Of a stretch of 64,000 nucleotides of DNA, positions 1 to 64,000 are shown in pieces; position 1 is the stretch's first letter; each line of letters opens with the position of its first letter. Under the pieces are notes generated by a model. It did not search any database. It saw only the letters and a program-made list of their open reading frames with translations, and had not been told where the DNA came from. Source of the DNA: Bacteroidales bacterium (lineage in GTDB: Bacteria > Bacteroidota > Bacteroidia > Bacteroidales > UBA932); contig JAFTBU010000049.1 in the NCBI GenBank assembly GCA_017455065.1, positions 62,001 to 126,000 of the forward strand, given 5' to 3'. The translations under genes were made by a program, and so were the position numbers.

Positions 1-1
1 A

Positions 2-811
2 CTCGTCGTCGCCATATTCTACGGCGGCAGCATCAACATCCCCCTGCTGCTGATCGCAGTGCTGGTGATACTGCTGACGCTTGGGCTGAGGCGGCTCGGG
101 GAGAAACGCATGTTCCCTTACCTGCTGATGGCCTTCCTCGTGTGGGTGCTGTTCTACTATTCCGGCATCCATGCCACCATGTCCGGTGTCGTGATGGCCT
201 TCCTCATCCCCGCGAAACCCATATACAACAAGTCCCAATATTACCACAAGAGGAATCGCTATATCAAACTGCTGGACCAGTACGCCGGCATCGACGGTGA
301 CTCCGAATTCCCCAACGGGCCCCAGAAGCACTGCCTGCGCAAGCTGCACGCCGTCGCCCAAGGGTCCATGGACATGAGCTACCGCGTGGAGCACGCCCTC
401 AATCCCTGGGTCAATTTCGTCATCATGCCCATCTTCGCCCTGGCCAACGCCGGTGTCGTGATCAGCGGGCCAGAAATCAGCAGCGTGAGCATAGGCATCT
501 TCCTGGGTCTGGTGCTGGGCAAGCCCCTGGGCATCACCCTGGCGAGCCTGCTGGCCATCAAGACCGGAGCCGGCGAAATGCCCGAGAAAGCGACCTGGCC
601 CATGTTCTTCGCCGTGGCCTGCCTGGGAGGTATAGGATTTACGATGTCCATCTTCGTGGACACGCTTTCATTCAGCGACCAGGCCCCGGAGATCGCTGCA
701 AGGATGCGCGACATGGGCAAGATAGCCGTCCTGGTGGGCTCGATCTGTGCCGGTGTGCTGGGCAGCGTGCTCATCAACATCGTGCACAAAGTGCAGAGCT
801 CTCGGAAATAA
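2..811 (+). CDS. nhaA: Na+/H+ antiporter NhaA, C-terminal part (start lies outside the window)
   Basis: Inner-membrane antiporter that exchanges Na+ for H+ and helps hold internal pH and sodium. The reading frame is open from base 2, so the N-terminal third is cut off by the window edge. The visible 269 residues contain several hydrophobic helices and typical NhaA segments: MSGVVMAFLIPAKP, LNPWVNFVIMPIFALANAG, GKPLGI and CLGGIGFTMSIF. A polar cytoplasmic stretch rich in Tyr and Lys lies between the first two. The aspartate pair that binds the ions is upstream of the window and cannot be checked. It stops 28 bases before the tRNA-Thr gene and has no clear terminator of its own. Confidence 0.93.
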   Translation, partial: LVVAIFYGGSINIPLLLIAVLVILLTLGLRRLGEKRMFPYLLMAFLVWVLFYYSGIHATMSGVVMAFLIPAKPIYNKSQYYHKRNRYIKLLDQYAGIDGDSEFPNGPQKHCLRKLHAVAQGSMDMSYRVEHALNPWVNFVIMPIFALANAGVVISGPEISSVSIGIFLGLVLGKPLGITLASLLAIKTGAGEMPEKATWPMFFAVACLGGIGFTMSIFVDTLSFSDQAPEIAARMRDMGKIAVLVGSICAGVLGSVLINIVHKVQSSRK

Positions 812-823
812 AGGAAAAATTAC

Positions 824-831
824 TATCTTTG
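824..831 (+). promoter_or_regulatory. Putative -7 box (TATCTTTG) of the tRNA-Thr gene
   Basis: The octamer TATCTTTG matches the Bacteroidota -7 consensus TAnnTTTG and ends 8 bases before the tRNA. No convincing TTTG -33 box is seen at the usual distance, which would fall inside the end of nhaA. The call rests on one short motif in the right place. Confidence 0.5.
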
Positions 832-839
832 TACTCCAA

Positions 840-912
840 GCCACTTTAGCTCAGTCGGTAGAGCAGCGCATTCGTAACGCGCAGGTCAACAGTCCGAGTC
901 TGTTAAGTGGCT
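840..912 (+). tRNA. tRNA-Thr, anticodon CGT
   Basis: A full cloverleaf can be drawn by eye: acceptor stem 840-846 with 905-911 (7 pairs), D arm 849-864, anticodon arm 866-882 with loop TTCGTAA and anticodon CGT at 873-875, variable loop 883-887, T arm 888-904, discriminator T912. No CCA is encoded, as is common in Bacteroidota. It decodes ACG. Two positions are unusual: an A-C mismatch closing the anticodon stem (870 with 878) and C instead of T at standard position 55 in the T loop (894). The isotype assignment is strong; whether the tRNA is fully functional is less sure. Confidence 0.88.
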
Positions 913-922
913 CTTTTTTTTT
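913..922 (+). terminator. T-tract after tRNA-Thr
   Basis: A run of nine T (914-922) directly follows the tRNA and could end its transcript, using the acceptor/T-arm structure as the upstream hairpin. It overlaps the stop codon of the convergent purB. No separate hairpin is visible. Confidence 0.4.
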
Positions 923-2216
923 ACAGTATCCCCACCCTCTTCAGGATCAGGTCCACATTCTTGAAATAGTAATCCAGGGTGAAGCAATCCTCGATCTCGG
1001 CGTCTGTAAGCCTCGATGTGACGGCCTCGCAGGCCTTGAGCAAGTCCTTGTAAGGCTTATGGTTGCTCCATGCCTCCATGGCGAGGGGCTGCACGGTGTC
1101 ATAGGCGGCCTCGCGGGCAAGGCCCTTGCCTATGAGGGCGTTCATCACCCTCTGGGCGAAGATGACCCCGTCGGTCTTGTAGATATTGGCGAGCATGTTT
1201 TCCGGATAGACGGTGAGTTCGTCCAGTATCCTCGTGAAACGGGCCAGCATGTAGTCCAGCAGTTCGGTGGCGTCGGGAAGGATGATCCTCTCGGTGCTGG
1301 AGTGGGAGATGTCCCTCTCGTGCCAGAGAGCCACATTCTCATTGAAAGCCACCATATATCCGCGCATCACGCGGGCGCAGCCGCAGATATTCTCGCTGCT
1401 GATGGGGTTGCGTTTGTGAGGCATGGCGCTCGAACCTTTCTGGCCCTTGGTGAAACGCTCTTCAGCTTCACGTATCTCAGTCCTTTGGAGTCCCCTGACT
1501 TCCGTGGCCATCTGCTCCAAGGTGGAGGCGATGACGGAGAGGGTGGACAGATAGAAGGCGTGACGGTCCCTCTGGAGGACCTGGGTGGATATGCGGGCGC
1601 TTTCTATGCCGAGCTTTTCGCAGACATAATCCTGGATGAAAGGAGGGATGTTGGCATAATTGCCCACAGCTCCGCTCATCTTGCCGGCTTCCACGCCTGC
1701 GGAAGCCAGGTTGAAGCGCTCCATATTGCGCCGCATCTCCTCATACCACAGCGCCCATTTGAGGCCGAAACTGGTGATATCTGCATGAATACCGTGGGTG
1801 CGGCCTATGCAGGGGGTGTCCTTGAATTCGAGGGCGCGCTTCTTGAGCACGGACATCAGGGCTTCCAGGTCGGAGCGGAGTATGGCATTGGCCTGCTTGA
1901 TCAGGTAACCGTTGGCGGTGTCCACCACATCGGTGGAGGTCAGTCCATAGTGGACCCACTTCCTCTCCTCGCCCAGGCTTTCGCTGACACAGCGGGTGAA
2001 GGCCACCACGTCGTGCTTGGTCTGCTGCTCTATCTCGCTGATGCGGGCCACGTCGAAGCGGGCTGAGGCGGCGATCTTCTCCACATCTTCCGCGGGAATC
2101 ACCCCCAGCTTGCTCCAGGCCTCGTCGGCCAGGATCTCGACTTTGAGGTAGGCGTTGAACTTGTTCTCTTCGGTCCATATCGCCCTCATGGCGGGGCGTG
2201 AATATCTCTCTATCAT
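921..2216 (-). CDS. purB: Adenylosuccinate lyase
   Basis: Cytoplasmic lyase of purine synthesis that removes fumarate from SAICAR (to AICAR) and from adenylosuccinate (to AMP). The 431 residues match the bacterial family length. Visible signatures are TSTDVVDT (93-100), the GRTHGIHAD segment with His141, and the fumarase/aspartase-superfamily loop [11 protein letters not shown] (261-271) carrying the catalytic serine. The start [10 protein letters not shown] is the usual N-terminus. It is the last gene of a minus-strand run and follows purC by 7 bases, so purA-purC-purB are probably cotranscribed. It supplies the second half of the AMP branch begun by PurA. Confidence 0.97.
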
Positions 2217-2223
2217 AACAATG

Positions 2224-3162
2224 TTATTTCGCGGATTCGAGGAAACGGACTATGTTGCTGAAGATGGCTTCAGGGTCCCTGTCATCAGGACGGAAGGCTT
2301 CCCCGGTGATGTTTTCATACAGTTCTATATACCTGTCGGATATACTCTTCACCACTTCCGGAGTCATCTCGGGCACCTTCTGCCCCGGCTGGCCCATGAA
2401 GCCTCCGGCCATGAGCCATTCCCTCACGAACTCCTTGGAAAGCTGCTTCTGGTGCTCTCCGCGGGCGAGCCTGTCTTCGTATCCGTCGGCATAGAAATAC
2501 CTGGACGAATCGGGAGTATGGATCTCATCCATCAGAATGATACGACCGTCCTTCTTTCCGAATTCATATTTGGTGTCCACCAGGATCAGGCCCCGCTGCG
2601 CAGCCATCTCGCTGCCCCTTTTGAAAAGCTTGCGGGTGTAATCCTCCAGGCGGGCGTATTCGTCAGCAGGCACTATCCCCTGCCTCACGATCTCCTCTCC
2701 GGAGATATCCTCGTCATGGCCTTCCGCAGCCTTGGTCGTGGGGGTGATGATGGGTTCGGGGAATTTCTGGTTTTCCACCATCCCCTCGGGAAGGGCCACG
2801 CCGCAGAGCACCCTTTTCCCCGCCTTGTACTCTCTCCAGGCATGTCCTGTCAGATAACCCCTTATGACCATCTCCACTTTGTAGGGCTCGCATTTCCAGC
2901 CCACCGTGACGGCCGGGTCGGGAACGGCTATCTTCCAGTTGGGGATGATATCCTCGGTGCTGTCCAGGAACTTGGCAGCTATCTGGTTGAGTATCTGTCC
3001 TTTGTAGGGTATGCCCTCAGGCAGCACCACATCGAAGGCGGAGATCCTGTCCGTCACTACCATGGCGAGCTTGTCCCCGAGGTCATAGACATCGCGGACC
3101 TTGCCCACATACTTCCCCTGCATTCCCGGAAGGGAGAAATCTGTCTTTGTAATAGCTTTCAT
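2224..3162 (-). CDS. purC: SAICAR synthase (phosphoribosylaminoimidazole-succinocarboxamide synthase)
   Basis: Joins aspartate to CAIR using ATP, making SAICAR, the substrate of the downstream PurB. The 312 residues fit the longer family form. Seen are the N-terminal [13 protein letters not shown] nucleotide-loop segment, [18 protein letters not shown], the [15 protein letters not shown] signature and the [14 protein letters not shown] segment near the middle. It lies 16 bases after purA and 7 before purB on the same strand. Nothing looks truncated. Confidence 0.96.
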
Positions 3163-3178
3163 ATCGTCTATAGTTCAG

Positions 3179-4453
3179 TTATTTTTCCCTTATGATATTG
3201 GCATCCCTGTCCGGCCCCACGGAAACGATGCGCACGTGGCAGGAAGTCTCTTTCTCTATGAAAGAAACGTAGTCCTTGAGGGCCTGGGGAAGCTCATCGT
3301 AGGAGCGTATCCCGGTGATATCCTGCATCCAGCCCTTGAATTCGGTATAGACCGGCTCCACGCCCTCGCCGCCGTCGAAAGGATATTCGGTGGTGAGGAC
3401 TCCGTCCCTGCGGTATGCGGTGGCCACCTTGACCACGGGGAAATCGTCCAGCACGTCGGATTTCATCATGATGAGTTCGGTCACTCCGTTCATCATCACC
3501 GCGTATTTCAATGCCACCAGGTCGAGCCAGCCGCAGCGCCGGGGACGGCCGGTGGTGGCGCCGAATTCGTGCCCCGCCTGGCGCAGCTTCTCACCCGTGG
3601 CGTCTTCGAGCTCCGTGGGGAAGGGACCGCTGCCGACGCGGGTGCAATAAGCCTTGAAAATACCGCAGACCTTTCCCACCCGCGTCGGGGCTATGCCCAG
3701 GCCGCTGCAGACTCCTGCCGCCAGGGTATTGGAAGAGGTCACGAAAGGATAGGAGCCGAAGTCGATGTCGAGCAGGGTGCCCTGGGCACCTTCGGCGAGT
3801 ACGCGGGCGCCTTTCCTCAGGTAGGAGTCAATGACGAACTCGGTATCCTTGAAAGGGAAACGCCTGAGTTCGGCGATGGCGGCGAACCATTTCTGCTCGT
3901 ACTCGGAGACATCGAAGCTGAAACCCGGATAGAGGGAAAGCATGCCCAGATGCTTCTGCTTGAGGGTCTGGTATTTCTGTTCGAAATCAGGGGCAAGGAT
4001 ATCCCCAACCCTGAGTCCGTTGCGCCCGGTCTTGTCCATATAGGCAGGGCCTATGCCCTTAAGGGTGGAGCCGATCTTGGATTTCCCCTTGGCGGCCTCG
4101 CTCGCAGCATCCAGCATCCTGTGCGTAGGGAGGATGAGCTGGGCGCGCTTGGAGATGATGAGAGAGCTGGTGATATCGGAGGAGATGGCTTCGATCTGCC
4201 TTATCTCATCCATGAGGATGACAGGGTCGATCACCACTCCGTTTCCTATGATGTTCATCACACCGGGGCGGAAGATGCCCGAAGGGACGGTATGGAGCAC
4301 GAAGCTCTCCTGTCCGAAATGCAGGGAATGCCCCGCATTGGGACCACCCTGGAAGCGGCATACCACATCGTATCCCGGAGTCAGCACATCGACTACCTTA
4401 CCTTTGCCTTCGTCTCCCCATTGGAGGCCCAGCACCACGTCAACTTTAGTCAT
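3179..4453 (-). CDS. purA: Adenylosuccinate synthase
   Basis: GTP-dependent ligation of aspartate to IMP, the committed step to AMP. The start chosen is MTKVDVVLGLQ at 4453, which puts the GDEGKGK loop at the expected N-terminal place and leaves a 17-base gap after the upstream esterase gene. An ATG three codons earlier (4462) is possible, and longer in-frame starts would overlap the esterase. Other signatures are QGGPNAGH, GPAYMDKTGRNGLRVGD and the TTGRPRRCGWLD segment. The length of 424 residues is normal. Purine genes next to glycan-degrading genes suggest a run built by gene stacking rather than one pathway. Confidence 0.95.
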   Translation of the reverse strand: MTKVDVVLGLQWGDEGKGKVVDVLTPGYDVVCRFQGGPNAGHSLHFGQESFVLHTVPSGIFRPGVMNIIGNGVVIDPVILMDEIRQIEAISSDITSSLIISKRAQLILPTHRMLDAASEAAKGKSKIGSTLKGIGPAYMDKTGRNGLRVGDILAPDFEQKYQTLKQKHLGMLSLYPGFSFDVSEYEQKWFAAIAELRRFPFKDTEFVIDSYLRKGARVLAEGAQGTLLDIDFGSYPFVTSSNTLAAGVCSGLGIAPTRVGKVCGIFKAYCTRVGSGPFPTELEDATGEKLRQAGHEFGATTGRPRRCGWLDLVALKYAVMMNGVTELIMMKSDVLDDFPVVKVATAYRRDGVLTTEYPFDGGEGVEPVYTEFKGWMQDITGIRSYDELPQALKDYVSFIEKETSCHVRIVSVGPDRDANIIREK

Positions 4454-4470
4454 ATATGTCATTATGTTTT

Positions 4471-5427
4471 CTATCTGAGTATCCCCGTCTCTTCGAGCCA
4501 CTTTTTCGCAGTCTCGGGCCAGGTCCCGGTAGATCCTGGATTCATAAGACCCACGCTGTGTTTCCCAAAAGGATATATGTGCAGCGAGCAGTTTGGCACG
4601 CCCGCTTCGAGAAGGGCATTGTACATGCGTATGCTGTTCTGGGGAGGCACGGCGGTGTCGTCCCCGGCGTGTACCAGGAAGGTCGGCGGATTGGACGGAC
4701 TCACATGCTTTTCCATGGAGAATTTGTCCAGCATGGCCTTGTCCCCCACCCTGTCTCCCAGGAGGGCGTTGCGGCTGCCCCTGTTGACTATAGGCTCCTC
4801 CATCGATATCACCGGGCTGATGAGTATGGCGAAATCAGGTTTGAAACTGTATTTGTCCAGTTCGTCCCCCACCGCGCTCCAGTCTTCGTTTATCGTAGAG
4901 ACGCAGGCCGAGACGTGTCCGCCCGAGCTGGCGCCTATCACGCCCACCCGCTTCGGGTCGATGCCGTACTGCTCCGCATGTGCCCTGATATAGCGTATGG
5001 CCCGCTGGGCGTCCTGGGTGGGGGCAATGCTGCCGTCCACCAGGTCGGGAGAATTGGGAAGGCGGTGTATCAGCACGAATGCGGTGATGCCCAGGGTGTT
5101 GAGCCATTTGGCAAAGCCGTCGCCGGCTGCTTCGTACGCTTGCTTGGCATAGCCTCCGCCGGGGATCACCAGTACCGCGGGACGCACTCCCCCTTCGACT
5201 CCTGCATCATAGACATAAAGCCTGGGAGTGATGATGCGCCATGTGCGGTTGTTGTAGATGGAATCCTGGAGCGGGAGACCTTTGCTGTCGGGCATATGAC
5301 CGGGCTGCCAGAGGTCCACGCGGGGCATCATGCCATCCAGGCGCGTGGTCCTGGTGTCCGTATGTTTCTGCGCCGATGCCGCCACGCAGAGCATAAGTGC
5401 CAATACAACAGAAACTAGCCTTCTCAT
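4471..5427 (-). CDS. Secreted alpha/beta-hydrolase, probable carbohydrate esterase
   Basis: A 318-residue exported esterase-like hydrolase. A Sec signal peptide covers about residues 1-19, with cleavage probably before Gln20. The fold signatures are an oxyanion-hole IPGGGY segment (88-93), a GASSG nucleophile elbow with Ser167, an acid Asp in HAGDD (256/257) and a His at 290 in FGKHS. This pattern resembles the BD-FAE/acetyl-xylan-esterase-like group. It follows a GH105 lipoprotein by 14 bases, so an inferred role is removing acetyl or feruloyl groups from pectic or hemicellulosic fragments. The exact substrate cannot be read from the sequence. Confidence 0.8.
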   Translation of the reverse strand: MRRLVSVVLALMLCVAASAQKHTDTRTTRLDGMMPRVDLWQPGHMPDSKGLPLQDSIYNNRTWRIITPRLYVYDAGVEGGVRPAVLVIPGGGYAKQAYEAAGDGFAKWLNTLGITAFVLIHRLPNSPDLVDGSIAPTQDAQRAIRYIRAHAEQYGIDPKRVGVIGASSGGHVSACVSTINEDWSAVGDELDKYSFKPDFAILISPVISMEEPIVNRGSRNALLGDRVGDKAMLDKFSMEKHVSPSNPPTFLVHAGDDTAVPPQNSIRMYNALLEAGVPNCSLHIYPFGKHSVGLMNPGSTGTWPETAKKWLEETGILR

Positions 5428-5441
5428 ATACTTTTTGTTTT

Positions 5442-6638
5442 CTATTCTCCGAGGAGCTGAAGTTCGATACCGGCCATGATGAAAGGACCGTTCGCGAAAG
5501 TACTGTTGGACCCGCGACGGGCCTCATGCACATAGTAATTGTAATCGCCGGAACGGTAAGGAGTGCCGCCCAGACCGGCTCCCATGCAGCAATCGGAGGT
5601 ACTCAGCAAACCATTCTCATCCTCGCTCACAAACTGCTCTATGAAACCCTCGAAACCCTTCTTGGCCACGGCCAGATAAGACTTGTCGATATAGCCCAGA
5701 CGCACAGCCTTCAGAAGCGAATATGTGTACATGGCGGTGCAGGTAGCCTCGAGATAATTGTCCTGGTCACCGCTGCGGTCGATCACCTGATACCAGGCTC
5801 CGCTCTCATCCTGGGTGCGGGCCACCATGGAAGCGAGCTTGTTGATGACTTTCAGGACCACATCGCGGCCGGGCTCATCCTCGGGGATGAAAGGCAGGGC
5901 GTCCACGGCGGACATGAAGAACCAGCCCATGCCGCGGCCCCAGCAATGGTCGGACCATCCGGTCTCCTTGTCGGCCCAGGGCATCTGGCGGCTCACATCG
6001 CAAGCATGGCGGTAAAGGTCGGTGGCGGGATCGTAGCAGTGCTCGTCCATGGTGCGGAACCAGGTGATCAAGCCCTGCCAGGCCTCGTGGACATCACCGC
6101 CCCTGTTGCCGTAGCGGGCAGTGTACTCAGCCCAGAAGGGACCGCCCATATAGAGGCCGTCCAGCCACATCTGATGGGGATAGATGGCCTTGTGCCAGAG
6201 ACCGCCGTCCTCATTGCGGGGATGGGTGTCCAGCTGGCTGCGCAGCAGGTCGAGAGCCTTGCGGTATTTTTCATTGCCTGTCTTGTCATAGATGCGGAAG
6301 AAGATCTTTCCGGTGTTGACGCGGTCGATATTATACTCCTCCAGCTGGTAGGTCTTGATGCTGCCGTCCTCTGCGACCACCTTGTCGGCGAACTCCAGCA
6401 CGGGAGCGTAGTATTTCTCGTCGCCGGTGGCATCGTAGATGTCCAGCAGGGCCTTCAGGTCGACGCCGACTGCATAATCCCATTTGAAACGGGGGCTGTC
6501 CACATTGGCGCCGGGGACTCCCCTGGTGACCTCGGAATCCGCCATCTTGACGGACCAGGCCATATATTCACTTTGTTTGACGCCGGTGCATGCAACCGCC
6601 ATGACGGCTGCTGCGATGATAAGGAAACTTCTGCGCAT
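5442..6638 (-). CDS. GH105 family unsaturated rhamnogalacturonyl/glucuronyl hydrolase, lipoprotein
   Basis: A predicted (alpha/alpha)6-barrel hydrolase that removes the 4,5-unsaturated uronic acid left by polysaccharide lyases on pectin-type oligosaccharides. A lipobox AVAC puts the lipidated cysteine at residue 17, so the enzyme should be membrane anchored and face the periplasm or outside. The two aspartates expected from the family (Asp88 and Asp143 of Bacillus YteR) fit Asp105 in YNIDRVNTGK and Asp160 in MWLDGLYMGGPF, with the same 55-residue spacing. The length of 398 residues is typical. It sits between a CstA transporter and an esterase. Rhamnogalacturonan is the likeliest target. Confidence 0.85.
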   Translation of the reverse strand: MRRSFLIIAAAVMAVACTGVKQSEYMAWSVKMADSEVTRGVPGANVDSPRFKWDYAVGVDLKALLDIYDATGDEKYYAPVLEFADKVVAEDGSIKTYQLEEYNIDRVNTGKIFFRIYDKTGNEKYRKALDLLRSQLDTHPRNEDGGLWHKAIYPHQMWLDGLYMGGPFWAEYTARYGNRGGDVHEAWQGLITWFRTMDEHCYDPATDLYRHACDVSRQMPWADKETGWSDHCWGRGMGWFFMSAVDALPFIPEDEPGRDVVLKVINKLASMVARTQDESGAWYQVIDRSGDQDNYLEATCTAMYTYSLLKAVRLGYIDKSYLAVAKKGFEGFIEQFVSEDENGLLSTSDCCMGAGLGGTPYRSGDYNYYVHEARRGSNSTFANGPFIMAGIELQLLGE

Positions 6639-6646
6639 AATATTGA

Positions 6647-8119
6647 TTATTTGTTGGTATTCTCGCTGGAGGGGAGCCTGCGCTCCTTACGGAGAGTAAA
6701 TATACAAAAAGTCAGGAATGAGACCAAGAAAGTGCCGCAGCCGATATAAGGCGCGGCAGCCTCCGGAAGGTTGAACCCTATCTTGCTGATGCAGATGAAG
6801 GTCGTGGTGACGGCTATCATGAAGCAGCCGGGGATGAGGGACACCAGCCACTGGACGCCTTTCCCGTGGCGCACCAGATAGACGCTGATGGCCAGGAAGG
6901 TAAACACTGAAAGGGTCTGGTTGAACCAGCCGAAATAGCGCCAGATGTTGTCGAATCCCGAAGTGTCGGCGATATTGTACCAAAGCAGCAGACCGGTGAC
7001 GATGAATATGGGGATGGATACCACCAGCCGGTTCTTGAGGGGTTTCTGGTCGTATTTCATGGCATCCGAGAGCATAAGGCGGGCGGAGCGCAGGGCGGTG
7101 TCGCCGGTGGAGATGGGGGCGATCACCACGCCGAGCACGGCGAGTATGCCGCCGAACACACCGAGCCAGCCTTTGGCGACGGTGGTGACCACCTGGGGCG
7201 CCGCAGTCACATCAGTGGCACCCAGTTCCGCATTGCCCCCTCCGAAGAAGAAGTATGAGGACACCGTGGCCCAGACCAGGGCGATGAAGCCTTCGGCGAC
7301 CATGGAGCCGTAGAAAACCTGGCGTCCGTTGCGCTCGTTCTTGAGGCAGCGGGCCATCAGAGGCGACTGGGTGGCATGGAAACCGCTCACCGCACCGCAG
7401 GCTATGGTGATGAACATGCAGGGGAATATGGGGCCGTTGGAAGGGGCCCTGTTCTGCAGGCCGGACCAGAGTTCGGGTATGCCGGAAGGCCACTTGACCA
7501 TGAGGCAGACCATCAGGGATACCGCCATGAAGAGCAGCACGAGGGCGAATACGGGGTAGATGCGGCCTATTATCTTGTCTATGGGCAGGAGGGTGGCGAT
7601 GATGTAGTAGAGAAGTATGAGCACCACCCAGCTCATCACTGCGGCATTGCTCCCTCCTGTCATGCCGCCGAGTATGAGCGCGGGGCTGTACACGAAGACA
7701 GCGCCCACCAGCAGCAGGAGCAGCAGGGTGAAGGCCAGCATGACCTGCTTGGCGGCCTTGCCCAGATAGAGACCTATGATACCGGGGAGTTCCACGCCGT
7801 CATGGCGCAGGGATATCATACCTGAGAAATAGTCATGCACAGCTCCTCCGAAGATGCAGCCTATCACTATCCAGATATAGCAGGCGGGGCCGTACATGGC
7901 GCCCATGATGGCGCCGAAGATGGGGCCGGTGCCCGCTATGTTCAGAAGTTCGACCATGAAGACCTTCCAGCCGGGCATGGGTATGTAATCCATGCCGTCA
8001 GACTTGGCATAGGCGGGTGTCTGCCTGGAAGCATCGGGTTTGAAAATCTTTTCGACGAAGCGCCCGTACAGGAAATATCCCAGGACGAGCAGTACGACAC
8101 TTATCAGGAAACTGTACAT
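6647..8119 (-). CDS. cstA: CstA family (carbon starvation protein A) transporter
   Basis: Polytopic inner-membrane protein of 490 residues with many hydrophobic helices. It has the family segments YIPMPGWKVFMVELLNIAGTGPIFGAI near the N-terminus, FGGAVHDYFSGMISLRHDG and, in the middle, GFHATQSPLMARCLKNE. Family members import pyruvate or peptides when carbon is scarce. This copy is shorter than the roughly 700-residue E. coli CstA, the usual situation in many Bacteroidota. It starts 10 bases after asnA and ends 8 before the GH105 gene. Whether it carries pyruvate or peptides here is unknown. Confidence 0.92.
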   Translation of the reverse strand: MYSFLISVVLLVLGYFLYGRFVEKIFKPDASRQTPAYAKSDGMDYIPMPGWKVFMVELLNIAGTGPIFGAIMGAMYGPACYIWIVIGCIFGGAVHDYFSGMISLRHDGVELPGIIGLYLGKAAKQVMLAFTLLLLLLVGAVFVYSPALILGGMTGGSNAAVMSWVVLILLYYIIATLLPIDKIIGRIYPVFALVLLFMAVSLMVCLMVKWPSGIPELWSGLQNRAPSNGPIFPCMFITIACGAVSGFHATQSPLMARCLKNERNGRQVFYGSMVAEGFIALVWATVSSYFFFGGGNAELGATDVTAAPQVVTTVAKGWLGVFGGILAVLGVVIAPISTGDTALRSARLMLSDAMKYDQKPLKNRLVVSIPIFIVTGLLLWYNIADTSGFDNIWRYFGWFNQTLSVFTFLAISVYLVRHGKGVQWLVSLIPGCFMIAVTTTFICISKIGFNLPEAAAPYIGCGTFLVSFLTFCIFTLRKERRLPSSENTNK

Positions 8120-8129
8120 AACTTAAGGA

Positions 8130-9140
8130 TTATGCCAGGATTATCCCGGCGGATTTACATTTCGAAATCATATCCTCGGGCCAGATGCTGCTCTGTATCT
8201 CGCCTATGTGGGCCTTGCGCAGCAGGAACATGCACAGACGCGACTGGCCTATGCCTCCGCCCACGGTGAGGGGCAGCTGTCCGGCGAGCAGGCGGCTGTG
8301 GAACAACAGCGATTCCTTCCAGCTCTCGCCCTTTTCCCTCAACTGGCGCCGGAGCGACTCCGCATCCACCCTGATACCCATGCTGGACACCTCGAAGGCG
8401 CTCTGCAGTACGGGGTTCCAGAGCAGTATGTCCCCGTTCAGGGACCAGTCGTCGTAGTCGGCGGCCCTGCCGTCGTGTATCGAACCGTCGGAGAGCTTGC
8501 CGCCTATCCCCATCACGAACACCGCCTTGTGCTCTTTGGCAATGGCGTTTTCACGCGCTTTGGCATCCATGCCGGGATAGCGCCGGAGCAATTCTTCGGA
8601 ACTGATGAAATAAATGTTCTCGGGCAGTATGGGCTCTATCTGGGGGAACTCCACGAAGAGTTTGTTTTCCGTGACTTTGATAGCCTCGTAGATACGGGTC
8701 ACTATCTTCCGGAGGAAGGCCTCGTTGCGGTCGGCAGCCGTGATTACCTTCTCCCAGTCCCACTGGTCCACATAGATGGAGTGGATGTTGTCCAGGTCCT
8801 CGTCGGGCCTGAGGGCGTTCATGTCGGTGTAGATGCCGCGGCCCGGAGTCACGCCCATCTCGGCGAGCTTGAGCCTCTTCCACTTGGCAAGCGAATGCAC
8901 CACCTCCGCGGGAGCGTCCCCGAGGGATTTGACAGGGAAACGGACCGGGCGCTCGACGCCGTTGAGGTCGTCGTTGATACCGGTGCCGCTCGGGACCACC
9001 ATGGGCGCCGTCACCCTGAGCAGGGCGAGCTGCGCGGACAGATTGTCCTGGAACATAGTCTTGACGGACTTGATGGCCTTTTCGGTGTTCTCGGCGCTGC
9101 CGAGCAGATTTGTATATCCTTCGGGTATGAACAGTGACAT
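8130..9140 (-). CDS. asnA: Aspartate-ammonia ligase (asparagine synthetase A)
   Basis: Makes asparagine from aspartate, ammonia and ATP; a class II aminoacyl-tRNA-synthetase-like enzyme. The 336 residues match AsnA. Visible family segments are SGTGINDDLNGVERPV, VVHSLAKWKRLKL, the DQWDWEKVI block and a C-terminal GGGIGQSRLCMFLL motif that holds the ATP-site arginine. It follows metX with one base between and precedes cstA by 10. It uses free ammonia rather than glutamine, so it would work when nitrogen is plentiful. Confidence 0.96.
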   Translation of the reverse strand: MSLFIPEGYTNLLGSAENTEKAIKSVKTMFQDNLSAQLALLRVTAPMVVPSGTGINDDLNGVERPVRFPVKSLGDAPAEVVHSLAKWKRLKLAEMGVTPGRGIYTDMNALRPDEDLDNIHSIYVDQWDWEKVITAADRNEAFLRKIVTRIYEAIKVTENKLFVEFPQIEPILPENIYFISSEELLRRYPGMDAKARENAIAKEHKAVFVMGIGGKLSDGSIHDGRAADYDDWSLNGDILLWNPVLQSAFEVSSMGIRVDAESLRRQLREKGESWKESLLFHSRLLAGQLPLTVGGGIGQSRLCMFLLRKAHIGEIQSSIWPEDMISKCKSAGIILA

Positions 9141-9141
9141 G

Positions 9142-10164
9142 TCAGATCTGGTTTAAAAGCGGTTGGAGTATCGCAGTGAGCTGGTCGGCTTCGATGAGGA
9201 AGCCGTCGTGGCCGTAGATGGATGAAATCTCCCTGTATTCGGCGTTGGGCAGCTCCGCCACCGTGGCCTTGCTGTCCCTGGGAGGGAAGAGCACGTCCGT
9301 GTCGATGGCTATCATCAGGCAGCGGGCCTTGATGTTCTTGAGGGCCTTGTCCACACCTCCCCTGCCCCTTCCGACATTCTGGGAGTCGAGGGACTTGGTG
9401 AGGTACCAGTAAGAATACGCGTCGAAGCGGTCCACGAGTTTCTTGCCCTGGTAGCGCTGGTACGAACCCGCCCTGTCGGCGAACAGGAAGTCAGGGTCCT
9501 GCTCCTGCTGGGTGGCGTTGTACCCGCTGTCGGTGCGGTAGGAAATCATGGCAATGGCGCGGGCGCAGGCCAATCCGGCCTTGCCTCCTTCGAGGGAAGC
9601 GGCCTCACGGAAAGTGGGGTCGGCCTCGAGGGCCATCCTCTGCGCCTCGTTGAACGCCACGAAATACGGCGTGGCCTTGGTGGAAGTGGCGAGGAAGACG
9701 GCGCGGCTGACCACCTCCGGCTCCATTATCGCCCACTCCAGGGTCTGGAAGCCTCCCACCGAGGGGCCCAGCATCAGGTCCACTTTCTCTATCCCAAGGT
9801 GCTTGCGCACCAGGATATTGGCCCTGACCATGTCTCGGACCGTAAGGAGAGGGAAATCCAGGAGGAAGGGCTTTCCGGTGGCGGGATTGATGGAAGCGGG
9901 ACCGGTCGAACCGTAGGGCGAGCCCAGGATGCCGGCGCAGACCACATAATATTTGTCAGGATCGAAGACGCAGCCCTTCCCCACCATCTCCGGCCACCAT
10001 TCTTCGGGGTTGGAGTTGCCCGTGAGGGCATGGCAGATCCATACCACCTTCTCGCCCGGAGTGTATGCCCGGGGGGAAGTGTGATACACGAGCTCGAGCC
10101 CGGGCAGTACGCCGCCGGACTCGAAGCAGAAGGGTTCATCTATCTTGATACTGTGTCTTTGCAT
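9142..10164 (-). CDS. metX: Homoserine O-acetyltransferase
   Basis: Activates homoserine as an O-acyl ester for direct sulfhydrylation by the upstream MetY. Alpha/beta-hydrolase fold with Ser135 in LGPSVGGFQ, an aspartate in IAIDTDVLFPP and a histidine in YGHDGFLIE. The elbow reads GPSVGG where many relatives have GGSMGG. The start at 10164 (MQRHSIKIDEPF) agrees with the usual short N-terminus and leaves one base after metY; the alternative ATG at 10182 would overlap metY by 17 bases. The MetX fold (here) and MetA fold do not reliably separate acetyl from succinyl donors, so acetyl is the default assumption. Homoserine comes from thrA across the divergent promoter region. Confidence 0.93.
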   Translation of the reverse strand: MQRHSIKIDEPFCFESGGVLPGLELVYHTSPRAYTPGEKVVWICHALTGNSNPEEWWPEMVGKGCVFDPDKYYVVCAGILGSPYGSTGPASINPATGKPFLLDFPLLTVRDMVRANILVRKHLGIEKVDLMLGPSVGGFQTLEWAIMEPEVVSRAVFLATSTKATPYFVAFNEAQRMALEADPTFREAASLEGGKAGLACARAIAMISYRTDSGYNATQQEQDPDFLFADRAGSYQRYQGKKLVDRFDAYSYWYLTKSLDSQNVGRGRGGVDKALKNIKARCLMIAIDTDVLFPPRDSKATVAELPNAEYREISSIYGHDGFLIEADQLTAILQPLLNQI

Positions 10165-10165
10165 C

Positions 10166-11449
10166 TTATTTTGCGTTGTCAATGGCCTGGATGAGGTCGG
10201 CTATCACATCATCTGCATCCTCGAGGCCTATGCTGAGCCTCATCAGGTCGGGATCGATGCCGGCTGCGGCCAACTGCTCGTCTGAGAGCTGGCGGTGGGT
10301 ATGGGATGCGGGATGAAGTATGCAGCTGTGGCAGTCGGCCACATGGGTTTCGATGGTGATGAGCTTGAGGTTGTCCATGAAACGGTTGGCGAAATCACGT
10401 CCGCCCTTGAGAGCGAAGGCCATGACTCCGCAGGAGCCGTCGGGACAGTATTTTAGCTGATTTGCATGATCCGGATCGGTCTCCAGGTCGGAATAGCGTA
10501 TCCACTTCACCTCTGGCCTGGACTGCAGCATCTTGGCCACCTTCAGTGCACTTTCGCAGCAACGCTTCACCCTCAGGTGCAGGGTCTGGATGCCGAGATT
10601 GAGATAGAATGCGTTCTGGGGAGCCTGGATGGAGCCGAAATCGCGCATCAGATGGGCCGTGGCCTTGGTGATGTAAGCGAGTTTGCCGAATTTGGTGGCA
10701 TAGGTCAGGCCGTGGTATGAGGCATCGGGGGTGGTGAGCCCGGGATATTTGTCGGCATGGGCCATCCAGTCGAAATTGCCGCTGTCGATGATGGCGCCGC
10801 CCACGGTGGTGCCATGGCCATCCAGATATTTGGTGGTGGAATGGGTGACAATATCGACGCCCCACTCGATGGGACGGCAGTTGACGGGTGTCGGGAAGGT
10901 ATTGTCCACGATGATGGGCACTCCGTGCGAATGGGCTATCTTCACCCACCTTTCGATGTCAAGCACCCTCACGCCCGGGTTGGTCACGGTCTCGGCAAAG
11001 ACGGCCCTGGTCTCGGGACGGAAGAGTTTTTCGATCTCCTCGTCGGAAGCATCCTGGTCCACGAAAGACACATCGATACCTATCTTCTTGAAGCTCACAG
11101 CCAGCAGATTATAGGTGCCGCCGTAGATGCTGGCAGTGCTGACGATATGGCTTCCTGCTTCGCAGATATTGAGGCAGGCGAAGAAATTGGCAGCCTGGCC
11201 GGAAGAAGTCAGCATGCCGGCGACTCCGCCTTCGAGAGCGGCGAGCCTGGCCGCCACCATGTCGTTGGTGGGATTCTGGAGCCTGGTGTAGAAATAACCG
11301 GCTGCCTCCAGATCGAACAGGGCGCCCATCTGGTCGGAAGTTTCATATTTGAACGTGGTGCTCTGGATGATGGGCATCTGTCTCGGCTCGCCCTTCTTGG
11401 GCTCATAGCCTGCATGGACACACAGTGTCCCTATTCCTGGTTTCTTCAT
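10166..11449 (-). CDS. metY: O-acetylhomoserine sulfhydrylase
   Basis: PLP enzyme of the Cys/Met metabolism family that joins O-acetylhomoserine and sulfide to give homocysteine. Its 427 residues are typical of MetY, longer than cystathionine enzymes. It shows TLCVHAGYEP at the N-terminus, YTRLQNPTND, the phosphate-binding SSGQAANF segment and the PLP lysine Lys207 in THSTTKYLDGHG. The ATG overlaps the stop of the upstream aminotransferase as ATGA, and metX follows directly. Together metY-metX form the transsulfuration-free route to homocysteine; the final methionine synthase is not in the window. Confidence 0.95.
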   Translation of the reverse strand: MKKPGIGTLCVHAGYEPKKGEPRQMPIIQSTTFKYETSDQMGALFDLEAAGYFYTRLQNPTNDMVAARLAALEGGVAGMLTSSGQAANFFACLNICEAGSHIVSTASIYGGTYNLLAVSFKKIGIDVSFVDQDASDEEIEKLFRPETRAVFAETVTNPGVRVLDIERWVKIAHSHGVPIIVDNTFPTPVNCRPIEWGVDIVTHSTTKYLDGHGTTVGGAIIDSGNFDWMAHADKYPGLTTPDASYHGLTYATKFGKLAYITKATAHLMRDFGSIQAPQNAFYLNLGIQTLHLRVKRCCESALKVAKMLQSRPEVKWIRYSDLETDPDHANQLKYCPDGSCGVMAFALKGGRDFANRFMDNLKLITIETHVADCHSCILHPASHTHRQLSDEQLAAAGIDPDLMRLSIGLEDADDVIADLIQAIDNAK

Positions 11450-12762
11450 ATCTTTGGATGGTCTTTTTCAAATTCTGTCATTCTCTGGTCGAGCACGGGA
11501 TAGAGCTCTTCGCGCATCCTGCTGGTGCAGCCGCGCACCCCCTGCCTCAGGCTACCGGTGGTGGAAAGGCTGATGCTGCTCACCCCGTAATGCATGAGCT
11601 CTACGACAAGCTCCTCGCCCGTCATGTCTCCGTAGCCGAGGGTGAAGAAGAAGCCGTCGACGACCTTCATGTCCACGTCCCGGTCATAGACTATGTCGAA
11701 GCCGTGGGCGGTGAATATTTCTTTCATCCTGCGGGCCCTGGTCTCATATTCCCTGGTGTCCTCCACGAAATTGATCTTGCCCTCGCAGGAGAGTCTCAGC
11801 ATCTCTGCATAGCCGTACTGGGTGGTGGCGGTGCAGCCGCTGGTGATCATATAGAGTATGGAGGCTGTCAAAGTGACGCCGAAGACTCCGGCGTCCTTGT
11901 ACCTGGCGGCCAGCGCAGGATAGTGCTTCTCGTATAGTTTGTCGCTGATGCAAGCCAGAGCCATGCGCTGACCGGCATAGCTGAAAATCTTGGAAGAAGA
12001 GAGCATCAGGATGTAATTGTCCGTGTACCTGGCGACGGTAGGGACATAGGGCGGCTGGTAGGGATGGCTCAGGTCGCGCCTGTAATCCATGCAGAAATAG
12101 GCCAGGTCTTCCATCACCACCACATCATACTTTGTGGCCAGCTCGCCTATCACCCGGAGTTCGCCTTCGTCGAGGCAGATCCAGGCGGGATTGTTGGGAT
12201 TGGAATAGATGATGGCGGCTATATCTCCGGAGGAAAGTTCCTCTTCGAGCTTGACACGCAGTTTCTCAGCCCCTCTCCATGGATAGATGTCGAACTCCCT
12301 CCACTGGACGCCCAGTATCCTGAGCTGGGATTTCTGTATGGGGAAACCGGGATCGATGAACAGGACCTTGTCCTTGCCGGGGATGCGCTGGGTGCAGGCG
12401 ATGAAAGAGCCGAAAGACGCGGCCACGGAGCCCGTGGTGGGCACGCAGCTGCGGGGGCTTATCTCCACGTTTATGAAAGCCTTTACAAACTCGGAAGCCG
12501 CCTCCTTGAGCTCCGGCACGCCTGCTGCGGCCGGATACTGGGATCCTATCCCGGAATCGAGTGCCCTTTTCTCAGCCTCTATGCCGTAGCGGTTCATCGG
12601 CAGGCCGGGAGATCCCTGGTCCATACGGACGAATGGCATGCCGGTCTTGTTCTCCAGATACTGGGCCACCAGCAGGGCCTCCCCTATGGTCGCATGGGAA
12701 AGGTCCGCCACACTGTGCACACGGCACGCTTCAGAGACCAACTCTTCACTGAAAATCTTCAT
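11446..12762 (-). CDS. PLP-dependent aminotransferase, fold type I, possibly glutamine-dependent
   Basis: A 438-residue class I/II aminotransferase. The phosphate and substrate motifs are YSNPNNPAW, an ED pair at 218-219, and LSSSKIFSYAGQRM with the PLP lysine at 258. It does not match the histidinol-phosphate, branched-chain or aspartate aminotransferases found elsewhere in the window. It is 2 bases downstream of an omega-amidase homologue and shares ATGA with metY. In other organisms omega-amidase works with glutamine transaminases that recycle 2-oxo acids, such as the methionine oxo acid. A glutamine (or methionine) transaminase role is therefore a reasonable inference, not shown by the sequence. 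Confidence 0.75.
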   Translation of the reverse strand: MKIFSEELVSEACRVHSVADLSHATIGEALLVAQYLENKTGMPFVRMDQGSPGLPMNRYGIEAEKRALDSGIGSQYPAAAGVPELKEAASEFVKAFINVEISPRSCVPTTGSVAASFGSFIACTQRIPGKDKVLFIDPGFPIQKSQLRILGVQWREFDIYPWRGAEKLRVKLEEELSSGDIAAIIYSNPNNPAWICLDEGELRVIGELATKYDVVVMEDLAYFCMDYRRDLSHPYQPPYVPTVARYTDNYILMLSSSKIFSYAGQRMALACISDKLYEKHYPALAARYKDAGVFGVTLTASILYMITSGCTATTQYGYAEMLRLSCEGKINFVEDTREYETRARRMKEIFTAHGFDIVYDRDVDMKVVDGFFFTLGYGDMTGEELVVELMHYGVSSISLSTTGSLRQGVRGCTSRMREELYPVLDQRMTEFEKDHPKI

Positions 12763-12764
12763 CC

Positions 12765-13532
12765 CTACAGAGACTTTATCAAGAAATCGTCCTGATCGTT
12801 CAAGACCGGAAATTTACAACGAAATCTTTTAAGTTCCTCCATATCCAGGAAAACTTTTACGCAATCCTCGACTCCGTCGCTGCAGGCAGCCTCCAGCTCG
12901 CCGTAGGGATTGACCATCACGGAACCTCCGTCATAGTCGCATGAAGGGTCGTTTCCGACGCGGTTCACGGCTATCACATAGCACTGGTTCTCGATGGCGC
13001 GGGCCCGGACCAGGAGGTCCCAGGCGAAACGGCGGCTCACCGGCCAGCTTGCCACGTAGATCGCTGCGTCATAGTCGCCGCGGTTGCGGGTCCACACCGG
13101 GAAGCGCAGGTCGTAGCAGACATTTATCAGGAAACGCACGCCCTTCCATTCGACTATCACCCTGTCATGCCCTGCGGTGAAGGTCTTGTCCTCGCCGCTG
13201 TAGGTGAACAGGTGATGCTTGTCGTAATGGACTACGCTCCCGTCGGGTTTCACGAAATAGAGCCTGTTGTAGTAACGGCCGTTTTCGTGCAGGGCGATGC
13301 TGCCGGTGATGGCGGCGCCCCTGGCGCGGGAGAGCTCCTTCATGAGCTCGAGAGTCTCGCTCGGAGCTTCCTCGGCCACCCCTTCGGGGGAGGTGACAAA
13401 GCCCGTGGAGAACATCTCGGGGAATACGTACAGGTCTGCGTCGGATGCGGAAACCACCGCCTCCCGCATGCGCTTGCGGTTGGCCTGGGGATCAGCCCAG
13501 ACTATGTCTTTCTGGAAAAGTACTATCTGCAT
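12765..13532 (-). CDS. Carbon-nitrogen hydrolase, omega-amidase (YafV/NIT2-like)
   Basis: Nitrilase-superfamily amidohydrolase of 255 residues. The catalytic Glu-Lys-Cys triad is Glu39 (VFPEMFSTGF), Lys105 (HYDKHHLF) and Cys139 (INVCYDLRFPVW). The FSTGF and YDLRFPVW signatures are those of the omega-amidase branch, which hydrolyses 2-oxoglutaramate or 2-oxosuccinamate to the oxo acid and ammonia. It lies between ilvE (6 bases) and an aminotransferase (2 bases), so it is probably made with both. It would pull glutamine-dependent transamination forward by removing its product. The substrate is inferred from family and context. Confidence 0.82.
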   Translation of the reverse strand: MQIVLFQKDIVWADPQANRKRMREAVVSASDADLYVFPEMFSTGFVTSPEGVAEEAPSETLELMKELSRARGAAITGSIALHENGRYYNRLYFVKPDGSVVHYDKHHLFTYSGEDKTFTAGHDRVIVEWKGVRFLINVCYDLRFPVWTRNRGDYDAAIYVASWPVSRRFAWDLLVRARAIENQCYVIAVNRVGNDPSCDYDGGSVMVNPYGELEAACSDGVEDCVKVFLDMEELKRFRCKFPVLNDQDDFLIKSL

Positions 13533-13538
13533 CTCTTT

Positions 13539-14573
13539 CTATACTTCCAGGCACCAGCCGTGGGTGTCTTCCAACTCTCCGAACTGGATGCCGGTGATCT
13601 GCTTGTAAAGGCGGGTGCACACAGGGCCCACGGCGCCGTCTTCCTCATAGCGGAAGGTACGGGAAACGGCGGGCTCGGAAAGCACCGGCTTCATGTCGAT
13701 ATGGGACATGGGAGTGATGACCACTGCGGTTCCGCAGCCTCCTGCCTCCTCGAATTCATCCAGCTCGTCCAAGGGCACGGGGCGCTTCTCCACCTTCATG
13801 CCGAAGTCTGCTGCGACTTCCTGCAGGGTGAGATTTGTGATGGACGGAAGGACACTGTCCGAAAGGGGTGTCACATAGCTGTTGCCCTTGATTCCGAAGA
13901 AGTTGGAAGAGCCGAACTCGTCCACGAACTCGCGGGTCGCGGAATTGAGATACAGCAGCTCTGCATAACCCTGCTCATGGGCGATCTTGTAGGGCACGAA
14001 AGTACCGGCGTAGTTGGCGCTGAGCTTGTAGCTGCCGGTGCCCTTGGGTGCCGCCCTGTCGAAGTCGCCGGGGATGACCGCGGCGGCGGAGCGCAGGTGG
14101 GCGCCGTAGTAGGATCCCGCAGGGGCGCACATCACGGCGAAGAACACCTCAGGATAAGGTACGAGTTGCATCTGCGGGTGCGGGGCGAACAGCAGAGGAC
14201 GGACATACAGGGATGCCTGATGGCCGTAGGGGGGAAGGAACTCCAGATTGTTCTTCACGCAGAGCTTGCACATCTCGATGAACATCTCCTCGGAGGGAGC
14301 GGGCAGTCCCAGGAAACGGGCTGAACGGGCGATCCTGGCTGCGTTCTTGTCAGGACGGAACAGGACTATGCGTCCGTCCTTCTGATGGAAGGCTTTCAGA
14401 CCCTCGAAGCAGGAAATCGCATAATGGAGACCCTGGGTGAAAGGATCTATGGTGAAGGAAAAGGTCTCGGTCGTGGAGATGTCGGACCACTTCCCATCCC
14501 GGTAATGCGCCAGGACGACTGTGCGGGTACGATAGGCGTCGAAGCCCAGGGTGTCCCAATTAATCTGTGCCAT
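13539..14573 (-). CDS. ilvE: Branched-chain amino acid aminotransferase
   Basis: PLP fold-type IV aminotransferase catalysing the last step of leucine, isoleucine and valine synthesis with glutamate as donor. Motifs are FEGLKAF, the PLP lysine Lys183 in GTGSYKLSANYAG, EFGSSNFFGI and the GCGTAVVITP segment near the end. The start at 14573 (MAQINWDTLGF) gives 344 residues, the usual size, and avoids the overlap with leuB that an ATG at 14600 would cause. It follows leuB by 13 bases and closes the ilv-leu run before the omega-amidase gene. Confidence 0.95.
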   Translation of the reverse strand: MAQINWDTLGFDAYRTRTVVLAHYRDGKWSDISTTETFSFTIDPFTQGLHYAISCFEGLKAFHQKDGRIVLFRPDKNAARIARSARFLGLPAPSEEMFIEMCKLCVKNNLEFLPPYGHQASLYVRPLLFAPHPQMQLVPYPEVFFAVMCAPAGSYYGAHLRSAAAVIPGDFDRAAPKGTGSYKLSANYAGTFVPYKIAHEQGYAELLYLNSATREFVDEFGSSNFFGIKGNSYVTPLSDSVLPSITNLTLQEVAADFGMKVEKRPVPLDELDEFEEAGGCGTAVVITPMSHIDMKPVLSEPAVSRTFRYEEDGAVGPVCTRLYKQITGIQFGELEDTHGWCLEV

Positions 14574-14586
14574 ATCAGTTTGTGTT

Positions 14587-15657
14587 TTAATTATTTGCAA
14601 TATAATCAGCCACCCAGTCGCCCACTTCGGAGGTCGAACGGGCGGGAGTGCCTCCGGCTGCCAGGTCCTCGGTCACGAAGCAGGCGTCGATGGAAGCCGT
14701 GACGGCCTTCCTGATGCAGCGTCCCTCCTCCATGAGTCCGAATGCGTACTCGAACATCATGGCAGCGGAAAGTATGGTGGCAAGGGGGTTGGCGATGTTC
14801 TTGCCGGCGGCCTGGGGATAGGAACCGTGGATGGGTTCGAACACCCCGGTGTGCTCACCTATGGACGCCGAGGCGAGCAGGCCCATCGATCCGGTGATGC
14901 AGCTGGCCTCGTCGGTGAGGATGTCCCCGAAGGTGTTCTCGGTCACCATGACGTCGAAGAACTTGGGGCAGCGGATGAGCTGCATGGCGGCATTGTCCAC
15001 GAACATATAGTCCGTCGTCACCTCAGGGTACTCCGGCTCGATTTCACGGGCGATCTGCCTCCACAGGCGGGAGGACTCGAGGACATTGGCCTTGTCCACC
15101 ACGGTCAGGTGCTTGCGGCGGCGCATGGCATAGTCGTAGGCCAGGCGCACGATGCGCTCTATCTCATAGCGATGGTAGATGTTGGTGTCATAGGCAGTGT
15201 CTCCCCCGTCCAGACGGCCCTTCTCGCCGAAGTACATGCCTCCGGTGAGCTCGCGTATGCACAGGAAGTCGGCTCCGTCCACCAGGTCCCTGCGCAGGGG
15301 GCTGTTGCCCACCAGCGAGGGGAAGGTCTCCACAGGCCTGATATTGGCGAAGAGTCCGAGCTGTTTGCGCATGGCCAGCAGCCCCTGCTCGGGACGCACC
15401 TTGGAGGTAGGGTCGTTGTCGTAGCGGGGATCACCCACTGCACCGAAAAGCACAGCATCGCTCTCCAGGCACACCTGGTGGGTGGACTCGGGATAGGCGT
15501 TCCCGCACTGGTCAATGGCGCATGCGCCCACGGGGGCATAGGTGTACTTCACCTCATGTCCGAATTTCTTACAGATGGCATCCACGGCCTTTACGGCCTG
15601 GGCCACGACCTCGGGACCTATACCGTCACCGGGCAGTTTGGCAATCTTCAGTATCAT
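14587..15657 (-). CDS. leuB: 3-isopropylmalate dehydrogenase
   Basis: NAD-dependent oxidative decarboxylation of 3-isopropylmalate to 2-oxoisocaproate in leucine synthesis. With a citramalate synthase just upstream it probably also oxidises 3-methylmalate for isoleucine. The 356 residues show [11 protein letters not shown], the [13 protein letters not shown] loop, the dehydrogenase signature [21 protein letters not shown] and [15 protein letters not shown] at the cofactor site. The ATG overlaps the stop of cimA as ATGA and ilvE follows. Length and motifs are complete. Confidence 0.95.
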
Positions 15658-17183
15658 CTCAAATCGTTCAAATCCATGTTCTCCATAATGTTAAGCATCT
15701 TGACCGTGGCCTTGATGGCGGCTTCCGTCTGGTCGGAGTCTATGCCTTTGGTCTTGAAATCGTTGTCACCGTCCCTCCAGGTGATGGTGGTGGCGACGAG
15801 AGCATCGGTCTTGCCTCCCGGAGGGATGGTGACCTGGTAGTCCGTGAGGACGGGATGGGATTTTCCGAGCCTTTCGTATATCTTCCAGAGGGCCTTCATG
15901 AAGGCGTCGTACTGACCGTCCCCGGAAGAGGACGCCTCGTATTCCTCGCCGTGGATGCTGACCTTCACGATGGCGACAGGCCGCATGCTGCGGGCGAGCT
16001 GCAGGGAATAATTGACAATGTGGATGTTGTCCTGGACATGGCCGCTCTTCAGGACGTCGGAGACGATGAACGGGAGGTCCTCCGCGGTCACGGTCTCCTT
16101 CTTGTCGCCGAGCTCGACCACCCTTTCGGTCACCAGTTTCACCTGGTCGGGAGTGAGGGTGATGCCGAGTTTGTCCAGGTTCTTCATGATATTGGCCTTG
16201 CCGCTCATCTTGCCGAGGGCGTAGCTGCGCTCGCGGCCGAAACGCTGGGGCAGCAGGCGGTTGCAGTAGAGATTGTCCTTGGAATCCCCGTCGGCGTGCA
16301 CACCGCTGCTCTGGGTGAAGACATTCTCCCCGACGACCGGCTCATTGTCCGGTATCCTTATGCCGGAGATGCTCTCCACATATTTGCAGACATGGTTCAG
16401 ACGGCTTTCATCCAGGGATGACTCCACGCCGAGCATATCCCTCAGGCCAGCCACGACGCTTGCAGCCGGGGCGTTGCCGGAGCGCTCACCGAGGCCGTTG
16501 ACGGTCACATGCAGGCCGTTGAAACCGGCTTTGGCGGCTTCCAGGCTGTTGGCCACCGCGAGGCCGTAATCGTTGTGGGCGTGGAAGTCGAAACGCAGGG
16601 AAGGATAGCGGTCCCTCATGATGGCGCAGAGGTCGGCCACCTGCCAGGGACTGAGCACTCCCAGGGTGTCGGGAAGCATGATCCTTTCCACCGGCATCCC
16701 GCGCAGGGCGTCCACCATGGTGAAGACATAGTCCGGAGAGTCCAGCATGCCGTTGGACCAGTCTTCCAGATAGACATTGGCCTTCATGCCGCAGGCCGCG
16801 GCCTTTTCGAGCACTTCTGCTATGTCCGAGATATGTTCCTGGGGAGTTTTGCGGAGCTGCTTGGTCAGATGCCTGCGGGAACCCTTGGTCAGCAGGTTGA
16901 CCACCTTGCCGCCGCCTTCCCGTATCCACTCCACGGAACGGCCGCCGTCCACGAAGCCCAGAGCCTCCACCCTGTCCAGGCAGCCTTTGGCGGCCGCCCA
17001 CTGGCAGATCTGGCGGAAAGCGTCCTCCTCCCCGCGGGAAACGCGGGCGGAAGCGACTTCGATACGGTCCACCTTCAACTCTTCGATGAGCAGCTGCGCG
17101 ATGGCCAGCTTCTCACTTTTGTTGAAGGATACTCCCACGGTCTGTTCGCCGTCCCTCAGCGTGGTGTCGAGGATCTCTATCAT
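15654..17183 (-). CDS. cimA: (R)-citramalate synthase, probable
   Basis: A second LeuA-like enzyme, 509 residues, beside a true leuA. It begins [12 protein letters not shown] and carries the metal motif HAHND and a C-terminal regulatory domain. Known pyruvate-pocket residues of Leptospira citramalate synthase (Arg16, Asp17, Leu81, Leu104, Tyr144, Glu146, Thr179) all align at a constant offset of six: Arg10, Asp11, Leu75, Leu98, Tyr138, Glu140, Thr173. This points to condensation of acetyl-CoA with pyruvate, giving citramalate for isoleucine without threonine. It is coupled by ATGA overlaps to leuD upstream and leuB downstream, the enzymes that would process citramalate. A homocitrate or second isopropylmalate synthase is less likely. 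Confidence 0.82.
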
Positions 17184-17773
17184 CTTGACTGCTCGAATTT
17201 TTCAATCTTGTCCTTGTGCTCCAGCAGATAGTCTATATCGTCCAGGGCGTTCATCAGACAGTATTTCTTGTATGCGTTGATCTCGAAATGCTCGCTGCGC
17301 ATGGTCGCGAGATTGGTCACCGTCTGGGCCGGCACATCCACCCTGACCTTGACCGAAGGGTCGGCCTGGATGGAGGCGAAGAGCTCGGAGAGGAAATCCT
17401 CGCTCACCACCACGGGAAGCACGAAATTGTTCAGCTCGTTGTTTTTGTGGATATCCGCAAAGAAAGACGAGATGACCACCCTGAAGCCGTAACCCGCGAT
17501 GGCCCAGGCCGCATGTTCACGGCTGGAACCGGAGCCGAAATTCTTGCCCGCGACGAGTATGCATCCGCCGTAGCGGGGGTCGTTCAGCACGAAACCCGGC
17601 TTGGGATTGCCCTGGGCGTCGAAACGCCAGTCCCTGAAGAGATTGTCCCCGAAGAACTTTTCGTCCCTCGTGGTGGCCTTCAGGAAACGGGCCGGGATGA
17701 TCTGGTCGGTGTCCACATTCTCCAGGGGAAGGGGCACGCAGGTGCTTTCTATTATGTCGAATTTCTGTTTCAT
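17180..17773 (-). CDS. leuD: 3-isopropylmalate dehydratase, small subunit
   Basis: Swivel-domain subunit of isopropylmalate isomerase, acting with LeuC. The start [10 protein letters not shown] at 17773 gives 197 residues and overlaps the leuC stop as ATGA; a longer frame upstream is only leuC read out of frame. Motifs are [16 protein letters not shown] and the substrate loop [17 protein letters not shown]. It also overlaps cimA by four bases, so leuC, leuD, cimA and leuB are translationally linked. It likely serves both isopropylmalate and citramalate. Confidence 0.95.
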
Positions 17774-19137
17774 AGCAATTCTCTGGGATCGGTTATGACT
17801 CCTGTCACCGCGGCTGCGGCGGCGGTAAGGGGGCTCGCGAGCAGGGTCCTGGAACCGGGGCCCTGGCGGCCTTCGAAATTGCGGTTGCTGGTGGAGACGG
17901 CGTATTTCCCGGCGGGGATCTTGTCGTCGTTCATGGCAAGGCAGGCGGAGCAGCCGGGCTGACGCACCTCGAATCCGGCGTCGGCGAGTATCCGGGCGAT
18001 GCCCTCGGCCTCGACCTGGGCCTTGACCGCCCAGGAACCGGGCACCAGCCATGCGGTGACCCCTTCGGCCTTGCGGCGGCCCTTGACAATGGATGCGAAG
18101 GCGCGGAAGTCTTCGATGCGGCCGTTGGTGCAGGCCCCGAGGAAGACATAATCCACCTTGTGCCCGAGGAGTTTCTGTCCCGCTTCGAATCCCATGTAAT
18201 CCAGGGCCTTGCGGCCGGCGTCGGCGGGGATGCTGCCGTCTATGGCCATGCCCATGCCGGGATTGGTCCCGTAGGTGATCATGGGCTGGATCTCTGCGGC
18301 GTCGAAGACAATCTCGCGGTCGAAGACAGCGTCGTCGCCGCTGCGGAGGGTCTTCCAGTATTCCACAGCCTTGTCCCAGTCGGCGCCTTTAGGAGCGTAC
18401 TGGCGGCCTTTGAGATAGGCGAAGGTGGTCTCGTCGGGGGCGACGAAGCCGCCGCGCGCACCCATCTCGATGGAGAGGTTGCAGAGGGTCAGGCGGCCTT
18501 CCATGGAAAGGCTGCGGACTGCCGACCCGCGGTATTCGACAAAGTATCCGGTGGCTCCGCTGGTGGTGATGCGGCTCATCAGGAAGAGGGCGAGGTCCTT
18601 GGCGGTCACGCCTTTTCCGAGGCTGCCTTCCACGCGTATGCTCATGGACTTGGGCTTCTGCTGGAGTATGCACTGGGATGCGAGCACCATCTCCACTTCG
18701 CTGGTGCCGATGCCGAAGGCGACGGCTCCCATGGCTCCGTGGGTGGAAGTGTGCGAATCACCGCAGACTATGGTCATGCCGGGCAGGGACAGTCCTTTCT
18801 CGGGGCCAACCACGTGGATGATGCCGTTGTCGGGATCGTTCATGCCCCAGTAGGTCAGGCCGAACTCGGCGGCGTTGCGCTCGAGGGCGTCCACCTGGGC
18901 CTTGGAGACGGGATCCTCTATGGGCTTGTCCTGGTCGTGGGTGGGGGTGTTGTGGTCCGGCATGCAGAAGATGCGCTCCGGACGCAGGCATCCTATGCCC
19001 CTGGCGCGAAGGCCGTCGAAAGCCTGGGGACTGGTGACCTCATGGCAGTAAAGCCTGTCTATGTACAGCTGGGTGGGGCCGTCTTCGATGTCGGAGACGA
19101 CGTGCGAGTCCCAGATTTTGTCGAAAAGAGTATTCAT
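17770..19137 (-). CDS. leuC: 3-isopropylmalate dehydratase, large subunit
   Basis: Aconitase-family iron-sulfur subunit of the leucine pathway isomerase. The 455 residues include [24 protein letters not shown] and the three cluster cysteines: one in [12 protein letters not shown] and two in [10 protein letters not shown]. The [13 protein letters not shown] segment near the end contacts substrate. It starts immediately after leuA with no gap and shares ATGA with leuD. The complete motif set supports an active enzyme. Confidence 0.96.
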
Positions 19138-20643
19138 CTAATACTTGTGCTGGAATTTGTTTATGCAGTCTATGAAAGCCTCGACCGATGCGGTGACGAT
19201 GTCGGTGTTGGCACCGAAACCGTAGTACATATGGCCGTCGTGTTCCACCTGCATATGCACCTTGCCGACATCGTCGGAGCCCTTCGTGATGTTCTGGATG
19301 GTGAACTCCTTGATGACCATGGTGCGTTTGATGATATTCTTCAGGGCCTTGATGGCGGCGTCCACGGGGCCGTTGCCATGGGCTGCGGATTCGAATTTCT
19401 CACCGGCGATGTCCAGGCCTATGCTGGCCACGGACTTGATGCCCTTGCCGCTGGTCACCTGGAGGTAGTCGAGCTTGACATGGTCGGCTTCGGCCTTCTC
19501 GGCTCCTGCGAGCACCCTGAGGTCGTCGTCGTTGACCTGCTTCTTCTTGTCCGCGAAGTCCAGGAACTTCTTGTAGAATGCATCCAGCTTGTCCTGGGGC
19601 ATCTTGATGCCGAGGGTCTCGAGCCTGTATTTCAGGGCTGCGTGGCCGCTGCGGGCGGTCAGGATGATGCTGCTGTCATCCAGGCCTATGTCCTTGGGAT
19701 CGATGATCTCGTAGGTGCTGGCCTCCTTGAGCACTCCGTCCTGATGTATGCCGGAGGAATGCGCGAAGGCGTTGCGTCCCACGATGGCCTTGTTGGCCTG
19801 GACAGGCATGTTCATCAGGCTGGACACCATACGGCTCGCCGAAGATATCTTGGCTGTGTTGATATTGGTGACGTAAGGCAGGTCCTTGTGGCTGCGGATG
19901 ATCATAGCTATCTCCTCGAGGGCGGTGTTGCCGGCCCTCTCCCCCACTCCGTTGATCGTCACTTCGCACTGGCGGGCACCGTTCAGGATGCCGGCCATGG
20001 TGTTGGCCGTGGCCATGCCCAGGTCGTTGTGGCAATGGGTGGAGATAATGGCCTTGTCGATGCCGTCCACATGCTCGATGAGGTATTTGATCTTGGCACC
20101 GTACTCGTCGGGAAGGCAGTAGCCGGTAGTGTCGGGGATGTTCACCACGGAGGCCCCGGCCTTGATGACCGCCTCAACCACGCGGGCGAGATACTCATTG
20201 TCCGTACGGCCGGCGTCTTCGGCGTAGAACTCCACCTCGTCGACGAAGCGGCGGGCGTACTTGACGGCCGCCACCGCCCTTTCAAGTATCTCCTCGCGGT
20301 TCGAGTTGAACTTGTACTTGATATGGAGGTCGGAAGTGCCGATACCGGTGTGGATACGTTTGTGACGGGCGTATTTGAGCGCCTCCACGGCCACATCTAT
20401 ATCCTTGTTCACCGCACGGGTCAGGGCGCAGATGGTGGGCCAGGTGACAGCCTGGGATATCTCTATCACCGAGTTGAAATCACCGGGGCTCGAGACCGGG
20501 AATCCAGCCTCGATCACATCCACACCGAGTTCCTCGAGGAGTTTGGCCACCTGGATCTTCTCAACGGTGTTGAGCTGGCATCCGGGCACCTGTTCTCCGT
20601 CGCGCAGGGTGGTGTCGAATATGTAAACCCTGTTGCTGTCCAT
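19138..20643 (-). CDS. leuA: 2-isopropylmalate synthase
   Basis: Condenses acetyl-CoA with 2-oxoisovalerate, the committed leucine step. The start [18 protein letters not shown] at 20643 gives 501 residues and falls 4 bases after ilvC; longer forms would overlap ilvC. The TIM barrel shows [29 protein letters not shown] and [14 protein letters not shown]. The last 120 residues look like the allosteric dimer domain that senses leucine. It differs clearly from the citramalate-type paralogue downstream, which supports a split between the two activities. Confidence 0.95.
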
Positions 20644-20647
20644 GGCT

Positions 20648-21694
20648 CTAGTCGTTGTTCTCGGGACGGAGGGCACGGACGGTCACTGCGGTACGCCACA
20701 TCTCGCTCTCGCGGAGGGCTTTGAGTTCTTTCTCCAGACCTTCGCGGTAGTCAGGCTTGCTGTTGGCGTCGATGGAGATCTGGGCTTCGTTTCCGCTCTT
20801 CACGCTGGCGTAGAGCTTCTGCACCACGGGCTTGATGGCATCGTGGAAAGGACCCATCCAGTCCAGGGCTCCCCTCTGTGCGGTGGTGGAGCAATTGGCA
20901 TACATCCAGTCCATTCCCCTGGCTGCGAACAGCGGCATGAGGGACTGGGTGAGCTCCTCGACGGTCTCGTTGAAGGCCTCGGAAGGAGTGTGGCCGTTTT
21001 CGCGGAGCACCTCGTACTGGGCGCTGAGCAGGCCCTGGATGGCACCCATCAGGGAGCCGCGCTCACCGGTGAGGTCGGAAGTGGCCTCTCTCTGGAAAGT
21101 GGTCTCGAAGAGGTAGCCGGAGCCTATGCCGATACCGATGGCAAGGGTGTTCTCAAGAGCCTTGCCGCTGGCGTCCTGATAGACTGCGTATGAGGAATTG
21201 ATGCCGCGGCCCTCCAGGTAGAGGGAGCGCACGGTGGTGCCGGAGCCCTTGGGGGCGACCATGATCACGTCGATGTCCTTGGGAGGGACGCAGCCTGTAC
21301 GGTCGCTCCAGGTGATGGCGAAACCGTGGGAGAAATAGAGGGTCTTGCCGGGGGTGAGGTACTTCTTGATGGTAGGCCACACCGACATCACTGCCGCGTC
21401 GGAGAGCAGGCACATGATGACATCGCCCTTTTCGCAGGCCTCCTCGATGCCGAAGAGGGTCTGTCCGGGCACCCATCCGTCAGCGACGGCTTTCTCGTAA
21501 GTCTTGCCGGGACGCTGTCCCACGATCACCTTGAAGCCGTTGTCGCGAAGGTTGAGCGACTGGCCGGGGCCCTGTACTCCATAGCCGATGACTGCGAGAG
21601 TCTTGCCGGCGAGGGTTTCACGTGCATGTGCGAGGGTAAACTCCTGACGGGTGACGACATTTTCCTCAACTCCGCCAAAATTCATTTTTGCCAT
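20648..21694 (-). CDS. ilvC: Ketol-acid reductoisomerase (class I)
   Basis: Mg2+- and NADPH-dependent conversion of acetohydroxy acids to dihydroxy acids for valine, isoleucine and leucine. The 348 residues fit class I. The N-terminal Rossmann region has [19 protein letters not shown] followed by the loop VGQRPGKT, whose Arg and Lys fit NADPH. The metal-binding helical domain includes [11 protein letters not shown] and [15 protein letters not shown] second ATG three codons in (21685) is also possible. It lies 13 bases after ilvN and 4 before leuA. Confidence 0.95.
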
Positions 21695-21707
21695 AATATC
21701 TGTGTTT

Positions 21708-22025
21708 TTATTTGTTGATTTCTTCCCTTTCCTTGAGGAAGTTGGACACGAAGTCGAACTCCCTGCAAGACCTTTCGTCGTCCACTTCGTAGAAAGCCTT
21801 GACGACGTCCACTTTTTTCTCTATCTGCAGCACCACCGCCTGGATGAGCTTTTCGCTCGAGCGGGTGAGTATCTTGAATTTGTGTATCCCCTCGATGCGG
21901 GAAGGGTACACGAGCAGTTTCTCGATGTTCATGCTGCGCCGCGTGAAGATACCGGCGATGGAACTGAGCAGACCCACCTGGTTCTCCGTGTAAGCGGTTA
22001 TCTCGTAAAGTTTCTCATCTTCCAT
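21708..22025 (-). CDS. ilvN: Acetolactate synthase small (regulatory) subunit, short form
   Basis: ACT-domain regulatory subunit of acetohydroxyacid synthase. The start MEDEKLYEITAY at 22025 overlaps the ilvB stop by 11 bases. The ACT motif NQVGLLSSIAGIFTRRSMNIEKL is clear in residues 12-34 (key residues Gly15, Ile19, Phe23, Arg25, Asn29). At 105 residues it lacks the C-terminal domain of the roughly 160-190-residue forms found in many bacteria. E. coli IlvN is about as short, so a working subunit is still plausible. Valine sensitivity cannot be predicted from this. Confidence 0.88.
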   Translation of the reverse strand: MEDEKLYEITAYTENQVGLLSSIAGIFTRRSMNIEKLLVYPSRIEGIHKFKILTRSSEKLIQAVVLQIEKKVDVVKAFYEVDDERSCREFDFVSNFLKEREEINK

Positions 22026-23739
22026 ACTCGAAAAATACATTGCGGTCCAACAAAATCTCGTCTACGCTCTTTCCCGGAGGTATCATGGGCAGCACCAGGG
22101 TCTCTTCACGGACATGGACGTTCAGCAGGAAGGGCTTGTCGTCGGAAAGCATCCTGGCAATGGCCGGTGCGAGTGAGTCGCGGTCCTCTACGGTAGCGCT
22201 GTCGACGCCGTAAGCCGCCGCAAGGGTGCCGAAGTCGGGATTGACCATCTTGGTGAAGGAGTACCTGCGGTTGAAGAAGAGTTCCTGCCACATGCGGACA
22301 TTGCCCAGCCAGTTGTTGTTGAGCAGGACAATCTTGACCCCCGCTCCCTCCTGCACCATGGTGCCGAGCTCCTGCTCGGTCATCTGCAGGCCGCCGTCGC
22401 CGACGAAGAGGCAGACGGTGCGGCCGGGGTCGCCGATCTTGGCTCCGATGGCGGCGGGCAGGCCGAAGCCCATGGTTCCGAGGCCGCCGGAGGAGATGAA
22501 GCTGCGGCTGCCCACGAACTTGGAGTAACGGGCGGCGAGCATCTGGTTCTGTCCCACGTCGGTCACGATGACAGCCTTGCCTCCGCAAGCCTCGGCCACC
22601 GCGGCGACGACCTCCCCGGGATTGAGGAGTCCCTCAGCGGGATGCACTTCGGGCTCGATGACGCGGCTGTTCTCCACTTCGTAGCATTTCACGTCCTCAT
22701 CCTTCCAGGCACGCCTGACGCCGCCCTGGATGAGCCCGGTCAGACGGGTGAGGACTTCTTTGGCGTCTCCGAGTATACCGAGGTCCACAGGGACGTTCTT
22801 GCCTATCTCGGAAGCGTCGATATCGATATGTATCACCCGTGCCTGACGGGCGTAGGTTTCAAGGTTGCCGGTGACCCTGTCGTCGAAACGCATGCCAACC
22901 GCTATCAGCAGGTCGCAGTTCTGGGTCATGATGTTGGGGGCGATGTTGCCGTGCATGCCGAGCATACCCTTCAGATGGGGATTGGCTGAAGGGACGGCGC
23001 TGAGCCCCAGCAGGGTGCTGCCGGCGGGGATGTCCCCCTTGTCCAGGAAAGCCTCCAGCTCTTTCTCGGCGCCGGACAGGATGACTCCCTGGCCGAAGAC
23101 CACGAAAGGCCTGGCCGCGGTGTCTATCATTTCCGCCGCCATGCGGAGCACGGTGTCGGAGGGCTCGGGCACTGCCACGTAGCTGCGGATGAAATTGCAG
23201 ACCTGGGGGTGGTACTCGGCGAAGCCTCTCTGCACGTCCTGGGGGAAATCCAGCACGACGGGGCCGGGACGGCCGGTGGAGGCGATGTAGAAGGCCCTGG
23301 CCACTGCCCAGGCTATATCCTCGGGCCTGCGGATCTGGTAGCTCCACTTCGAAATAGGGCTGGTCATGCCTATGAAGTCGGTCTCCTGGAAGGCGTCGGT
23401 GCCCAGCAGGTCGGACTTCACCTGGCCGGCCACCACCACCAGAGGGGTGGAATCGATCATGGCGTCAGCGATGCCGGTGATGACGTTGGTGGCTCCGGGA
23501 CCGGAGGTCACCATGACAAAGCCGGGCCTGCCCTGGACGCGTGCATAGCCCTGGGCGGCATGGATGGCGCCCTGCTCATGGCGTACCAGGATGTGGCGGA
23601 GCCTGTCGGAATAGTCGTAGAGCTTGTCGTAAACCGGGATGATGGCTCCTCCCGGGTATCCGAACACGGTATCGACACCCAGGGATATTATCTGTTCGAG
23701 GAGTATGTCGGCTCCTGATATGTTCTGTCCTTCTTTCAT
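22015..23739 (-). CDS. ilvB: Acetolactate synthase large (catalytic) subunit
   Basis: TPP-dependent enzyme that makes acetolactate and acetohydroxybutyrate. The 574 residues cover the three TPP-enzyme domains. It shows GYPGGAIIPVYD, the TPP glutamate segment HEQGAIHAAQGYAR and the metal motif GDGGLQMTEQELGT ending in NNNWLGNVRMWQ. The ATG shares its A with the TGA of ilvD, and ilvN starts inside its end. Tight coupling to ilvD and ilvN fits one catalytic unit. Confidence 0.96.
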   Translation of the reverse strand: MKEGQNISGADILLEQIISLGVDTVFGYPGGAIIPVYDKLYDYSDRLRHILVRHEQGAIHAAQGYARVQGRPGFVMVTSGPGATNVITGIADAMIDSTPLVVVAGQVKSDLLGTDAFQETDFIGMTSPISKWSYQIRRPEDIAWAVARAFYIASTGRPGPVVLDFPQDVQRGFAEYHPQVCNFIRSYVAVPEPSDTVLRMAAEMIDTAARPFVVFGQGVILSGAEKELEAFLDKGDIPAGSTLLGLSAVPSANPHLKGMLGMHGNIAPNIMTQNCDLLIAVGMRFDDRVTGNLETYARQARVIHIDIDASEIGKNVPVDLGILGDAKEVLTRLTGLIQGGVRRAWKDEDVKCYEVENSRVIEPEVHPAEGLLNPGEVVAAVAEACGGKAVIVTDVGQNQMLAARYSKFVGSRSFISSGGLGTMGFGLPAAIGAKIGDPGRTVCLFVGDGGLQMTEQELGTMVQEGAGVKIVLLNNNWLGNVRMWQELFFNRRYSFTKMVNPDFGTLAAAYGVDSATVEDRDSLAPAIARMLSDDKPFLLNVHVREETLVLPMIPPGKSVDEILLDRNVFFEYGR

Positions 23740-25565
23740 CAGTCTTCTATTATTCTGACAGCACCCTTGTCGGCGCTGCTCACCATTGAAGCGTAGGATT
23801 TGAGAGCCTTGGAGACCTCCCTCTGCCTGTGGGGCGGGGTGAAGGCCTTGCGGCCGCGTGACAGCTCTTCCTGACGGCGGCGCTCCAGTATCTCAGGAGT
23901 GAGCCTGACTTCGATCTTGCGGGAAGGGATATCGATGACAATGATGTCGCCGTCGCGGACCAGGCCGATCTCTCCGCCGGAAGCCGCCTCGGGCGAAATG
24001 TGACCTATGCTCAGGCCGGAGGTGCCGCCGCTGAAACGCCCGTCGGTGATCAGTGCGCACTCCTTGCCCAGATGCATGGATTTGATGTAGGAAGTGGGAT
24101 AGAGCATCTCCTGCATGCCGGGGCCTCCCTTGGGGCCCTCGTAGGTGATGACCACCACGTCGCCGCTGACCACTTTTCCGCCCAGGATGCCCTCGCAGGC
24201 AGCTTCCTGCGAATCGAACACCTTGGCGGGGCCTTCGAAATGGAAGATGCTCTCATCCACGCCGGCGGTCTTGATCACGCAGCCGTCGCGGGCGATGTTG
24301 CCGAAGAGCACTCCCAGTCCGCCGTCCCTGGTATAGGCGTGGGCGAGGTCGCGTATGCAGCCGTCGCGGCGGTCGGTGTCGAAGTCCTCGCAGCGGCAGC
24401 TCTGGGATCCCATCACATTGGTCTTGACCCTCGCGGGGGCGCTGGAATATATGGCCTTGGCATCCTCGCACATGGAGGGCCCGATGGAATAGAGCTCGAT
24501 TTCACGGCCTAGGGTCATGCCGTCCACCCTGGGAAGCGAGGTGTCCACGAGGCCGCCCTTTGCGAGCTGCTCCATGATGGCGACTATGCCTCCGGCCCTG
24601 TTGACATCCTCCACATGATAGCGGGCGGTGTTCGGTGCCACCTTGCAGATGCATGGCACCTTGCGGGACAATTCGTCTATGTCCTTCATCTTGAAATCGG
24701 CCCCCGCCTCCGCGGCGACGGCGAGCAGGTGCAGGACGGTATTGGTGGATCCTCCCATGGCAATGTCCAGGGCCATCGCATTGAGGAAGGCCTTGCGGGT
24801 GGCGATGCTGCGGGGCAGCACCGACTCATCGTCGTGGAAGTAGTATTTCTCGGCATTGGCAACAATGAGTCTCGCCGCCTTCCTGAGGAGTCCGACTCTC
24901 TCGGTGTGGGTGGCGAGCACGGTGCCGTTGCCCGGCAGGGCAAGGCCAATGGCCTCGGTGAGACAGTTCATCGAATTGGCTGTGAACATACCCGAACAAC
25001 AGCCGCAGGTGGGACAGGAGTTGGCCTCTATGGCAGCCACTTCGCTGTCGCTCATCTGGGGGTCTGCCGACTTCACCATGGCATCGATGAGATCCAGGTG
25101 GGCGTTGCCCAGCACTCCGGCCTCCATGGGGCCGCCGGAGACGAAGACGGTGGGGATGTTCAGGCGCATGGCAGCCATGAGCATGCCGGGAGTGATCTTG
25201 TCGCAATTGCTGATGCACACCAGGGCGTCGGCCTTGTGGGCGTTCACCATGTACTCGATGCTGTCGGCGATGATGTCGCGTGAAGGCAGGGAGTAGAGCA
25301 TGCCGTCGTGTCCCATGGCGATGCCGTCGTCCACGGCTATGCAGTTGAACTCAGCCGCATAGCAGCCGAGTTTCTCGATCTCCTCCTTTACGATCTGGCC
25401 CGCCTCGTGAAGATGGGTGTGCCCGGGTACGAACTGGGTGAAGGAATTGGCGATGGCCACTACGGGCATGCCGAACTGTTCCTTCTTCATGCCGTTTGCC
25501 AGCCACAGGGCTCTGGCGCCGGCCATCCTACGACCTTCCAAGGTCACTGAACTACGTAGCTTCAT
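23739..25565 (-). CDS. ilvD: Dihydroxy-acid dehydratase
   Basis: Iron-sulfur dehydratase forming the 2-oxo acids of valine and isoleucine. The start [19 protein letters not shown] at 25565 matches the family; an upstream in-frame GTG overlaps the promoter and is unlikely. Cluster and metal motifs are [16 protein letters not shown] and [19 protein letters not shown]. The C-terminus has [16 protein letters not shown]. The length of 608 residues is normal. It is the first gene of the ilv-leu run and has a likely promoter just upstream. Confidence 0.96.
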
Positions 25566-25596
25566 GACTATTCCAACCAACTGACTAACTGAACCC

Positions 25597-25628
25597 ACAA
25601 TATAGGGAAAATATCGCGGGAAACCAAA
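25597..25628 (-). promoter_or_regulatory. Putative promoter of the ilv-leu run
   Basis: Read on the minus strand there is a TTTG (25628-25625), a 20-base spacer and TATATTGT (25604-25597), which is close to the Bacteroidota TTTG / TAnnTTTG pattern. It lies in the 74-base gap between gltA and ilvD and would give a 5' leader of roughly 25-30 bases. No leader peptide or attenuator fits in that space. Confidence 0.5.
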
Positions 25629-25639
25629 TAATTAAGACT

Positions 25640-26995
25640 TTATCTGTCTTTCATGTCCACATACGTCTTCTCTTCGGTGACGCAGCGGTAAGCAGGACGG
25701 ATGATGCGGCGGCCCTCGAAATTGAGCTCTTCGTTGCGGTGGGCGCACCATCCCACTATCCTCGCCATGGCGAAGAGAGGGGTGTATATCTCGCGGGGTA
25801 TGCCTATGAGGTCATAGACGAAACCCGAGTAAAAATCGACATTGGCGCAGAAGTTCTTGGTCGGATAGGCTTCGGAGACTATCTTCACCGCCACCTTCTC
25901 GACTTTCTCCATGAAGGCCATCTCTTCCAGGCGGCCTTTCTCTGCGGCCAGTTCGCGGGCCATCTCCTTGAGCAGCACGGTCCTGGGATCGGACTTCGTA
26001 TACACGGCATGGCCTATACCATAGACCAGACCGGATTTGTTGAAGACTTCCTTGGCGAGGATACGGCGTATCTGGGAGGCTATCTCCTCCTCGTCCGTCC
26101 AGTCCGAGACAGCCGTCCTCAGATAGTCCATCATGGCGCAGACCTTGAGGTTGGCGCCTCCGTGCTTGGGGCCCTTGAGGGAGCCGATGCCGGCGGCTAT
26201 CGAGGAATAGGTGTCGGTGCCCGTGGAGGAAGTGACCCTCACGGTGAAGGTGGAGTTGTTACCTCCTCCGTGCTCGGAATGCAGCATCAGCAGCAGGTCC
26301 AGGGTCCTGGCGTCCAGGTGGGTGTAATCATTGCCCTTGAGCATGAACAGGAAATTCTCGGCCAGGCTGAGTCCGGGCTGGGCGTCCCTGATGTGGAGGG
26401 AGCGGCCGTGCTCCTTGTGGCGGTACATGTTGTAGGCGTACGCGATGATGGTCGGGAACTTGGATATGAGTTCGATGGACTGGCGCATCAGGTTGTCGCG
26501 GGACACGTCGTCGGGATTGTCATCGAAGGTGTAGAACTCCAGCACGCTCCTGGAGAGGATGTTCATGATGTCGTCGCCCTCCAGTTCTATGATGTGCAGG
26601 ATGGTCTGGTGCTGCAAGGGCATGTTCTCGAAGATCAGGTCCTTGAAAGACTGCAGTTCCTCCTCGTCGGGAAGCCGTCCCGAAAGCAGAAGGAAGGCTA
26701 TTTCCTCATAGCCGAAACGGCCCGCCCCGGTAGTGGCCTTGACCAGGTCCTTGACTTCGTAGCCGCGGAAATACAGGCGCCCGTCCACGGGGACGAGGGT
26801 CCCGTCTGCCTTGCGCTCGTAGCCCACGACATTGCCTATGTTGGTGAGTCCCACCAGCACTCCGGTGCCGTCGTCGTTGCGCAGGCCGCGTTTGACGTCA
26901 AGCTTCTTGAAGAGCTCCGCATCCATGCGGGTCGCGCTCTTCATCTCATCGGAAAGTTTGTAGATGAGGTATTCCTTCTTTGCTTTCCTTGTCAT
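25640..26995 (-). CDS. gltA: Citrate synthase
   Basis: Condenses acetyl-CoA and oxaloacetate to citrate. The 451 residues carry the catalytic-site segments [18 protein letters not shown] (first His), [15 protein letters not shown] (second His) and [11 protein letters not shown] (Asp). The N-terminal 60 residues are longer than in the minimal enzyme, as in many Bacteroidota citrate synthases. The ATG overlaps the icd stop as ATGA. In order acnA-icd-gltA the cluster encodes only the oxidative arm to 2-oxoglutarate, which fits glutamate synthesis. A 2-methylcitrate synthase activity cannot be ruled out. Confidence 0.94.
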
Positions 26996-28131
26996 AATGC
27001 TTCTGATATTTGGTTTGCGAATTCACGGGTCCCAAGGCTCGTTCCGCCGGGCATCAGCCGGGCGAGGTCGGCGGTGGCCATGCCGCGGGCGAAGGTGGAC
27101 TCCAGCGCCGCATACACCAGCGCGGCCGCTTCGTCCCAGCCTATGTGCTCGAGCATCATCACTCCGCTCAGCAGGTTCGAGCAGGGGTTGACTATGTTTT
27201 TCCCGGCAATGTCGGGGGCGGTGCCATGGGTGGCCTCGAATATGGCCAGGCCGCTGTCAAAATTGATATTGGCACCGGGGGCTATGCCGACTCCGCCGAC
27301 CTGGGCGGCCAGCTGGTCGGAGATGTAGTCGCCGTTGAGATTGAGGGTGGCGACGACGCTGTAGTCGCGGGGGCGCAGGAGCGCATTCTGCAGGAACGCG
27401 TCGCAGATGACGTCATTGACGACCAGTTCCCCGCTTTCGAGCTGGGGGCCGAATTCCCTGCGGGCCAGCTCATAGCCCCAGTTCTTGAATCCGCCCTCTG
27501 TAAATTTCATGATGTTCCCCTTGTGGACGAGGGTCACAGTGCGGCGGCCGTGGTCCAGGGCATAGCGGCAGGCAGCCCTGACGAGCCTCTCGGTCCCCTC
27601 GCGGCTCACCGGTTTCACCCCGAAAGCGGAAGTCTCGGGGAAGCGCACCTTGTCCACGCCCATGGAATCGCGCAGGAATTCGAAGAACTTCCTGGCCTCC
27701 GGGCTCCCGGCCTCCCATTCTATACCTGAGTAGATGTCCTCGGTGTTTTCACGGAATACTACCATATCCACGTCCTGGGGCCGTTTCACAGGGGTTTCTA
27801 CTCCCTTGAACCAACGCACGGGGCGCAGGCACACATACAGGTCGAGGGTCTGGCGGAGATAGACGTTGAGCGAACGTATGCCGCCTCCTACAGGAGTGGT
27901 GAGCGGGCCCTTGAGACCCAGGCCGTAGCGGCGGAAAGCCTCCACGGTGGTGTCGGGCATGTAGCTGCCCAGCTGCTCATAAGCCTGCTGCCCGGCGGGC
28001 ACCTCCAGCCACTCGAGGGCATTGGAAGAGCCGTAGGCCTTGCGGACCGCTGCGTCGAGTATGCTGACGGTCGCCGCGGTGACTTCGGGTCCCACTCCGT
28101 CACCTTTTATGTAGGGAACTGTAACTTTCAT
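26992..28131 (-). CDS. icd: Isocitrate dehydrogenase, predicted NAD-dependent
   Basis: Oxidative decarboxylation of isocitrate to 2-oxoglutarate. The start [17 protein letters not shown] at 28131 overlaps the aconitase stop as ATGA. Substrate residues are seen in [23 protein letters not shown] and [14 protein letters not shown]. At the cofactor site the sequence reads HGTAPDIAG with Asp307 and Ile308, where the NADP enzyme of E. coli has Lys344 and Tyr345. Asp-Ile there is the known mark of NAD specificity. The length of 379 residues is somewhat shorter than E. coli Icd. It would yield NADH rather than NADPH. Confidence 0.92.
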
Positions 28132-30353
28132 TTTTTCAAGCTGTTTAGAGAGGAGCCGGCGCGGAGCCATCCTATCTGCTGGGAATTGTAAGTATGGAGG
28201 GCTTCGATGCTTTCGCTGCTGCCGTCCTTGTGATGCAGCACGACCTCCACCGGGGCTCCCGGGGCGATGCCGCTGCAGAGTATGTCGAGGCTGTCCCCCT
28301 GCTGCACTTTGTCGTAAGCGGCGGGGTCCGCGAAGGTGAGGGCGAGGACGCCCTGCTTCTTGAGATTGGTCTCGTGGATGCGCGCGAAACTCTTGGCGAT
28401 CACGGCCTTCACCCCGAGGTAGCGGGGCTCCATGGCGGCGTGCTCACGGCTTGAGCCTTCGCCGTAATTGTCCTCCGCCACCACCACGCTGCTGCCGAGC
28501 CGGCGCGCCCTCTCGGAGACGAGGCTGCGCCCGTCGGGACCGGTCTTGCCGGATTCATCGGTGAAGGCGTCCACGGCGCCGAGCAGCAGGTTGCCGGAGA
28601 TGTTCTCCAAATGCCCGCGGTAGCGGAGCCAGGGGCCGGCCATCGAAATGTGGTCGGTGGTGCATTTGCCCCGGGTCTTGATGAGCAGGGGCAGGCCAAT
28701 GAAGTCCCGGCCGTCCCAGGGGGCGAAGGGAGCGAGTTTCTGCAGCCTCTCGCTGCCGGGGCGTATCACGGGTTCCGGGCTTCCGGGGACCGGAGCGACG
28801 CAGCCCTGGTCGCAGGCGGCGAAGCCTTCGGCGGGGAGCTCGGGTCCCTGGGGAACGGTGAAACGGAAAGATCCTATGGCGTCGGTGCGGGGGTCGAATC
28901 CGAGTTCACCCGAGAAGGCCAGGGCAACGGCCATTTCAGGGGAGACAATGAATGCATGGGTGTTGGGATTGCCGTCCGCACGCTTGGCGAAGTTGCGGTT
29001 GAATGAGGTGACGATGGAATTGGCCTTCAGGGGATCGGAAGTCTTGCGTTTCCACTGCCCTATGCAGGGGCCGCAGGCATTGGTCATCACCACTGCGCCG
29101 GCCTTGCGGAGTATGCCCAGAAGGCCGTCCCTTTCGGCGGTGGCGCGGATACGCTCGCTGCCGGGATTGATGATGAGGGAAGCCTTGGGGGAAAGTCCCG
29201 CCTGCATGGCCTGGAGGGCTACTGACGCAGCCCTGGAGATGTCCTGATAGGAAGAATTGGTGCAGGATCCGACGAGGCACACTTCCACTTTTTCAGGGTA
29301 GCCTTTTTCAGCTATCCTCGCCTTCATGGCGCTGACCGGGCAGGCAGCGTCGGGAGTGAAAGGACCGTTGACATAAGGCTCGAGCGTACTCAGGTCGATG
29401 TCAATGACCCTGTCGTAATATTTCTCAGGCTCTGCATAGACTTCGGGGTCCGCAGCCAGGGCTCCGGAGACCGCCATGGCGGCTGCAGCGATGTCCGCGC
29501 GGCCCGTGGCTTCCAGATATCCGGCCATCTTGGCGTCGAAGGGGAAGAGCGAGCAAGTGGCGCCCACTTCGGCACCCATGTTACAAATTGTAGCCTTTCC
29601 CGTGCAGGAAAGTGACGATGCTCCTTCTCCGAAGTATTCTATGATGCAATTTGTAGCTCCCTTGACGGTGAGTATGCCGGCCAGCTTCAGTATCACATCC
29701 TTGGCGGAAGTCCAGCCGGAAAGTGCCCCGGAAAGGCGCACGCCTATGATTCCGGGCATTTTCAGCTCCCACTCCATACCGGTCATCACATCCACCGCAT
29801 CGGCGCCGCCGACACCTATGGCGACCATGCCGAGGCCTCCGGCGTTGGGGGTGTGCGAATCCGTACCTACCATCATGCCGCCGGGGAATGCGTAATTTTC
29901 AAGTATGGTCTGATGGATGATGCCGGCGCCCGGTTTCCAGAAATCGATACCGTAGCGGGAAGCGGCTGAAGACAGGAAGCCATAGACTTCCTCATTGGCC
30001 TTCAAGGCCGCCGCGAGATCGGGCTCAGCCCCGTCCATGGCACAGATCAGATGGTCGCAGTGCACCGAGGTGGGCACGCATACGGAAGTCTTACCGGAGT
30101 TCATGAACTGGAGCAGCGCCATCTGCGCCGTCGCATCCTGCATGGCCACCCGGTCCGGACGGAAATCTGCGTAATCAGCCCGCCTTGCGAGGGGCTTGAT
30201 ATTACAATTATTAAATAGGTGTGCGTAAAGGACCTTTTCGCAATAGGTCAAAGGACGGCCCAGAGCGGCATGTATGCGCTCCACCCTCGCCTCGTATGAG
30301 GCATAATATTCTACCTGTGCTTTCAAATCGTCACTAACTACTAACTTTGTCAA
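28128..30353 (-). CDS. acnA: Aconitate hydratase
   Basis: Iron-sulfur enzyme interconverting citrate and isocitrate. The 741 residues show [16 protein letters not shown], the cluster cysteines in [10 protein letters not shown] and [13 protein letters not shown], and the C-terminal swivel segment [17 protein letters not shown]. No ATG is available near the N-terminus. The frame opens after a TAA at 30362-30360, and the first usable start is TTG at 30353, with another TTG nine codons later. The true start is therefore uncertain. It leads the minus-strand genes and is divergent from thrA. Confidence 0.95.
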
Positions 30354-30420
30354 AGTTAATTATTTTTAGGAATTATTCAAATTTTTTCATAACTTGTCCC
30401 CGAATATCGTTGGTTAGTAT
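30351..30420. promoter_or_regulatory. Divergent AT-rich promoter region between acnA and thrA
   Basis: The only AT-rich gap between the two opposing gene runs. On the minus strand TAACTTTG (30358-30351) matches the TAnnTTTG -7 box, but it overlaps the TTG start of acnA. On the plus strand the nearest candidate is TATCGTTG (30405-30412), one base off the consensus and 8 bases before thrA. AATTATT occurs twice (from 30358 and from 30371). At about 67 bases there is no room for a threonine leader peptide and attenuator. Confidence 0.4.
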
Positions 30421-32847
30421 ATGAAAGTCCTCAAGTTCGGAGGGAGTTCCGTAGGTAGTGCGGCTCCTCTTCTCAGTGTAAAGAAGACCGTAGAATCGTC
30501 GCGCGGTGATTTGATAGTTACCGTGTCAGCTCTCGGCGGCATCACCGACAAGCTGATTTCCACCGCGCGCATGGCAGCCCAGGGCGACCCCCAATACGAG
30601 CAGGCCTGGGAGCAGATGCGCGAGCGCCATTTCGCCCTGGTGGATGAGGTGGTTCCGCGCGGAGCAGCCCGCAACTCGCTCAAGGAAGAGTTGGATGCCC
30701 TGCTTTCCGGACTCAAGAACCTCTATCTCGGCACCTTCATCCTGAAGAGCCTTTCCGACAAGACCCTCTTCGAAATTGAAAGTTACGGAGAAAGACTGTC
30801 TTCCAGGATAGTCCGCACCCTGATCAAGGGTTCCGTGCTTTACGACCCCCTGGAGTTCATCTACACCTACAAGTCGGGCAACAAGCAGATACCCGACCCC
30901 GAACTCACCGGGAAACTGGTACGCGACGCCTTCGCAGGCTTCAGCGGCATCGCAGTGGTCCCCGGCTTCATAGCCCGCAACCGCGACACTGGTGACATCG
31001 TCAACCTGGGCCGCGGAGGTTCCGACTACACCGCCAGCATCCTGGCGGCCGAGCTCGGGGCTGAGATCCTGGAGATATGGACCGACGTGGACGGCTTCAT
31101 GACAGCCGACCCAAAGGTCATCAAGACCTCCTACCCCATCGACGAGCTCAGCTACGCCGAGGCCATGGAGCTCTGCAACTTCGGAGCCAGCGTCATCTAC
31201 GCACCCACCCTGTACCCGGTCTGCGCCAAGAACATCCCCATACTGATCAAGAACACCTTCAATCCCGACGCTCCCGGCACCATCATCCAGAGGGAGTGCC
31301 GCCATTCCAAGGTCATCACAGGTATCTCCTCGATAGACGACAGCTGCCTGATCACCCTCTCAGCCATTTCCATGGTCGGTCTGGTGGGTGTGGACAGCCG
31401 CCTCTTCAACGCCCTGGCATCCGAGCACATCAGCGTGTTCTTCGTCAGCCAGTCTTCGTCCGAGACCTCCATCACCATAGGCGTGGGCAACGCCGACGCC
31501 GACAAGGCCGTGGAAGTGATCTCCAGGACCTTCAAGGAAGAGATCGAGATGGGCGCCATGGATCCTATCATGCTCGAGAAGGACCTGGCCACGGTCGGCA
31601 TCGTGGGAGAGAACCTCAAGAATTCGGCGGGTCTCGCCGGCAAGGTCTTCACCCTGCTCGGACGCAACGGCATCAGCATCAAGGCCCTGGCACAGGGCGC
31701 TTCGGAGACCAACATCTCGTTCGTGGTCGAGAAGAAGTTCCTGCGCAAGTCCCTCAACGTGCTTCATGACAATTTCCTGCTTTCCGAATACCAGGAGCTC
31801 AACCTCTTCATCTGCGGCATCGGCACCGTGGGCGGACAGCTCATCCAGCAGATAGCCTCGCAGCAGGAGAAGCTCAAAGCCGAAAGGAGCCTCAAGATAA
31901 ACATCGTGGGCATTGCCCGCAGCACCAAGGGCGTGTTCGACAGGGACGGCATAGAGCTGTGCGACTACCGCGACAAGCTCAAGGACGGCATAGACCTGAC
32001 TCCGTCCCGTCTCAGGGATGAAGTCATAGGCATGAACATCTTCAATTCCGTGTTCGTGGACTGCACCGCCAGTGCGGAGATCGCCGCGCTGTACGGAGAT
32101 TTCTTCGACCACGGCATCTCGGTGGTCACCGCCAACAAGATCGCCGCCTCGTCCGACTTCTCCAACTACAGCAAGCTCAAGGAGACAGCCCGCCGCAGGA
32201 ATGTCAAGTTCCTCTTCGAGACCAATGTCGGCGCCGGACTCCCCATCATAAACACCATCAACGCCCTGCGCAACAGCGGGGACAAGATCCTCAGGATAGA
32301 GGCCGTGCTCAGCGGCACGCTCAATTTCATATTCAACACCATCTCCTCAGAAATCCCCTTCAGCAAGACCATCAAGATGGCCATGGACGAGGGTTTCTCG
32401 GAGCCGGATCCGAGGATAGACCTCTCCGGGAAGGATGTCATCCGCAAGCTGGTCATCCTCTCCCGCGAAGCCGGGTACAAGGTGAACCAGGAGGATGTGG
32501 AGGCCAATCTTTTCGTCCCCCAGGACTTCTTCGAGTGCAGCATGGAAGAGTTCTGGCAGAAACTCCCCAGCCTCGACGCAGGCTTCGAGAAAGAACGCCA
32601 GAGGCTCGAGAAAGAGCACAAGTGCTGGAGGTTCGTCGCCAAGATGGAGGACGGTAAATATTCCGTCTCCCTCAGGGAAATCCCCGAGGGCCACTCCTTC
32701 TACGTGCTCGACGGTTCCAACAACATCATCCTTCTCACCACGGAGAGATACAACAGACATCCGATGCTGATCCAGGGCTACGGAGCGGGGGCGAGCGTCA
32801 CCGCAGCCGGAGTCTTCGCGGACATCATCAGCATAGCAAACATATAG
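30421..32847 (+). CDS. thrA: Bifunctional aspartokinase / homoserine dehydrogenase I
   Basis: Catalyses the first and third steps from aspartate to homoserine. Residues 1-290 are the kinase (KFGGSSVGSA, DIVNLGRGGSDYTA), followed by paired ACT domains up to about 460. The dehydrogenase starts at the Rossmann motif GIGTVGGQLIQQI and continues through TANKIAAS and FETNVGAGLPII. The length of 808 residues is close to E. coli ThrA. Threonine feedback through the ACT pair is expected. It is the first gene of thrA-thrB-thrC-asd and opens the plus-strand run. Homoserine also feeds metX on the opposite strand. Confidence 0.97.
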   Translation: MKVLKFGGSSVGSAAPLLSVKKTVESSRGDLIVTVSALGGITDKLISTARMAAQGDPQYEQAWEQMRERHFALVDEVVPRGAARNSLKEELDALLSGLKNLYLGTFILKSLSDKTLFEIESYGERLSSRIVRTLIKGSVLYDPLEFIYTYKSGNKQIPDPELTGKLVRDAFAGFSGIAVVPGFIARNRDTGDIVNLGRGGSDYTASILAAELGAEILEIWTDVDGFMTADPKVIKTSYPIDELSYAEAMELCNFGASVIYAPTLYPVCAKNIPILIKNTFNPDAPGTIIQRECRHSKVITGISSIDDSCLITLSAISMVGLVGVDSRLFNALASEHISVFFVSQSSSETSITIGVGNADADKAVEVISRTFKEEIEMGAMDPIMLEKDLATVGIVGENLKNSAGLAGKVFTLLGRNGISIKALAQGASETNISFVVEKKFLRKSLNVLHDNFLLSEYQELNLFICGIGTVGGQLIQQIASQQEKLKAERSLKINIVGIARSTKGVFDRDGIELCDYRDKLKDGIDLTPSRLRDEVIGMNIFNSVFVDCTASAEIAALYGDFFDHGISVVTANKIAASSDFSNYSKLKETARRRNVKFLFETNVGAGLPIINTINALRNSGDKILRIEAVLSGTLNFIFNTISSEIPFSKTIKMAMDEGFSEPDPRIDLSGKDVIRKLVILSREAGYKVNQEDVEANLFVPQDFFECSMEEFWQKLPSLDAGFEKERQRLEKEHKCWRFVAKMEDGKYSVSLREIPEGHSFYVLDGSNNIILLTTERYNRHPMLIQGYGAGASVTAAGVFADIISIANI

Positions 32848-32851
32848 CGGA

Positions 32852-33775
32852 ATGAAAAAAGTCAGGGTATTCGCACCGGCGTCCATCGCCAACATGGGCT
32901 GCGGCTTCGACATCATAGGCCTCGCACTCGACGAGGTCGGGGACATCCTGGAGATCTGCGCCTCAGAGGGTGAAGGCATAAGCATTGTCAACACTTCCGG
33001 CGTACCCCTCCCCGAGGATGTGGAAAGCAACGTGGTCACTCCGGTCATTCGCAAATTCTTCGAAATGACCGGACTGAGCGGCCATATCGATGTGAATATC
33101 TGCAGAAAGATCTACCCCGGCTCGGGCATAGGCTCCAGCTCGGCTTCCAGCGCCGCCGCGGCCCTGGGCATGAACGAGCTTTACGGCTGCCCCCTGAGCG
33201 AGGAGGACCTGGTGATCTGCGCCATGGAAGGCGAGAACCTCGCGAGCGGCGGTTACCACGCCGACAACGCCGCCCCCGCACTCATGGGCGGCATTGTGCT
33301 GATCAGAGGTTACGAGCCCCTCGACCTGATCAAGCTCCCGGTCCCCGGCAACTTCTATTGCGCCGTGGCCCATCCCGACATCGTGGTTTCCACCAAGGAG
33401 GCCCGCAGCATACTGCCCAAAGCCGTCCCCATGCACGACGCGGTGCGCCAGTGGGGCAATGTGGGAGGCCTGGTGGCCGGACTCTATTCGGGCAATATCG
33501 ACCTGATCGGCCGTTCGATGAAAGATGTGGTGGCGGAGCCTTACCGCAAGCAGTTCATCCCGGGCTTCGACGAGCTCCGCGAGAAACTGCTCGCCGACGG
33601 GGCGCTGGCGATGAACATCGCCGGCTCCGGGCCTTCGGTATTCGCCCTCGCAAACCGCACTGAAACAGCCCACAAGGCGGGAGAGACCCTCCGGAAGCAT
33701 TTCGAAGACCTCGGCATCGGGGTCGAAGCCTATGTGGTGAAAGTATCCAACAAGGGAGCAAAACTTATAGCATGA
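32852..33775 (+). CDS. thrB: Homoserine kinase
   Basis: GHMP-family kinase phosphorylating homoserine for threonine. The ATP loop is PGSGIGSSSASSAAAA (near residue 91), preceded by APASIANMGCGFDIIGLAL at the N-terminus and followed by the NIAGSGPSVFAL segment near the C-terminus. The length of 307 residues is normal. It lies 4 bases after thrA and shares ATGA with thrC. Confidence 0.96.
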   Translation: MKKVRVFAPASIANMGCGFDIIGLALDEVGDILEICASEGEGISIVNTSGVPLPEDVESNVVTPVIRKFFEMTGLSGHIDVNICRKIYPGSGIGSSSASSAAAALGMNELYGCPLSEEDLVICAMEGENLASGGYHADNAAPALMGGIVLIRGYEPLDLIKLPVPGNFYCAVAHPDIVVSTKEARSILPKAVPMHDAVRQWGNVGGLVAGLYSGNIDLIGRSMKDVVAEPYRKQFIPGFDELREKLLADGALAMNIAGSGPSVFALANRTETAHKAGETLRKHFEDLGIGVEAYVVKVSNKGAKLIA

Positions 33776-35073
33776 GATATTACAGCACCAACGGGAAAGC
33801 CGCGACGGCGGATCTCAGGACGGCGGTCACCAAAGGCCTCGCCCCGGACCGGGGACTCTATATGCCCCAGTCCATCGCGAAGTTGCCGGAGTCATTCTTC
33901 GACGGCATGGCTGACCTGTCCTTCCGGGAGATCGCCTGCACCGTCGCCGACGCTTTCTTCGGGGAGGACATCGCTCCGGAGCAGCTGCACCGCATTGTCA
34001 ATGACACCCTCTCCTTCGATTGTCCCCTGGTGCAGGTGGAAGACAGGATATGGTCGCTGGAGCTCTTCCACGGCCCCACCCTCGCGTTCAAGGACGTGGG
34101 AGCGCGGTTCATGGCCAGGATGCTTCAGCATTTCACCGGCGGCGGCCGCAGGATCAACGTCCTCGTCGCGACTTCCGGTGACACCGGCAGCGCCGTGGCC
34201 AACGGCTTCCTCGGAGTGGAAGGCATACATGTCTATGTCCTCTACCCCAAGGGCAGGGTCAGCCCCGTGCAGGAGTGCCAGTTCACCACCCTCGGACAGA
34301 ATATCACGGCCATAGAGATAGACGGAGTGTTCGACGACTGCCAGGCCCTGGTGAAGAGCGCCTTCCTGGATACCGAGCTCAACTCCGCGCTGGTCCTCAC
34401 TTCGGCCAACAGCATAAATGTGGCGAGGTTCCTGCCTCAGTCATTCTATTATTTCAATGCCTGCGCACGCCTCAGGGAGCAGGGCATCTCCGAGCCCCCG
34501 GTGATATGCGTGCCCAGCGGCAATTTCGGCAACATCTGCTCTGCCCTTTTCGCAAAGCGTATGGGGCTGGAAGTCAAGAGATTCATCGCTGCATGCAATG
34601 CCAACAGCGTCTTCCCGGAGTTCCTCGCCAGCGGCAGCTACTCCCCCCGCCCCAGCATTGCCACACTGGCCAATGCCATGGATGTCGGGGACCCGAGCAA
34701 TTTCGCCCGCATCTGGGACCTCTACGGCAAGGACGCCGACGCCATAAGGGCTGACATCAGTTCCGCCTGCGTGAGCGACTCCGAGATACTCGGAACCATC
34801 GCCTCCTGCTACCGCAGCGACGGCTACCTGCTGGACCCCCACGGAGCCTGCGGCTTCAAAGTGCTCAAAGAGAGCCTTCGCGAAGGCGAGACGGGTATTT
34901 TCTGCGAGACCGCACACCCCGCCAAATTCAAGGAGACGGTCGAGAAGGCCATAGGCGGGAGCGTGAGCATGCCGGAAAGGCTCGCCGCTTTCATGAAGGG
35001 CGAAAAGCGCAGCGTTCCCCTGCCCCGGGATTTCGGAGCATTCAAGGATTTCCTTTTAAATGATGACAAATAA
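33772..35073 (+). CDS. thrC: Threonine synthase
   Basis: PLP fold-type II lyase converting O-phosphohomoserine to threonine. The PLP lysine is in FHGPTLAFKDVGARF, and the phosphate site is VATSGDTGSAVANGF. Also seen are VPSGNFGNICSA and a C-terminal CETAHPAKF segment. The 433 residues are typical of the shorter bacterial and yeast-like group. The ATG overlaps the thrB stop. It completes threonine synthesis in this operon. Confidence 0.96.
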   Translation: MRYYSTNGKAATADLRTAVTKGLAPDRGLYMPQSIAKLPESFFDGMADLSFREIACTVADAFFGEDIAPEQLHRIVNDTLSFDCPLVQVEDRIWSLELFHGPTLAFKDVGARFMARMLQHFTGGGRRINVLVATSGDTGSAVANGFLGVEGIHVYVLYPKGRVSPVQECQFTTLGQNITAIEIDGVFDDCQALVKSAFLDTELNSALVLTSANSINVARFLPQSFYYFNACARLREQGISEPPVICVPSGNFGNICSALFAKRMGLEVKRFIAACNANSVFPEFLASGSYSPRPSIATLANAMDVGDPSNFARIWDLYGKDADAIRADISSACVSDSEILGTIASCYRSDGYLLDPHGACGFKVLKESLREGETGIFCETAHPAKFKETVEKAIGGSVSMPERLAAFMKGEKRSVPLPRDFGAFKDFLLNDDK

Positions 35074-35085
35074 AAACCAAATATT

Positions 35086-36084
35086 ATGAAAGTAGCTATC
35101 GTAGGTGCAAGTGGTGCTGTGGGACAGGAGTTTCTCAAGGTCCTGGCTGAAAGGAATTTTCCCATTGACGAACTGGTCCTCTTCGGATCGGAGCGCAGTG
35201 CGGGCAGGAAGTACACTTTCCGCGGAAAGGAGTACGAAGTGAAACTGTTGCAGCACAATGACGATTTCAAGGGAGTGGACATAGCCTTCGCCTCCGCCGG
35301 CGCCGGCACCTCCAGGGAATTCGCAGAGACCATCACCAAGCACGGCGCCGTCATGATCGACAATTCCAGCGCCTTCCGCATGGATGAGGACGTGCCTCTC
35401 GTAGTGCCCGAGTGCAATGCCGAGGATGCCTTGAACCGCCCCCGCAACATCATCGCCAATCCCAACTGCACCACCATCATGATGGTAGTGGTGCTGAAGC
35501 CCATCGAGGCCCTTTCCCATATCACCAACGTCCATGTCGCGAGCTACCAGTCCGCTTCCGGAGCCGGTGCCCAGGCCATGGCCGAGCTGGAGCAGCAGTA
35601 CCGTGAGATAGTGGAGGGCAAGGAGGTGACGGTCAACAAGTTCGCCTATCAGCTCGCCTATAACGTCATCCCCCAGATCGACGTGTTCACGGACAATGGC
35701 TACACCAAGGAGGAGATGAAGATGTTCAACGAGACCCGCAAGATCCTCCATTCCGATGTCAAGTGCTCCGCCATGTGCGTGAGGATATCCGCCCTGCGTT
35801 CCCACTCTGAGGCCGTGTGGATACGCACCGAGAAGCCTCTGGAAGTGAAAGACGTCCAGGCCGCCCTCGCCGCCGCCCCCGGAGTGACCCTCCAGGACGA
35901 CCCCGCCACCAAGACCTACCCCATGCCCCTCTTCACCGGCGGCAAGGACGACGTCTATGTGGGCAGGGTCCGCAAGGACATCTCCGACCCCAACGGTATC
36001 ACCCTCTGGCTCTCCGGAGACCAGATCAAGAAAGGCGCCGCCCTCAACGCCGTACAGATTGCTGAATATCTCATAAACAGGTAA
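35086..36084 (+). CDS. asd: Aspartate-semialdehyde dehydrogenase
   Basis: Reduces aspartyl phosphate to aspartate semialdehyde, between the two activities of ThrA. N-terminal [14 protein letters not shown] binds NADP; the active cysteine is in [10 protein letters not shown] and the active histidine in RSHSEAVW. The length of 332 residues is normal. It follows thrC by 12 bases and is 4 bases ahead of an aspartate aminotransferase, so the operon covers oxaloacetate to threonine. Confidence 0.96.
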
Positions 36085-36088
36085 TACG

Positions 36089-37291
36089 ATGCTTCATATA
36101 TCCGAAAGGAGTGCCGCAATGCCGGCCTCTGCCATAAGGAAACTGGTGCCCTTCGCCGATGCCGCCAAGGCTGAAGGCGTGAAGGTTTATCACCTCAATG
36201 TAGGCGCCCCCGACATCAAGTCCCCCGATTGTGCCTTCGATGCCGTCGTGGACAAGTGCAAGGGTCTCCACCACCTGTCCTACACCAATTCCGCAGGTCT
36301 CATCGAGCTGCGCGAGGCTATGGTGGAGAAATACTACAAGAAGGTGGGCATCGACATCAGCGTGGGTGACCTGCTGATCGACGTGGCCGGCAGCGAAGCT
36401 TTCGCCGTGGCCATGCAGATCGCCGCCGGACCCGGCGAGGAGATCATAGTGATAGAGCCTTTCTACACCAATTACCAGACCTTCGCCTTCCTCAACGGAA
36501 TCACTCTCAAGGCTGTCCATACCGACATTGAGAGCGGCTTCAAGGTACCGGCTATCAGTGAATTCGAAAAGATACTCACCCCCAGGACCAGGGCCATACT
36601 CATCAGCAATCCCTGCAATCCTTCGGGCAAGCTCTTCACCCGCTCCGAGATGCTGGAGCTCGGCAAATTCTGCCGCGAACACGACCTGTTCCTCATCAGC
36701 GACGAAGTCTATCGCGAGTTCTGCTACACCGACGAGCCGTATTTCTCGGCCATGAACATCCCCGGCTGCGAACAGAATGTAATCCTGGTGGATTCGGTGT
36801 CGAAGAGGTACAATCTCTGCGGCGCGCGCATAGGCTGCATAGTCTCCCGCAACAAGGACGTGATGGCCGCCGCGATGAAATTCGCCCAGTCCCGTCTCTG
36901 CCCTCCCGTACTCGGACAGTGGGCTGCAATGGGTGCGCTGGACACGCCCTGGAGCTATTTCGACGATGTCAAGGCTGAATACATACGCCGCCGCGACTGC
37001 GCAGTGGAGATGCTCAACGCCATACCCGGAGTGTTCGCGCCCAAGCCCATGGGAGCCTTCTACACCATCGCCCGCCTCCCGGTCGACAATGCAGAGAGCT
37101 TTGCCAAATGGATGCTGACGGAATTCCGCGTGGATCACCATACCGTAATGGTCACCCCCGCCACCTCCTTCTACCGCACTCCTGGCATAGTGAACCAGGT
37201 CCGCATCGCCTACGTCCTGGAGGTCCCCCAGCTCCGCACAGCCATGGACATCCTCGCCCAAGGCCTCGCCGCCTATCCCGGACGGAGGTGA
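36089..37291 (+). CDS. Aspartate aminotransferase-like PLP enzyme
   Basis: Class I aminotransferase of 400 residues. The motifs are LNVGAPDIKSPD at the N-terminus, SNPCNPSG, the SDEVYREFCY aspartate/tyrosine segment and the PLP lysine in DSVSKRYNLCGARIG. The C-terminus has VRIAYVLE where the substrate arginine is expected. Position at the end of thrA-thrB-thrC-asd suggests it makes aspartate from oxaloacetate and glutamate for the threonine pathway. Exact substrate preference cannot be read off. It is the last gene before the 460-base non-coding block. Confidence 0.86.
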   Translation: MLHISERSAAMPASAIRKLVPFADAAKAEGVKVYHLNVGAPDIKSPDCAFDAVVDKCKGLHHLSYTNSAGLIELREAMVEKYYKKVGIDISVGDLLIDVAGSEAFAVAMQIAAGPGEEIIVIEPFYTNYQTFAFLNGITLKAVHTDIESGFKVPAISEFEKILTPRTRAILISNPCNPSGKLFTRSEMLELGKFCREHDLFLISDEVYREFCYTDEPYFSAMNIPGCEQNVILVDSVSKRYNLCGARIGCIVSRNKDVMAAAMKFAQSRLCPPVLGQWAAMGALDTPWSYFDDVKAEYIRRRDCAVEMLNAIPGVFAPKPMGAFYTIARLPVDNAESFAKWMLTEFRVDHHTVMVTPATSFYRTPGIVNQVRIAYVLEVPQLRTAMDILAQGLAAYPGRR

Positions 37292-37377
37292 TACTCCGCT
37301 GAAGAGACATACACCCCGCCATCGAATTTCACATTCAGGTCGCGTCGCCTTTTGAATTTCGGGTTGGCAGTTTCGAC

Positions 37378-37441
37378 ATTCGTCAGCCCGACGGACACCC
37401 TCTGAAGGGTCGTAGAAGCCATAGTCGGTGGGCTGACGAAT
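37378..37441. repeat. 12-bp perfect inverted repeat with inner hairpins
   Basis: ATTCGTCAGCCC (37378-37389) is the exact reverse complement of 37430-37441. Inside it, CCGAC (37388-37392) can pair with GTCGG (37424-37428), and ACCCT (37397-37401) pairs with AGGGT (37406-37410) across a CTGA loop. The nested pairing suggests a folded RNA or cruciform rather than chance. Confidence 0.75.
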
Positions 37442-37454
37442 TTCATAACTGGCC

Positions 37455-37488
37455 CTCGCCGCCGCAGTATACGCGATGCGGCGGCGAG
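37455..37488. repeat. 12-bp perfect GC-rich hairpin
   Basis: CTCGCCGCCGCA (37455-37466) and 37477-37488 are perfect reverse complements around a 10-base loop. It could be a terminator for the thrA-to-aminotransferase operon, but no T-run follows, only CTATGTTT, so it may instead be part of the larger structured block. Confidence 0.7.
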
Positions 37489-37548
37489 CTATGTTTAAGT
37501 GCTCTCCTCGCCCGCCCGTTGCTGTCGACCGCGGGGGCTGGCTCCGGT

Positions 37549-37583
37549 GCTCCTACCGTCCATAAATCGGGGACGGTGGGAGC
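37549..37583. repeat. 13-bp inverted repeat hairpin
   Basis: GCTCCTACCGTCC (37549-37561) pairs with 37571-37583 over all 13 positions, one of them a G-T wobble, around a 9-base AT-rich loop. It is the first of two hairpins in the GC-rich half of the block. Confidence 0.75.
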
Positions 37584-37595
37584 GAAAAGGGCGGA

Positions 37596-37720
37596 AGTGC
37601 AGGCGGCTCGGAGCAGGGACCCGTGCCACCCTCGGCACCGTAAGAGGGGGGACCGTGAGCGGCAGCGAACGGTGGGGTCGAGCGAAGCGAGACGGTCCCC
37701 TGCCCCGAGCCGCCTGCACT
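37596..37720. repeat. Long imperfect inverted repeat of about 26 bp
   Basis: The left arm 37596-37621 begins AGTGCAGGCGGCTCGG, and the right arm 37694-37720 ends with its exact reverse complement. The arms then differ by one A/G change and one extra base but pair on to GGGACC/GGTCCC. The roughly 70-base interior has smaller helices: GTGCC with GGCAC, and ACCGT with ACGGT. A long stem with branched interior is typical of structured RNAs and of small palindromic mobile elements. Confidence 0.78.
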
Positions 37721-37753
37721 CCCATCGCCGCTCACACTAGAAGTAATGCGGGA

Positions 37754-37787
37754 TTTGTTTGGAAATACGGATTTTTTGCTATATTTG
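37754..37787 (+). promoter_or_regulatory. Putative promoter of the his leader and operon
   Basis: The -7 box TATATTTG (37780-37787) is a full match to TAnnTTTG. Upstream are two overlapping -33 candidates in TTTGTTTGG: TTTG at 37754-37757 (22-base spacer) or at 37758-37761 (18-base spacer). The start of transcription should fall only a few bases before the leader ATG at 37796. Confidence 0.65.
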
Positions 37788-37795
37788 TGAAAGTT

Positions 37796-37855
37796 ATGAT
37801 TACGAGCACCAACACTTTCCGTCATCACCGCCGCCATCTGTCAGATAGAGGGTAG
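37796..37855 (+). CDS. hisL: Histidine leader peptide (attenuator peptide)
   Basis: A 19-residue reading frame, MITSTNTFRHHRRHLSDRG followed by TAG, lies between a promoter and an intrinsic terminator ahead of hisG. Three of 19 codons are His (37823-37828 and 37835-37837), set among Arg codons in the order Arg-His-His-Arg-Arg-His. The stop codon (37853-37855) lies inside the left strand of the antiterminator helix. By analogy with enterobacterial his attenuation, a ribosome short of charged tRNA-His would stall on these codons and leave that strand free. I infer function from arrangement; no homologue was searched. Confidence 0.75.
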   Translation: MITSTNTFRHHRRHLSDRG

Positions 37856-37901
37856 GCCGGAGAGTCGTGGATCATGACTTGGAAGTATAGCGAGGCTTAC
37901 C
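37851..37901 (+). promoter_or_regulatory. Antiterminator helix of the his attenuator
   Basis: GGTAGGCC (37851-37858) can pair with GGCTTACC (37894-37901) over eight positions, one a G-U wobble. The right strand is the 5' arm of the downstream terminator, so the two structures exclude each other. The intervening RNA can form a 7-bp hairpin (37863-37869 with 37873-37879), which would bring the two strands together. A ribosome at the leader stop codon would cover the left strand. Confidence 0.65.
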
Positions 37902-37925
37902 GTGATGCGGCAAGCCTCTTTTTTT
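37892..37925 (+). terminator. Intrinsic terminator of the his attenuator
   Basis: GAGGCTT (37892-37898) pairs with AAGCCTC (37912-37918). After an A-C mismatch the stem continues as CCG (37900-37902) with CGG (37908-37910), closing on the loop TGATG. Seven T follow (37919-37925). This is a complete Rho-independent terminator placed 48 bases before hisG and after the leader peptide, the expected place for an attenuator. Confidence 0.85.
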
Positions 37926-37954
37926 AGTGTATTACAGGTTTTAGTGTATTACAG
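37922..37954 (+). repeat. Tandem duplication, 16-base copies with 17-base period
   Basis: TTTTAGTGTATTACAG occurs at 37922-37937 and again, identically, at 37939-37954, separated by one G. It begins inside the T-run of the attenuator and ends 19 bases before hisG. It may be a recent slippage duplication or a binding site; it contains no gene. Confidence 0.9.
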
Positions 37955-37973
37955 AATCAAAGCAAAAACAGAT

Positions 37974-38825
37974 ATGATAAGGATAGCCATACAGTCAAAA
38001 GGCAGGCTCAACGAAGAAAGCACCGCCCTGCTCGGAGAGATCGGCATCAATGTCGATGACTCCAAGCGCAAATTCCTCTCCCGCTCCGACAACTTCCCCC
38101 TCGAAGTCCTCTACCTCAGGGACGACGACATCCCCCAGGTGGTGGCCAACGGCACCGCCGCCCTGGGCATAGTCGGCCTCAACGAAGTCGAGGAAAAAGG
38201 CTTCAAGGTGGACATTGTCAAGAAGCTGGGCTTCGGAGGCTGCCGCATCTCCCTCGCCATCCCCAAGAGTGAGGAATACGACGGCCCCGCCTATTTCAAC
38301 GGCAAGCGCATCGCCACCTCCTACCCGGCGATACTCCGCCGCTACCTCGACAAAGAAGGCATCAAGGCCGAAATCGAAGTCATCACCGGCTCGGTGGAGA
38401 TAGCTCCTTCGGCAGGCATAGCCGACGCCATCTTCGACATCGTCTCCTCCGGCGGCACCCTGGTGTCCAACGGTCTGAAAGAGGTGGAGAAGGTCTTTTT
38501 CTCCGAGGCCGTACTGATCTCCTCCGGGAAACTCAGCGCCGGAGAGCAGGCCATCCTCGACGAAATGCTTTTCCGCATCGAATCGGCACTGGGAAGCCGA
38601 AAGAAGAAATATCTGCTGATGAACCTGCCGCAGGCATCCGTGGAGCAGGCCGTGAAGATACTCCCCGCCATGAGGAGCCCTACCATCATGCCCCTCGCCG
38701 CCGAAGGCTGGTGCTCCATGCACTCGGTCGTCGATGAAAAGGACCTTTGGGAAAAGATACGCCAGCTCAAGGAAATAGGCGCCGAAGGCATACTGGTACT
38801 CAACCTCGACAAGATAATCCCCTAG
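37974..38825 (+). CDS. hisG: ATP phosphoribosyltransferase, long form
   Basis: First histidine step: couples PRPP to ATP. The start MIRIAIQSKGRLNEES at 37974 is the normal N-terminus; a longer in-frame start at 37902 would run through the terminator and is rejected. The 283 residues are the HisG-long type with a C-terminal ACT-like domain (from about residue 210), which needs no HisZ and allows histidine feedback. Family segments are VANGTAALGIVGLNEV and ITGSVEIAPSAGIADAIFDIVSSGGTL. It is the first gene of the his operon and sits directly behind the attenuator. Confidence 0.96.
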   Translation: MIRIAIQSKGRLNEESTALLGEIGINVDDSKRKFLSRSDNFPLEVLYLRDDDIPQVVANGTAALGIVGLNEVEEKGFKVDIVKKLGFGGCRISLAIPKSEEYDGPAYFNGKRIATSYPAILRRYLDKEGIKAEIEVITGSVEIAPSAGIADAIFDIVSSGGTLVSNGLKEVEKVFFSEAVLISSGKLSAGEQAILDEMLFRIESALGSRKKKYLLMNLPQASVEQAVKILPAMRSPTIMPLAAEGWCSMHSVVDEKDLWEKIRQLKEIGAEGILVLNLDKIIP

Positions 38826-38828
38826 TCC

Positions 38829-40097
38829 ATGAAGATTTACGACAATCCTCCCATAGAGCTCTGGGCAGAGCTTTGCGCCAGGCCGGTGCAGTCCGACGAA
38901 GGGCTTTCAGCACGCGTGGGCGCCATACTCGAAAGGGTGCGCCTGGGCGGGGACGGGGCCCTGAGGGAACTCGCCCTGGAAATCGAAGGCAAGGCTCCAG
39001 CCTCGCTGGAATTCTCCGCCGCCGAGATCGAAGCCGCCGCCGGCAAGGTCAGCCCCGAAGTGAAGGCTGCCGTAAAGGAGGCCGCCGCCAATATCGAAGC
39101 TTTCCACAAGGCTCAGCGCCCTTCCGAGGTGGTGGTGGAAACCGCTCCCGGAGTGAAATGCATACAGAAGCCCGTCCCCATTGCCAAAGTCGGCCTGTAC
39201 ATCCCTGGAGGCACCGCTCCCCTCTTCTCGACCATACTGATGCTGGCCATACCCGCCCGCATCGCAGGCTGCTCCGAAGTGATACTTTGCACTCCCGCCC
39301 AGTCTCCTGAAGTGCTCTACACCGCATCCTATTGTGGTATCAAGAGGATTTTCAGGGTCGGCGGAGCCCAGGCTGCAGCGGCCATGGCATACGGCACCGC
39401 CACCATCCCCCGCGTGGACAAGATCTTCGGCCCCGGCAACCGCTACGTCACCGCCGCCAAGCAGATGCTCGGCCTCAGCCGGGTGGCTATCGACATGCCG
39501 GCGGGACCTTCCGAAGTGATGGTGATAGCGGACGATGACGCCTCCCCCGCCTTCGTGGCGGCAGACCTGCTTTCGCAGGCGGAGCACGGGATGGACAGCC
39601 AGGTGATGCTGGTCTGCCGCAGCAGCGCCTTCGCAGAGCAGGTGCAGCGGGAGATCGAGCTGCAGACCGCAGCCCTGGACAGGAGCGCCTTCGTGCAGGG
39701 AGCCCTTTCCTGCAGCAGGACAGTCGTCTTCCGGGACAATGACGACGCAGTGGCATTCGCCGAAGCCTATGCCCCCGAGCACCTCATCATCAACACCGCC
39801 CGGCCCTGGGACATCGCCTCCCGCATCACCGCCGCCGGAAGCGTCTTCGTGGGGAGCTATTCTCCCGAAAGCGCCGGCGACTACGCCTCCGGGACCAACC
39901 ACACACTGCCCACCTGCGGCTGGGCCCGCTCTTTCAGCGGGGTCAACATCGACAGCTTCATGCGCAAGATGACCATCCAGGAGCTCTCCCGCGAAGGACT
40001 GCGGGGCCTCTCCGGCACCATAATCTCCATGGCCGAAGCCGAAGGGCTGCAGGCCCATGCAAATGCAGTAAAAGTCAGGCTCGATGAAAGCAAATGA
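38829..40097 (+). CDS. hisD: Histidinol dehydrogenase
   Basis: Zinc- and NAD-dependent two-step oxidation of histidinol to histidine, the last step. The 422 residues show GLYIPGGTAPLFSTILM, DKIFGPGNRYVTAAK, AGPSEVMVIAD and the zinc/active segments SQAEHGMDSQ and SGTNHTLPTCGWAR. It starts 3 bases after hisG and overlaps hisC by 14 bases. Length and motifs are complete. Confidence 0.97.
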   Translation: MKIYDNPPIELWAELCARPVQSDEGLSARVGAILERVRLGGDGALRELALEIEGKAPASLEFSAAEIEAAAGKVSPEVKAAVKEAAANIEAFHKAQRPSEVVVETAPGVKCIQKPVPIAKVGLYIPGGTAPLFSTILMLAIPARIAGCSEVILCTPAQSPEVLYTASYCGIKRIFRVGGAQAAAAMAYGTATIPRVDKIFGPGNRYVTAAKQMLGLSRVAIDMPAGPSEVMVIADDDASPAFVAADLLSQAEHGMDSQVMLVCRSSAFAEQVQREIELQTAALDRSAFVQGALSCSRTVVFRDNDDAVAFAEAYAPEHLIINTARPWDIASRITAAGSVFVGSYSPESAGDYASGTNHTLPTCGWARSFSGVNIDSFMRKMTIQELSREGLRGLSGTIISMAEAEGLQAHANAVKVRLDESK

Positions 40098-41133
40098 TAC
40101 AGAAAGGCTCGTCAGGGCCAACATAAGGGCGCTGTGCCCGTATTCCACCGCCAGGGACGAGTACCAGGGCAGCATAGGCGTGTTCCTGGATGCCAATGAA
40201 AGCCCCTACGACACCGGTTGGAACCGCTACCCCGACCCGCGCCAGCGGGCGCTCAAGGAAAAGATTTCGGCCATCAAGGGAGTACCAGCCGGGAACATCT
40301 TCCTGGGCAACGGCAGCGACGAGGCCATAGACCTGGTGTACAGGATTTTCTGCGAGCCCGGACGGGACAATGCCGTGATGATCGCCCCCAGCTACGGCAT
40401 GTACAAAGTGGCCGCCGACATAAACGACGTGCAGGCCAGGCAGGTGCAGCTCGGAGAGGATTTCAGCCTCGACGGCGAAGCTCTCCTGAAAGAGTGCGAC
40501 TCCCGCACCAAGCTCCTTTTCATCTGCTCGCCCAACAACCCTTCGGCCAACGCCTTCCCCCGGGAGCAGCTCCTGGAGATAGCGGAGCGCTTCCAGGGCA
40601 TGCTGGTGGTGGACGAGGCCTACGCCGATTTCAGTTCCCAGGGCAGCCTTCTGGGGAGCCTGGCGGAACACCCCAACCTCATCATTCTCCAGACCTTCTC
40701 CAAGGCCTGGGGCATGGCCGGCCTGAGACTCGGGATGGCCTTCGCATCAGAGTACGTGATACGCCTGATGTCCATGGTCAAATACCCCTACAACATAAGC
40801 CAGGCCGTCCAGGAGATAGCCCTGAAAGCCCTCTCCAATCCCGGGAACAAGGCAAAGGAACTGGTGGCCCTGAGGGACAAGGCAGCAGAGGGGATGAAAC
40901 GCTTCGCTTTCATCCGCAGGATCTACCCCAGCGACGCCAATTTCCTGCTGGTCAAGGTGGACGACGCCCCTGCCCTTTACAAACACCTTCTCGCCGACGG
41001 CATCATAGTGCGCAACCGCAGCTCCGTGCGGGGCTGCGAGGGCTGCCTTCGCATCACCACCGGCCTGGAAGAGGAGAACAAGGCACTTTTAGCATCACTC
41101 GAAGAATATGAAAAAGGCAATATTCATAGATAG
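40084..41133 (+). CDS. hisC: Histidinol-phosphate aminotransferase
   Basis: PLP fold-type I enzyme converting imidazole-acetol phosphate to histidinol phosphate. The 349 residues include [34 protein letters not shown] and the PLP lysine in [14 protein letters not shown]. Its start lies inside hisD and its end inside hisB (26-base overlap), so translation is tightly coupled. The genome neighbourhood fixes the substrate better than motifs alone. Confidence 0.96.
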
Positions 41134-42166
41134 GGACGGAACAGTCATAGCCGAACCCGCCGACGAGCAGGTGGACTCCCTGGAGAAGCTCGAATTCGTC
41201 CCCGGGGCCATCAGCGGCCTCAGGGCCCTGGTCGGGCTGGGATACGAGCTGGTCATGGTGACCAACCAGGACGGCCTCGGCACCCCGGCTTTCCCCGAGA
41301 AGACCTTCCTGGGGCCCCAGGAGAAGATGCTCCGCACCCTCGAGGGCGAGGGCGTCCGCTTCGATGACATGCTCATCGACAGGAGTTTCCCCGAAGACAA
41401 TTCCCCCTGCCGCAAACCCCGCACCGGGATGCTCGGCAAATATCTCGGCGGCGGATACGACCTCGCCGGAAGTTTCGTCATCGGCGACAGGGATACAGAC
41501 ATGGAACTTGCCCGGAACATGGGCTGCACAGGCCTCAGGATAGGCGAGCTGAGCTGGGACGAGGTGGTGCGCAGGATACGCACCGGGGTGAGGCGCGCCA
41601 CAGTAGCACGCAAGACCGCCGAAACCGACATTTTCATCGAGGCAGACCTGGACGGGCTCGGACAGAGCTCGATAGACACCGGTCTGAAATTCTTCGACCA
41701 CATGCTCTCGCAGCTCCCCCACCACGGAGGCATCTCCCTCATTGTCAAGTGCAAAGGTGACCTGGAAGTGGACGAGCACCACACCATCGAGGATGTCGGC
41801 ATCGCCCTGGGAGAGGCCCTCAGGCAGGCTCTCGGGGACAAGAGAGGGACGGAGCGCTACGGCTTCGCCCTGCCTATGGACGAGAGCCGGGCGATAGTGC
41901 TGCTGGATTTCGGAGGGCGCAGCGAACTGGTCTGGGATGTGGAATTCACCCGCGAATACGTGGGCGACGTCCCCACGGAGATGTTCCGCCATTTCTTCAA
42001 ATCCCTTTCCGATTCCATGAAGGCCAACCTGTACATCCAGGCCCGCGGAGAAAACAACCACCACCTCGCCGAAAGCATCTTCAAGGCTTTCGCCAGGACA
42101 GTCAGGCAGGCTGTCCGCAAGGATGTGTTCAGTTACGACCTGCCTTCAAGCAAAGGAGTGCTATGA
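41108..42166 (+). CDS. hisB: Bifunctional histidinol-phosphatase / imidazoleglycerol-phosphate dehydratase
   Basis: Fused enzyme of 352 residues. The N-terminal HAD phosphatase (1-165) has the nucleophile motif FIDRDGT with Asp8 and Asp10, and [13 protein letters not shown]. The C-terminal dehydratase (from about 165) has the repeated histidine metal motifs [14 protein letters not shown] and [14 protein letters not shown], then [15 protein letters not shown] and [15 protein letters not shown]. The fusion is known in enterobacteria and Bacteroidota. It overlaps hisC by 26 and hisH by 4 bases. Confidence 0.97.
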
Positions 42167-42750
42167 TAGCGATCATCGATTACGACGCAGGCAACATCCA
42201 GTCGGTCGGGAATGCCCTTTCCCGGCTCGGGACGGAATATGTCCTGACCAGCGACCCTGCGGTGCTGGACGGAGCCTCCAAGATCATACTGCCCGGGGTG
42301 GGCAATGCCGCCCACGCCGTGGAGAGTCTCAGGGAAAAAGGCTTGGAGAGCTATGTGAGGAGCCTTCGCAGGCCGGTGCTCGGCATCTGCGTCGGACTCC
42401 AGATCATGTGCCGCCGCTCTGAGGAGGGCGACAGCCGCGGACTCGGCATCTTCGACTGCGACGTGCGGAAATTCGAGCCCGGTCCGGACTGCAAGGTCCC
42501 CCACATGGGATGGAACACCATCTCCAACCTGGAAGGCAAGCTTTTCAAGGACATGAAGGGAGGGTCATGGGTGTATTTCGTGCACTCCTACTACCCCGCC
42601 CTGTGCCCCGACACCGTCGCCACCTGCACCCACGCGGGGGTGATGTTCAGCGCGGCGCTGAGATATGAAAATTTCTACGGCACCCAGTTCCACCCCGAGA
42701 AGAGCGGCGGTGCCGGGGAGAAGATACTCCGTAATTTCCTGGAGCTATGA
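42163..42750 (+). CDS. hisH: Imidazole glycerol phosphate synthase, glutaminase subunit
   Basis: Class I glutamine amidotransferase that delivers ammonia to HisF. The nucleophile cysteine is in GICVGLQIM, and the partner His and Glu are in TQFHPEKSG. The N-terminus [12 protein letters not shown] is typical. The 195 residues are the normal size. ATGA overlaps join it to hisB upstream and hisA downstream. It forms the heterodimer with HisF two genes later. Confidence 0.96.
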
Positions 42751-43475
42751 TAAGGATAATACCGGCGATAGACATCATAGGAGGACGCTGCGTGCGCCTC
42801 TCCAGGGGTGATTATTCGCTCAGCAAGACCTATGAGGGCTCTCCCGTGGAGATGGCCCGCGCCTTTGAAGCCTGCGGCGTGGAAAAGATACACATGGTGG
42901 ACCTGGACGGAGCCAAGGCCGGCCGGCCCTGCAACCTGGATGTCCTCAGACAGGTCGCCGGAAGCGTAAAATGCGGCATAGAATGGGGCGGCGGGATAAG
43001 CAGCTCCGAAGCCCTGGACGCCGTGTTCGAAGCCGGTGCCACCCAGGCCATAGTGGGCAGCGTCGCCGCCATGCAGCCGGAGCTTTTCCGCAGCTGGCTC
43101 AGGACCTACGGTCCCGGAAGGATCATACTCGGAGCCGATGTCAGAGACTCGAAAGTGGCCGTCAAAGGCTGGCTGCAGGACAGCGGAGTGCTGATAGACG
43201 GATTGATACAGGGCTTCCTGCCCGACGGGATCAGCGAAGTGATATGCACCGACATCAGCCGGGACGGCATGCTCCAGGGCCCTTCGGACGAACTGTACCT
43301 GAGGCTGCAGGAGGCCTATCCCGGGATACTCTTCACCGTGAGCGGAGGCATCTCCGGACCCGGGGACATACTCAGGCTCGAGGGCGAAGGCCTGCGCAGC
43401 GTCATAGTCGGCAAGGCGATATACGAAGGAAAGATAACATTGGAACAGATAAGGCAATGGTCGCAAAACGCATAA
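42747..43475 (+). CDS. hisA: ProFAR isomerase (phosphoribosylformimino-AICAR-P isomerase)
   Basis: TIM-barrel Amadori isomerase of histidine synthesis, 242 residues. The catalytic aspartates are expected in PAIDIIGGRCVRL at the N-terminus and in CTDISRDGML in the second half; GGGI and VSGGI phosphate-binding turns are present. It overlaps hisF by 19 bases. The internal half-barrel similarity to HisF is visible in the paired DL-DGA and DI-DGM segments. Confidence 0.95.
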   Translation: MIRIIPAIDIIGGRCVRLSRGDYSLSKTYEGSPVEMARAFEACGVEKIHMVDLDGAKAGRPCNLDVLRQVAGSVKCGIEWGGGISSSEALDAVFEAGATQAIVGSVAAMQPELFRSWLRTYGPGRIILGADVRDSKVAVKGWLQDSGVLIDGLIQGFLPDGISEVICTDISRDGMLQGPSDELYLRLQEAYPGILFTVSGGISGPGDILRLEGEGLRSVIVGKAIYEGKITLEQIRQWSQNA

Positions 43476-44212
43476 TACCCTGCCTCGACGTCAAGGACGG
43501 CGTCGTGGTCAAAGGCATCAACTTCCTGGGACTCAAGGAGGTGGGCGACGCGGTGGACATGGGGGTCAGGTACGCCCGGGAAGGCGCCGACGAATTGGTC
43601 TACCTGGACATCAGCGCCACCCGCGAAGGACGCAACACCTTCGCCGCCCTCGTGGAGAAGATAGCCGCAGGCATTGACATACCCTTCACCGTCGGCGGGG
43701 GCATAGGCTCCGTGGACGACGCTTCGCGGCTGCTGGACGCCGGTGCGGACAAGGTCAGCATCAACTCCGCCGCCATACGGGATCCGGAGCTCATCGGCAG
43801 GATAGCGTCGAAATACGGCAGCCAGTTCGTCGTGGTCGCCATCGATGCCAAATGTGTGGACGGGACCTGGAAGGCCACCACCCACGGCGGCAGCGTGATG
43901 ACGGACAAGGAATTGTTCAGCTGGGCCATGGAAGCACAGCAGAGAGGCGCCGGAGAGATACTTTTCACCTCCATGGACCACGACGGCACCAAGGGCGGCT
44001 ACGCCTGCGAGGTGTATGAGAGGCTTTCGGAGCTGCTGTCCATCCCGGTGATCGCCTCCGGCGGCGCCGGCAGCATAGCCGACATTGCCAAGGTCCTCAC
44101 CGAAGGCAAGGCCGACGCGGCCCTGGCCGCCAGCATCTTCCACTACGGGGAGATCGGGATACAGGAGCTCAAGGAGGCTCTCAGGAAGGAAAACATAAAC
44201 GTCAGGATATGA
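43457..44212 (+). CDS. hisF: Imidazole glycerol phosphate synthase, cyclase subunit
   Basis: TIM-barrel synthase/cyclase that uses ammonia from HisH to give imidazole glycerol phosphate and AICAR. The start MVAKRIIPCLDVKDGVVVKG at 43457 gives 251 residues, the usual length; the frame is also open further upstream, but that part is hisA read out of frame. The two catalytic aspartates are in PCLDVKDG and FTSMDHDGTKGGY. It overlaps hisA by 19 and hisI by 4 bases. Confidence 0.97.
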   Translation: MVAKRIIPCLDVKDGVVVKGINFLGLKEVGDAVDMGVRYAREGADELVYLDISATREGRNTFAALVEKIAAGIDIPFTVGGGIGSVDDASRLLDAGADKVSINSAAIRDPELIGRIASKYGSQFVVVAIDAKCVDGTWKATTHGGSVMTDKELFSWAMEAQQRGAGEILFTSMDHDGTKGGYACEVYERLSELLSIPVIASGGAGSIADIAKVLTEGKADAALAASIFHYGEIGIQELKEALRKENINVRI

Positions 44213-44808
44213 AATTCGAAGATTTCAAATTAGAAAAGAACGCCGACGGCCTGCTGCCGGTGATAATCCAGGACTCCCGCACCCTGAAGGTGCTTATGCT
44301 GGGTTACATGAACCGCGAGGCCTTCGAGAAGACCGCCGCCGAAGGCCGGGTGACCTTCTGGTCCCGCAGCCGTGGCTGTCTCTGGACCAAAGGCGAGACC
44401 AGCGGCCATTTCCTCACCGTGGTGGAAATGTACCCCGACTGCGATGCGGACACCCTGCTCATAAAGGCAGTCCCGGACGGTCCCACCTGCCACAGGGGCA
44501 CCCGCAGCTGCTTCGACACCCCCGATGAGGAAGGCTTCCTGGGAGAGCTCCAGGAGGTGATACGCAAAAGGCACGAACAGATGCCTGAAGGTTCCTACAC
44601 CACCAGGCTCTTCATCAAGGGGCCGAAGTGCATAGCCAAGAAAGTGGGCGAAGAAGCGGCCGAGACTGTGATCGAAGCCGTGGACGGCAACAGGGACCGC
44701 TACATCTACGAGGTCTCGGACCTGATCTACCACCTGATGGTGCTCAGCGAGCAGATGGGCTGCACCCTCCAGGATTTTGAGAAAGAACTTTCGCTCAGAC
44801 ACCGTTAG
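44209..44808 (+). CDS. hisI: Bifunctional phosphoribosyl-AMP cyclohydrolase / phosphoribosyl-ATP pyrophosphatase
   Basis: Fused HisIE of 199 residues carrying steps 2 and 3 of the pathway. The cyclohydrolase (1-110) has MLGYMNREAFEKT, FWSRSRGCLWTKGETSGHF and the metal cysteines in YPDCDADTLL and GPTCHRG. The pyrophosphatase (from about 113) has KVGEEAAETVIEA and EVSDLIYHLMVL. It is the last his gene; with it the operon covers every enzyme from PRPP to histidine. The next gene starts 48 bases on, after a new promoter box. Confidence 0.97.
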   Translation: MKFEDFKLEKNADGLLPVIIQDSRTLKVLMLGYMNREAFEKTAAEGRVTFWSRSRGCLWTKGETSGHFLTVVEMYPDCDADTLLIKAVPDGPTCHRGTRSCFDTPDEEGFLGELQEVIRKRHEQMPEGSYTTRLFIKGPKCIAKKVGEEAAETVIEAVDGNRDRYIYEVSDLIYHLMVLSEQMGCTLQDFEKELSLRHR

Positions 44809-44823
44809 GAGCGAATAATTTAT

Positions 44824-44831
44824 TATATTTG
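44824..44831 (+). promoter_or_regulatory. Putative -7 box (TATATTTG) of the arginine genes
   Basis: A full TAnnTTTG match sits in the 48-base gap between hisI and the GNAT gene, 25 bases before the GNAT ATG. A TTTG -33 box is not seen at the right distance. The arginine genes may thus have their own promoter while also being reached by read-through from the his operon. Confidence 0.5.
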
Positions 44832-44856
44832 TAGCTGACAGTAGTAGTGTGAAATC

Positions 44857-45426
44857 ATGGGCATCAATGTAATGGTGGCGGACTCAAGCCACACCTGTTT
44901 CGCAGAGCAGATCTGCGAGGAGATCTATCAGTCATCACTCGAGCGCAAGACCGGTATCGCCAAGCGTACGCCGGAGTATATCTGCGAGAAGATGCTGGCC
45001 GGGAAGGCCGTGATAGCAGTGACCGACGAAGGGGAATTCGCCGGCTTTTCCTACATAGAGTCCTGGGGAGGCAAGAGTTTCGTGGCCAACTCCGGACTGA
45101 TCGTGGCTCACAAGTTCAGGGGCATGGGCATCGCCAAGCGTATCAAGGAACAGACTTTCAGGCTCTCCCGCAAGCTCTTCCCCGACGCCAAGATCTTCTC
45201 CATCACCACAGGCGCCGCGGTGATGAAGATGAACTATGAGTTCGGCTTCAGGCCCGTTCCCTACACGGAGCTCACCGACGACCCCGAATTCTGGAAGGGC
45301 TGCGAAGGCTGCCGCCATTTCGACATCCTCCAGAGCCATGACTACAAGATGTGCATCTGCACGGGTCTGCTTTACGATCCCAAAGAGCACCTCGAGATAC
45401 ATCATCCCGACGAAAAAGAAGACTGA
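44857..45426 (+). CDS. GNAT acyltransferase, candidate first enzyme of arginine synthesis
   Basis: A 189-residue GNAT-fold protein. The acyl-CoA loop is AHKFRGMGIAKRI (residues 84-96), and FEFGF-type turns follow. It ends with four conserved-looking cysteines: Cys149 and Cys152 (CEGC), Cys166 and Cys168 (CIC), a possible metal site. It starts the arginine gene run, and no other N-acylglutamate synthase (ArgA or ArgJ) is present. It probably transfers an acyl group to glutamate, and the Ser90 carbamoyltransferase downstream suggests succinyl. It has no amino-acid-kinase domain like E. coli ArgA. The function is inferred from position. Confidence 0.7.
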   Translation: MGINVMVADSSHTCFAEQICEEIYQSSLERKTGIAKRTPEYICEKMLAGKAVIAVTDEGEFAGFSYIESWGGKSFVANSGLIVAHKFRGMGIAKRIKEQTFRLSRKLFPDAKIFSITTGAAVMKMNYEFGFRPVPYTELTDDPEFWKGCEGCRHFDILQSHDYKMCICTGLLYDPKEHLEIHHPDEKED

Positions 45427-45431
45427 GACAT

Positions 45432-46640
45432 ATGGAAAAGAAGAAAGTTGTAGTGGCATTCAGCGGCGGACTCGACACGTCCTACACCGTGATGTACCTC
45501 GCCCGTGAGATGGGCTACGAGGTGCACGCAGTCTGCGCCGACACCGGCGGTTTCAGTCCCGCTCAGCTGAAGACCAATGAAGAGAACGCCTACAAGCTGG
45601 GCGCCACCAAGTACGTCACCCTCGACGTGACCCGCGAGTATTACGACAAGAGCCTCAAATACATGGTCTGGGGAAATGTGCTCCGCAACGGCACCTACCC
45701 CATTTCGGTCTCCTCAGAAAGGATTTTCCAGGGCATGGCCATAGCCCGCTACGCCAAATCCATAGGCGCGGCAGCCATAGCCCACGGATCCACCGGGGCC
45801 GGCAACGACCAGGTGAGATTTGACATGACCTTCCTGGTGATGTGCCCCGAAATGGAGATCATCACCCTAACCCGCGACCGCAACCTCAGCCGCAAGGAAG
45901 AAGTGGACTACCTCAACGCCCATGGTTTCCACGCCGATTTCACCAAGCTCAAATATTCCTACAATGTCGGCATCTGGGGCACCTCCATCTGCGGAGGCGA
46001 AATCCTGGATTCGACCCAGGGCCTTCCCGAGTCAGCCTACCTCAAGCAGGTCAGCGCCTCCGGGAACGAGATCCTGAGCCTGGGCTTCGAAAAGGGCGAG
46101 CTCTGCTCTGTCAACGGCAAGGCATATGAAGACAAGATCGCGGCCATCCAGGCCGTGGAAGAAACAGGCGCCCGCTACGGCATAGGCCGTGACATGCACG
46201 TGGGCGACACCATCATAGGCATCAAGGGCAGGGTCGGTTTCGAAGCCGCCGCCCCGATGCTCATAATCGGCGCCCACAAATTCCTGGAGAAATTCACCCT
46301 GTCCAAGTGGCAGCAGTACTGGAAAGACCAGGTGGCCAACTGGTACGGCATGTTCCTTCACGAGAGCCAGTATCTGGAGCCCGTGATGCGCGACATCGAA
46401 GCCATGCTCGAGAGCAGCCAGCGCAATGTCAACGGCACCGTCACCCTGGAGCTCCGTCCCTACGGTTTCTCCACCGTGGGCGTGGATTCCCCCGACGACC
46501 TCGTCAAGAACAAACTCGGCGAATACGGAGAAGGCGCCAAAGGCTGGACATCCGAGGAAGCCAAGGGCTTCATAAAAGTGACTTCCACCGCACTGCGGGC
46601 CTATTATCTCAATCATCCGGAGGAGCTTCCCGATGATTAG
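45432..46640 (+). CDS. argG: Argininosuccinate synthase
   Basis: ATP-dependent ligation of citrulline and aspartate. The start MEKKKVVVAFSGGLDTSYT at 45432 gives 402 residues and places the PP-loop SGGLDTS at the N-terminus; a longer open frame from 45351 overlaps the GNAT gene and is rejected. Other signatures are AHGSTGAGNDQVRFD and the NVGIWGTSICGGE segment. It follows the GNAT gene by 5 bases and overlaps argC by 8. The order GNAT-argG-argC-argD is common in Bacteroidota. Confidence 0.96.
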   Translation: MEKKKVVVAFSGGLDTSYTVMYLAREMGYEVHAVCADTGGFSPAQLKTNEENAYKLGATKYVTLDVTREYYDKSLKYMVWGNVLRNGTYPISVSSERIFQGMAIARYAKSIGAAAIAHGSTGAGNDQVRFDMTFLVMCPEMEIITLTRDRNLSRKEEVDYLNAHGFHADFTKLKYSYNVGIWGTSICGGEILDSTQGLPESAYLKQVSASGNEILSLGFEKGELCSVNGKAYEDKIAAIQAVEETGARYGIGRDMHVGDTIIGIKGRVGFEAAAPMLIIGAHKFLEKFTLSKWQQYWKDQVANWYGMFLHESQYLEPVMRDIEAMLESSQRNVNGTVTLELRPYGFSTVGVDSPDDLVKNKLGEYGEGAKGWTSEEAKGFIKVTSTALRAYYLNHPEELPDD

Positions 46641-47577
46641 GGCCGGCATCATAGGAGGCGCCGGATACACGGCGGGAGAGCTCATCAGGATACTGCTGAA
46701 CCATCCCGGAGTGCAGATCGCTTTCGTACTTTCCGAGAGCAGCGCCGGCAAATACCTGTGGGAGGTGCACCAGGGCATCTTCGGCGACACCGACCTGAAA
46801 TTCAGCGACAGTTTCGACCTCGATGCCGTGGATGTACTCTTCCTCTGCTCGGGACATGGCAAGAGCGCCTCGTTCTGGCAGGAGCATCCCCTTCCCTCGA
46901 CTCTCAAAGTCGTCGACCTCGCCCAGGACTACAGGGACGAGCACGACGGCTATGTGTACGGCCTGCCGGAATGGCAGCGGGAGAAGATTAAGGGAGCCCG
47001 CCTGATTGCCAATCCCGGCTGCTTCGCCACCGCCATCCAGCTGGGGCTGCTTCCCCTGGCCGCCGCGGGTCTGCTCCGCTCCGAAGCGGATGTCACCGCC
47101 ATCACCGGAAGCACCGGCGCCGGGGTCAAGCCCGGGGCCACCACCCATTTCAGCTGGCGCAATGACAATGTCTCCACCTACAAGGTGTTCTCCCACCAGC
47201 ATCTGCTGGAGATACGGCGCAACCTCGGCTGGGAAAAGATCAATTTCGTCCCCATGAGAGGCGATTTCTCCAGAGGCATATTCGCCAGCATCACCACCGA
47301 CTGCAGCCTTGAGGAAGGCGAGGCGGTGAAGCTCTTTGAAGACTACTACTCCGGTGCGGCATTCACCTTCGTGAGCCCCTCGCCGGTGGACCTCAAGGAC
47401 GTGGTCAACACCAACAAGGCCCTCGTCCACGTGGAGAAGCACGACGGCAAACTCGTCATCTCCACCGTCATCGACAACCTCCTGAAAGGCGCGTCCGGAC
47501 AGGCGGTGCAGAACATGAACCTCATTTTCGGGTTTCCGGAAGACTGCGGTCTCCGCCTGAAAGCATCGGCATTCTAG
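46633..47577 (+). CDS. argC: N-acyl-gamma-glutamyl-phosphate reductase
   Basis: NADPH-dependent reduction of acylglutamyl phosphate to the semialdehyde. The 314 residues show GGAGYTAGELIRILL (cofactor loop), the active cysteine in IANPGCFATAIQLGLLPL, and HQHLLEI toward the end. The acyl group is probably succinyl if the pathway follows the Bacteroides fragilis type; the reductase motifs themselves do not decide. It overlaps argG by 8 bases and precedes argD by 3. Confidence 0.95.
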   Translation: MIRAGIIGGAGYTAGELIRILLNHPGVQIAFVLSESSAGKYLWEVHQGIFGDTDLKFSDSFDLDAVDVLFLCSGHGKSASFWQEHPLPSTLKVVDLAQDYRDEHDGYVYGLPEWQREKIKGARLIANPGCFATAIQLGLLPLAAAGLLRSEADVTAITGSTGAGVKPGATTHFSWRNDNVSTYKVFSHQHLLEIRRNLGWEKINFVPMRGDFSRGIFASITTDCSLEEGEAVKLFEDYYSGAAFTFVSPSPVDLKDVVNTNKALVHVEKHDGKLVISTVIDNLLKGASGQAVQNMNLIFGFPEDCGLRLKASAF

Positions 47578-47580
47578 ATT

Positions 47581-48705
47581 ATGGAACTTTTCGACGTATA
47601 CAGCCTCTTCGACGTAGTCCCGGTAAAGGCCAGGGGCTGCAGGGTCTGGGATGAAGAGGGCCGGGAGTATCTCGACCTCTACGGCGGCCATGCCGTCATC
47701 TCCATAGGCCACAGCCACCCCGACTACATAAAGGCCGTCTCGGACCAGCTGTCCCGCATAGGATTCTACTCCAACAGCGTCATCAATCCGCTCCAGAGCG
47801 AGCTGGCGCACAGGCTGGGCGAAATCAGCGGTTACGGCGACTACAGCCTGTTCCTCGACAACAGCGGCGCCGAATCCAACGAAAACGCCGCCAAGCTGGC
47901 ATCCTTCCACACCGGCAAGGACCGCATCATCGCCTTCCGCAGGAGTTTCCACGGGCGCACTTCGGGCGCCGTCGCCATGACCGACAACCCCTCCATTGTC
48001 TCCCCCTTCAACTCGCACCACAAGGTCAGCTTCTGCGACCTGGAGGATGCGGCCGCGGTGGAGGAGATCCTGAAGGGCGGTGACGTGGCGGGAGTCATCA
48101 TCGAAGGCATCCAGGGCTGCGGCGGCATACACGTCCCTTCCGCCGGCTTCTTCCAGGAGCTGGAGCGGCTCTGCCGCCGGTACGGCGCCGTCCTGATTGC
48201 CGACGAGGTGCAGAGCGGTTACGGCCGCAGCGGCAAATTCTTCGCCCACCAGTGGGCGGGAGTGCATCCCGGCATCATCACCCTCGGCAAGGGCATTGCC
48301 AACGGCATCCCTTGCGGAGGCATACTCATATCCCCTGAATTCCAGGCCCGCAAGGGCATGCTCGGCACCACCTTCGGAGGCAATTACATCGCCTGCGCCG
48401 GTGCCATAGCAGTACTCGACATCATAGAGAGGGAAGGCCTGATGGCCAACGCCCTGGCGGTCGGAGACTACATCAAAGAAGCCCTCCCCAAGAGCGGGCG
48501 CATCAAGGAGGTCCGCGGCAAGGGCTTGATGCTCGGCATAGAGTTCAATGAGAACGTCGCTCCCCTGCGCAAGGCACTCCTCTACGACAAACACATCTTC
48601 ACCGGCGTCGCCGGACAGAACATGATACGTCTCCTCGCGCCTCTCTGCCTCAGCAAGGCGGAGGCAGACCGCTTCCTCACCGCATTCAAAGAAGTCCTCG
48701 CATGA
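47581..48705 (+). CDS. argD: N-acylornithine aminotransferase
   Basis: Class III PLP aminotransferase making acylornithine from the semialdehyde and glutamate. The 374 residues contain LDLYGGHAVISIGHSHP, SGAESNENAAKLA, the DEVQSGYGRSG aspartate segment and the PLP lysine in ITLGKGIANGIPCGG. It shares ATGA with the carbamoyltransferase. Substrate acyl type is inferred from the neighbour. Confidence 0.95.
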   Translation: MELFDVYSLFDVVPVKARGCRVWDEEGREYLDLYGGHAVISIGHSHPDYIKAVSDQLSRIGFYSNSVINPLQSELAHRLGEISGYGDYSLFLDNSGAESNENAAKLASFHTGKDRIIAFRRSFHGRTSGAVAMTDNPSIVSPFNSHHKVSFCDLEDAAAVEEILKGGDVAGVIIEGIQGCGGIHVPSAGFFQELERLCRRYGAVLIADEVQSGYGRSGKFFAHQWAGVHPGIITLGKGIANGIPCGGILISPEFQARKGMLGTTFGGNYIACAGAIAVLDIIEREGLMANALAVGDYIKEALPKSGRIKEVRGKGLMLGIEFNENVAPLRKALLYDKHIFTGVAGQNMIRLLAPLCLSKAEADRFLTAFKEVLA

Positions 48706-49658
48706 AATCATTCTTTCACGTCAGCGACATAGGCGACCTCGGCGCAGCGCTCGAGGAAGCCAGGCAGGTCAAGGCCACGCCCTACGCCTGGAAGAGCCTG
48801 GGCGAAAACAAGACCATCATGCTGGTGTTTTTCAACAGCAGCCTCCGCACCCGTCTGAGCAGCCAGAAAGCGGCCCTGAACCTCGGCATGAGCCCTATAG
48901 TGCTCAACATAGGCCAGGACAGCTGGAAGCTCGAGACCGAGATGGGAGTGGTCATGGACGGAGACAAATCCGAGCATCTCAGGGAGGCCATCCCGGTGAT
49001 GGCCAGCTACTGCGACATCATAGGCGTACGGTCCTTCGCCGGCCTCAAGGACAGGGAATACGACTACTCGGAGACCGTGCTGAACCAGTTCATCCAGTAC
49101 AGCGGGAAGCCCGTGATCAGTCTGGAATCCGCCACGGTGCATCCCTGCCAGGCCTTCGCCGACCTGATCACCATCGAAGAATACAAACGCAAAACCCGCC
49201 CCAAGGTCGTCATGACCTGGGCACCACATCCCAGGGCCCTGCCCCAGGCGGTGCCCAATTCGTTCGCCGAGTGGATGAACGCCGCCGATGTGGATTTCGT
49301 CATCACCCATCCCCGCGGCTACGAGCTCGACCCCCGTTTCGTCGGGGACGCAAAGGTGGAATACGACCAGATGAAGGCCCTGGAGGGCGCGGATTTCGTG
49401 TATGCCAAGAACTGGAGCTGCCCCGGAGTCTGCGGACCCTACGGAGAGATACTGAGCAAGGATATGTCCTGGACTGTGGACGCGGCCCACATGGCGGTGA
49501 CCGACAATGCATTCTTCATGCACTGTCTGCCCGTCAGGCGCAACATGATAGTCTCCGACGAAGTCATCGACGCGCCCACGAGCCTGGTCATCCCGGAGGC
49601 GGCCAACCGTGCAGTCTCCGCCCAGGTGGTCATGAAACGCATGCTTGAAAGTTTATGA
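48702..49658 (+). CDS. argF': N-succinylornithine carbamoyltransferase (SOTCase type)
   Basis: Transfers carbamoyl phosphate to N-succinylornithine. The 318 residues match the Bacteroides fragilis enzyme in length and layout. The carbamoyl-phosphate loop is NSSLRTR (45-51), and HPCQAFADL and the HCLPVRRN segment follow. The residue that sets acyl specificity, Pro90 in B. fragilis and Glu92 in the N-acetylornithine enzyme of Xanthomonas, is Ser90 here (codon 48969-48971, in GDKSEHL). Ser is one of the substitutions known to switch the acetyl enzyme to succinyl use. It is coupled to argD and argB by 4-base overlaps. Confidence 0.92.
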   Translation: MKSFFHVSDIGDLGAALEEARQVKATPYAWKSLGENKTIMLVFFNSSLRTRLSSQKAALNLGMSPIVLNIGQDSWKLETEMGVVMDGDKSEHLREAIPVMASYCDIIGVRSFAGLKDREYDYSETVLNQFIQYSGKPVISLESATVHPCQAFADLITIEEYKRKTRPKVVMTWAPHPRALPQAVPNSFAEWMNAADVDFVITHPRGYELDPRFVGDAKVEYDQMKALEGADFVYAKNWSCPGVCGPYGEILSKDMSWTVDAAHMAVTDNAFFMHCLPVRRNMIVSDEVIDAPTSLVIPEAANRAVSAQVVMKRMLESL

Positions 49659-50431
49659 AAGTAGTCAAGATAGGTGGCAATGTAGTGGACAATCCGGAGC
49701 TGCTCGAGCGCTTCTGCACGGATTTCGCGGCCCTTCCCGGTCCCAAGTGCCTGGTGCACGGAGGCGGGGTGATGGCCAGCGGCATCCAGAAGGCACTCGG
49801 ACAGGAGCCTGTCAAGATCGAGGGCCGCAGGGTCACCGATGAGGACACCCTCCGCGTGGTGACCATGGTGTACGCAGGCTGGTGCAACAAGCACATCACA
49901 GCCCTGCTCCAGGCCCGCGGCTGCAATGCCATCGGCCTGTCCGGCTGCGACGGAGGCGTGATCACGGCACCTAAGAGGCCCCCCAGGACCCTTTCCGACG
50001 GAGTCACCCAGGTCGATTACGGCTTCGTGGGGGATGTCACCCCCGCCTGCGTGGACCGCAAGCTGGTGCTGTCCCTCTGCGAGATGGGACTGGTGCCCGT
50101 CTTCAGCGCCATCAACCACGACGGCCTCGGACAGCTGCTCAATACCAATGCCGACACCGTCGCCTGCTCCGTGGCGGCAGCCCTCGGGGGCGAACTGGTG
50201 TACTGCTTCGAAAAGAAGGGGGTGCTGTCGGATATCAATGACGAAAACAGCGTCATACCCCTGATCGACGAAGCCGCTTTCGCATCCTTGAAAGCCGGGG
50301 GCAAGGTGGCCGAAGGCATGATACCCAAGCTTGAAACCGCGTTCTCGGCCCTGAGACATGGAGCCGTCGCGGCCGTGATAAAACATTCCGACGACCTGCT
50401 GAAGGCAGGAGGAACCAGACTGGAGTTATGA
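49655..50431 (+). CDS. argB: N-acylglutamate kinase
   Basis: Amino-acid-kinase fold, 258 residues, phosphorylating N-acyl (probably N-succinyl) glutamate. Seen are KIGGNVVDN at the start, LVHGGGVMASGIQ, the EGRRVTDEDTL substrate segment and NTNADTVACSVAAALGGE. The second glycine loop reads HGGGVMAS rather than HGGGPQI, as in other short ArgB proteins. It lacks the N-terminal helix of hexameric, arginine-sensitive kinases. It overlaps both neighbours by 4 bases. Confidence 0.93.
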   Translation: MKVVKIGGNVVDNPELLERFCTDFAALPGPKCLVHGGGVMASGIQKALGQEPVKIEGRRVTDEDTLRVVTMVYAGWCNKHITALLQARGCNAIGLSGCDGGVITAPKRPPRTLSDGVTQVDYGFVGDVTPACVDRKLVLSLCEMGLVPVFSAINHDGLGQLLNTNADTVACSVAAALGGELVYCFEKKGVLSDINDENSVIPLIDEAAFASLKAGGKVAEGMIPKLETAFSALRHGAVAAVIKHSDDLLKAGGTRLEL

Positions 50432-51516
50432 AGTACGGTGAATATGCAGAGCTTCTGAGGCGGATGGTCCGCGTCCCTTCCCCCTCTTTCGAAGAGGAAG
50501 GGGTGTGCAAAGTCATCAGTTCCGCCCTGGATGGCATGGGCATAGCACACAAGGTAGTTTACGGAAACATCCTCGCCCTGAACCGCCGCTTCGACCCCTC
50601 GCTGAAGACCCTCGCCCTCGACGCCCACATGGACACAGTCCCCCCTGCAGGGAGCTACACCCGGGACCCTTACGATCCGGGCGACGACCCGGATATCATC
50701 TGGGGACTCGGCTCCAATGACGACGGCGGCAGCGTGGTGTCCATGATAGCCGCATTCAGGCATTTCTATGATGAGCCGCTGCCCTTCAACCTGATGCTCA
50801 TATTGTCCCGCGAAGAAGAGAAATCGGGCCCCGACGGCACCGCTCTGCTCTTCGGCTCGGACGGTTATTTCGCCTCGGCGGAGGAATTCCCCATGCCGGA
50901 CTGGGTGATCGTGGGAGAACCCACCGGGATGCGGGCAGCAACTAGCGAAAGGGGGCTGCTGGTGCTCGACGGAGTCGCCTCCGGAGTCAGCGGGCACGCC
51001 GCCAGGGACGAAGGCGTGAACGCATTGTACATTGCCCTGGAAGACATAGAGAAACTGCGCAGCCACCGCTTCACCAGGCACTCCGACACCATGGGAGACG
51101 TCCGTCTCAGCGTCACCCAGATCGAGGCCGGAGTGGCGCACAACGTGATTCCGGACAGCTGCCGTTTCGTGGTGGACATACGGCCCACCGACAGATACAC
51201 CAACGAAGAGATACTCGCTGAGCTGCAGGCGCTGTGCCGCAGCACCCTCACCCCCAGGAACCTGCGCAACCGTTCCTCTTCGACCCCCGCGGGATCGCGC
51301 CTGCTGGAGACCGTGGAAAGGCTGGGATGGGAGACCTTCTCCTCCCCCACCACTTCCGACTGGATAAGGATAGGATGCGAGGCCATCAAGATGGGTCCGG
51401 GCGACTCCGCACGCTCACATCATGCCGACGAGTATCTTAAAGTTTCGGAAATGGTTGAAGCTATCGATAAATTCATTATCTTCATACGATCTTTTTATGG
51501 CGACACTCTGGAATAA
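50428..51516 (+). CDS. argE': M20 family deacylase, probable N-succinylcitrulline desuccinylase
   Basis: Zinc-dependent M20 amidohydrolase of 362 residues. Metal and catalytic residues are seen in ALDAHMDTVPP (His, Asp), GLGSNDDGGS (Asp), SREEEKSG (Glu pair), IVGEPTGM, and the late His in ARSHHADEYL. In the Bacteroidota arginine route the acyl group is removed after carbamoylation, so the expected substrate is N-succinylcitrulline rather than acetylornithine. Position between argB and argH supports this. It ends 20 bases inside argH. Confidence 0.87.
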   Translation: MKYGEYAELLRRMVRVPSPSFEEEGVCKVISSALDGMGIAHKVVYGNILALNRRFDPSLKTLALDAHMDTVPPAGSYTRDPYDPGDDPDIIWGLGSNDDGGSVVSMIAAFRHFYDEPLPFNLMLILSREEEKSGPDGTALLFGSDGYFASAEEFPMPDWVIVGEPTGMRAATSERGLLVLDGVASGVSGHAARDEGVNALYIALEDIEKLRSHRFTRHSDTMGDVRLSVTQIEAGVAHNVIPDSCRFVVDIRPTDRYTNEEILAELQALCRSTLTPRNLRNRSSSTPAGSRLLETVERLGWETFSSPTTSDWIRIGCEAIKMGPGDSARSHHADEYLKVSEMVEAIDKFIIFIRSFYGDTLE

Positions 51517-52816
51517 AGGAACATCGGCGACGGACAGGGTGGAGGAATTCACGGTCGGCAACGACCGCATCCTCGACCTGGAGCTCGCAGCATACGACGT
51601 GGCCGGTTCCAAGGCACATATCCGCATGCTGGAAAGCATAGGCCTGCTCACTTCCGAAGAGCTCTCGAAGCTCGACGCAGGCCTGGACAGGATAGCGCGC
51701 AGCATCGCCGACGGCTCCTTCAAGCTCGAAGACGATGTGGAGGACATCCATTCCCAGGTGGAGATACTTCTCACCAGGGAGCTCGGCGAGATGGGCAAGA
51801 AGATCCACTCCGGCCGCTCCCGCAACGACCAGGTCCTCGTGGACATCAAGCTCTTCCTCAAGGACCGTCTGACCGGGATAAGGGACGAGGTGAAGGCTCT
51901 TTTCGACACCCTGCAGGACCTGAGCGAAAAATACAAGGAAGTGCTTCTCCCAGGCTACACCCATTACCAGATAGCGATGCCTTCGTCTTTCGGCCTGTGG
52001 CTCGGAGCCTATGCCGAAAGCCTGGTTAGCGACGTCCAGATGCTCCGCGGGGCCTACAGGGTGGTGGACTGCAACCCCCTGGGATCCGCCGCGGGATATG
52101 GCAATTCCTTTCCCCTGGACAGGGAGATGACCACCCGGCTCCTGGGTTTCAGCCGCCCCGACTACAACAGCATCGCAGCCCAGCTGAGCCGCGGCAAATC
52201 CGAGAAATGCGTGGCCTCCGCCATAGGATGCGTCGCCCTGACCCTCAACAAATTCGCCTCGGATTGCTGCATGTACATGAGTCCCAATTTCGGCTTCATC
52301 CATTTCCCGGACAGCCTCACCACTGGCTCGAGCATCATGCCCCACAAGAAAAACCCTGATGTATGGGAGATGGTGAGGGGCAAGTGCAACCGTGTGCTCG
52401 CCTGCGAGAATGAAATATCGATGCTCTGCAGCAACATGCCCCACGGCTATCACAGGGACTACCAGCTGCTCAAGGACATACTCTTCCCCTGCCTGCAACT
52501 GATCAGCGAATGCATCAGCATGACAGACTACATGCTCAAGCATATGGAGGTCAACGACAGGATACTCGAAGACCCCCGCTACGCCTACCTCTTCACCGTG
52601 GAGGAAGTCAACCGCCGCACCCTGGAGGGCACGCCTTTCCGCGAGGCCTACAGGCAGGTGGGCGTGGAAGTGAACGAAGGCAGGTTCAGCTACTCTGGAG
52701 GCGACCCCTCCACCCTCAAGGCTTCCGACCTCGGACACAGCCACATCGGGAGCATAGGAAATCTGTGCAACAAGCAAATCGCAGCCAGCATGGCTGAAGC
52801 AATAGACTGGAATTAA
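51497..52816 (+). CDS. argH: Argininosuccinate lyase
   Basis: Fumarase/aspartase-superfamily lyase giving arginine and fumarate. The start MATLWNKGTSATDRVEEFT at 51497 (439 residues) is the usual N-terminus and overlaps argE' by 20 bases; an ATG further upstream would lie deep in argE'. Signatures are HSGRSRNDQVLVDI, LPGYTHYQIAMPSSFG and the catalytic loop GSSIMPHKKNPDVWEM. carB begins 2 bases after its stop. Confidence 0.96.
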   Translation: MATLWNKGTSATDRVEEFTVGNDRILDLELAAYDVAGSKAHIRMLESIGLLTSEELSKLDAGLDRIARSIADGSFKLEDDVEDIHSQVEILLTRELGEMGKKIHSGRSRNDQVLVDIKLFLKDRLTGIRDEVKALFDTLQDLSEKYKEVLLPGYTHYQIAMPSSFGLWLGAYAESLVSDVQMLRGAYRVVDCNPLGSAAGYGNSFPLDREMTTRLLGFSRPDYNSIAAQLSRGKSEKCVASAIGCVALTLNKFASDCCMYMSPNFGFIHFPDSLTTGSSIMPHKKNPDVWEMVRGKCNRVLACENEISMLCSNMPHGYHRDYQLLKDILFPCLQLISECISMTDYMLKHMEVNDRILEDPRYAYLFTVEEVNRRTLEGTPFREAYRQVGVEVNEGRFSYSGGDPSTLKASDLGHSHIGSIGNLCNKQIAASMAEAIDWN

Positions 52817-52818
52817 TA

Positions 52819-55800
52819 ATGAGAGACAATTCTTTAAAAAAAGTTCTGATTCTCGGCTCGGGCGCACTCAAGATCGGTGAGGCCGGCGAGTTTGACTACA
52901 GTGGTTCACAAGCCCTCAAAGCAATGAAGGACGAAGGCATCAGCACTGTCCTCATCAATCCCAACATCGCAACCGTACAGACTTCCGAAGGCGTGGCGGA
53001 CAAGATTTATTTTCTTCCGGTTACGCCTTTTTTTGTGGAAAAGGTGATAGAGCAGGAGAAGCCTGACGGCATCATCCTGTCTTTCGGAGGCCAGACTGCC
53101 CTGAACTGCGGAGTCGAGTTGTACAAGAGCGGATTCCTCGCTTCGCACAATGTCAAAGTCCTGGGCACCCCGGTGCAGGTCATCATCGACACTGAGGACC
53201 GTGAGCTCTTCGTGGAAAGGCTGGACGAGGTGGACATCAAGACCATCAAGTCCCACGCCGCCCAGAATCTCCAGGAGGCCCGTGAAGCTGCCAGCCAGAT
53301 AGGCTATCCCGTCATCATCAGGGCGGCTTACGCCCTCGGCGGCCTGGGATCAGGTTTCTGCGACAATGAAGAAGAACTCAATGAAGTGGCCGGCAAGGCC
53401 TTCCAATTCTCTCCCCAGGTGCTGGTGGAGAAGTCCCTGCGCGGATGGAAAGAGATAGAATTCGAGGTGGTCAGGGATGCCAAAGGCACCTGCCTCCCCG
53501 TCTGCAACATGGAGAATTTCGACCCTCTGGGCATCCACACCGGCGAAAGCATAGTCGTAGCCCCCTGCCAGTCCCTCACCCCCGAGGAGCTCAAATACCT
53601 CGAAGAACTGGCCGTCAAGATGGTCAACCACCTGGGCGTGGTCGGAGAGTGCAACATGCAGTTCGCCTTCGCCCCGGACGGCAGCATGGACTACCGCGTC
53701 ATCGAAGTCAACGCCCGCCTGAGCCGTTCATCCGCCCTTGCTTCCAAAGCCACTGGCTATCCCCTCGCCACCATAGCCGCCAAGATAGGTCTCGGCTACG
53801 ATCTCGACGAGATCACCAACTACGCCACAGGGCAGACCCTGGAGGCCTTCACCCCTTCGCTCGACTACATCATCTGCAAGATCCCCCGCTGGGACCTGGC
53901 CAAATTCCACGGCGTCTCCCGTGAGATCGGCACCAGCATGAAGAGTGTCGGCGAAGTCATGGCCATAGGCAGGAGCTTCGAGGAGGCCATGCAGAAAGGT
54001 CTCAGGATGATAGGACAGGGAGCCAACGGATTCGTGTGCAACAAGCCTTTCGATATCAAGGACCTGGATTACGTGCTCTCCCACCCCACCGACACCCGTA
54101 TCTTCGCCATAGCAGCCGCTTTCGAGTCCGGCTACACCGTGGACAGGATATACGAACTCACCAAGATAGACAAATGGTTCCTGGAGAAACTCAGGAACAT
54201 CGAGGACACCTACAGGGAGCTCGAAAAATGCCACAATCTCGCCGAACTCTCCAAGGAGCTGCTCATCAAGGCCAAGTCCATGGGTTTCTCCGACGTGCAG
54301 ATAGCCCGCGTGACCGGTGACACCGAAGAGGATGTCAGGTTCATGAGAAGGGCCTACAGGCTCAAGCCCGACATCAAGAAGATACCCGCCCTCGCCCTCA
54401 GGCCGGGCGCCGACATCAACTACCTCTACCTCACCTACGGCAAGACCAGCCCTGACGTCACCGTCAGGGCCGGAGACGACACGGTGATCGTGCTCGGCTC
54501 CGGAGCCTACAGGATAGGCAGCAGCGTGGAGTTTGACTGGTGCGGTGTGAACGCCCTCCAGACCATACGCAAGGAAGGCCACAAGGGCATCATGATCAAT
54601 TACAACCCCGAGACCGTATCCACCGACTACGACCTCAGCGACAGGCTCTATTTCGACGAGCTCAGCTACGAGACCGTGATGGATATCTGCGATTTCGAGA
54701 AACCTTCCGGAGTCATAGTGAGCGTGGGCGGACAGATACCCAACAACCTCGCACTGCCCCTGATGAAGAGCGGCGTGAACATCCTGGGCACCTCCGCCAT
54801 TGACATCGACCGCGCAGAGGACCGCAACAAGTTCTCCACCGTCGTGGACAAGCTGGGCATTGACCAGCCCAAATGGAGGGAGCTCACCACCATGGACGAT
54901 GTCCAGAGATTCGTGGATGAGGTAGGATTCCCGGTGCTTGTCAGGCCGTCCTATGTGCTTTCAGGCGCCGCCATGAACGTCTGCTATTCCCAGGAAGACC
55001 TGGCCGGTTTCCTGGAGATGGCCGTGGAGGTCTCCGAGGACCATCCCGTGGTCATCAGCGCCTTCATGCAGAAGTCCAAGGAGATCGAGTTCGACGCAGT
55101 CGCCGACGGCGGCAAGGTCATCGCCTACGCCATCTCGGAGCATGTGGAATTCGCCGGAGTCCACTCCGGAGACGCCACCATGCAGTTCCCTCCCCAGAAG
55201 CTCTACGGAGTCACCGCTGCCCGCATCCACAAGGTGGCTGCAGCCATTGCCGCAGAGCTCCATATCACCGGTCCTTTCAACATCCAATTCCTGGCATCCA
55301 ACGGCTATGTCAAGGTCATAGAGTGCAACCTCCGCGCATCCAGGAGCTTCCCCTTCGTATCGAAGCTGCTCAAGACCAACTTCATAGAACTGGCCACCCT
55401 GGCCATGACGGGAAGGCATCCCGCACCCATGGAGAAGGACGCCTTCGAGCTCGAGTACGTCGGCGTGAAGGCCTCCCAGTTCTCATTCTCCAGGCTCACC
55501 CACTCCGACCCCGTCCTGGGTGTGGACATGACTTCCACAGGAGAAGTGGGCTGCATAGGTGACAGCTTCGACGAAGCCCTCATCAAGGCCATGCTCTCGG
55601 TAGGCCACCGCATCCCCAAGAATTCAGTGCTGATCTCCTCCGGAGACGCCCTGCAGAAGGCCAGCCTGCTGATGCCATGCCAGCTGCTCCACAGCCACGG
55701 ATACACCATCTACGCCACCAGGGGCACCTGCACCTTCCTCAGGGAGAACGGCATCCCCGCCAAACTCGCGGTATGGCCCGACGAGACCCCCGGCGAAGAC

Positions 55801-56031
55801 GAATACTCGGCTCTCGACATCATCCGCGACCACAAGGTCGAACTGGTGGTGAACATGCCCAAGAACTTCACCAGGCACGAGCTCACCAACGGCTACCATA
55901 TCCGCCGCACCGCCATTGATTTCAACGTACCACTAATAACCAACAGCCGTCTTGCCACGGCATACATCAGGGCATTCTGCTCAGTCAGCATGGATGACCT
56001 GGCCATAAAATCATGGGATTGTTACAAATGA
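52819..56031 (+). CDS. carB: Carbamoyl-phosphate synthase, large subunit
   Basis: Makes carbamoyl phosphate for arginine and pyrimidines. The 1070 residues have two ATP-grasp halves (about 1-550 and 551-930) and a C-terminal regulatory MGS domain. The N-terminus reads LILGSGALKIGEAGEFDYSG and TVLINPNIATVQTSEGVADK, closer to the eukaryotic CAD-like form than to E. coli CarB, a feature I associate with Bacteroidota. The second half begins VLGSGAYRIGSSVEFDWC. The glutaminase partner carA is not in the window. It follows argH by 2 bases and its stop overlaps the next ATG. Confidence 0.95.
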   Translation: MRDNSLKKVLILGSGALKIGEAGEFDYSGSQALKAMKDEGISTVLINPNIATVQTSEGVADKIYFLPVTPFFVEKVIEQEKPDGIILSFGGQTALNCGVELYKSGFLASHNVKVLGTPVQVIIDTEDRELFVERLDEVDIKTIKSHAAQNLQEAREAASQIGYPVIIRAAYALGGLGSGFCDNEEELNEVAGKAFQFSPQVLVEKSLRGWKEIEFEVVRDAKGTCLPVCNMENFDPLGIHTGESIVVAPCQSLTPEELKYLEELAVKMVNHLGVVGECNMQFAFAPDGSMDYRVIEVNARLSRSSALASKATGYPLATIAAKIGLGYDLDEITNYATGQTLEAFTPSLDYIICKIPRWDLAKFHGVSREIGTSMKSVGEVMAIGRSFEEAMQKGLRMIGQGANGFVCNKPFDIKDLDYVLSHPTDTRIFAIAAAFESGYTVDRIYELTKIDKWFLEKLRNIEDTYRELEKCHNLAELSKELLIKAKSMGFSDVQIARVTGDTEEDVRFMRRAYRLKPDIKKIPALALRPGADINYLYLTYGKTSPDVTVRAGDDTVIVLGSGAYRIGSSVEFDWCGVNALQTIRKEGHKGIMINYNPETVSTDYDLSDRLYFDELSYETVMDICDFEKPSGVIVSVGGQIPNNLALPLMKSGVNILGTSAIDIDRAEDRNKFSTVVDKLGIDQPKWRELTTMDDVQRFVDEVGFPVLVRPSYVLSGAAMNVCYSQEDLAGFLEMAVEVSEDHPVVISAFMQKSKEIEFDAVADGGKVIAYAISEHVEFAGVHSGDATMQFPPQKLYGVTAARIHKVAAAIAAELHITGPFNIQFLASNGYVKVIECNLRASRSFPFVSKLLKTNFIELATLAMTGRHPAPMEKDAFELEYVGVKASQFSFSRLTHSDPVLGVDMTSTGEVGCIGDSFDEALIKAMLSVGHRIPKNSVLISSGDALQKASLLMPCQLLHSHGYTIYATRGTCTFLRENGIPAKLAVWPDETPGEDEYSALDIIRDHKVELVVNMPKNFTRHELTNGYHIRRTAIDFNVPLITNSRLATAYIRAFCSVSMDDLAIKSWDCYK

Positions 56032-57482
56032 AAAAACTGACCACAATCATCGCCGCGGCCTCGCTGATCCTGGCCGCCGCCTGCACCACCACCGAGCCCG
56101 CAGCCCGCGTCGTCGTGAGTGCCCCCGCTGAAGACGCCGTCACTTTCTCAGACGACGTGATCGGGGTAAGCTATGAATCTGCCATGCTCGTCCCGCATGA
56201 AGGCAAGTACTACTTCACGGACAAGAACGAAGCTCTCATCCGCCTGTTCAACACCATAGGCATCAAGAGCATACGTATCGGCGGAAACTCCACCGACAAC
56301 CCCACCAACCCCCTTCCTGACATTCCCGACATCGACGAATTCTTCGGCTTCGTGGCCAAGACCCAGGCCAAGGTCATTTACTCGGTGAGGCTCAAGGACG
56401 GCGACCCCGCCTACGGCGCCAAAGTCGCAGGCCACATCTGGAAGAACTACCGCGACCGCCTCGCCTATTTCGCCATCGGCAACGAGCCTTCTTACTACAA
56501 GGATTTCGAAGGCCAGATGAGACCCCACTGGGGCGGCATCTACGAGGAGATGAAGAAAGTCGCCCCCGGAGCACCCTTCGTGGCTCCCGACGACAACCCC
56601 AATCCCCCTCTCTCGGATTGGATGCTGGACAATTTCGGCGCTCCCCAGGGCCCCGTCTCCCTGCTCACCATGCACTATTATCCCGGAGACTGCGCCTACA
56701 CCAATCCTTTCAAGGTCAGCGACCCTTCTGAGCTCATCCCCTTCGACCCGGCAGTCAAGATCGACATGCTGCTCAGCGACGACATGCACCCCCGCTACGA
56801 GAAGGTTTATGAAAGGATGGATTCGGTGTTCGCCCGCTGCCCCTACCGCCTGAGCGAGACCAACAGCATCTGGTACGGCGGCCTCAAGGGCGCCAGCGAT
56901 TCCTACGCCTCCACCCTCTGGGCCCTCGACTACATGTGGTGGTGGTCCAGCCACAAGTGCACCGGCTTCAATTTCCACACCGGCGACAGGGTAGGCGGAG
57001 GTAACGGCACCGTGGTTTCCCGCTACGCACTCTTCGTCAGCGAAGGCGACGGATTCGAGATCCGTCCCATCTGCTACGCCATCAAGGCATTCTCCGACAT
57101 GGCCAAGGGCAGGATCGCGGGAGTCGCCATGGACGGCAGCACCGCCCAATTGTCAGCCTACGCCTGCGAGGACGGCGGCAAATACACCGTGACCATCATC
57201 AACAAGGAGCATTCGGCCGAGGCACAGCCCCGTGAAATCGAAGTGGCCCTGGACGGCCTCCAGGCCGCCGGGAACGCCAAGGTCAAGTTTATCGAAGGCC
57301 CTGACGTGGCTGCCCTGGGCGGAGTCACCCTCGGAGGTTACAAGATAGATCCCGACGGAGAATGGGAAGACGCCTGGAAGGGCAGCGACCCCGATGGAGC
57401 CCCCGTCAAGGTCCGCTCCAACGCCCTGCGCGTCAAACTTGCCCCCGCAACTGCTGCGATAATAACCGTTAATGTCAGGTAA
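56028..57482 (+). CDS. GH79-like glycoside hydrolase lipoprotein, possible beta-glucuronidase
   Basis: Exported 484-residue glycosidase. The lipobox LAAAC places the lipidated Cys at residue 19. The clan GH-A barrel has a likely acid/base Glu153 in AIGNEPSYY and a nucleophile Glu277 in RLSETNSIWYGG, with IRIGGNSTDN near the N-terminus. The end from about residue 390 resembles the small beta domain of GH79 enzymes. GH79 members act on glucuronic-acid-containing glycans, including plant arabinogalactans. The ATG overlaps the carB stop as ATGA, an odd partner for a biosynthetic gene. GH30 or another GH-A family remains possible. Confidence 0.65.
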   Translation: MKKLTTIIAAASLILAAACTTTEPAARVVVSAPAEDAVTFSDDVIGVSYESAMLVPHEGKYYFTDKNEALIRLFNTIGIKSIRIGGNSTDNPTNPLPDIPDIDEFFGFVAKTQAKVIYSVRLKDGDPAYGAKVAGHIWKNYRDRLAYFAIGNEPSYYKDFEGQMRPHWGGIYEEMKKVAPGAPFVAPDDNPNPPLSDWMLDNFGAPQGPVSLLTMHYYPGDCAYTNPFKVSDPSELIPFDPAVKIDMLLSDDMHPRYEKVYERMDSVFARCPYRLSETNSIWYGGLKGASDSYASTLWALDYMWWWSSHKCTGFNFHTGDRVGGGNGTVVSRYALFVSEGDGFEIRPICYAIKAFSDMAKGRIAGVAMDGSTAQLSAYACEDGGKYTVTIINKEHSAEAQPREIEVALDGLQAAGNAKVKFIEGPDVAALGGVTLGGYKIDPDGEWEDAWKGSDPDGAPVKVRSNALRVKLAPATAAIITVNVR

Positions 57483-57503
57483 AAGCCTGACGGACACATA
57501 ATT

Positions 57504-60500
57504 ATGAAACGACTTACTACCATCCTGGCAGCGGTATCCGCATTGCTGCTTACCTTTCTTTCCCTGCCGGCTTCCGCCGCGGGGAGACAGAAGATTACAC
57601 TCACCGACGGTTGGACCATCAAGCCCATCACCCGCACGGCGAAGGGCTTCAAGGGTGAAGCCGTGACCCTCCCCCATACCTGGAACACCTGGTATGTGGC
57701 CGACACCCTTTGGTACAACAGGGAGATGATGGTGTACGAGCATCAGCTCGAACTCACTCCCGAGCTCAAGGACAAGAGGCTCTACCTGTATTTCGAAGGC
57801 GCCAACAGCGTCGCTGACCTCTTCATAAACCGCCGCAACGCCGGCTCCCACAAGGGAGGCTACACGGCCTGCTGCTTCGAGATCACCGATTTCCTCAAGG
57901 ACGGATCCAACCTCATCGAGGTCTGGGTCAGCAACGCCTACCGCACCGATGTGCTCCCCATCAGCGGAGACTTCAACGTCTGCGGCGGACTGCACAGGCC
58001 CTGCCATCTGATCATCACTGAAAAAGACTGCATCTCTCCCCTCTTCTACGCTTCCCCCGGACTTCTGGTCCGCCAGTCGGATGTCAGCAAGGAGAGAGCA
58101 TCCGTCTCGGCTGAGACCATAGTGTCAGTGAGCGGTCCTGAGAGCGCCTACAGCATAGAGACAGCCATACTCGACGCCTCCGGCAAGGAGGTCGCCAAGA
58201 CCCGCAAGCCCCTTTCCCAGACCAGGATGTCCAAGGACAGCCAGGGCCTGATCCACGCCAGCATAGATTTCGAGCTGGAAAAGCCCCATCTCTGGAACGG
58301 AAAGAAAGACCCTTACCTTTATACCGTGACCACGTCCCTCTACAAGGGCGGGATCCTGCAGGACAGCGTCAGCGAGCAGACCGGCTTCCGTTTCTTCAAA
58401 GTGGATCCTGACCATGGATTCTTCCTCAACGGAGAGTATCTGGACATAGTCGGCGCCTGCCGTCACGAGGATATGGCAGGCAAGGGCAGCGCCCTCACCG
58501 AGGAGGACTATGAAAGGGATTTCGAAATCATCAAGGAACTGGGCGCCACCGGCATGAGGCTCGCCCATTATCCCCATGCCGAGCCCGTCTACCGCCACGC
58601 AGACAAGGACGGCATCGTGCTGATGACCGAGATCCCCCTCTGCGGTCCCGGCGGATACGGCTACACCGGCTACCTCGACAGTGTCAAGGAAAACGCCCGC
58701 GAGCAGCTCAGGGAATTGGTTTACCAGAAATTCAACCATCCCAGCATCATCTTCTGGGGCCTCTTCAACGAGATACTCGTCAATGACGGGAGGTTCGAAC
58801 AGTACGACGACCCCATCCCCTTCCTGAAGGAACTCAACGAGCTCTACCACCAGTGCGACCCTTCGCGCCTCACCACCTTCGCCACCTGCGTCGAGCAGAG
58901 CCACTACATCGACTGCGCCGACCTGATCGCCTGGAACAAGTACTACGGCTATTTCAGCGACGGATACACCGGAGCATCCAAATTCTTCGACCAGGCCCGC
59001 GCCGAATCCCATGGCAAGCCGGTCGGAGTCTCCGAATACGGCGCCGCAGCCAGCATCAAGCACCACCAGTGGCCCCTGGACAAGAGCAAGCTGCCCAGCG
59101 GCCGCTACCATCCCGAGGAGGCCCAGGCCCTCTGCCATGAAGGCAACTGGGAAGCCTTCTCCGAAAGGCCCTGGCTCTGGAGCAAATTCGTCTGGGTGTT
59201 CGCCGACTTCCCCTCCACCATACGCCGCGAAGGCGACACCGACGGTGTGAACGACAAGGGCCTCGTGACCCGCGACCGTCAGAACCGCAAGGACGCATTC
59301 TACTTCTACAAGGCCAACTGGAACAGCGAGGAACCCACCCTCCACATCAATTCCGCCCGTTACGACCTCAGGGAGGACGGCATCACCGATGTCAGGGTCT
59401 ATACCAACCTGCCTTCCGCCAGCCTCTATGTCAACGGCAAACTGGTCGGCACGAAGAAGAAAGACAAACTCTGCCGCATAGTCTGGGAAGGAATCAAGCT
59501 CAATGTGGGTGAGAACCTCATCGAGGTCAAGGCCAAGAACGGCAAGGAAATCCTGAGCGACAGCTGCTGCTGGGCTTATTCCCCCGCCACCGCGGCCGAC
59601 CCTGCCGCAGCTCCCGCCACCGTCATCCCCGCCGCTCCCGGCACCCTCACGAAAGCCCTCGCCCAGGCAGCTAAATCCCTCGCCAGGGGCAAGGACGTCA
59701 CCGTCGAGCTCGCAGGTGGCACCTATGAGCTGAGCGAACCCATTGTCCTGGACATGAAATACAGCGGCAAGGACGGTGCGGGACTTCTCATCCGTGCCAA
59801 GGCAGGCGAAACCCCCGTCATCAGCGGCGGCCGCAAGGTCACCGGCTGGACCAGGGTGAAGGACAATCTGTACAGCGCCCACCTGGACTGCGACCACAAG
59901 GTCCGCACCATGCTGGTGGACGGCAAGCGCGCGCTCATGGCACAGGCCAGCGTCCAGGCCGACGGAGCCGGAGTGGCTCAGCGCTTCCCCATCACGGGAG
60001 CCGAGAGCTGGGCGTTCGGAGCCGGTGAAGGTGTGGAGAGCATCGCGATCCGCGCTGGAGAGCAGCTCGCCGCCTTCCGCAACCCCGAGGACGTGGAAAT
60101 GGTCCAGAGCAAGACCTGGACTGAGAAGATTCTGTGCCTGAGCGATATGGAGAAGATGCCCGACGGCAGCTACAGGGCCCATCTGCAGCAGCCTCTCGGC
60201 GCCATCATCAACTCCATGGCCTGGGCCGGCAAGATAGACTACCGCGGCAAATTCCATTTCCGCAACGCCTTCGAGCTCCTGGACGAGCCCGGCGAATTCT
60301 ATTTCGACCGCAGCACCCAGACCCTCTATTACATGACCGACGGCGCCCACGCCAACGACCTGGAGATCGTGGTGCCCCGCAGCGAGGGTCTCATCCGTAT
60401 CCACGGCAAGTCCAATGACGAAAGGGTCAGCAACATCGCCTTCGAAGGCATCACCTTCGCCTACGATGCATGGAACCTCGCAGAGCTCGAGGGATCCCGC

Positions 60501-61472
60501 GGATTCGGCGGCATCCAGAGCCTCGGACTCGCCGGCAAGTACATCCCCGACGGCAACTGGCACCCCACCAAGTACAACAGCTGCATGGTGCCCGAAGGCT
60601 GCGTCGATGTCAAGAACGCCAGCGGCATACGCATTGAGCGCTGCCGTTTCGAGCATCTGGGCTGCGCCTCCGCCATCACGATGACAAACGACGTGCAGTA
60701 CAGCAGCATAGTGGGCAATGTCTTCATAGATATCCTGGGCAACTCCCTGACCATAGGACATCCCCAGCACTATGAGATAGGCGACGGCGAGGGCACCTAC
60801 CCCGCAGGCATCGAAGGCCTCTGCCACCACATCCTCATATCCAACAACTACCTGCGCAACGTCTGCCTGGATTTCCGCCAGGTGGAGACCATGGTGGCCT
60901 TCTTCGTGAAGGATGTGAAGTTCCTGTACAATGACATCCAGTACTGCCCCTACGGAGCCATCGCCCTCGGCTGGTGGTGGGGCAACGCCGGCATACCCGA
61001 GTCCAAAGTGGCCGGACACAATGCCGTCAGCTTCAACCGCATAGGCAACACCCACCAGCTCCTGAGCGACGGAGGTCCCATATACCTGCTCGGCAGGCAG
61101 CCCGATTCCGAGATCGAGGGCAACTACGTGTTCTCCTCCCCCAGGTGCCTCTATCCCGACGACGGCTCTTCCGGCTGGGACATCCATGACAATTTCGTAA
61201 ATGTCACCTACAAGGCATGGCTGCACATCGCCAGCGACCGCGACTACGACATCAAGGTCCATGACAACCTGGTCAAGGACAACTTCCTGATCAACGACGG
61301 TCTGGGCGTGGAAGTCAAGAATACCGAGAACTTCCGCAACCGCCCCTTCAGCCAGAGGTGCTACGACATCATGGACGCTTCCGGCATCCAGGCCGCCTAC
61401 AAGGACATCATGCCCGAGAAAGAGCCTGAGATCATAAGGATAGCCCCTGAGTTCGACATTGAGAAATGGTAA
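57504..61472 (+). CDS. Two-domain glycosidase: GH2 enzyme fused to a right-handed beta-helix (GH141-like)
   Basis: Exported 1322-residue protein with a Sec signal peptide (about 1-25). Residues 30-690 are GH2: jelly-roll, immunoglobulin-like and TIM domains. The acid/base is Glu423 (GLFNEI), the nucleophile Glu511 (GVSEYGA), and NDK at 583-585 sits where glucuronidases have their carboxylate-binding NxK. Then comes an Ala/Pro linker near 690-710. Residues 712-1322 form a parallel beta-helix with GGTYELSEPIVL and VISGGRKVTGW, as in GH141-type proteins. Two separate activities are expected; galactosidase or glucuronidase for GH2 and fucosidase- or xylanase-like for the helix are guesses. It follows the GH79-like gene by 21 bases. 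Confidence 0.75.
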   Translation: MKRLTTILAAVSALLLTFLSLPASAAGRQKITLTDGWTIKPITRTAKGFKGEAVTLPHTWNTWYVADTLWYNREMMVYEHQLELTPELKDKRLYLYFEGANSVADLFINRRNAGSHKGGYTACCFEITDFLKDGSNLIEVWVSNAYRTDVLPISGDFNVCGGLHRPCHLIITEKDCISPLFYASPGLLVRQSDVSKERASVSAETIVSVSGPESAYSIETAILDASGKEVAKTRKPLSQTRMSKDSQGLIHASIDFELEKPHLWNGKKDPYLYTVTTSLYKGGILQDSVSEQTGFRFFKVDPDHGFFLNGEYLDIVGACRHEDMAGKGSALTEEDYERDFEIIKELGATGMRLAHYPHAEPVYRHADKDGIVLMTEIPLCGPGGYGYTGYLDSVKENAREQLRELVYQKFNHPSIIFWGLFNEILVNDGRFEQYDDPIPFLKELNELYHQCDPSRLTTFATCVEQSHYIDCADLIAWNKYYGYFSDGYTGASKFFDQARAESHGKPVGVSEYGAAASIKHHQWPLDKSKLPSGRYHPEEAQALCHEGNWEAFSERPWLWSKFVWVFADFPSTIRREGDTDGVNDKGLVTRDRQNRKDAFYFYKANWNSEEPTLHINSARYDLREDGITDVRVYTNLPSASLYVNGKLVGTKKKDKLCRIVWEGIKLNVGENLIEVKAKNGKEILSDSCCWAYSPATAADPAAAPATVIPAAPGTLTKALAQAAKSLARGKDVTVELAGGTYELSEPIVLDMKYSGKDGAGLLIRAKAGETPVISGGRKVTGWTRVKDNLYSAHLDCDHKVRTMLVDGKRALMAQASVQADGAGVAQRFPITGAESWAFGAGEGVESIAIRAGEQLAAFRNPEDVEMVQSKTWTEKILCLSDMEKMPDGSYRAHLQQPLGAIINSMAWAGKIDYRGKFHFRNAFELLDEPGEFYFDRSTQTLYYMTDGAHANDLEIVVPRSEGLIRIHGKSNDERVSNIAFEGITFAYDAWNLAELEGSRGFGGIQSLGLAGKYIPDGNWHPTKYNSCMVPEGCVDVKNASGIRIERCRFEHLGCASAITMTNDVQYSSIVGNVFIDILGNSLTIGHPQHYEIGDGEGTYPAGIEGLCHHILISNNYLRNVCLDFRQVETMVAFFVKDVKFLYNDIQYCPYGAIALGWWWGNAGIPESKVAGHNAVSFNRIGNTHQLLSDGGPIYLLGRQPDSEIEGNYVFSSPRCLYPDDGSSGWDIHDNFVNVTYKAWLHIASDRDYDIKVHDNLVKDNFLINDGLGVEVKNTENFRNRPFSQRCYDIMDASGIQAAYKDIMPEKEPEIIRIAPEFDIEKW

Positions 61473-61479
61473 GACACTG

Positions 61480-62133
61480 ATGGGCAGATATCAGCTTGTA
61501 GTATTCGACATAGACGGGACCCTGATCGACACCGAAAAGACCGGGGTCCTGTCACTTATGCGCACCGTGGAGCAGCTCATGGGCCGGGAAATGCCCTACG
61601 AGGAAGCCTATGGCTATTTCGGCATCCCCAGCGCAGCTGTCGCAGGCCATTTGGGATACAGCGGGAAGGAAGATTTCGCCCAGAGATGGGAAGAGAATTT
61701 CATCGCCCTCTCCCATTACATCACGGCATTCCCGGGAGTGGACGGGCTGCTTGCAAAGGTCAAGGACTCAGGAGTCCTGACCGGGATAGTGACCTCCCGC
61801 AGCCGCTTCGAATTCGAATACGACAAGATACTCGCCCGTATGGTCCACCTGATCGATTTCCCTGTCTGCGCTGAGGACACGGTAAGGCACAAGCCCTACC
61901 CCGACCCGCTCCTGGAATGCATAGGCCGGGCGTCGCTGGCCACAGGCGGACATATCGCCGCATCCTCGTGCATATTCCTCGGGGACACCCCCCACGACTG
62001 GGCCTGCGCTCACGAAGCCGGCTGCGATTTCGCACTCGCAGACTGGCACGGGAGAGGCTTCCAGGGCATAGAGACGGATAAAAAATTCTCCAGCGCCGGG
62101 CAGGCGCTGGAGATATTGGAGCTGAGCGACTGA
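61480..62133 (+). CDS. HAD-superfamily hydrolase, phosphoglycolate-phosphatase/PGMB-like
   Basis: Cytoplasmic HAD phosphatase of 217 residues. Motif I is VFDIDGTLIDT with Asp10 and Asp12, motif II the Ser/Thr in GIVTSRSR, motif III the lysine in RHKPYPDP and motif IV the acidic FLGDTPHD. The helical cap lies between residues 17 and 85. The start at 61480 follows the GH2 fusion by 7 bases. The substrate is unknown; a phosphosugar from glycan breakdown would fit the context. Its stop codon is part of a hairpin shared with the convergent peptidase gene. Confidence 0.85.
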   Translation: MGRYQLVVFDIDGTLIDTEKTGVLSLMRTVEQLMGREMPYEEAYGYFGIPSAAVAGHLGYSGKEDFAQRWEENFIALSHYITAFPGVDGLLAKVKDSGVLTGIVTSRSRFEFEYDKILARMVHLIDFPVCAEDTVRHKPYPDPLLECIGRASLATGGHIAASSCIFLGDTPHDWACAHEAGCDFALADWHGRGFQGIETDKKFSSAGQALEILELSD

Positions 62134-62144
62134 AACATCAGTCG
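62127..62144. terminator. Bidirectional hairpin between convergent genes
   Basis: CGACTGA (62127-62133) pairs perfectly with TCAGTCG (62138-62144) around the loop AACA. The TGA of the HAD gene and, on the other strand, the TGA of the S9 peptidase are both in the stem. The T-tract on either side is weak, so termination may be only partial. Confidence 0.55.
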
Positions 62145-64000
62145 TTATTCATCTGATAGATATCGACGAGTGGCCTCTGGGTATCCCCCAGGAGCCATTC
62201 GGCGTAATAATCGGCCATCCTCCAGAAGAAATACTCGTTCATGTCGCCGTAGCCGTGACGCTGTCCGGGGAAATAGAGGAAATCGAAGCGCTTGTTGGCA
62301 CGGATCAGAGCGTCCATCACGCGTATGGTGTTGGCAGGGTGGACATTGTTGTCTATGTCTCCCGTGGCCAGCATCAGGTGTCCCTTGAGGTTCTTCACCA
62401 GGGCCTGGTTCTTCTCGATGCTGTAGGCGAAGGTGGTGTCGCTCTGGACTATCTTCTCCTGGATACCGTGGTGCTGCTCGCTCCACCAGCGGTTGTAGAT
62501 GCTGTTGTCATGGTTGCCTGAGCAGGACACGGCCGCCTTGTAGAAATCGGGATAGGTCAGGATGGCCGCGGTGGACATGAATCCGCCGCCGGAGTGACCG
62601 TGGATGCCCACCCGGTCGAGGTCCATGTAGGGATGGATGGCCCCGAGCTGCTGGAGGGCGTATTTCTGGTCCTCCAGACCGTAGTCACGGAGATTGCCGT
62701 AGCCATAGTTGTGATACCACTTGGAGCGGTTGGGATGACCTCCGCGGTTACCTACGGTGACCACGATGAAGCCTACCTGGGCGAGACGGTCGACCCTGGT
62801 CATGCCGGAGGACCATGCTATGTTGTTGGCCTCGACCTGGGGACCGGGATAGACGTATTCGCACACGGGGTATATTTTGGTGGAATCGAAATCGAAAGGT
62901 TTGTACATCACGCCCCAGAGGTCGGTAATGCCGTCGGCGGCCTTGACCTTGAAGCGCTCGGGGAACTTGTATCCGGCTTCGAAGAGCCTGGAGAAATCAG
63001 CCACTTCGAGATCCATGACCTTGCGGCCGGTCTGGGCGTTGTACAGGGCCGATGCGGGCTGGGCGTCCACCCTGGAATAGTTGGCCACGAACCAGCGGCC
63101 GTCGTCGCTGGCGAGGGACTGCACATCCATATCGTCCATGTCCAGCTGCTGCATGGCTCCTCCTGCGAGACTGACCTTGAAAGTGTGCATCTGGTAGGGA
63201 TTCTCATCCTTGTTCACTCCGCAGGCGCTCAGGATCACGTATCCCGCCGCCTCGTTGACCTCGACCACATCCTCCACGTGGAAGGCGCCTTCGGTGAGGT
63301 TGCGCACCAGGGTGCCGTCGGCATTGTAGAGGTAGAGGTTGGCCCAGCCGTTGCGCTCGGACCACCAGATGAACTGGCTGCCGCCCTTGATGAAGCGGGG
63401 CTCGCGGGTCTCCACATAGGTATTCATCCTCTCGGGCACCACGGTGCGGGCGGAATCGGCGTCGATATCGACCCGCACGAGGTCTATACGCTTGAGGTCG
63501 CGGCTGAGGCGCTGTGCGTAGAAGCCGCTGTCGTCACCGAGCCATTTGGCGCTGCGGTAATCGGCATAGCCGTCCTTGGTGGTCATGGGAGCCCTGAGTA
63601 TCTCCATGTCCTGGTCCTTGAAAGCTGACACAGAGATCTCGCGGCTGGTGCCTGAGGCTGCGTCGAAGACGTAGAGATAGCCCTTGGGACCGGGCTCGCC
63701 GGGCATCTGGTAGTGGTAGGTCTCGAGGGTCGGACGGGGCTGGCTCACCGAATTGATGACCCAGAGTTCCTTGACCTTGGACATATCCCATTTGAGCACG
63801 GCGAAATGCCTGGAATCAGGAGACCAGAGCACAGACGCCATGGAGCGGCGGGTGCTGTCGGTCTGGGTGTCGCCGGTATAGTTGCCGCCTCCCCAGGAGA
63901 AGTCCTTCACGCCGTCGAAGGTGAGCTGGCGCTCCACCAGGGTGCTGTCCTTCTCGTCCTTGGCCGCCTTGCGCATGTTGGTGGTGTCCATGGCCCAGAG
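62138..64000 (-). CDS. S9 family prolyl peptidase, DPP-IV-like (N-terminus outside the window)
   Basis: Serine exopeptidase with a beta-propeller followed by an alpha/beta-hydrolase domain; the frame runs off the right edge, leaving about 620 residues. The propeller region includes repeated Trp-Ser-Pro-Asp segments such as VLWSPDSRHFAVLKWDM. The catalytic serine is in GIHGHSGGGFM (codon at 62591-62593), the aspartate is in TGDIDNNVHP and the histidine in GQRHGYGDM. Family members remove N-terminal dipeptides in the periplasm; the signal peptide cannot be seen here. It is convergent with the HAD gene, with 4 bases between. Confidence 0.9.
   Translation of the reverse strand, partial: LWAMDTTNMRKAAKDEKDSTLVERQLTFDGVKDFSWGGGNYTGDTQTDSTRRSMASVLWSPDSRHFAVLKWDMSKVKELWVINSVSQPRPTLETYHYQMPGEPGPKGYLYVFDAASGTSREISVSAFKDQDMEILRAPMTTKDGYADYRSAKWLGDDSGFYAQRLSRDLKRIDLVRVDIDADSARTVVPERMNTYVETREPRFIKGGSQFIWWSERNGWANLYLYNADGTLVRNLTEGAFHVEDVVEVNEAAGYVILSACGVNKDENPYQMHTFKVSLAGGAMQQLDMDDMDVQSLASDDGRWFVANYSRVDAQPASALYNAQTGRKVMDLEVADFSRLFEAGYKFPERFKVKAADGITDLWGVMYKPFDFDSTKIYPVCEYVYPGPQVEANNIAWSSGMTRVDRLAQVGFIVVTVGNRGGHPNRSKWYHNYGYGNLRDYGLEDQKYALQQLGAIHPYMDLDRVGIHGHSGGGFMSTAAILTYPDFYKAAVSCSGNHDNSIYNRWWSEQHHGIQEKIVQSDTTFAYSIEKNQALVKNLKGHLMLATGDIDNNVHPANTIRVMDALIRANKRFDFLYFPGQRHGYGDMNEYFFWRMADYYAEWLLGDTQRPLVDIYQMNND

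Follow-up and report, generated by a model that had tools for sequence, protein, structure and literature searches.

The leader ahead of hisG in the window, that is, in the whole stretch of 64,000 nucleotides analysed here, probably functions as an attenuator that responds to two amino acids, histidine and arginine, and is tuned to a fused his-arg operon. Judging from sequence comparison and folding models, it is almost certainly a ribosome-mediated attenuator of the his operon. Histidine probably accounts for only half of its specificity: the codon core of the leader peptide is RHHRRH, and the operon includes arginine genes. The parts of the switch, the conserved pairing, the geometry of the model, and the link between core Arg codons and operon fusion were established by comparison or computation. 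The preliminary description of this site mentioned neither the Arg codons of the leader nor the downstream arg genes, and included neither a protector pairing nor an inner hairpin at 37862-37880.

The attenuator upstream of hisG

The window belongs to a genome of 2.1 Mb in 64 contigs, probably from a member of the genus Cryptobacteroides. A Bacteroidota-type promoter was predicted at 37758-37787 (+), with TTTG at 37758-37761, which we take to be the -33 element, and the -7 box TATATTTG at 37780-37787. The -7 consensus used for this call is the one quoted in PMC9723704. Since TANNTTTG occurs 9 times in the window against 8.15 occurrences expected by chance, the argument for the promoter is its position just 5' of the leader ATG, not its rarity. 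The leader ORF, MITSTNTFRHHRRHLSDRG (37796-37855, +), comprises 19 codons, with ATG at 37796 and TAG at 37853-37855. It contains three His codons (37823, 37826, and 37835) and four Arg codons, three of which belong to the core formed by the control codons R9, H10, H11, R12, R13, and H14 (37820-37837). Further downstream is hisG (37974-38825, +), which scores above the cut-off of TIGR00070. The -7 box, the 19-codon leader, its three His codons, and hisG all lie where the preliminary description had put them.

The leader ATG is located 8 nt past the -7 box (37780-37798 in the window), and the leader mRNA may be nearly leaderless and translated as such. Among the relatives with mixed leaders, the ATG lies 7-8 nt past the -7 box, as judged by eye. 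The upstream region at 37593-37723 carries a 32-nt inverted repeat (88%). This repeat is a member of a dispersed family with 36 matches in the genome; three of these fall on the window copy or on its arms.

The antiterminator pairs 37851-37858 (+) with 37894-37901 (+); all eight pairs of this helix, which had been proposed before, are standard. Its 5' strand, delimited by folding, comparison, and modelling, covers the leader stop codon, and TAG at 37853-37855 does lie inside it as described earlier. The strand 37894-37901 is common to the 3' side of the antiterminator and the 5' side of the terminator, and the proposed competition of the two helices for it is visible in the fold as an overlap. 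The intrinsic terminator (37892-37925, +) consists of seven pairs (37892-37898 with 37912-37918) and four further pairs (37900-37903 with 37907-37910), followed by seven T at 37919-37925. The seven-pair stem and the T-run had been recognized correctly, but the further part, given as 3 bp, folds as four pairs. The loop of the antiterminator contains a hairpin of its own (37862-37880, +; 37862-37869 with 37873-37880). A protector pairing (37830-37857, +) is predicted by the minimum free energy fold from 37794, with 37830-37835 bound to 37851-37853 and 37855-37857. Shuffled sequences folded as well in 1 of 200 cases for the terminator, 0 of 200 for the antiterminator segment, and 7 of 200 for the whole leader.

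The effect of ribosome position was calculated with a partition-function model by A-site codon, for RNA made to 37906 and with two ribosome footprints. The probability of the antiterminator, P, was 0.00 for the window RNA without a ribosome; the protector pairing therefore adds a third state to what had been described as a compact two-state switch. P was 0.99-1.00 under both footprints as long as the A site was at one of codons 9-14. For A-site positions ahead of codon 8 (or 7, depending on the footprint) it did not exceed 0.06, and once codon 17 (or 16) was reached it did not exceed 0.03. The permissive stretch, approximately codons 8-15, takes in all six control codons and at most two codons beyond them. 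For RNA made to 37918 the terminator was favoured at equilibrium (P 0.91-0.98), so that antitermination must be kinetic. In such a co-transcriptional setting, the model agrees with the earlier claim that stalling at the His codons frees the antiterminator while a ribosome at the stop codon blocks it. The site has the makeup of a classical attenuator: the leader ORF contains codons for what the operon produces, terminator and antiterminator exclude each other, the stalling geometry works under the kinetic assumption, and a protector is predicted.

The mechanism that we propose is as follows. Transcription would start just 5' of the leader ATG. With both His-tRNA and Arg-tRNA charged, the ribosome would run to the stop codon and cover 37851-37858; the strand 37894-37901 would then join the terminator, and the transcript would end near 37925. 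If either tRNA were short, we infer that the ribosome would wait in vivo at codons 9-14, open the protector, and leave 37851-37858 free. The antiterminator would then form before the 3' side of the terminator is made, and RNA polymerase would read into the genes from hisG to hisIE and on into the arg genes. With no ribosome on the leader, the protector would hold the switch off.

Conservation of the leader and its helices

A hisG match was found in 176 of 400 genomes of the genus; among the 150 of them with a completeness of 90% or more and a contamination of 5% or less, 79 had one. Histidine synthesis seems to be patchy within the genus. The comparison covered 145 hisG loci of the genus; the window is one of these, and most come from the 400-genome sample. 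A His-rich leader was present in 119 of them; the other 26 had no leader by the rule used and were left out of the leader counts. Such a leader was also present in 31 of 51 further loci, mostly Bacteroidales, a set that overlaps the genus. Downstream of 116 of the 119 genus leaders there was a terminator, a count that has no chance control. The antiterminator was better than in base-shuffled sequence (p ≤ 0.05) in 75 of these 116 leaders. Its 5' strand overlapped the stop codon in 58 of the 116, and this arrangement is therefore common but not general.

The helices were aligned for 45 of 79 non-redundant sequences, picked by eye for one stem type, and the counts that follow hold for this subset. 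Paired cells made up 91.1% of the antiterminator and 94.6% of the terminator. The covariation score of the antiterminator was 0.307 against 0.222 in shuffled alignments and at most 0.118 in slid registers; the corresponding values for the terminator were 0.324, 0.201, and at most 0.145. Both scores exceeded those of all 500 shuffles and of every slid register. The numbers of pairs changed on both sides were unremarkable (3 versus 2.2 shuffled in the antiterminator; 4 versus 2.7 in the terminator). Of the 27 double-changed cells of the antiterminator, 26 fell in its two outermost pairs across the family, which are not among the eight pairs of the window; within these eight, nearly all changes were one-sided. 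In other stem types, outside the alignment, both strands change together, as judged by eye. An alignment of related leaders had been suggested as a check in the preliminary description. Its outcome is favourable: the His codons are conserved and both helices score above the shuffles, with the double changes of the antiterminator mostly in outer pairs.

The conservation of the leader and of its pairing indicates that his attenuation is general in this group and that the window case is one member of it. The original proposal of ribosome-stalling attenuation 5' of hisG in a Bacteroidota genome is thus supported by both conservation and pairing. The same conservation makes it very improbable that the leader is a product of chance or dead, with transcription starting downstream of 37925.

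The ribosome model was also applied to the other leaders. Among the unfused leaders (those of his operons without adjoining arg genes), permissive positions were held by 440 of 447 His codons, 99 of 148 Arg codons, and 591 of 881 other codons; 8 of the 116 leaders had no permissive codon at all. The model thus does well in locating His codons, but the permissive stretch is often broad, and for most leaders the model lacks sharpness. Without a ribosome, P was below 0.5 in 74 of the 116 leaders, so that a protector that keeps the switch off in the absence of translation is not general by this model.

Arginine codons and the fused his-arg operon

The genes that follow hisG are hisD, hisC, hisB, hisH, hisA, hisF, and hisIE (ORFs at 38829-44808, +). 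hisD and hisIE score above NCBIfam cut-offs; the names of the other five are our assumption, guided by gene order. The end of hisIE at 44808 is separated by a 48-nt gap from the start, at 44857, of a gene on the same strand (44857-45426, +), the first of the arg cluster, which we take to encode an acetyltransferase-like protein and call gnat. Neither Pfam nor NCBIfam gave a match for this gene at E ≤ 0.001. It adjoins argG or argC in many relatives and is possibly a lineage-specific N-acetyltransferase of arginine synthesis. The cluster continues with ORFs for argG, argC, argD, N-acetylornithine carbamoyltransferase (in the argF position), argB, an argE-like gene of the M20 peptidase family, and argH (45432-52816, +). 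Scores of argC, the carbamoyltransferase, argB, and argH are above the NCBIfam curated cut-offs, while argG and argD are named from their best NCBIfam matches, which are below these cut-offs. Pfam detected the synthase domains of argG and the M20 family in the argE-like gene. The last ORF (52819-56031, +) is, we presume, a carB-like gene for the large subunit of carbamoyl phosphate synthase.

Among the 145 loci, the his-arg junction was seen directly in the window (G000), G122, and G427, although the acetyltransferase match of G427 is split into two parts and its argG is cut off by the contig end. In G411 the junction lies on a contig separate from that with hisG and the leader. The leader of G379 is the same as that of G122, and its contig stops short of the junction; argG was not found in this genome. 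Altogether, 98 of the 145 loci were seen to be unfused, and linkage was undecided in 42, including the hisG locus of G411 and G379. In G068 and G227, the acetyltransferase gene is located 2.2 and 2.4 kb downstream, respectively, and the leaders are of the His type. Loci L243, L244, L245, L053, and L058 have the acetyltransferase gene and argG in divergent orientation upstream of hisG, a neighbourhood that could give rise to a fusion on the same strand.

The leader code follows this gene content. The core strings of the mixed leaders are RHHRRH (G000), RRHHRR (G122 and G379), RRHHR (G411), and RRHHH (G427); all four fused genomes have 2-4 core Arg codons beside 2-3 His codons. The 85 directly seen unfused loci with a leader have no core Arg (44 loci) or one (41 loci). 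Two or more core Arg codons thus occur in 4 of 4 fused against 0 of 85 unfused loci (Fisher p = 4e-7, a value that ignores kinship; G379 is left out, and unfused means directly seen loci only). They occur in 2 of the 114 other leaders of the genus, and the string RRH is confined, among the 119 leaders, to the four fused genomes and G379. In the five mixed leaders, the ribosome model found all 12 His codons permissive, along with 18 of the 23 Arg codons; the other codons were permissive in 24 of 52 cases. The window has the two features expected of a two-amino-acid leader: its permissive stretch contains His as well as Arg codons, and both his and arg genes follow the leader.

These counts bear on the explanation that the leader is an ordinary His-only attenuator with a decayed His run, in which the Arg codons have no sensing role. 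Each step from CAC or CAT to CGC or CGT is a single transition, three His codons are still within the permissive stretch, and in unfused leaders the His run is often flanked by one Arg, as the 41 of 85 loci illustrate. Moreover, the two other leaders with two core Arg codons, HHHRR in G326 and RHHHHR in G283, are found among the linkage-undecided loci. Both genomes have the acetyltransferase gene on another contig with the arg element, an RNA element described below, upstream of it; they were therefore judged to be non-fused and are counter-examples to a strict rule. Decay is nevertheless an unlikely, if reasonable, explanation, because it does not account for the distribution of core Arg codons between fused and unfused loci. 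The fused leaders, which form three groups, have little other peptide sequence in common, yet Arg and His are adjacent in all of them.

The evidence tips somewhat in favour of a his leader that was recoded from poly-His to His-Arg when the arg genes joined, once or up to three times, and so took over arginine control. A quickly built tree from 132 concatenations of his proteins requires three changes of the fused label when G379 is counted as fused. A single clade was not rejected for the four fused genomes (p-AU 0.591) or for all five (p-AU 0.156), so that one ancient fusion is possible. We therefore make no claim that the fusions arose independently. If there was one ancient fusion, the mixed code would have persisted as the remainder of the peptide diverged. 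Treated as three independent pairs, the association has p = 0.25.

The Arg codons might alternatively serve RNA pairing: the protector strand is GCCGCC at 37830-37835, a segment within Arg codons 12 and 13 plus the first part of codon 14, and pairing is better with CGC than with CAC. We consider this improbable. P without a ribosome is below 0.5 in the 74 of 116 leaders mentioned above, whereas two or more core Arg codons occur in just 7 of 108 leaders on the tree; nearly all of the 74 consequently manage without them.

The survey for an arginine regulator of the ArgR family (PF01316) gave no match in any of 10 genus genomes (56-98% complete); the control search matched in 9 of 14 named genomes, including Bacteroides ihuae. 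Upstream of many unfused arg clusters there is a highly conserved RNA stretch that includes a short ORF and is a candidate for a new type of RNA element associated with arg operons in the genus. It was seen in the upstream region of the arg operon at L186:1260-1500 and also, for example, in L182, L188, L248, and L255. Its short ORF ends at a conserved TAGGAGG; a GGAGG/CCTCC hairpin and the near-invariant GCAATTGACAATCNNGGTTTGTCTTGC are the other parts. A 27-nt piece of the element (GCAATTGACAATCNNGGTTTGTCTTGC) was present in 117 of the 400 genus genomes. In an order-level sample, 1 of 295 genomes had it, and this genome belongs to the same genus. Three copies had no Rfam match at E ≤ 1, and no T-run terminator was seen in the element by eye.

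Of 27 unfused loci, 20 have an Arg/Lys-rich short ORF before the acetyltransferase gene. Among 49 distinct copies of the element, an ORF was found by rule in 42 (in one of these, only a start codon); four of the last six residues are Arg in 20 copies, but only one in 16. The notion that the element is a plain Arg leader peptide was dropped in view of these counts, and the element is not taken as evidence that Arg is sensed.

The element is absent from the five mixed-leader genomes and also from the unfused G068, G394, and G336; the five unfused element-positive genomes in this comparison were chosen because the element had already been seen there. Since it is missing in 283 of 400 genus genomes as well as in these three unfused ones, its absence from fused genomes proves little, and its use as support for a combined His and Arg response was withdrawn. 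With neither the arg element nor a PF01316 match, expression of arg in the fused operons would be governed by the his leader, an internal promoter, or the two together.

A perfect -7 box, TATATTTG, is present at 44824-44831 (+) in the 48-nt gap between hisIE and gnat, so that arg may be transcribed from inside the operon. By eye, -7-like boxes can also be seen in the gaps of G427, G122, and G411. This possible internal promoter is the main weakness of the reading in which the leader controls both pathways. It would fit a cross-pathway control in which both amino acids are sensed but mainly his is controlled, with arg drawing on a promoter of its own. We regard this arrangement as unlikely: by eye, there is no TTTG at the usual spacing upstream of the box in the window and, without a PF01316 match, an internal promoter alone would leave arg with no known regulator. 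The reading that we prefer, shared control by the leader, would make both his and arg responsive to either amino acid.

Comparison with known attenuators

The his attenuators of E. coli and Salmonella have His codons in a short leader, hisL, before hisG, competing terminator and antiterminator structures, and no read-through without translation. The window leader shares the first two features and, in the folding model, the third, but differs in that Arg codons are mixed in, arg genes are part of the operon, and the leader ATG is located 8 nt past a Bacteroidota-type -7 box. The enterobacterial his attenuator was modelled in PMC1183508. An Rfam search of 37000-38500 returned six matches at E ≤ 5, all below the gathering score; none of them was a His leader or a T-box riboswitch.

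At the time of PMC2965389, leader-peptide systems had, according to this source, been shown only in Proteobacteria and Actinobacteria, one atypical case aside; a histidine leader peptide in bacilli is also reported there. For Bacteroidota, strong clues for leader-peptide attenuation before amino acid biosynthesis operons were obtained in Flavobacterium psychrophilum (PMC9723704), and small ORFs reminiscent of leader peptides were described in Bacteroides thetaiotaomicron (PMC7366714). The present attenuator agrees with these transcriptome-derived ones in phylum and kind of mechanism, and this kind is therefore not new for the phylum. It differs in its codon mix, since the parts of both papers considered here name no His/Arg mixed leader. 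Among the literature matches listed (titles and abstract openings, subscription papers being outside the scope), none concerned a His/Arg mixed leader. The mechanism is of a known kind, while the His/Arg mix and its correspondence to operon fusion have no counterpart among these matches.

If our reading is correct, these leaders are a natural record of an attenuator gaining a second amino acid specificity for new genes, across two unrelated pathways. The leader peptide would be a readable code for what the operon senses. As this code shifts with gene content in close relatives, regulation after operon fusion can be tested with natural leader pairs, and HHHH, RHHRRH, RRHHRR, and RRHHH are available for such a comparison. 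The finding may also point to a way of regulating arginine genes in those Bacteroidota that lack an ArgR family match.

Leaders with codons for several amino acids are known from E. coli, namely thrL (Thr and Ile) and ilvL (Ile, Val, and Leu). The amino acids read by each of these have a pathway or precursor in common, whereas His and Arg do not. The window leader resembles thrL and ilvL in being a single peptide with codons for more than one amino acid, but its mix unites unrelated pathways and goes together with the joining of two operons.
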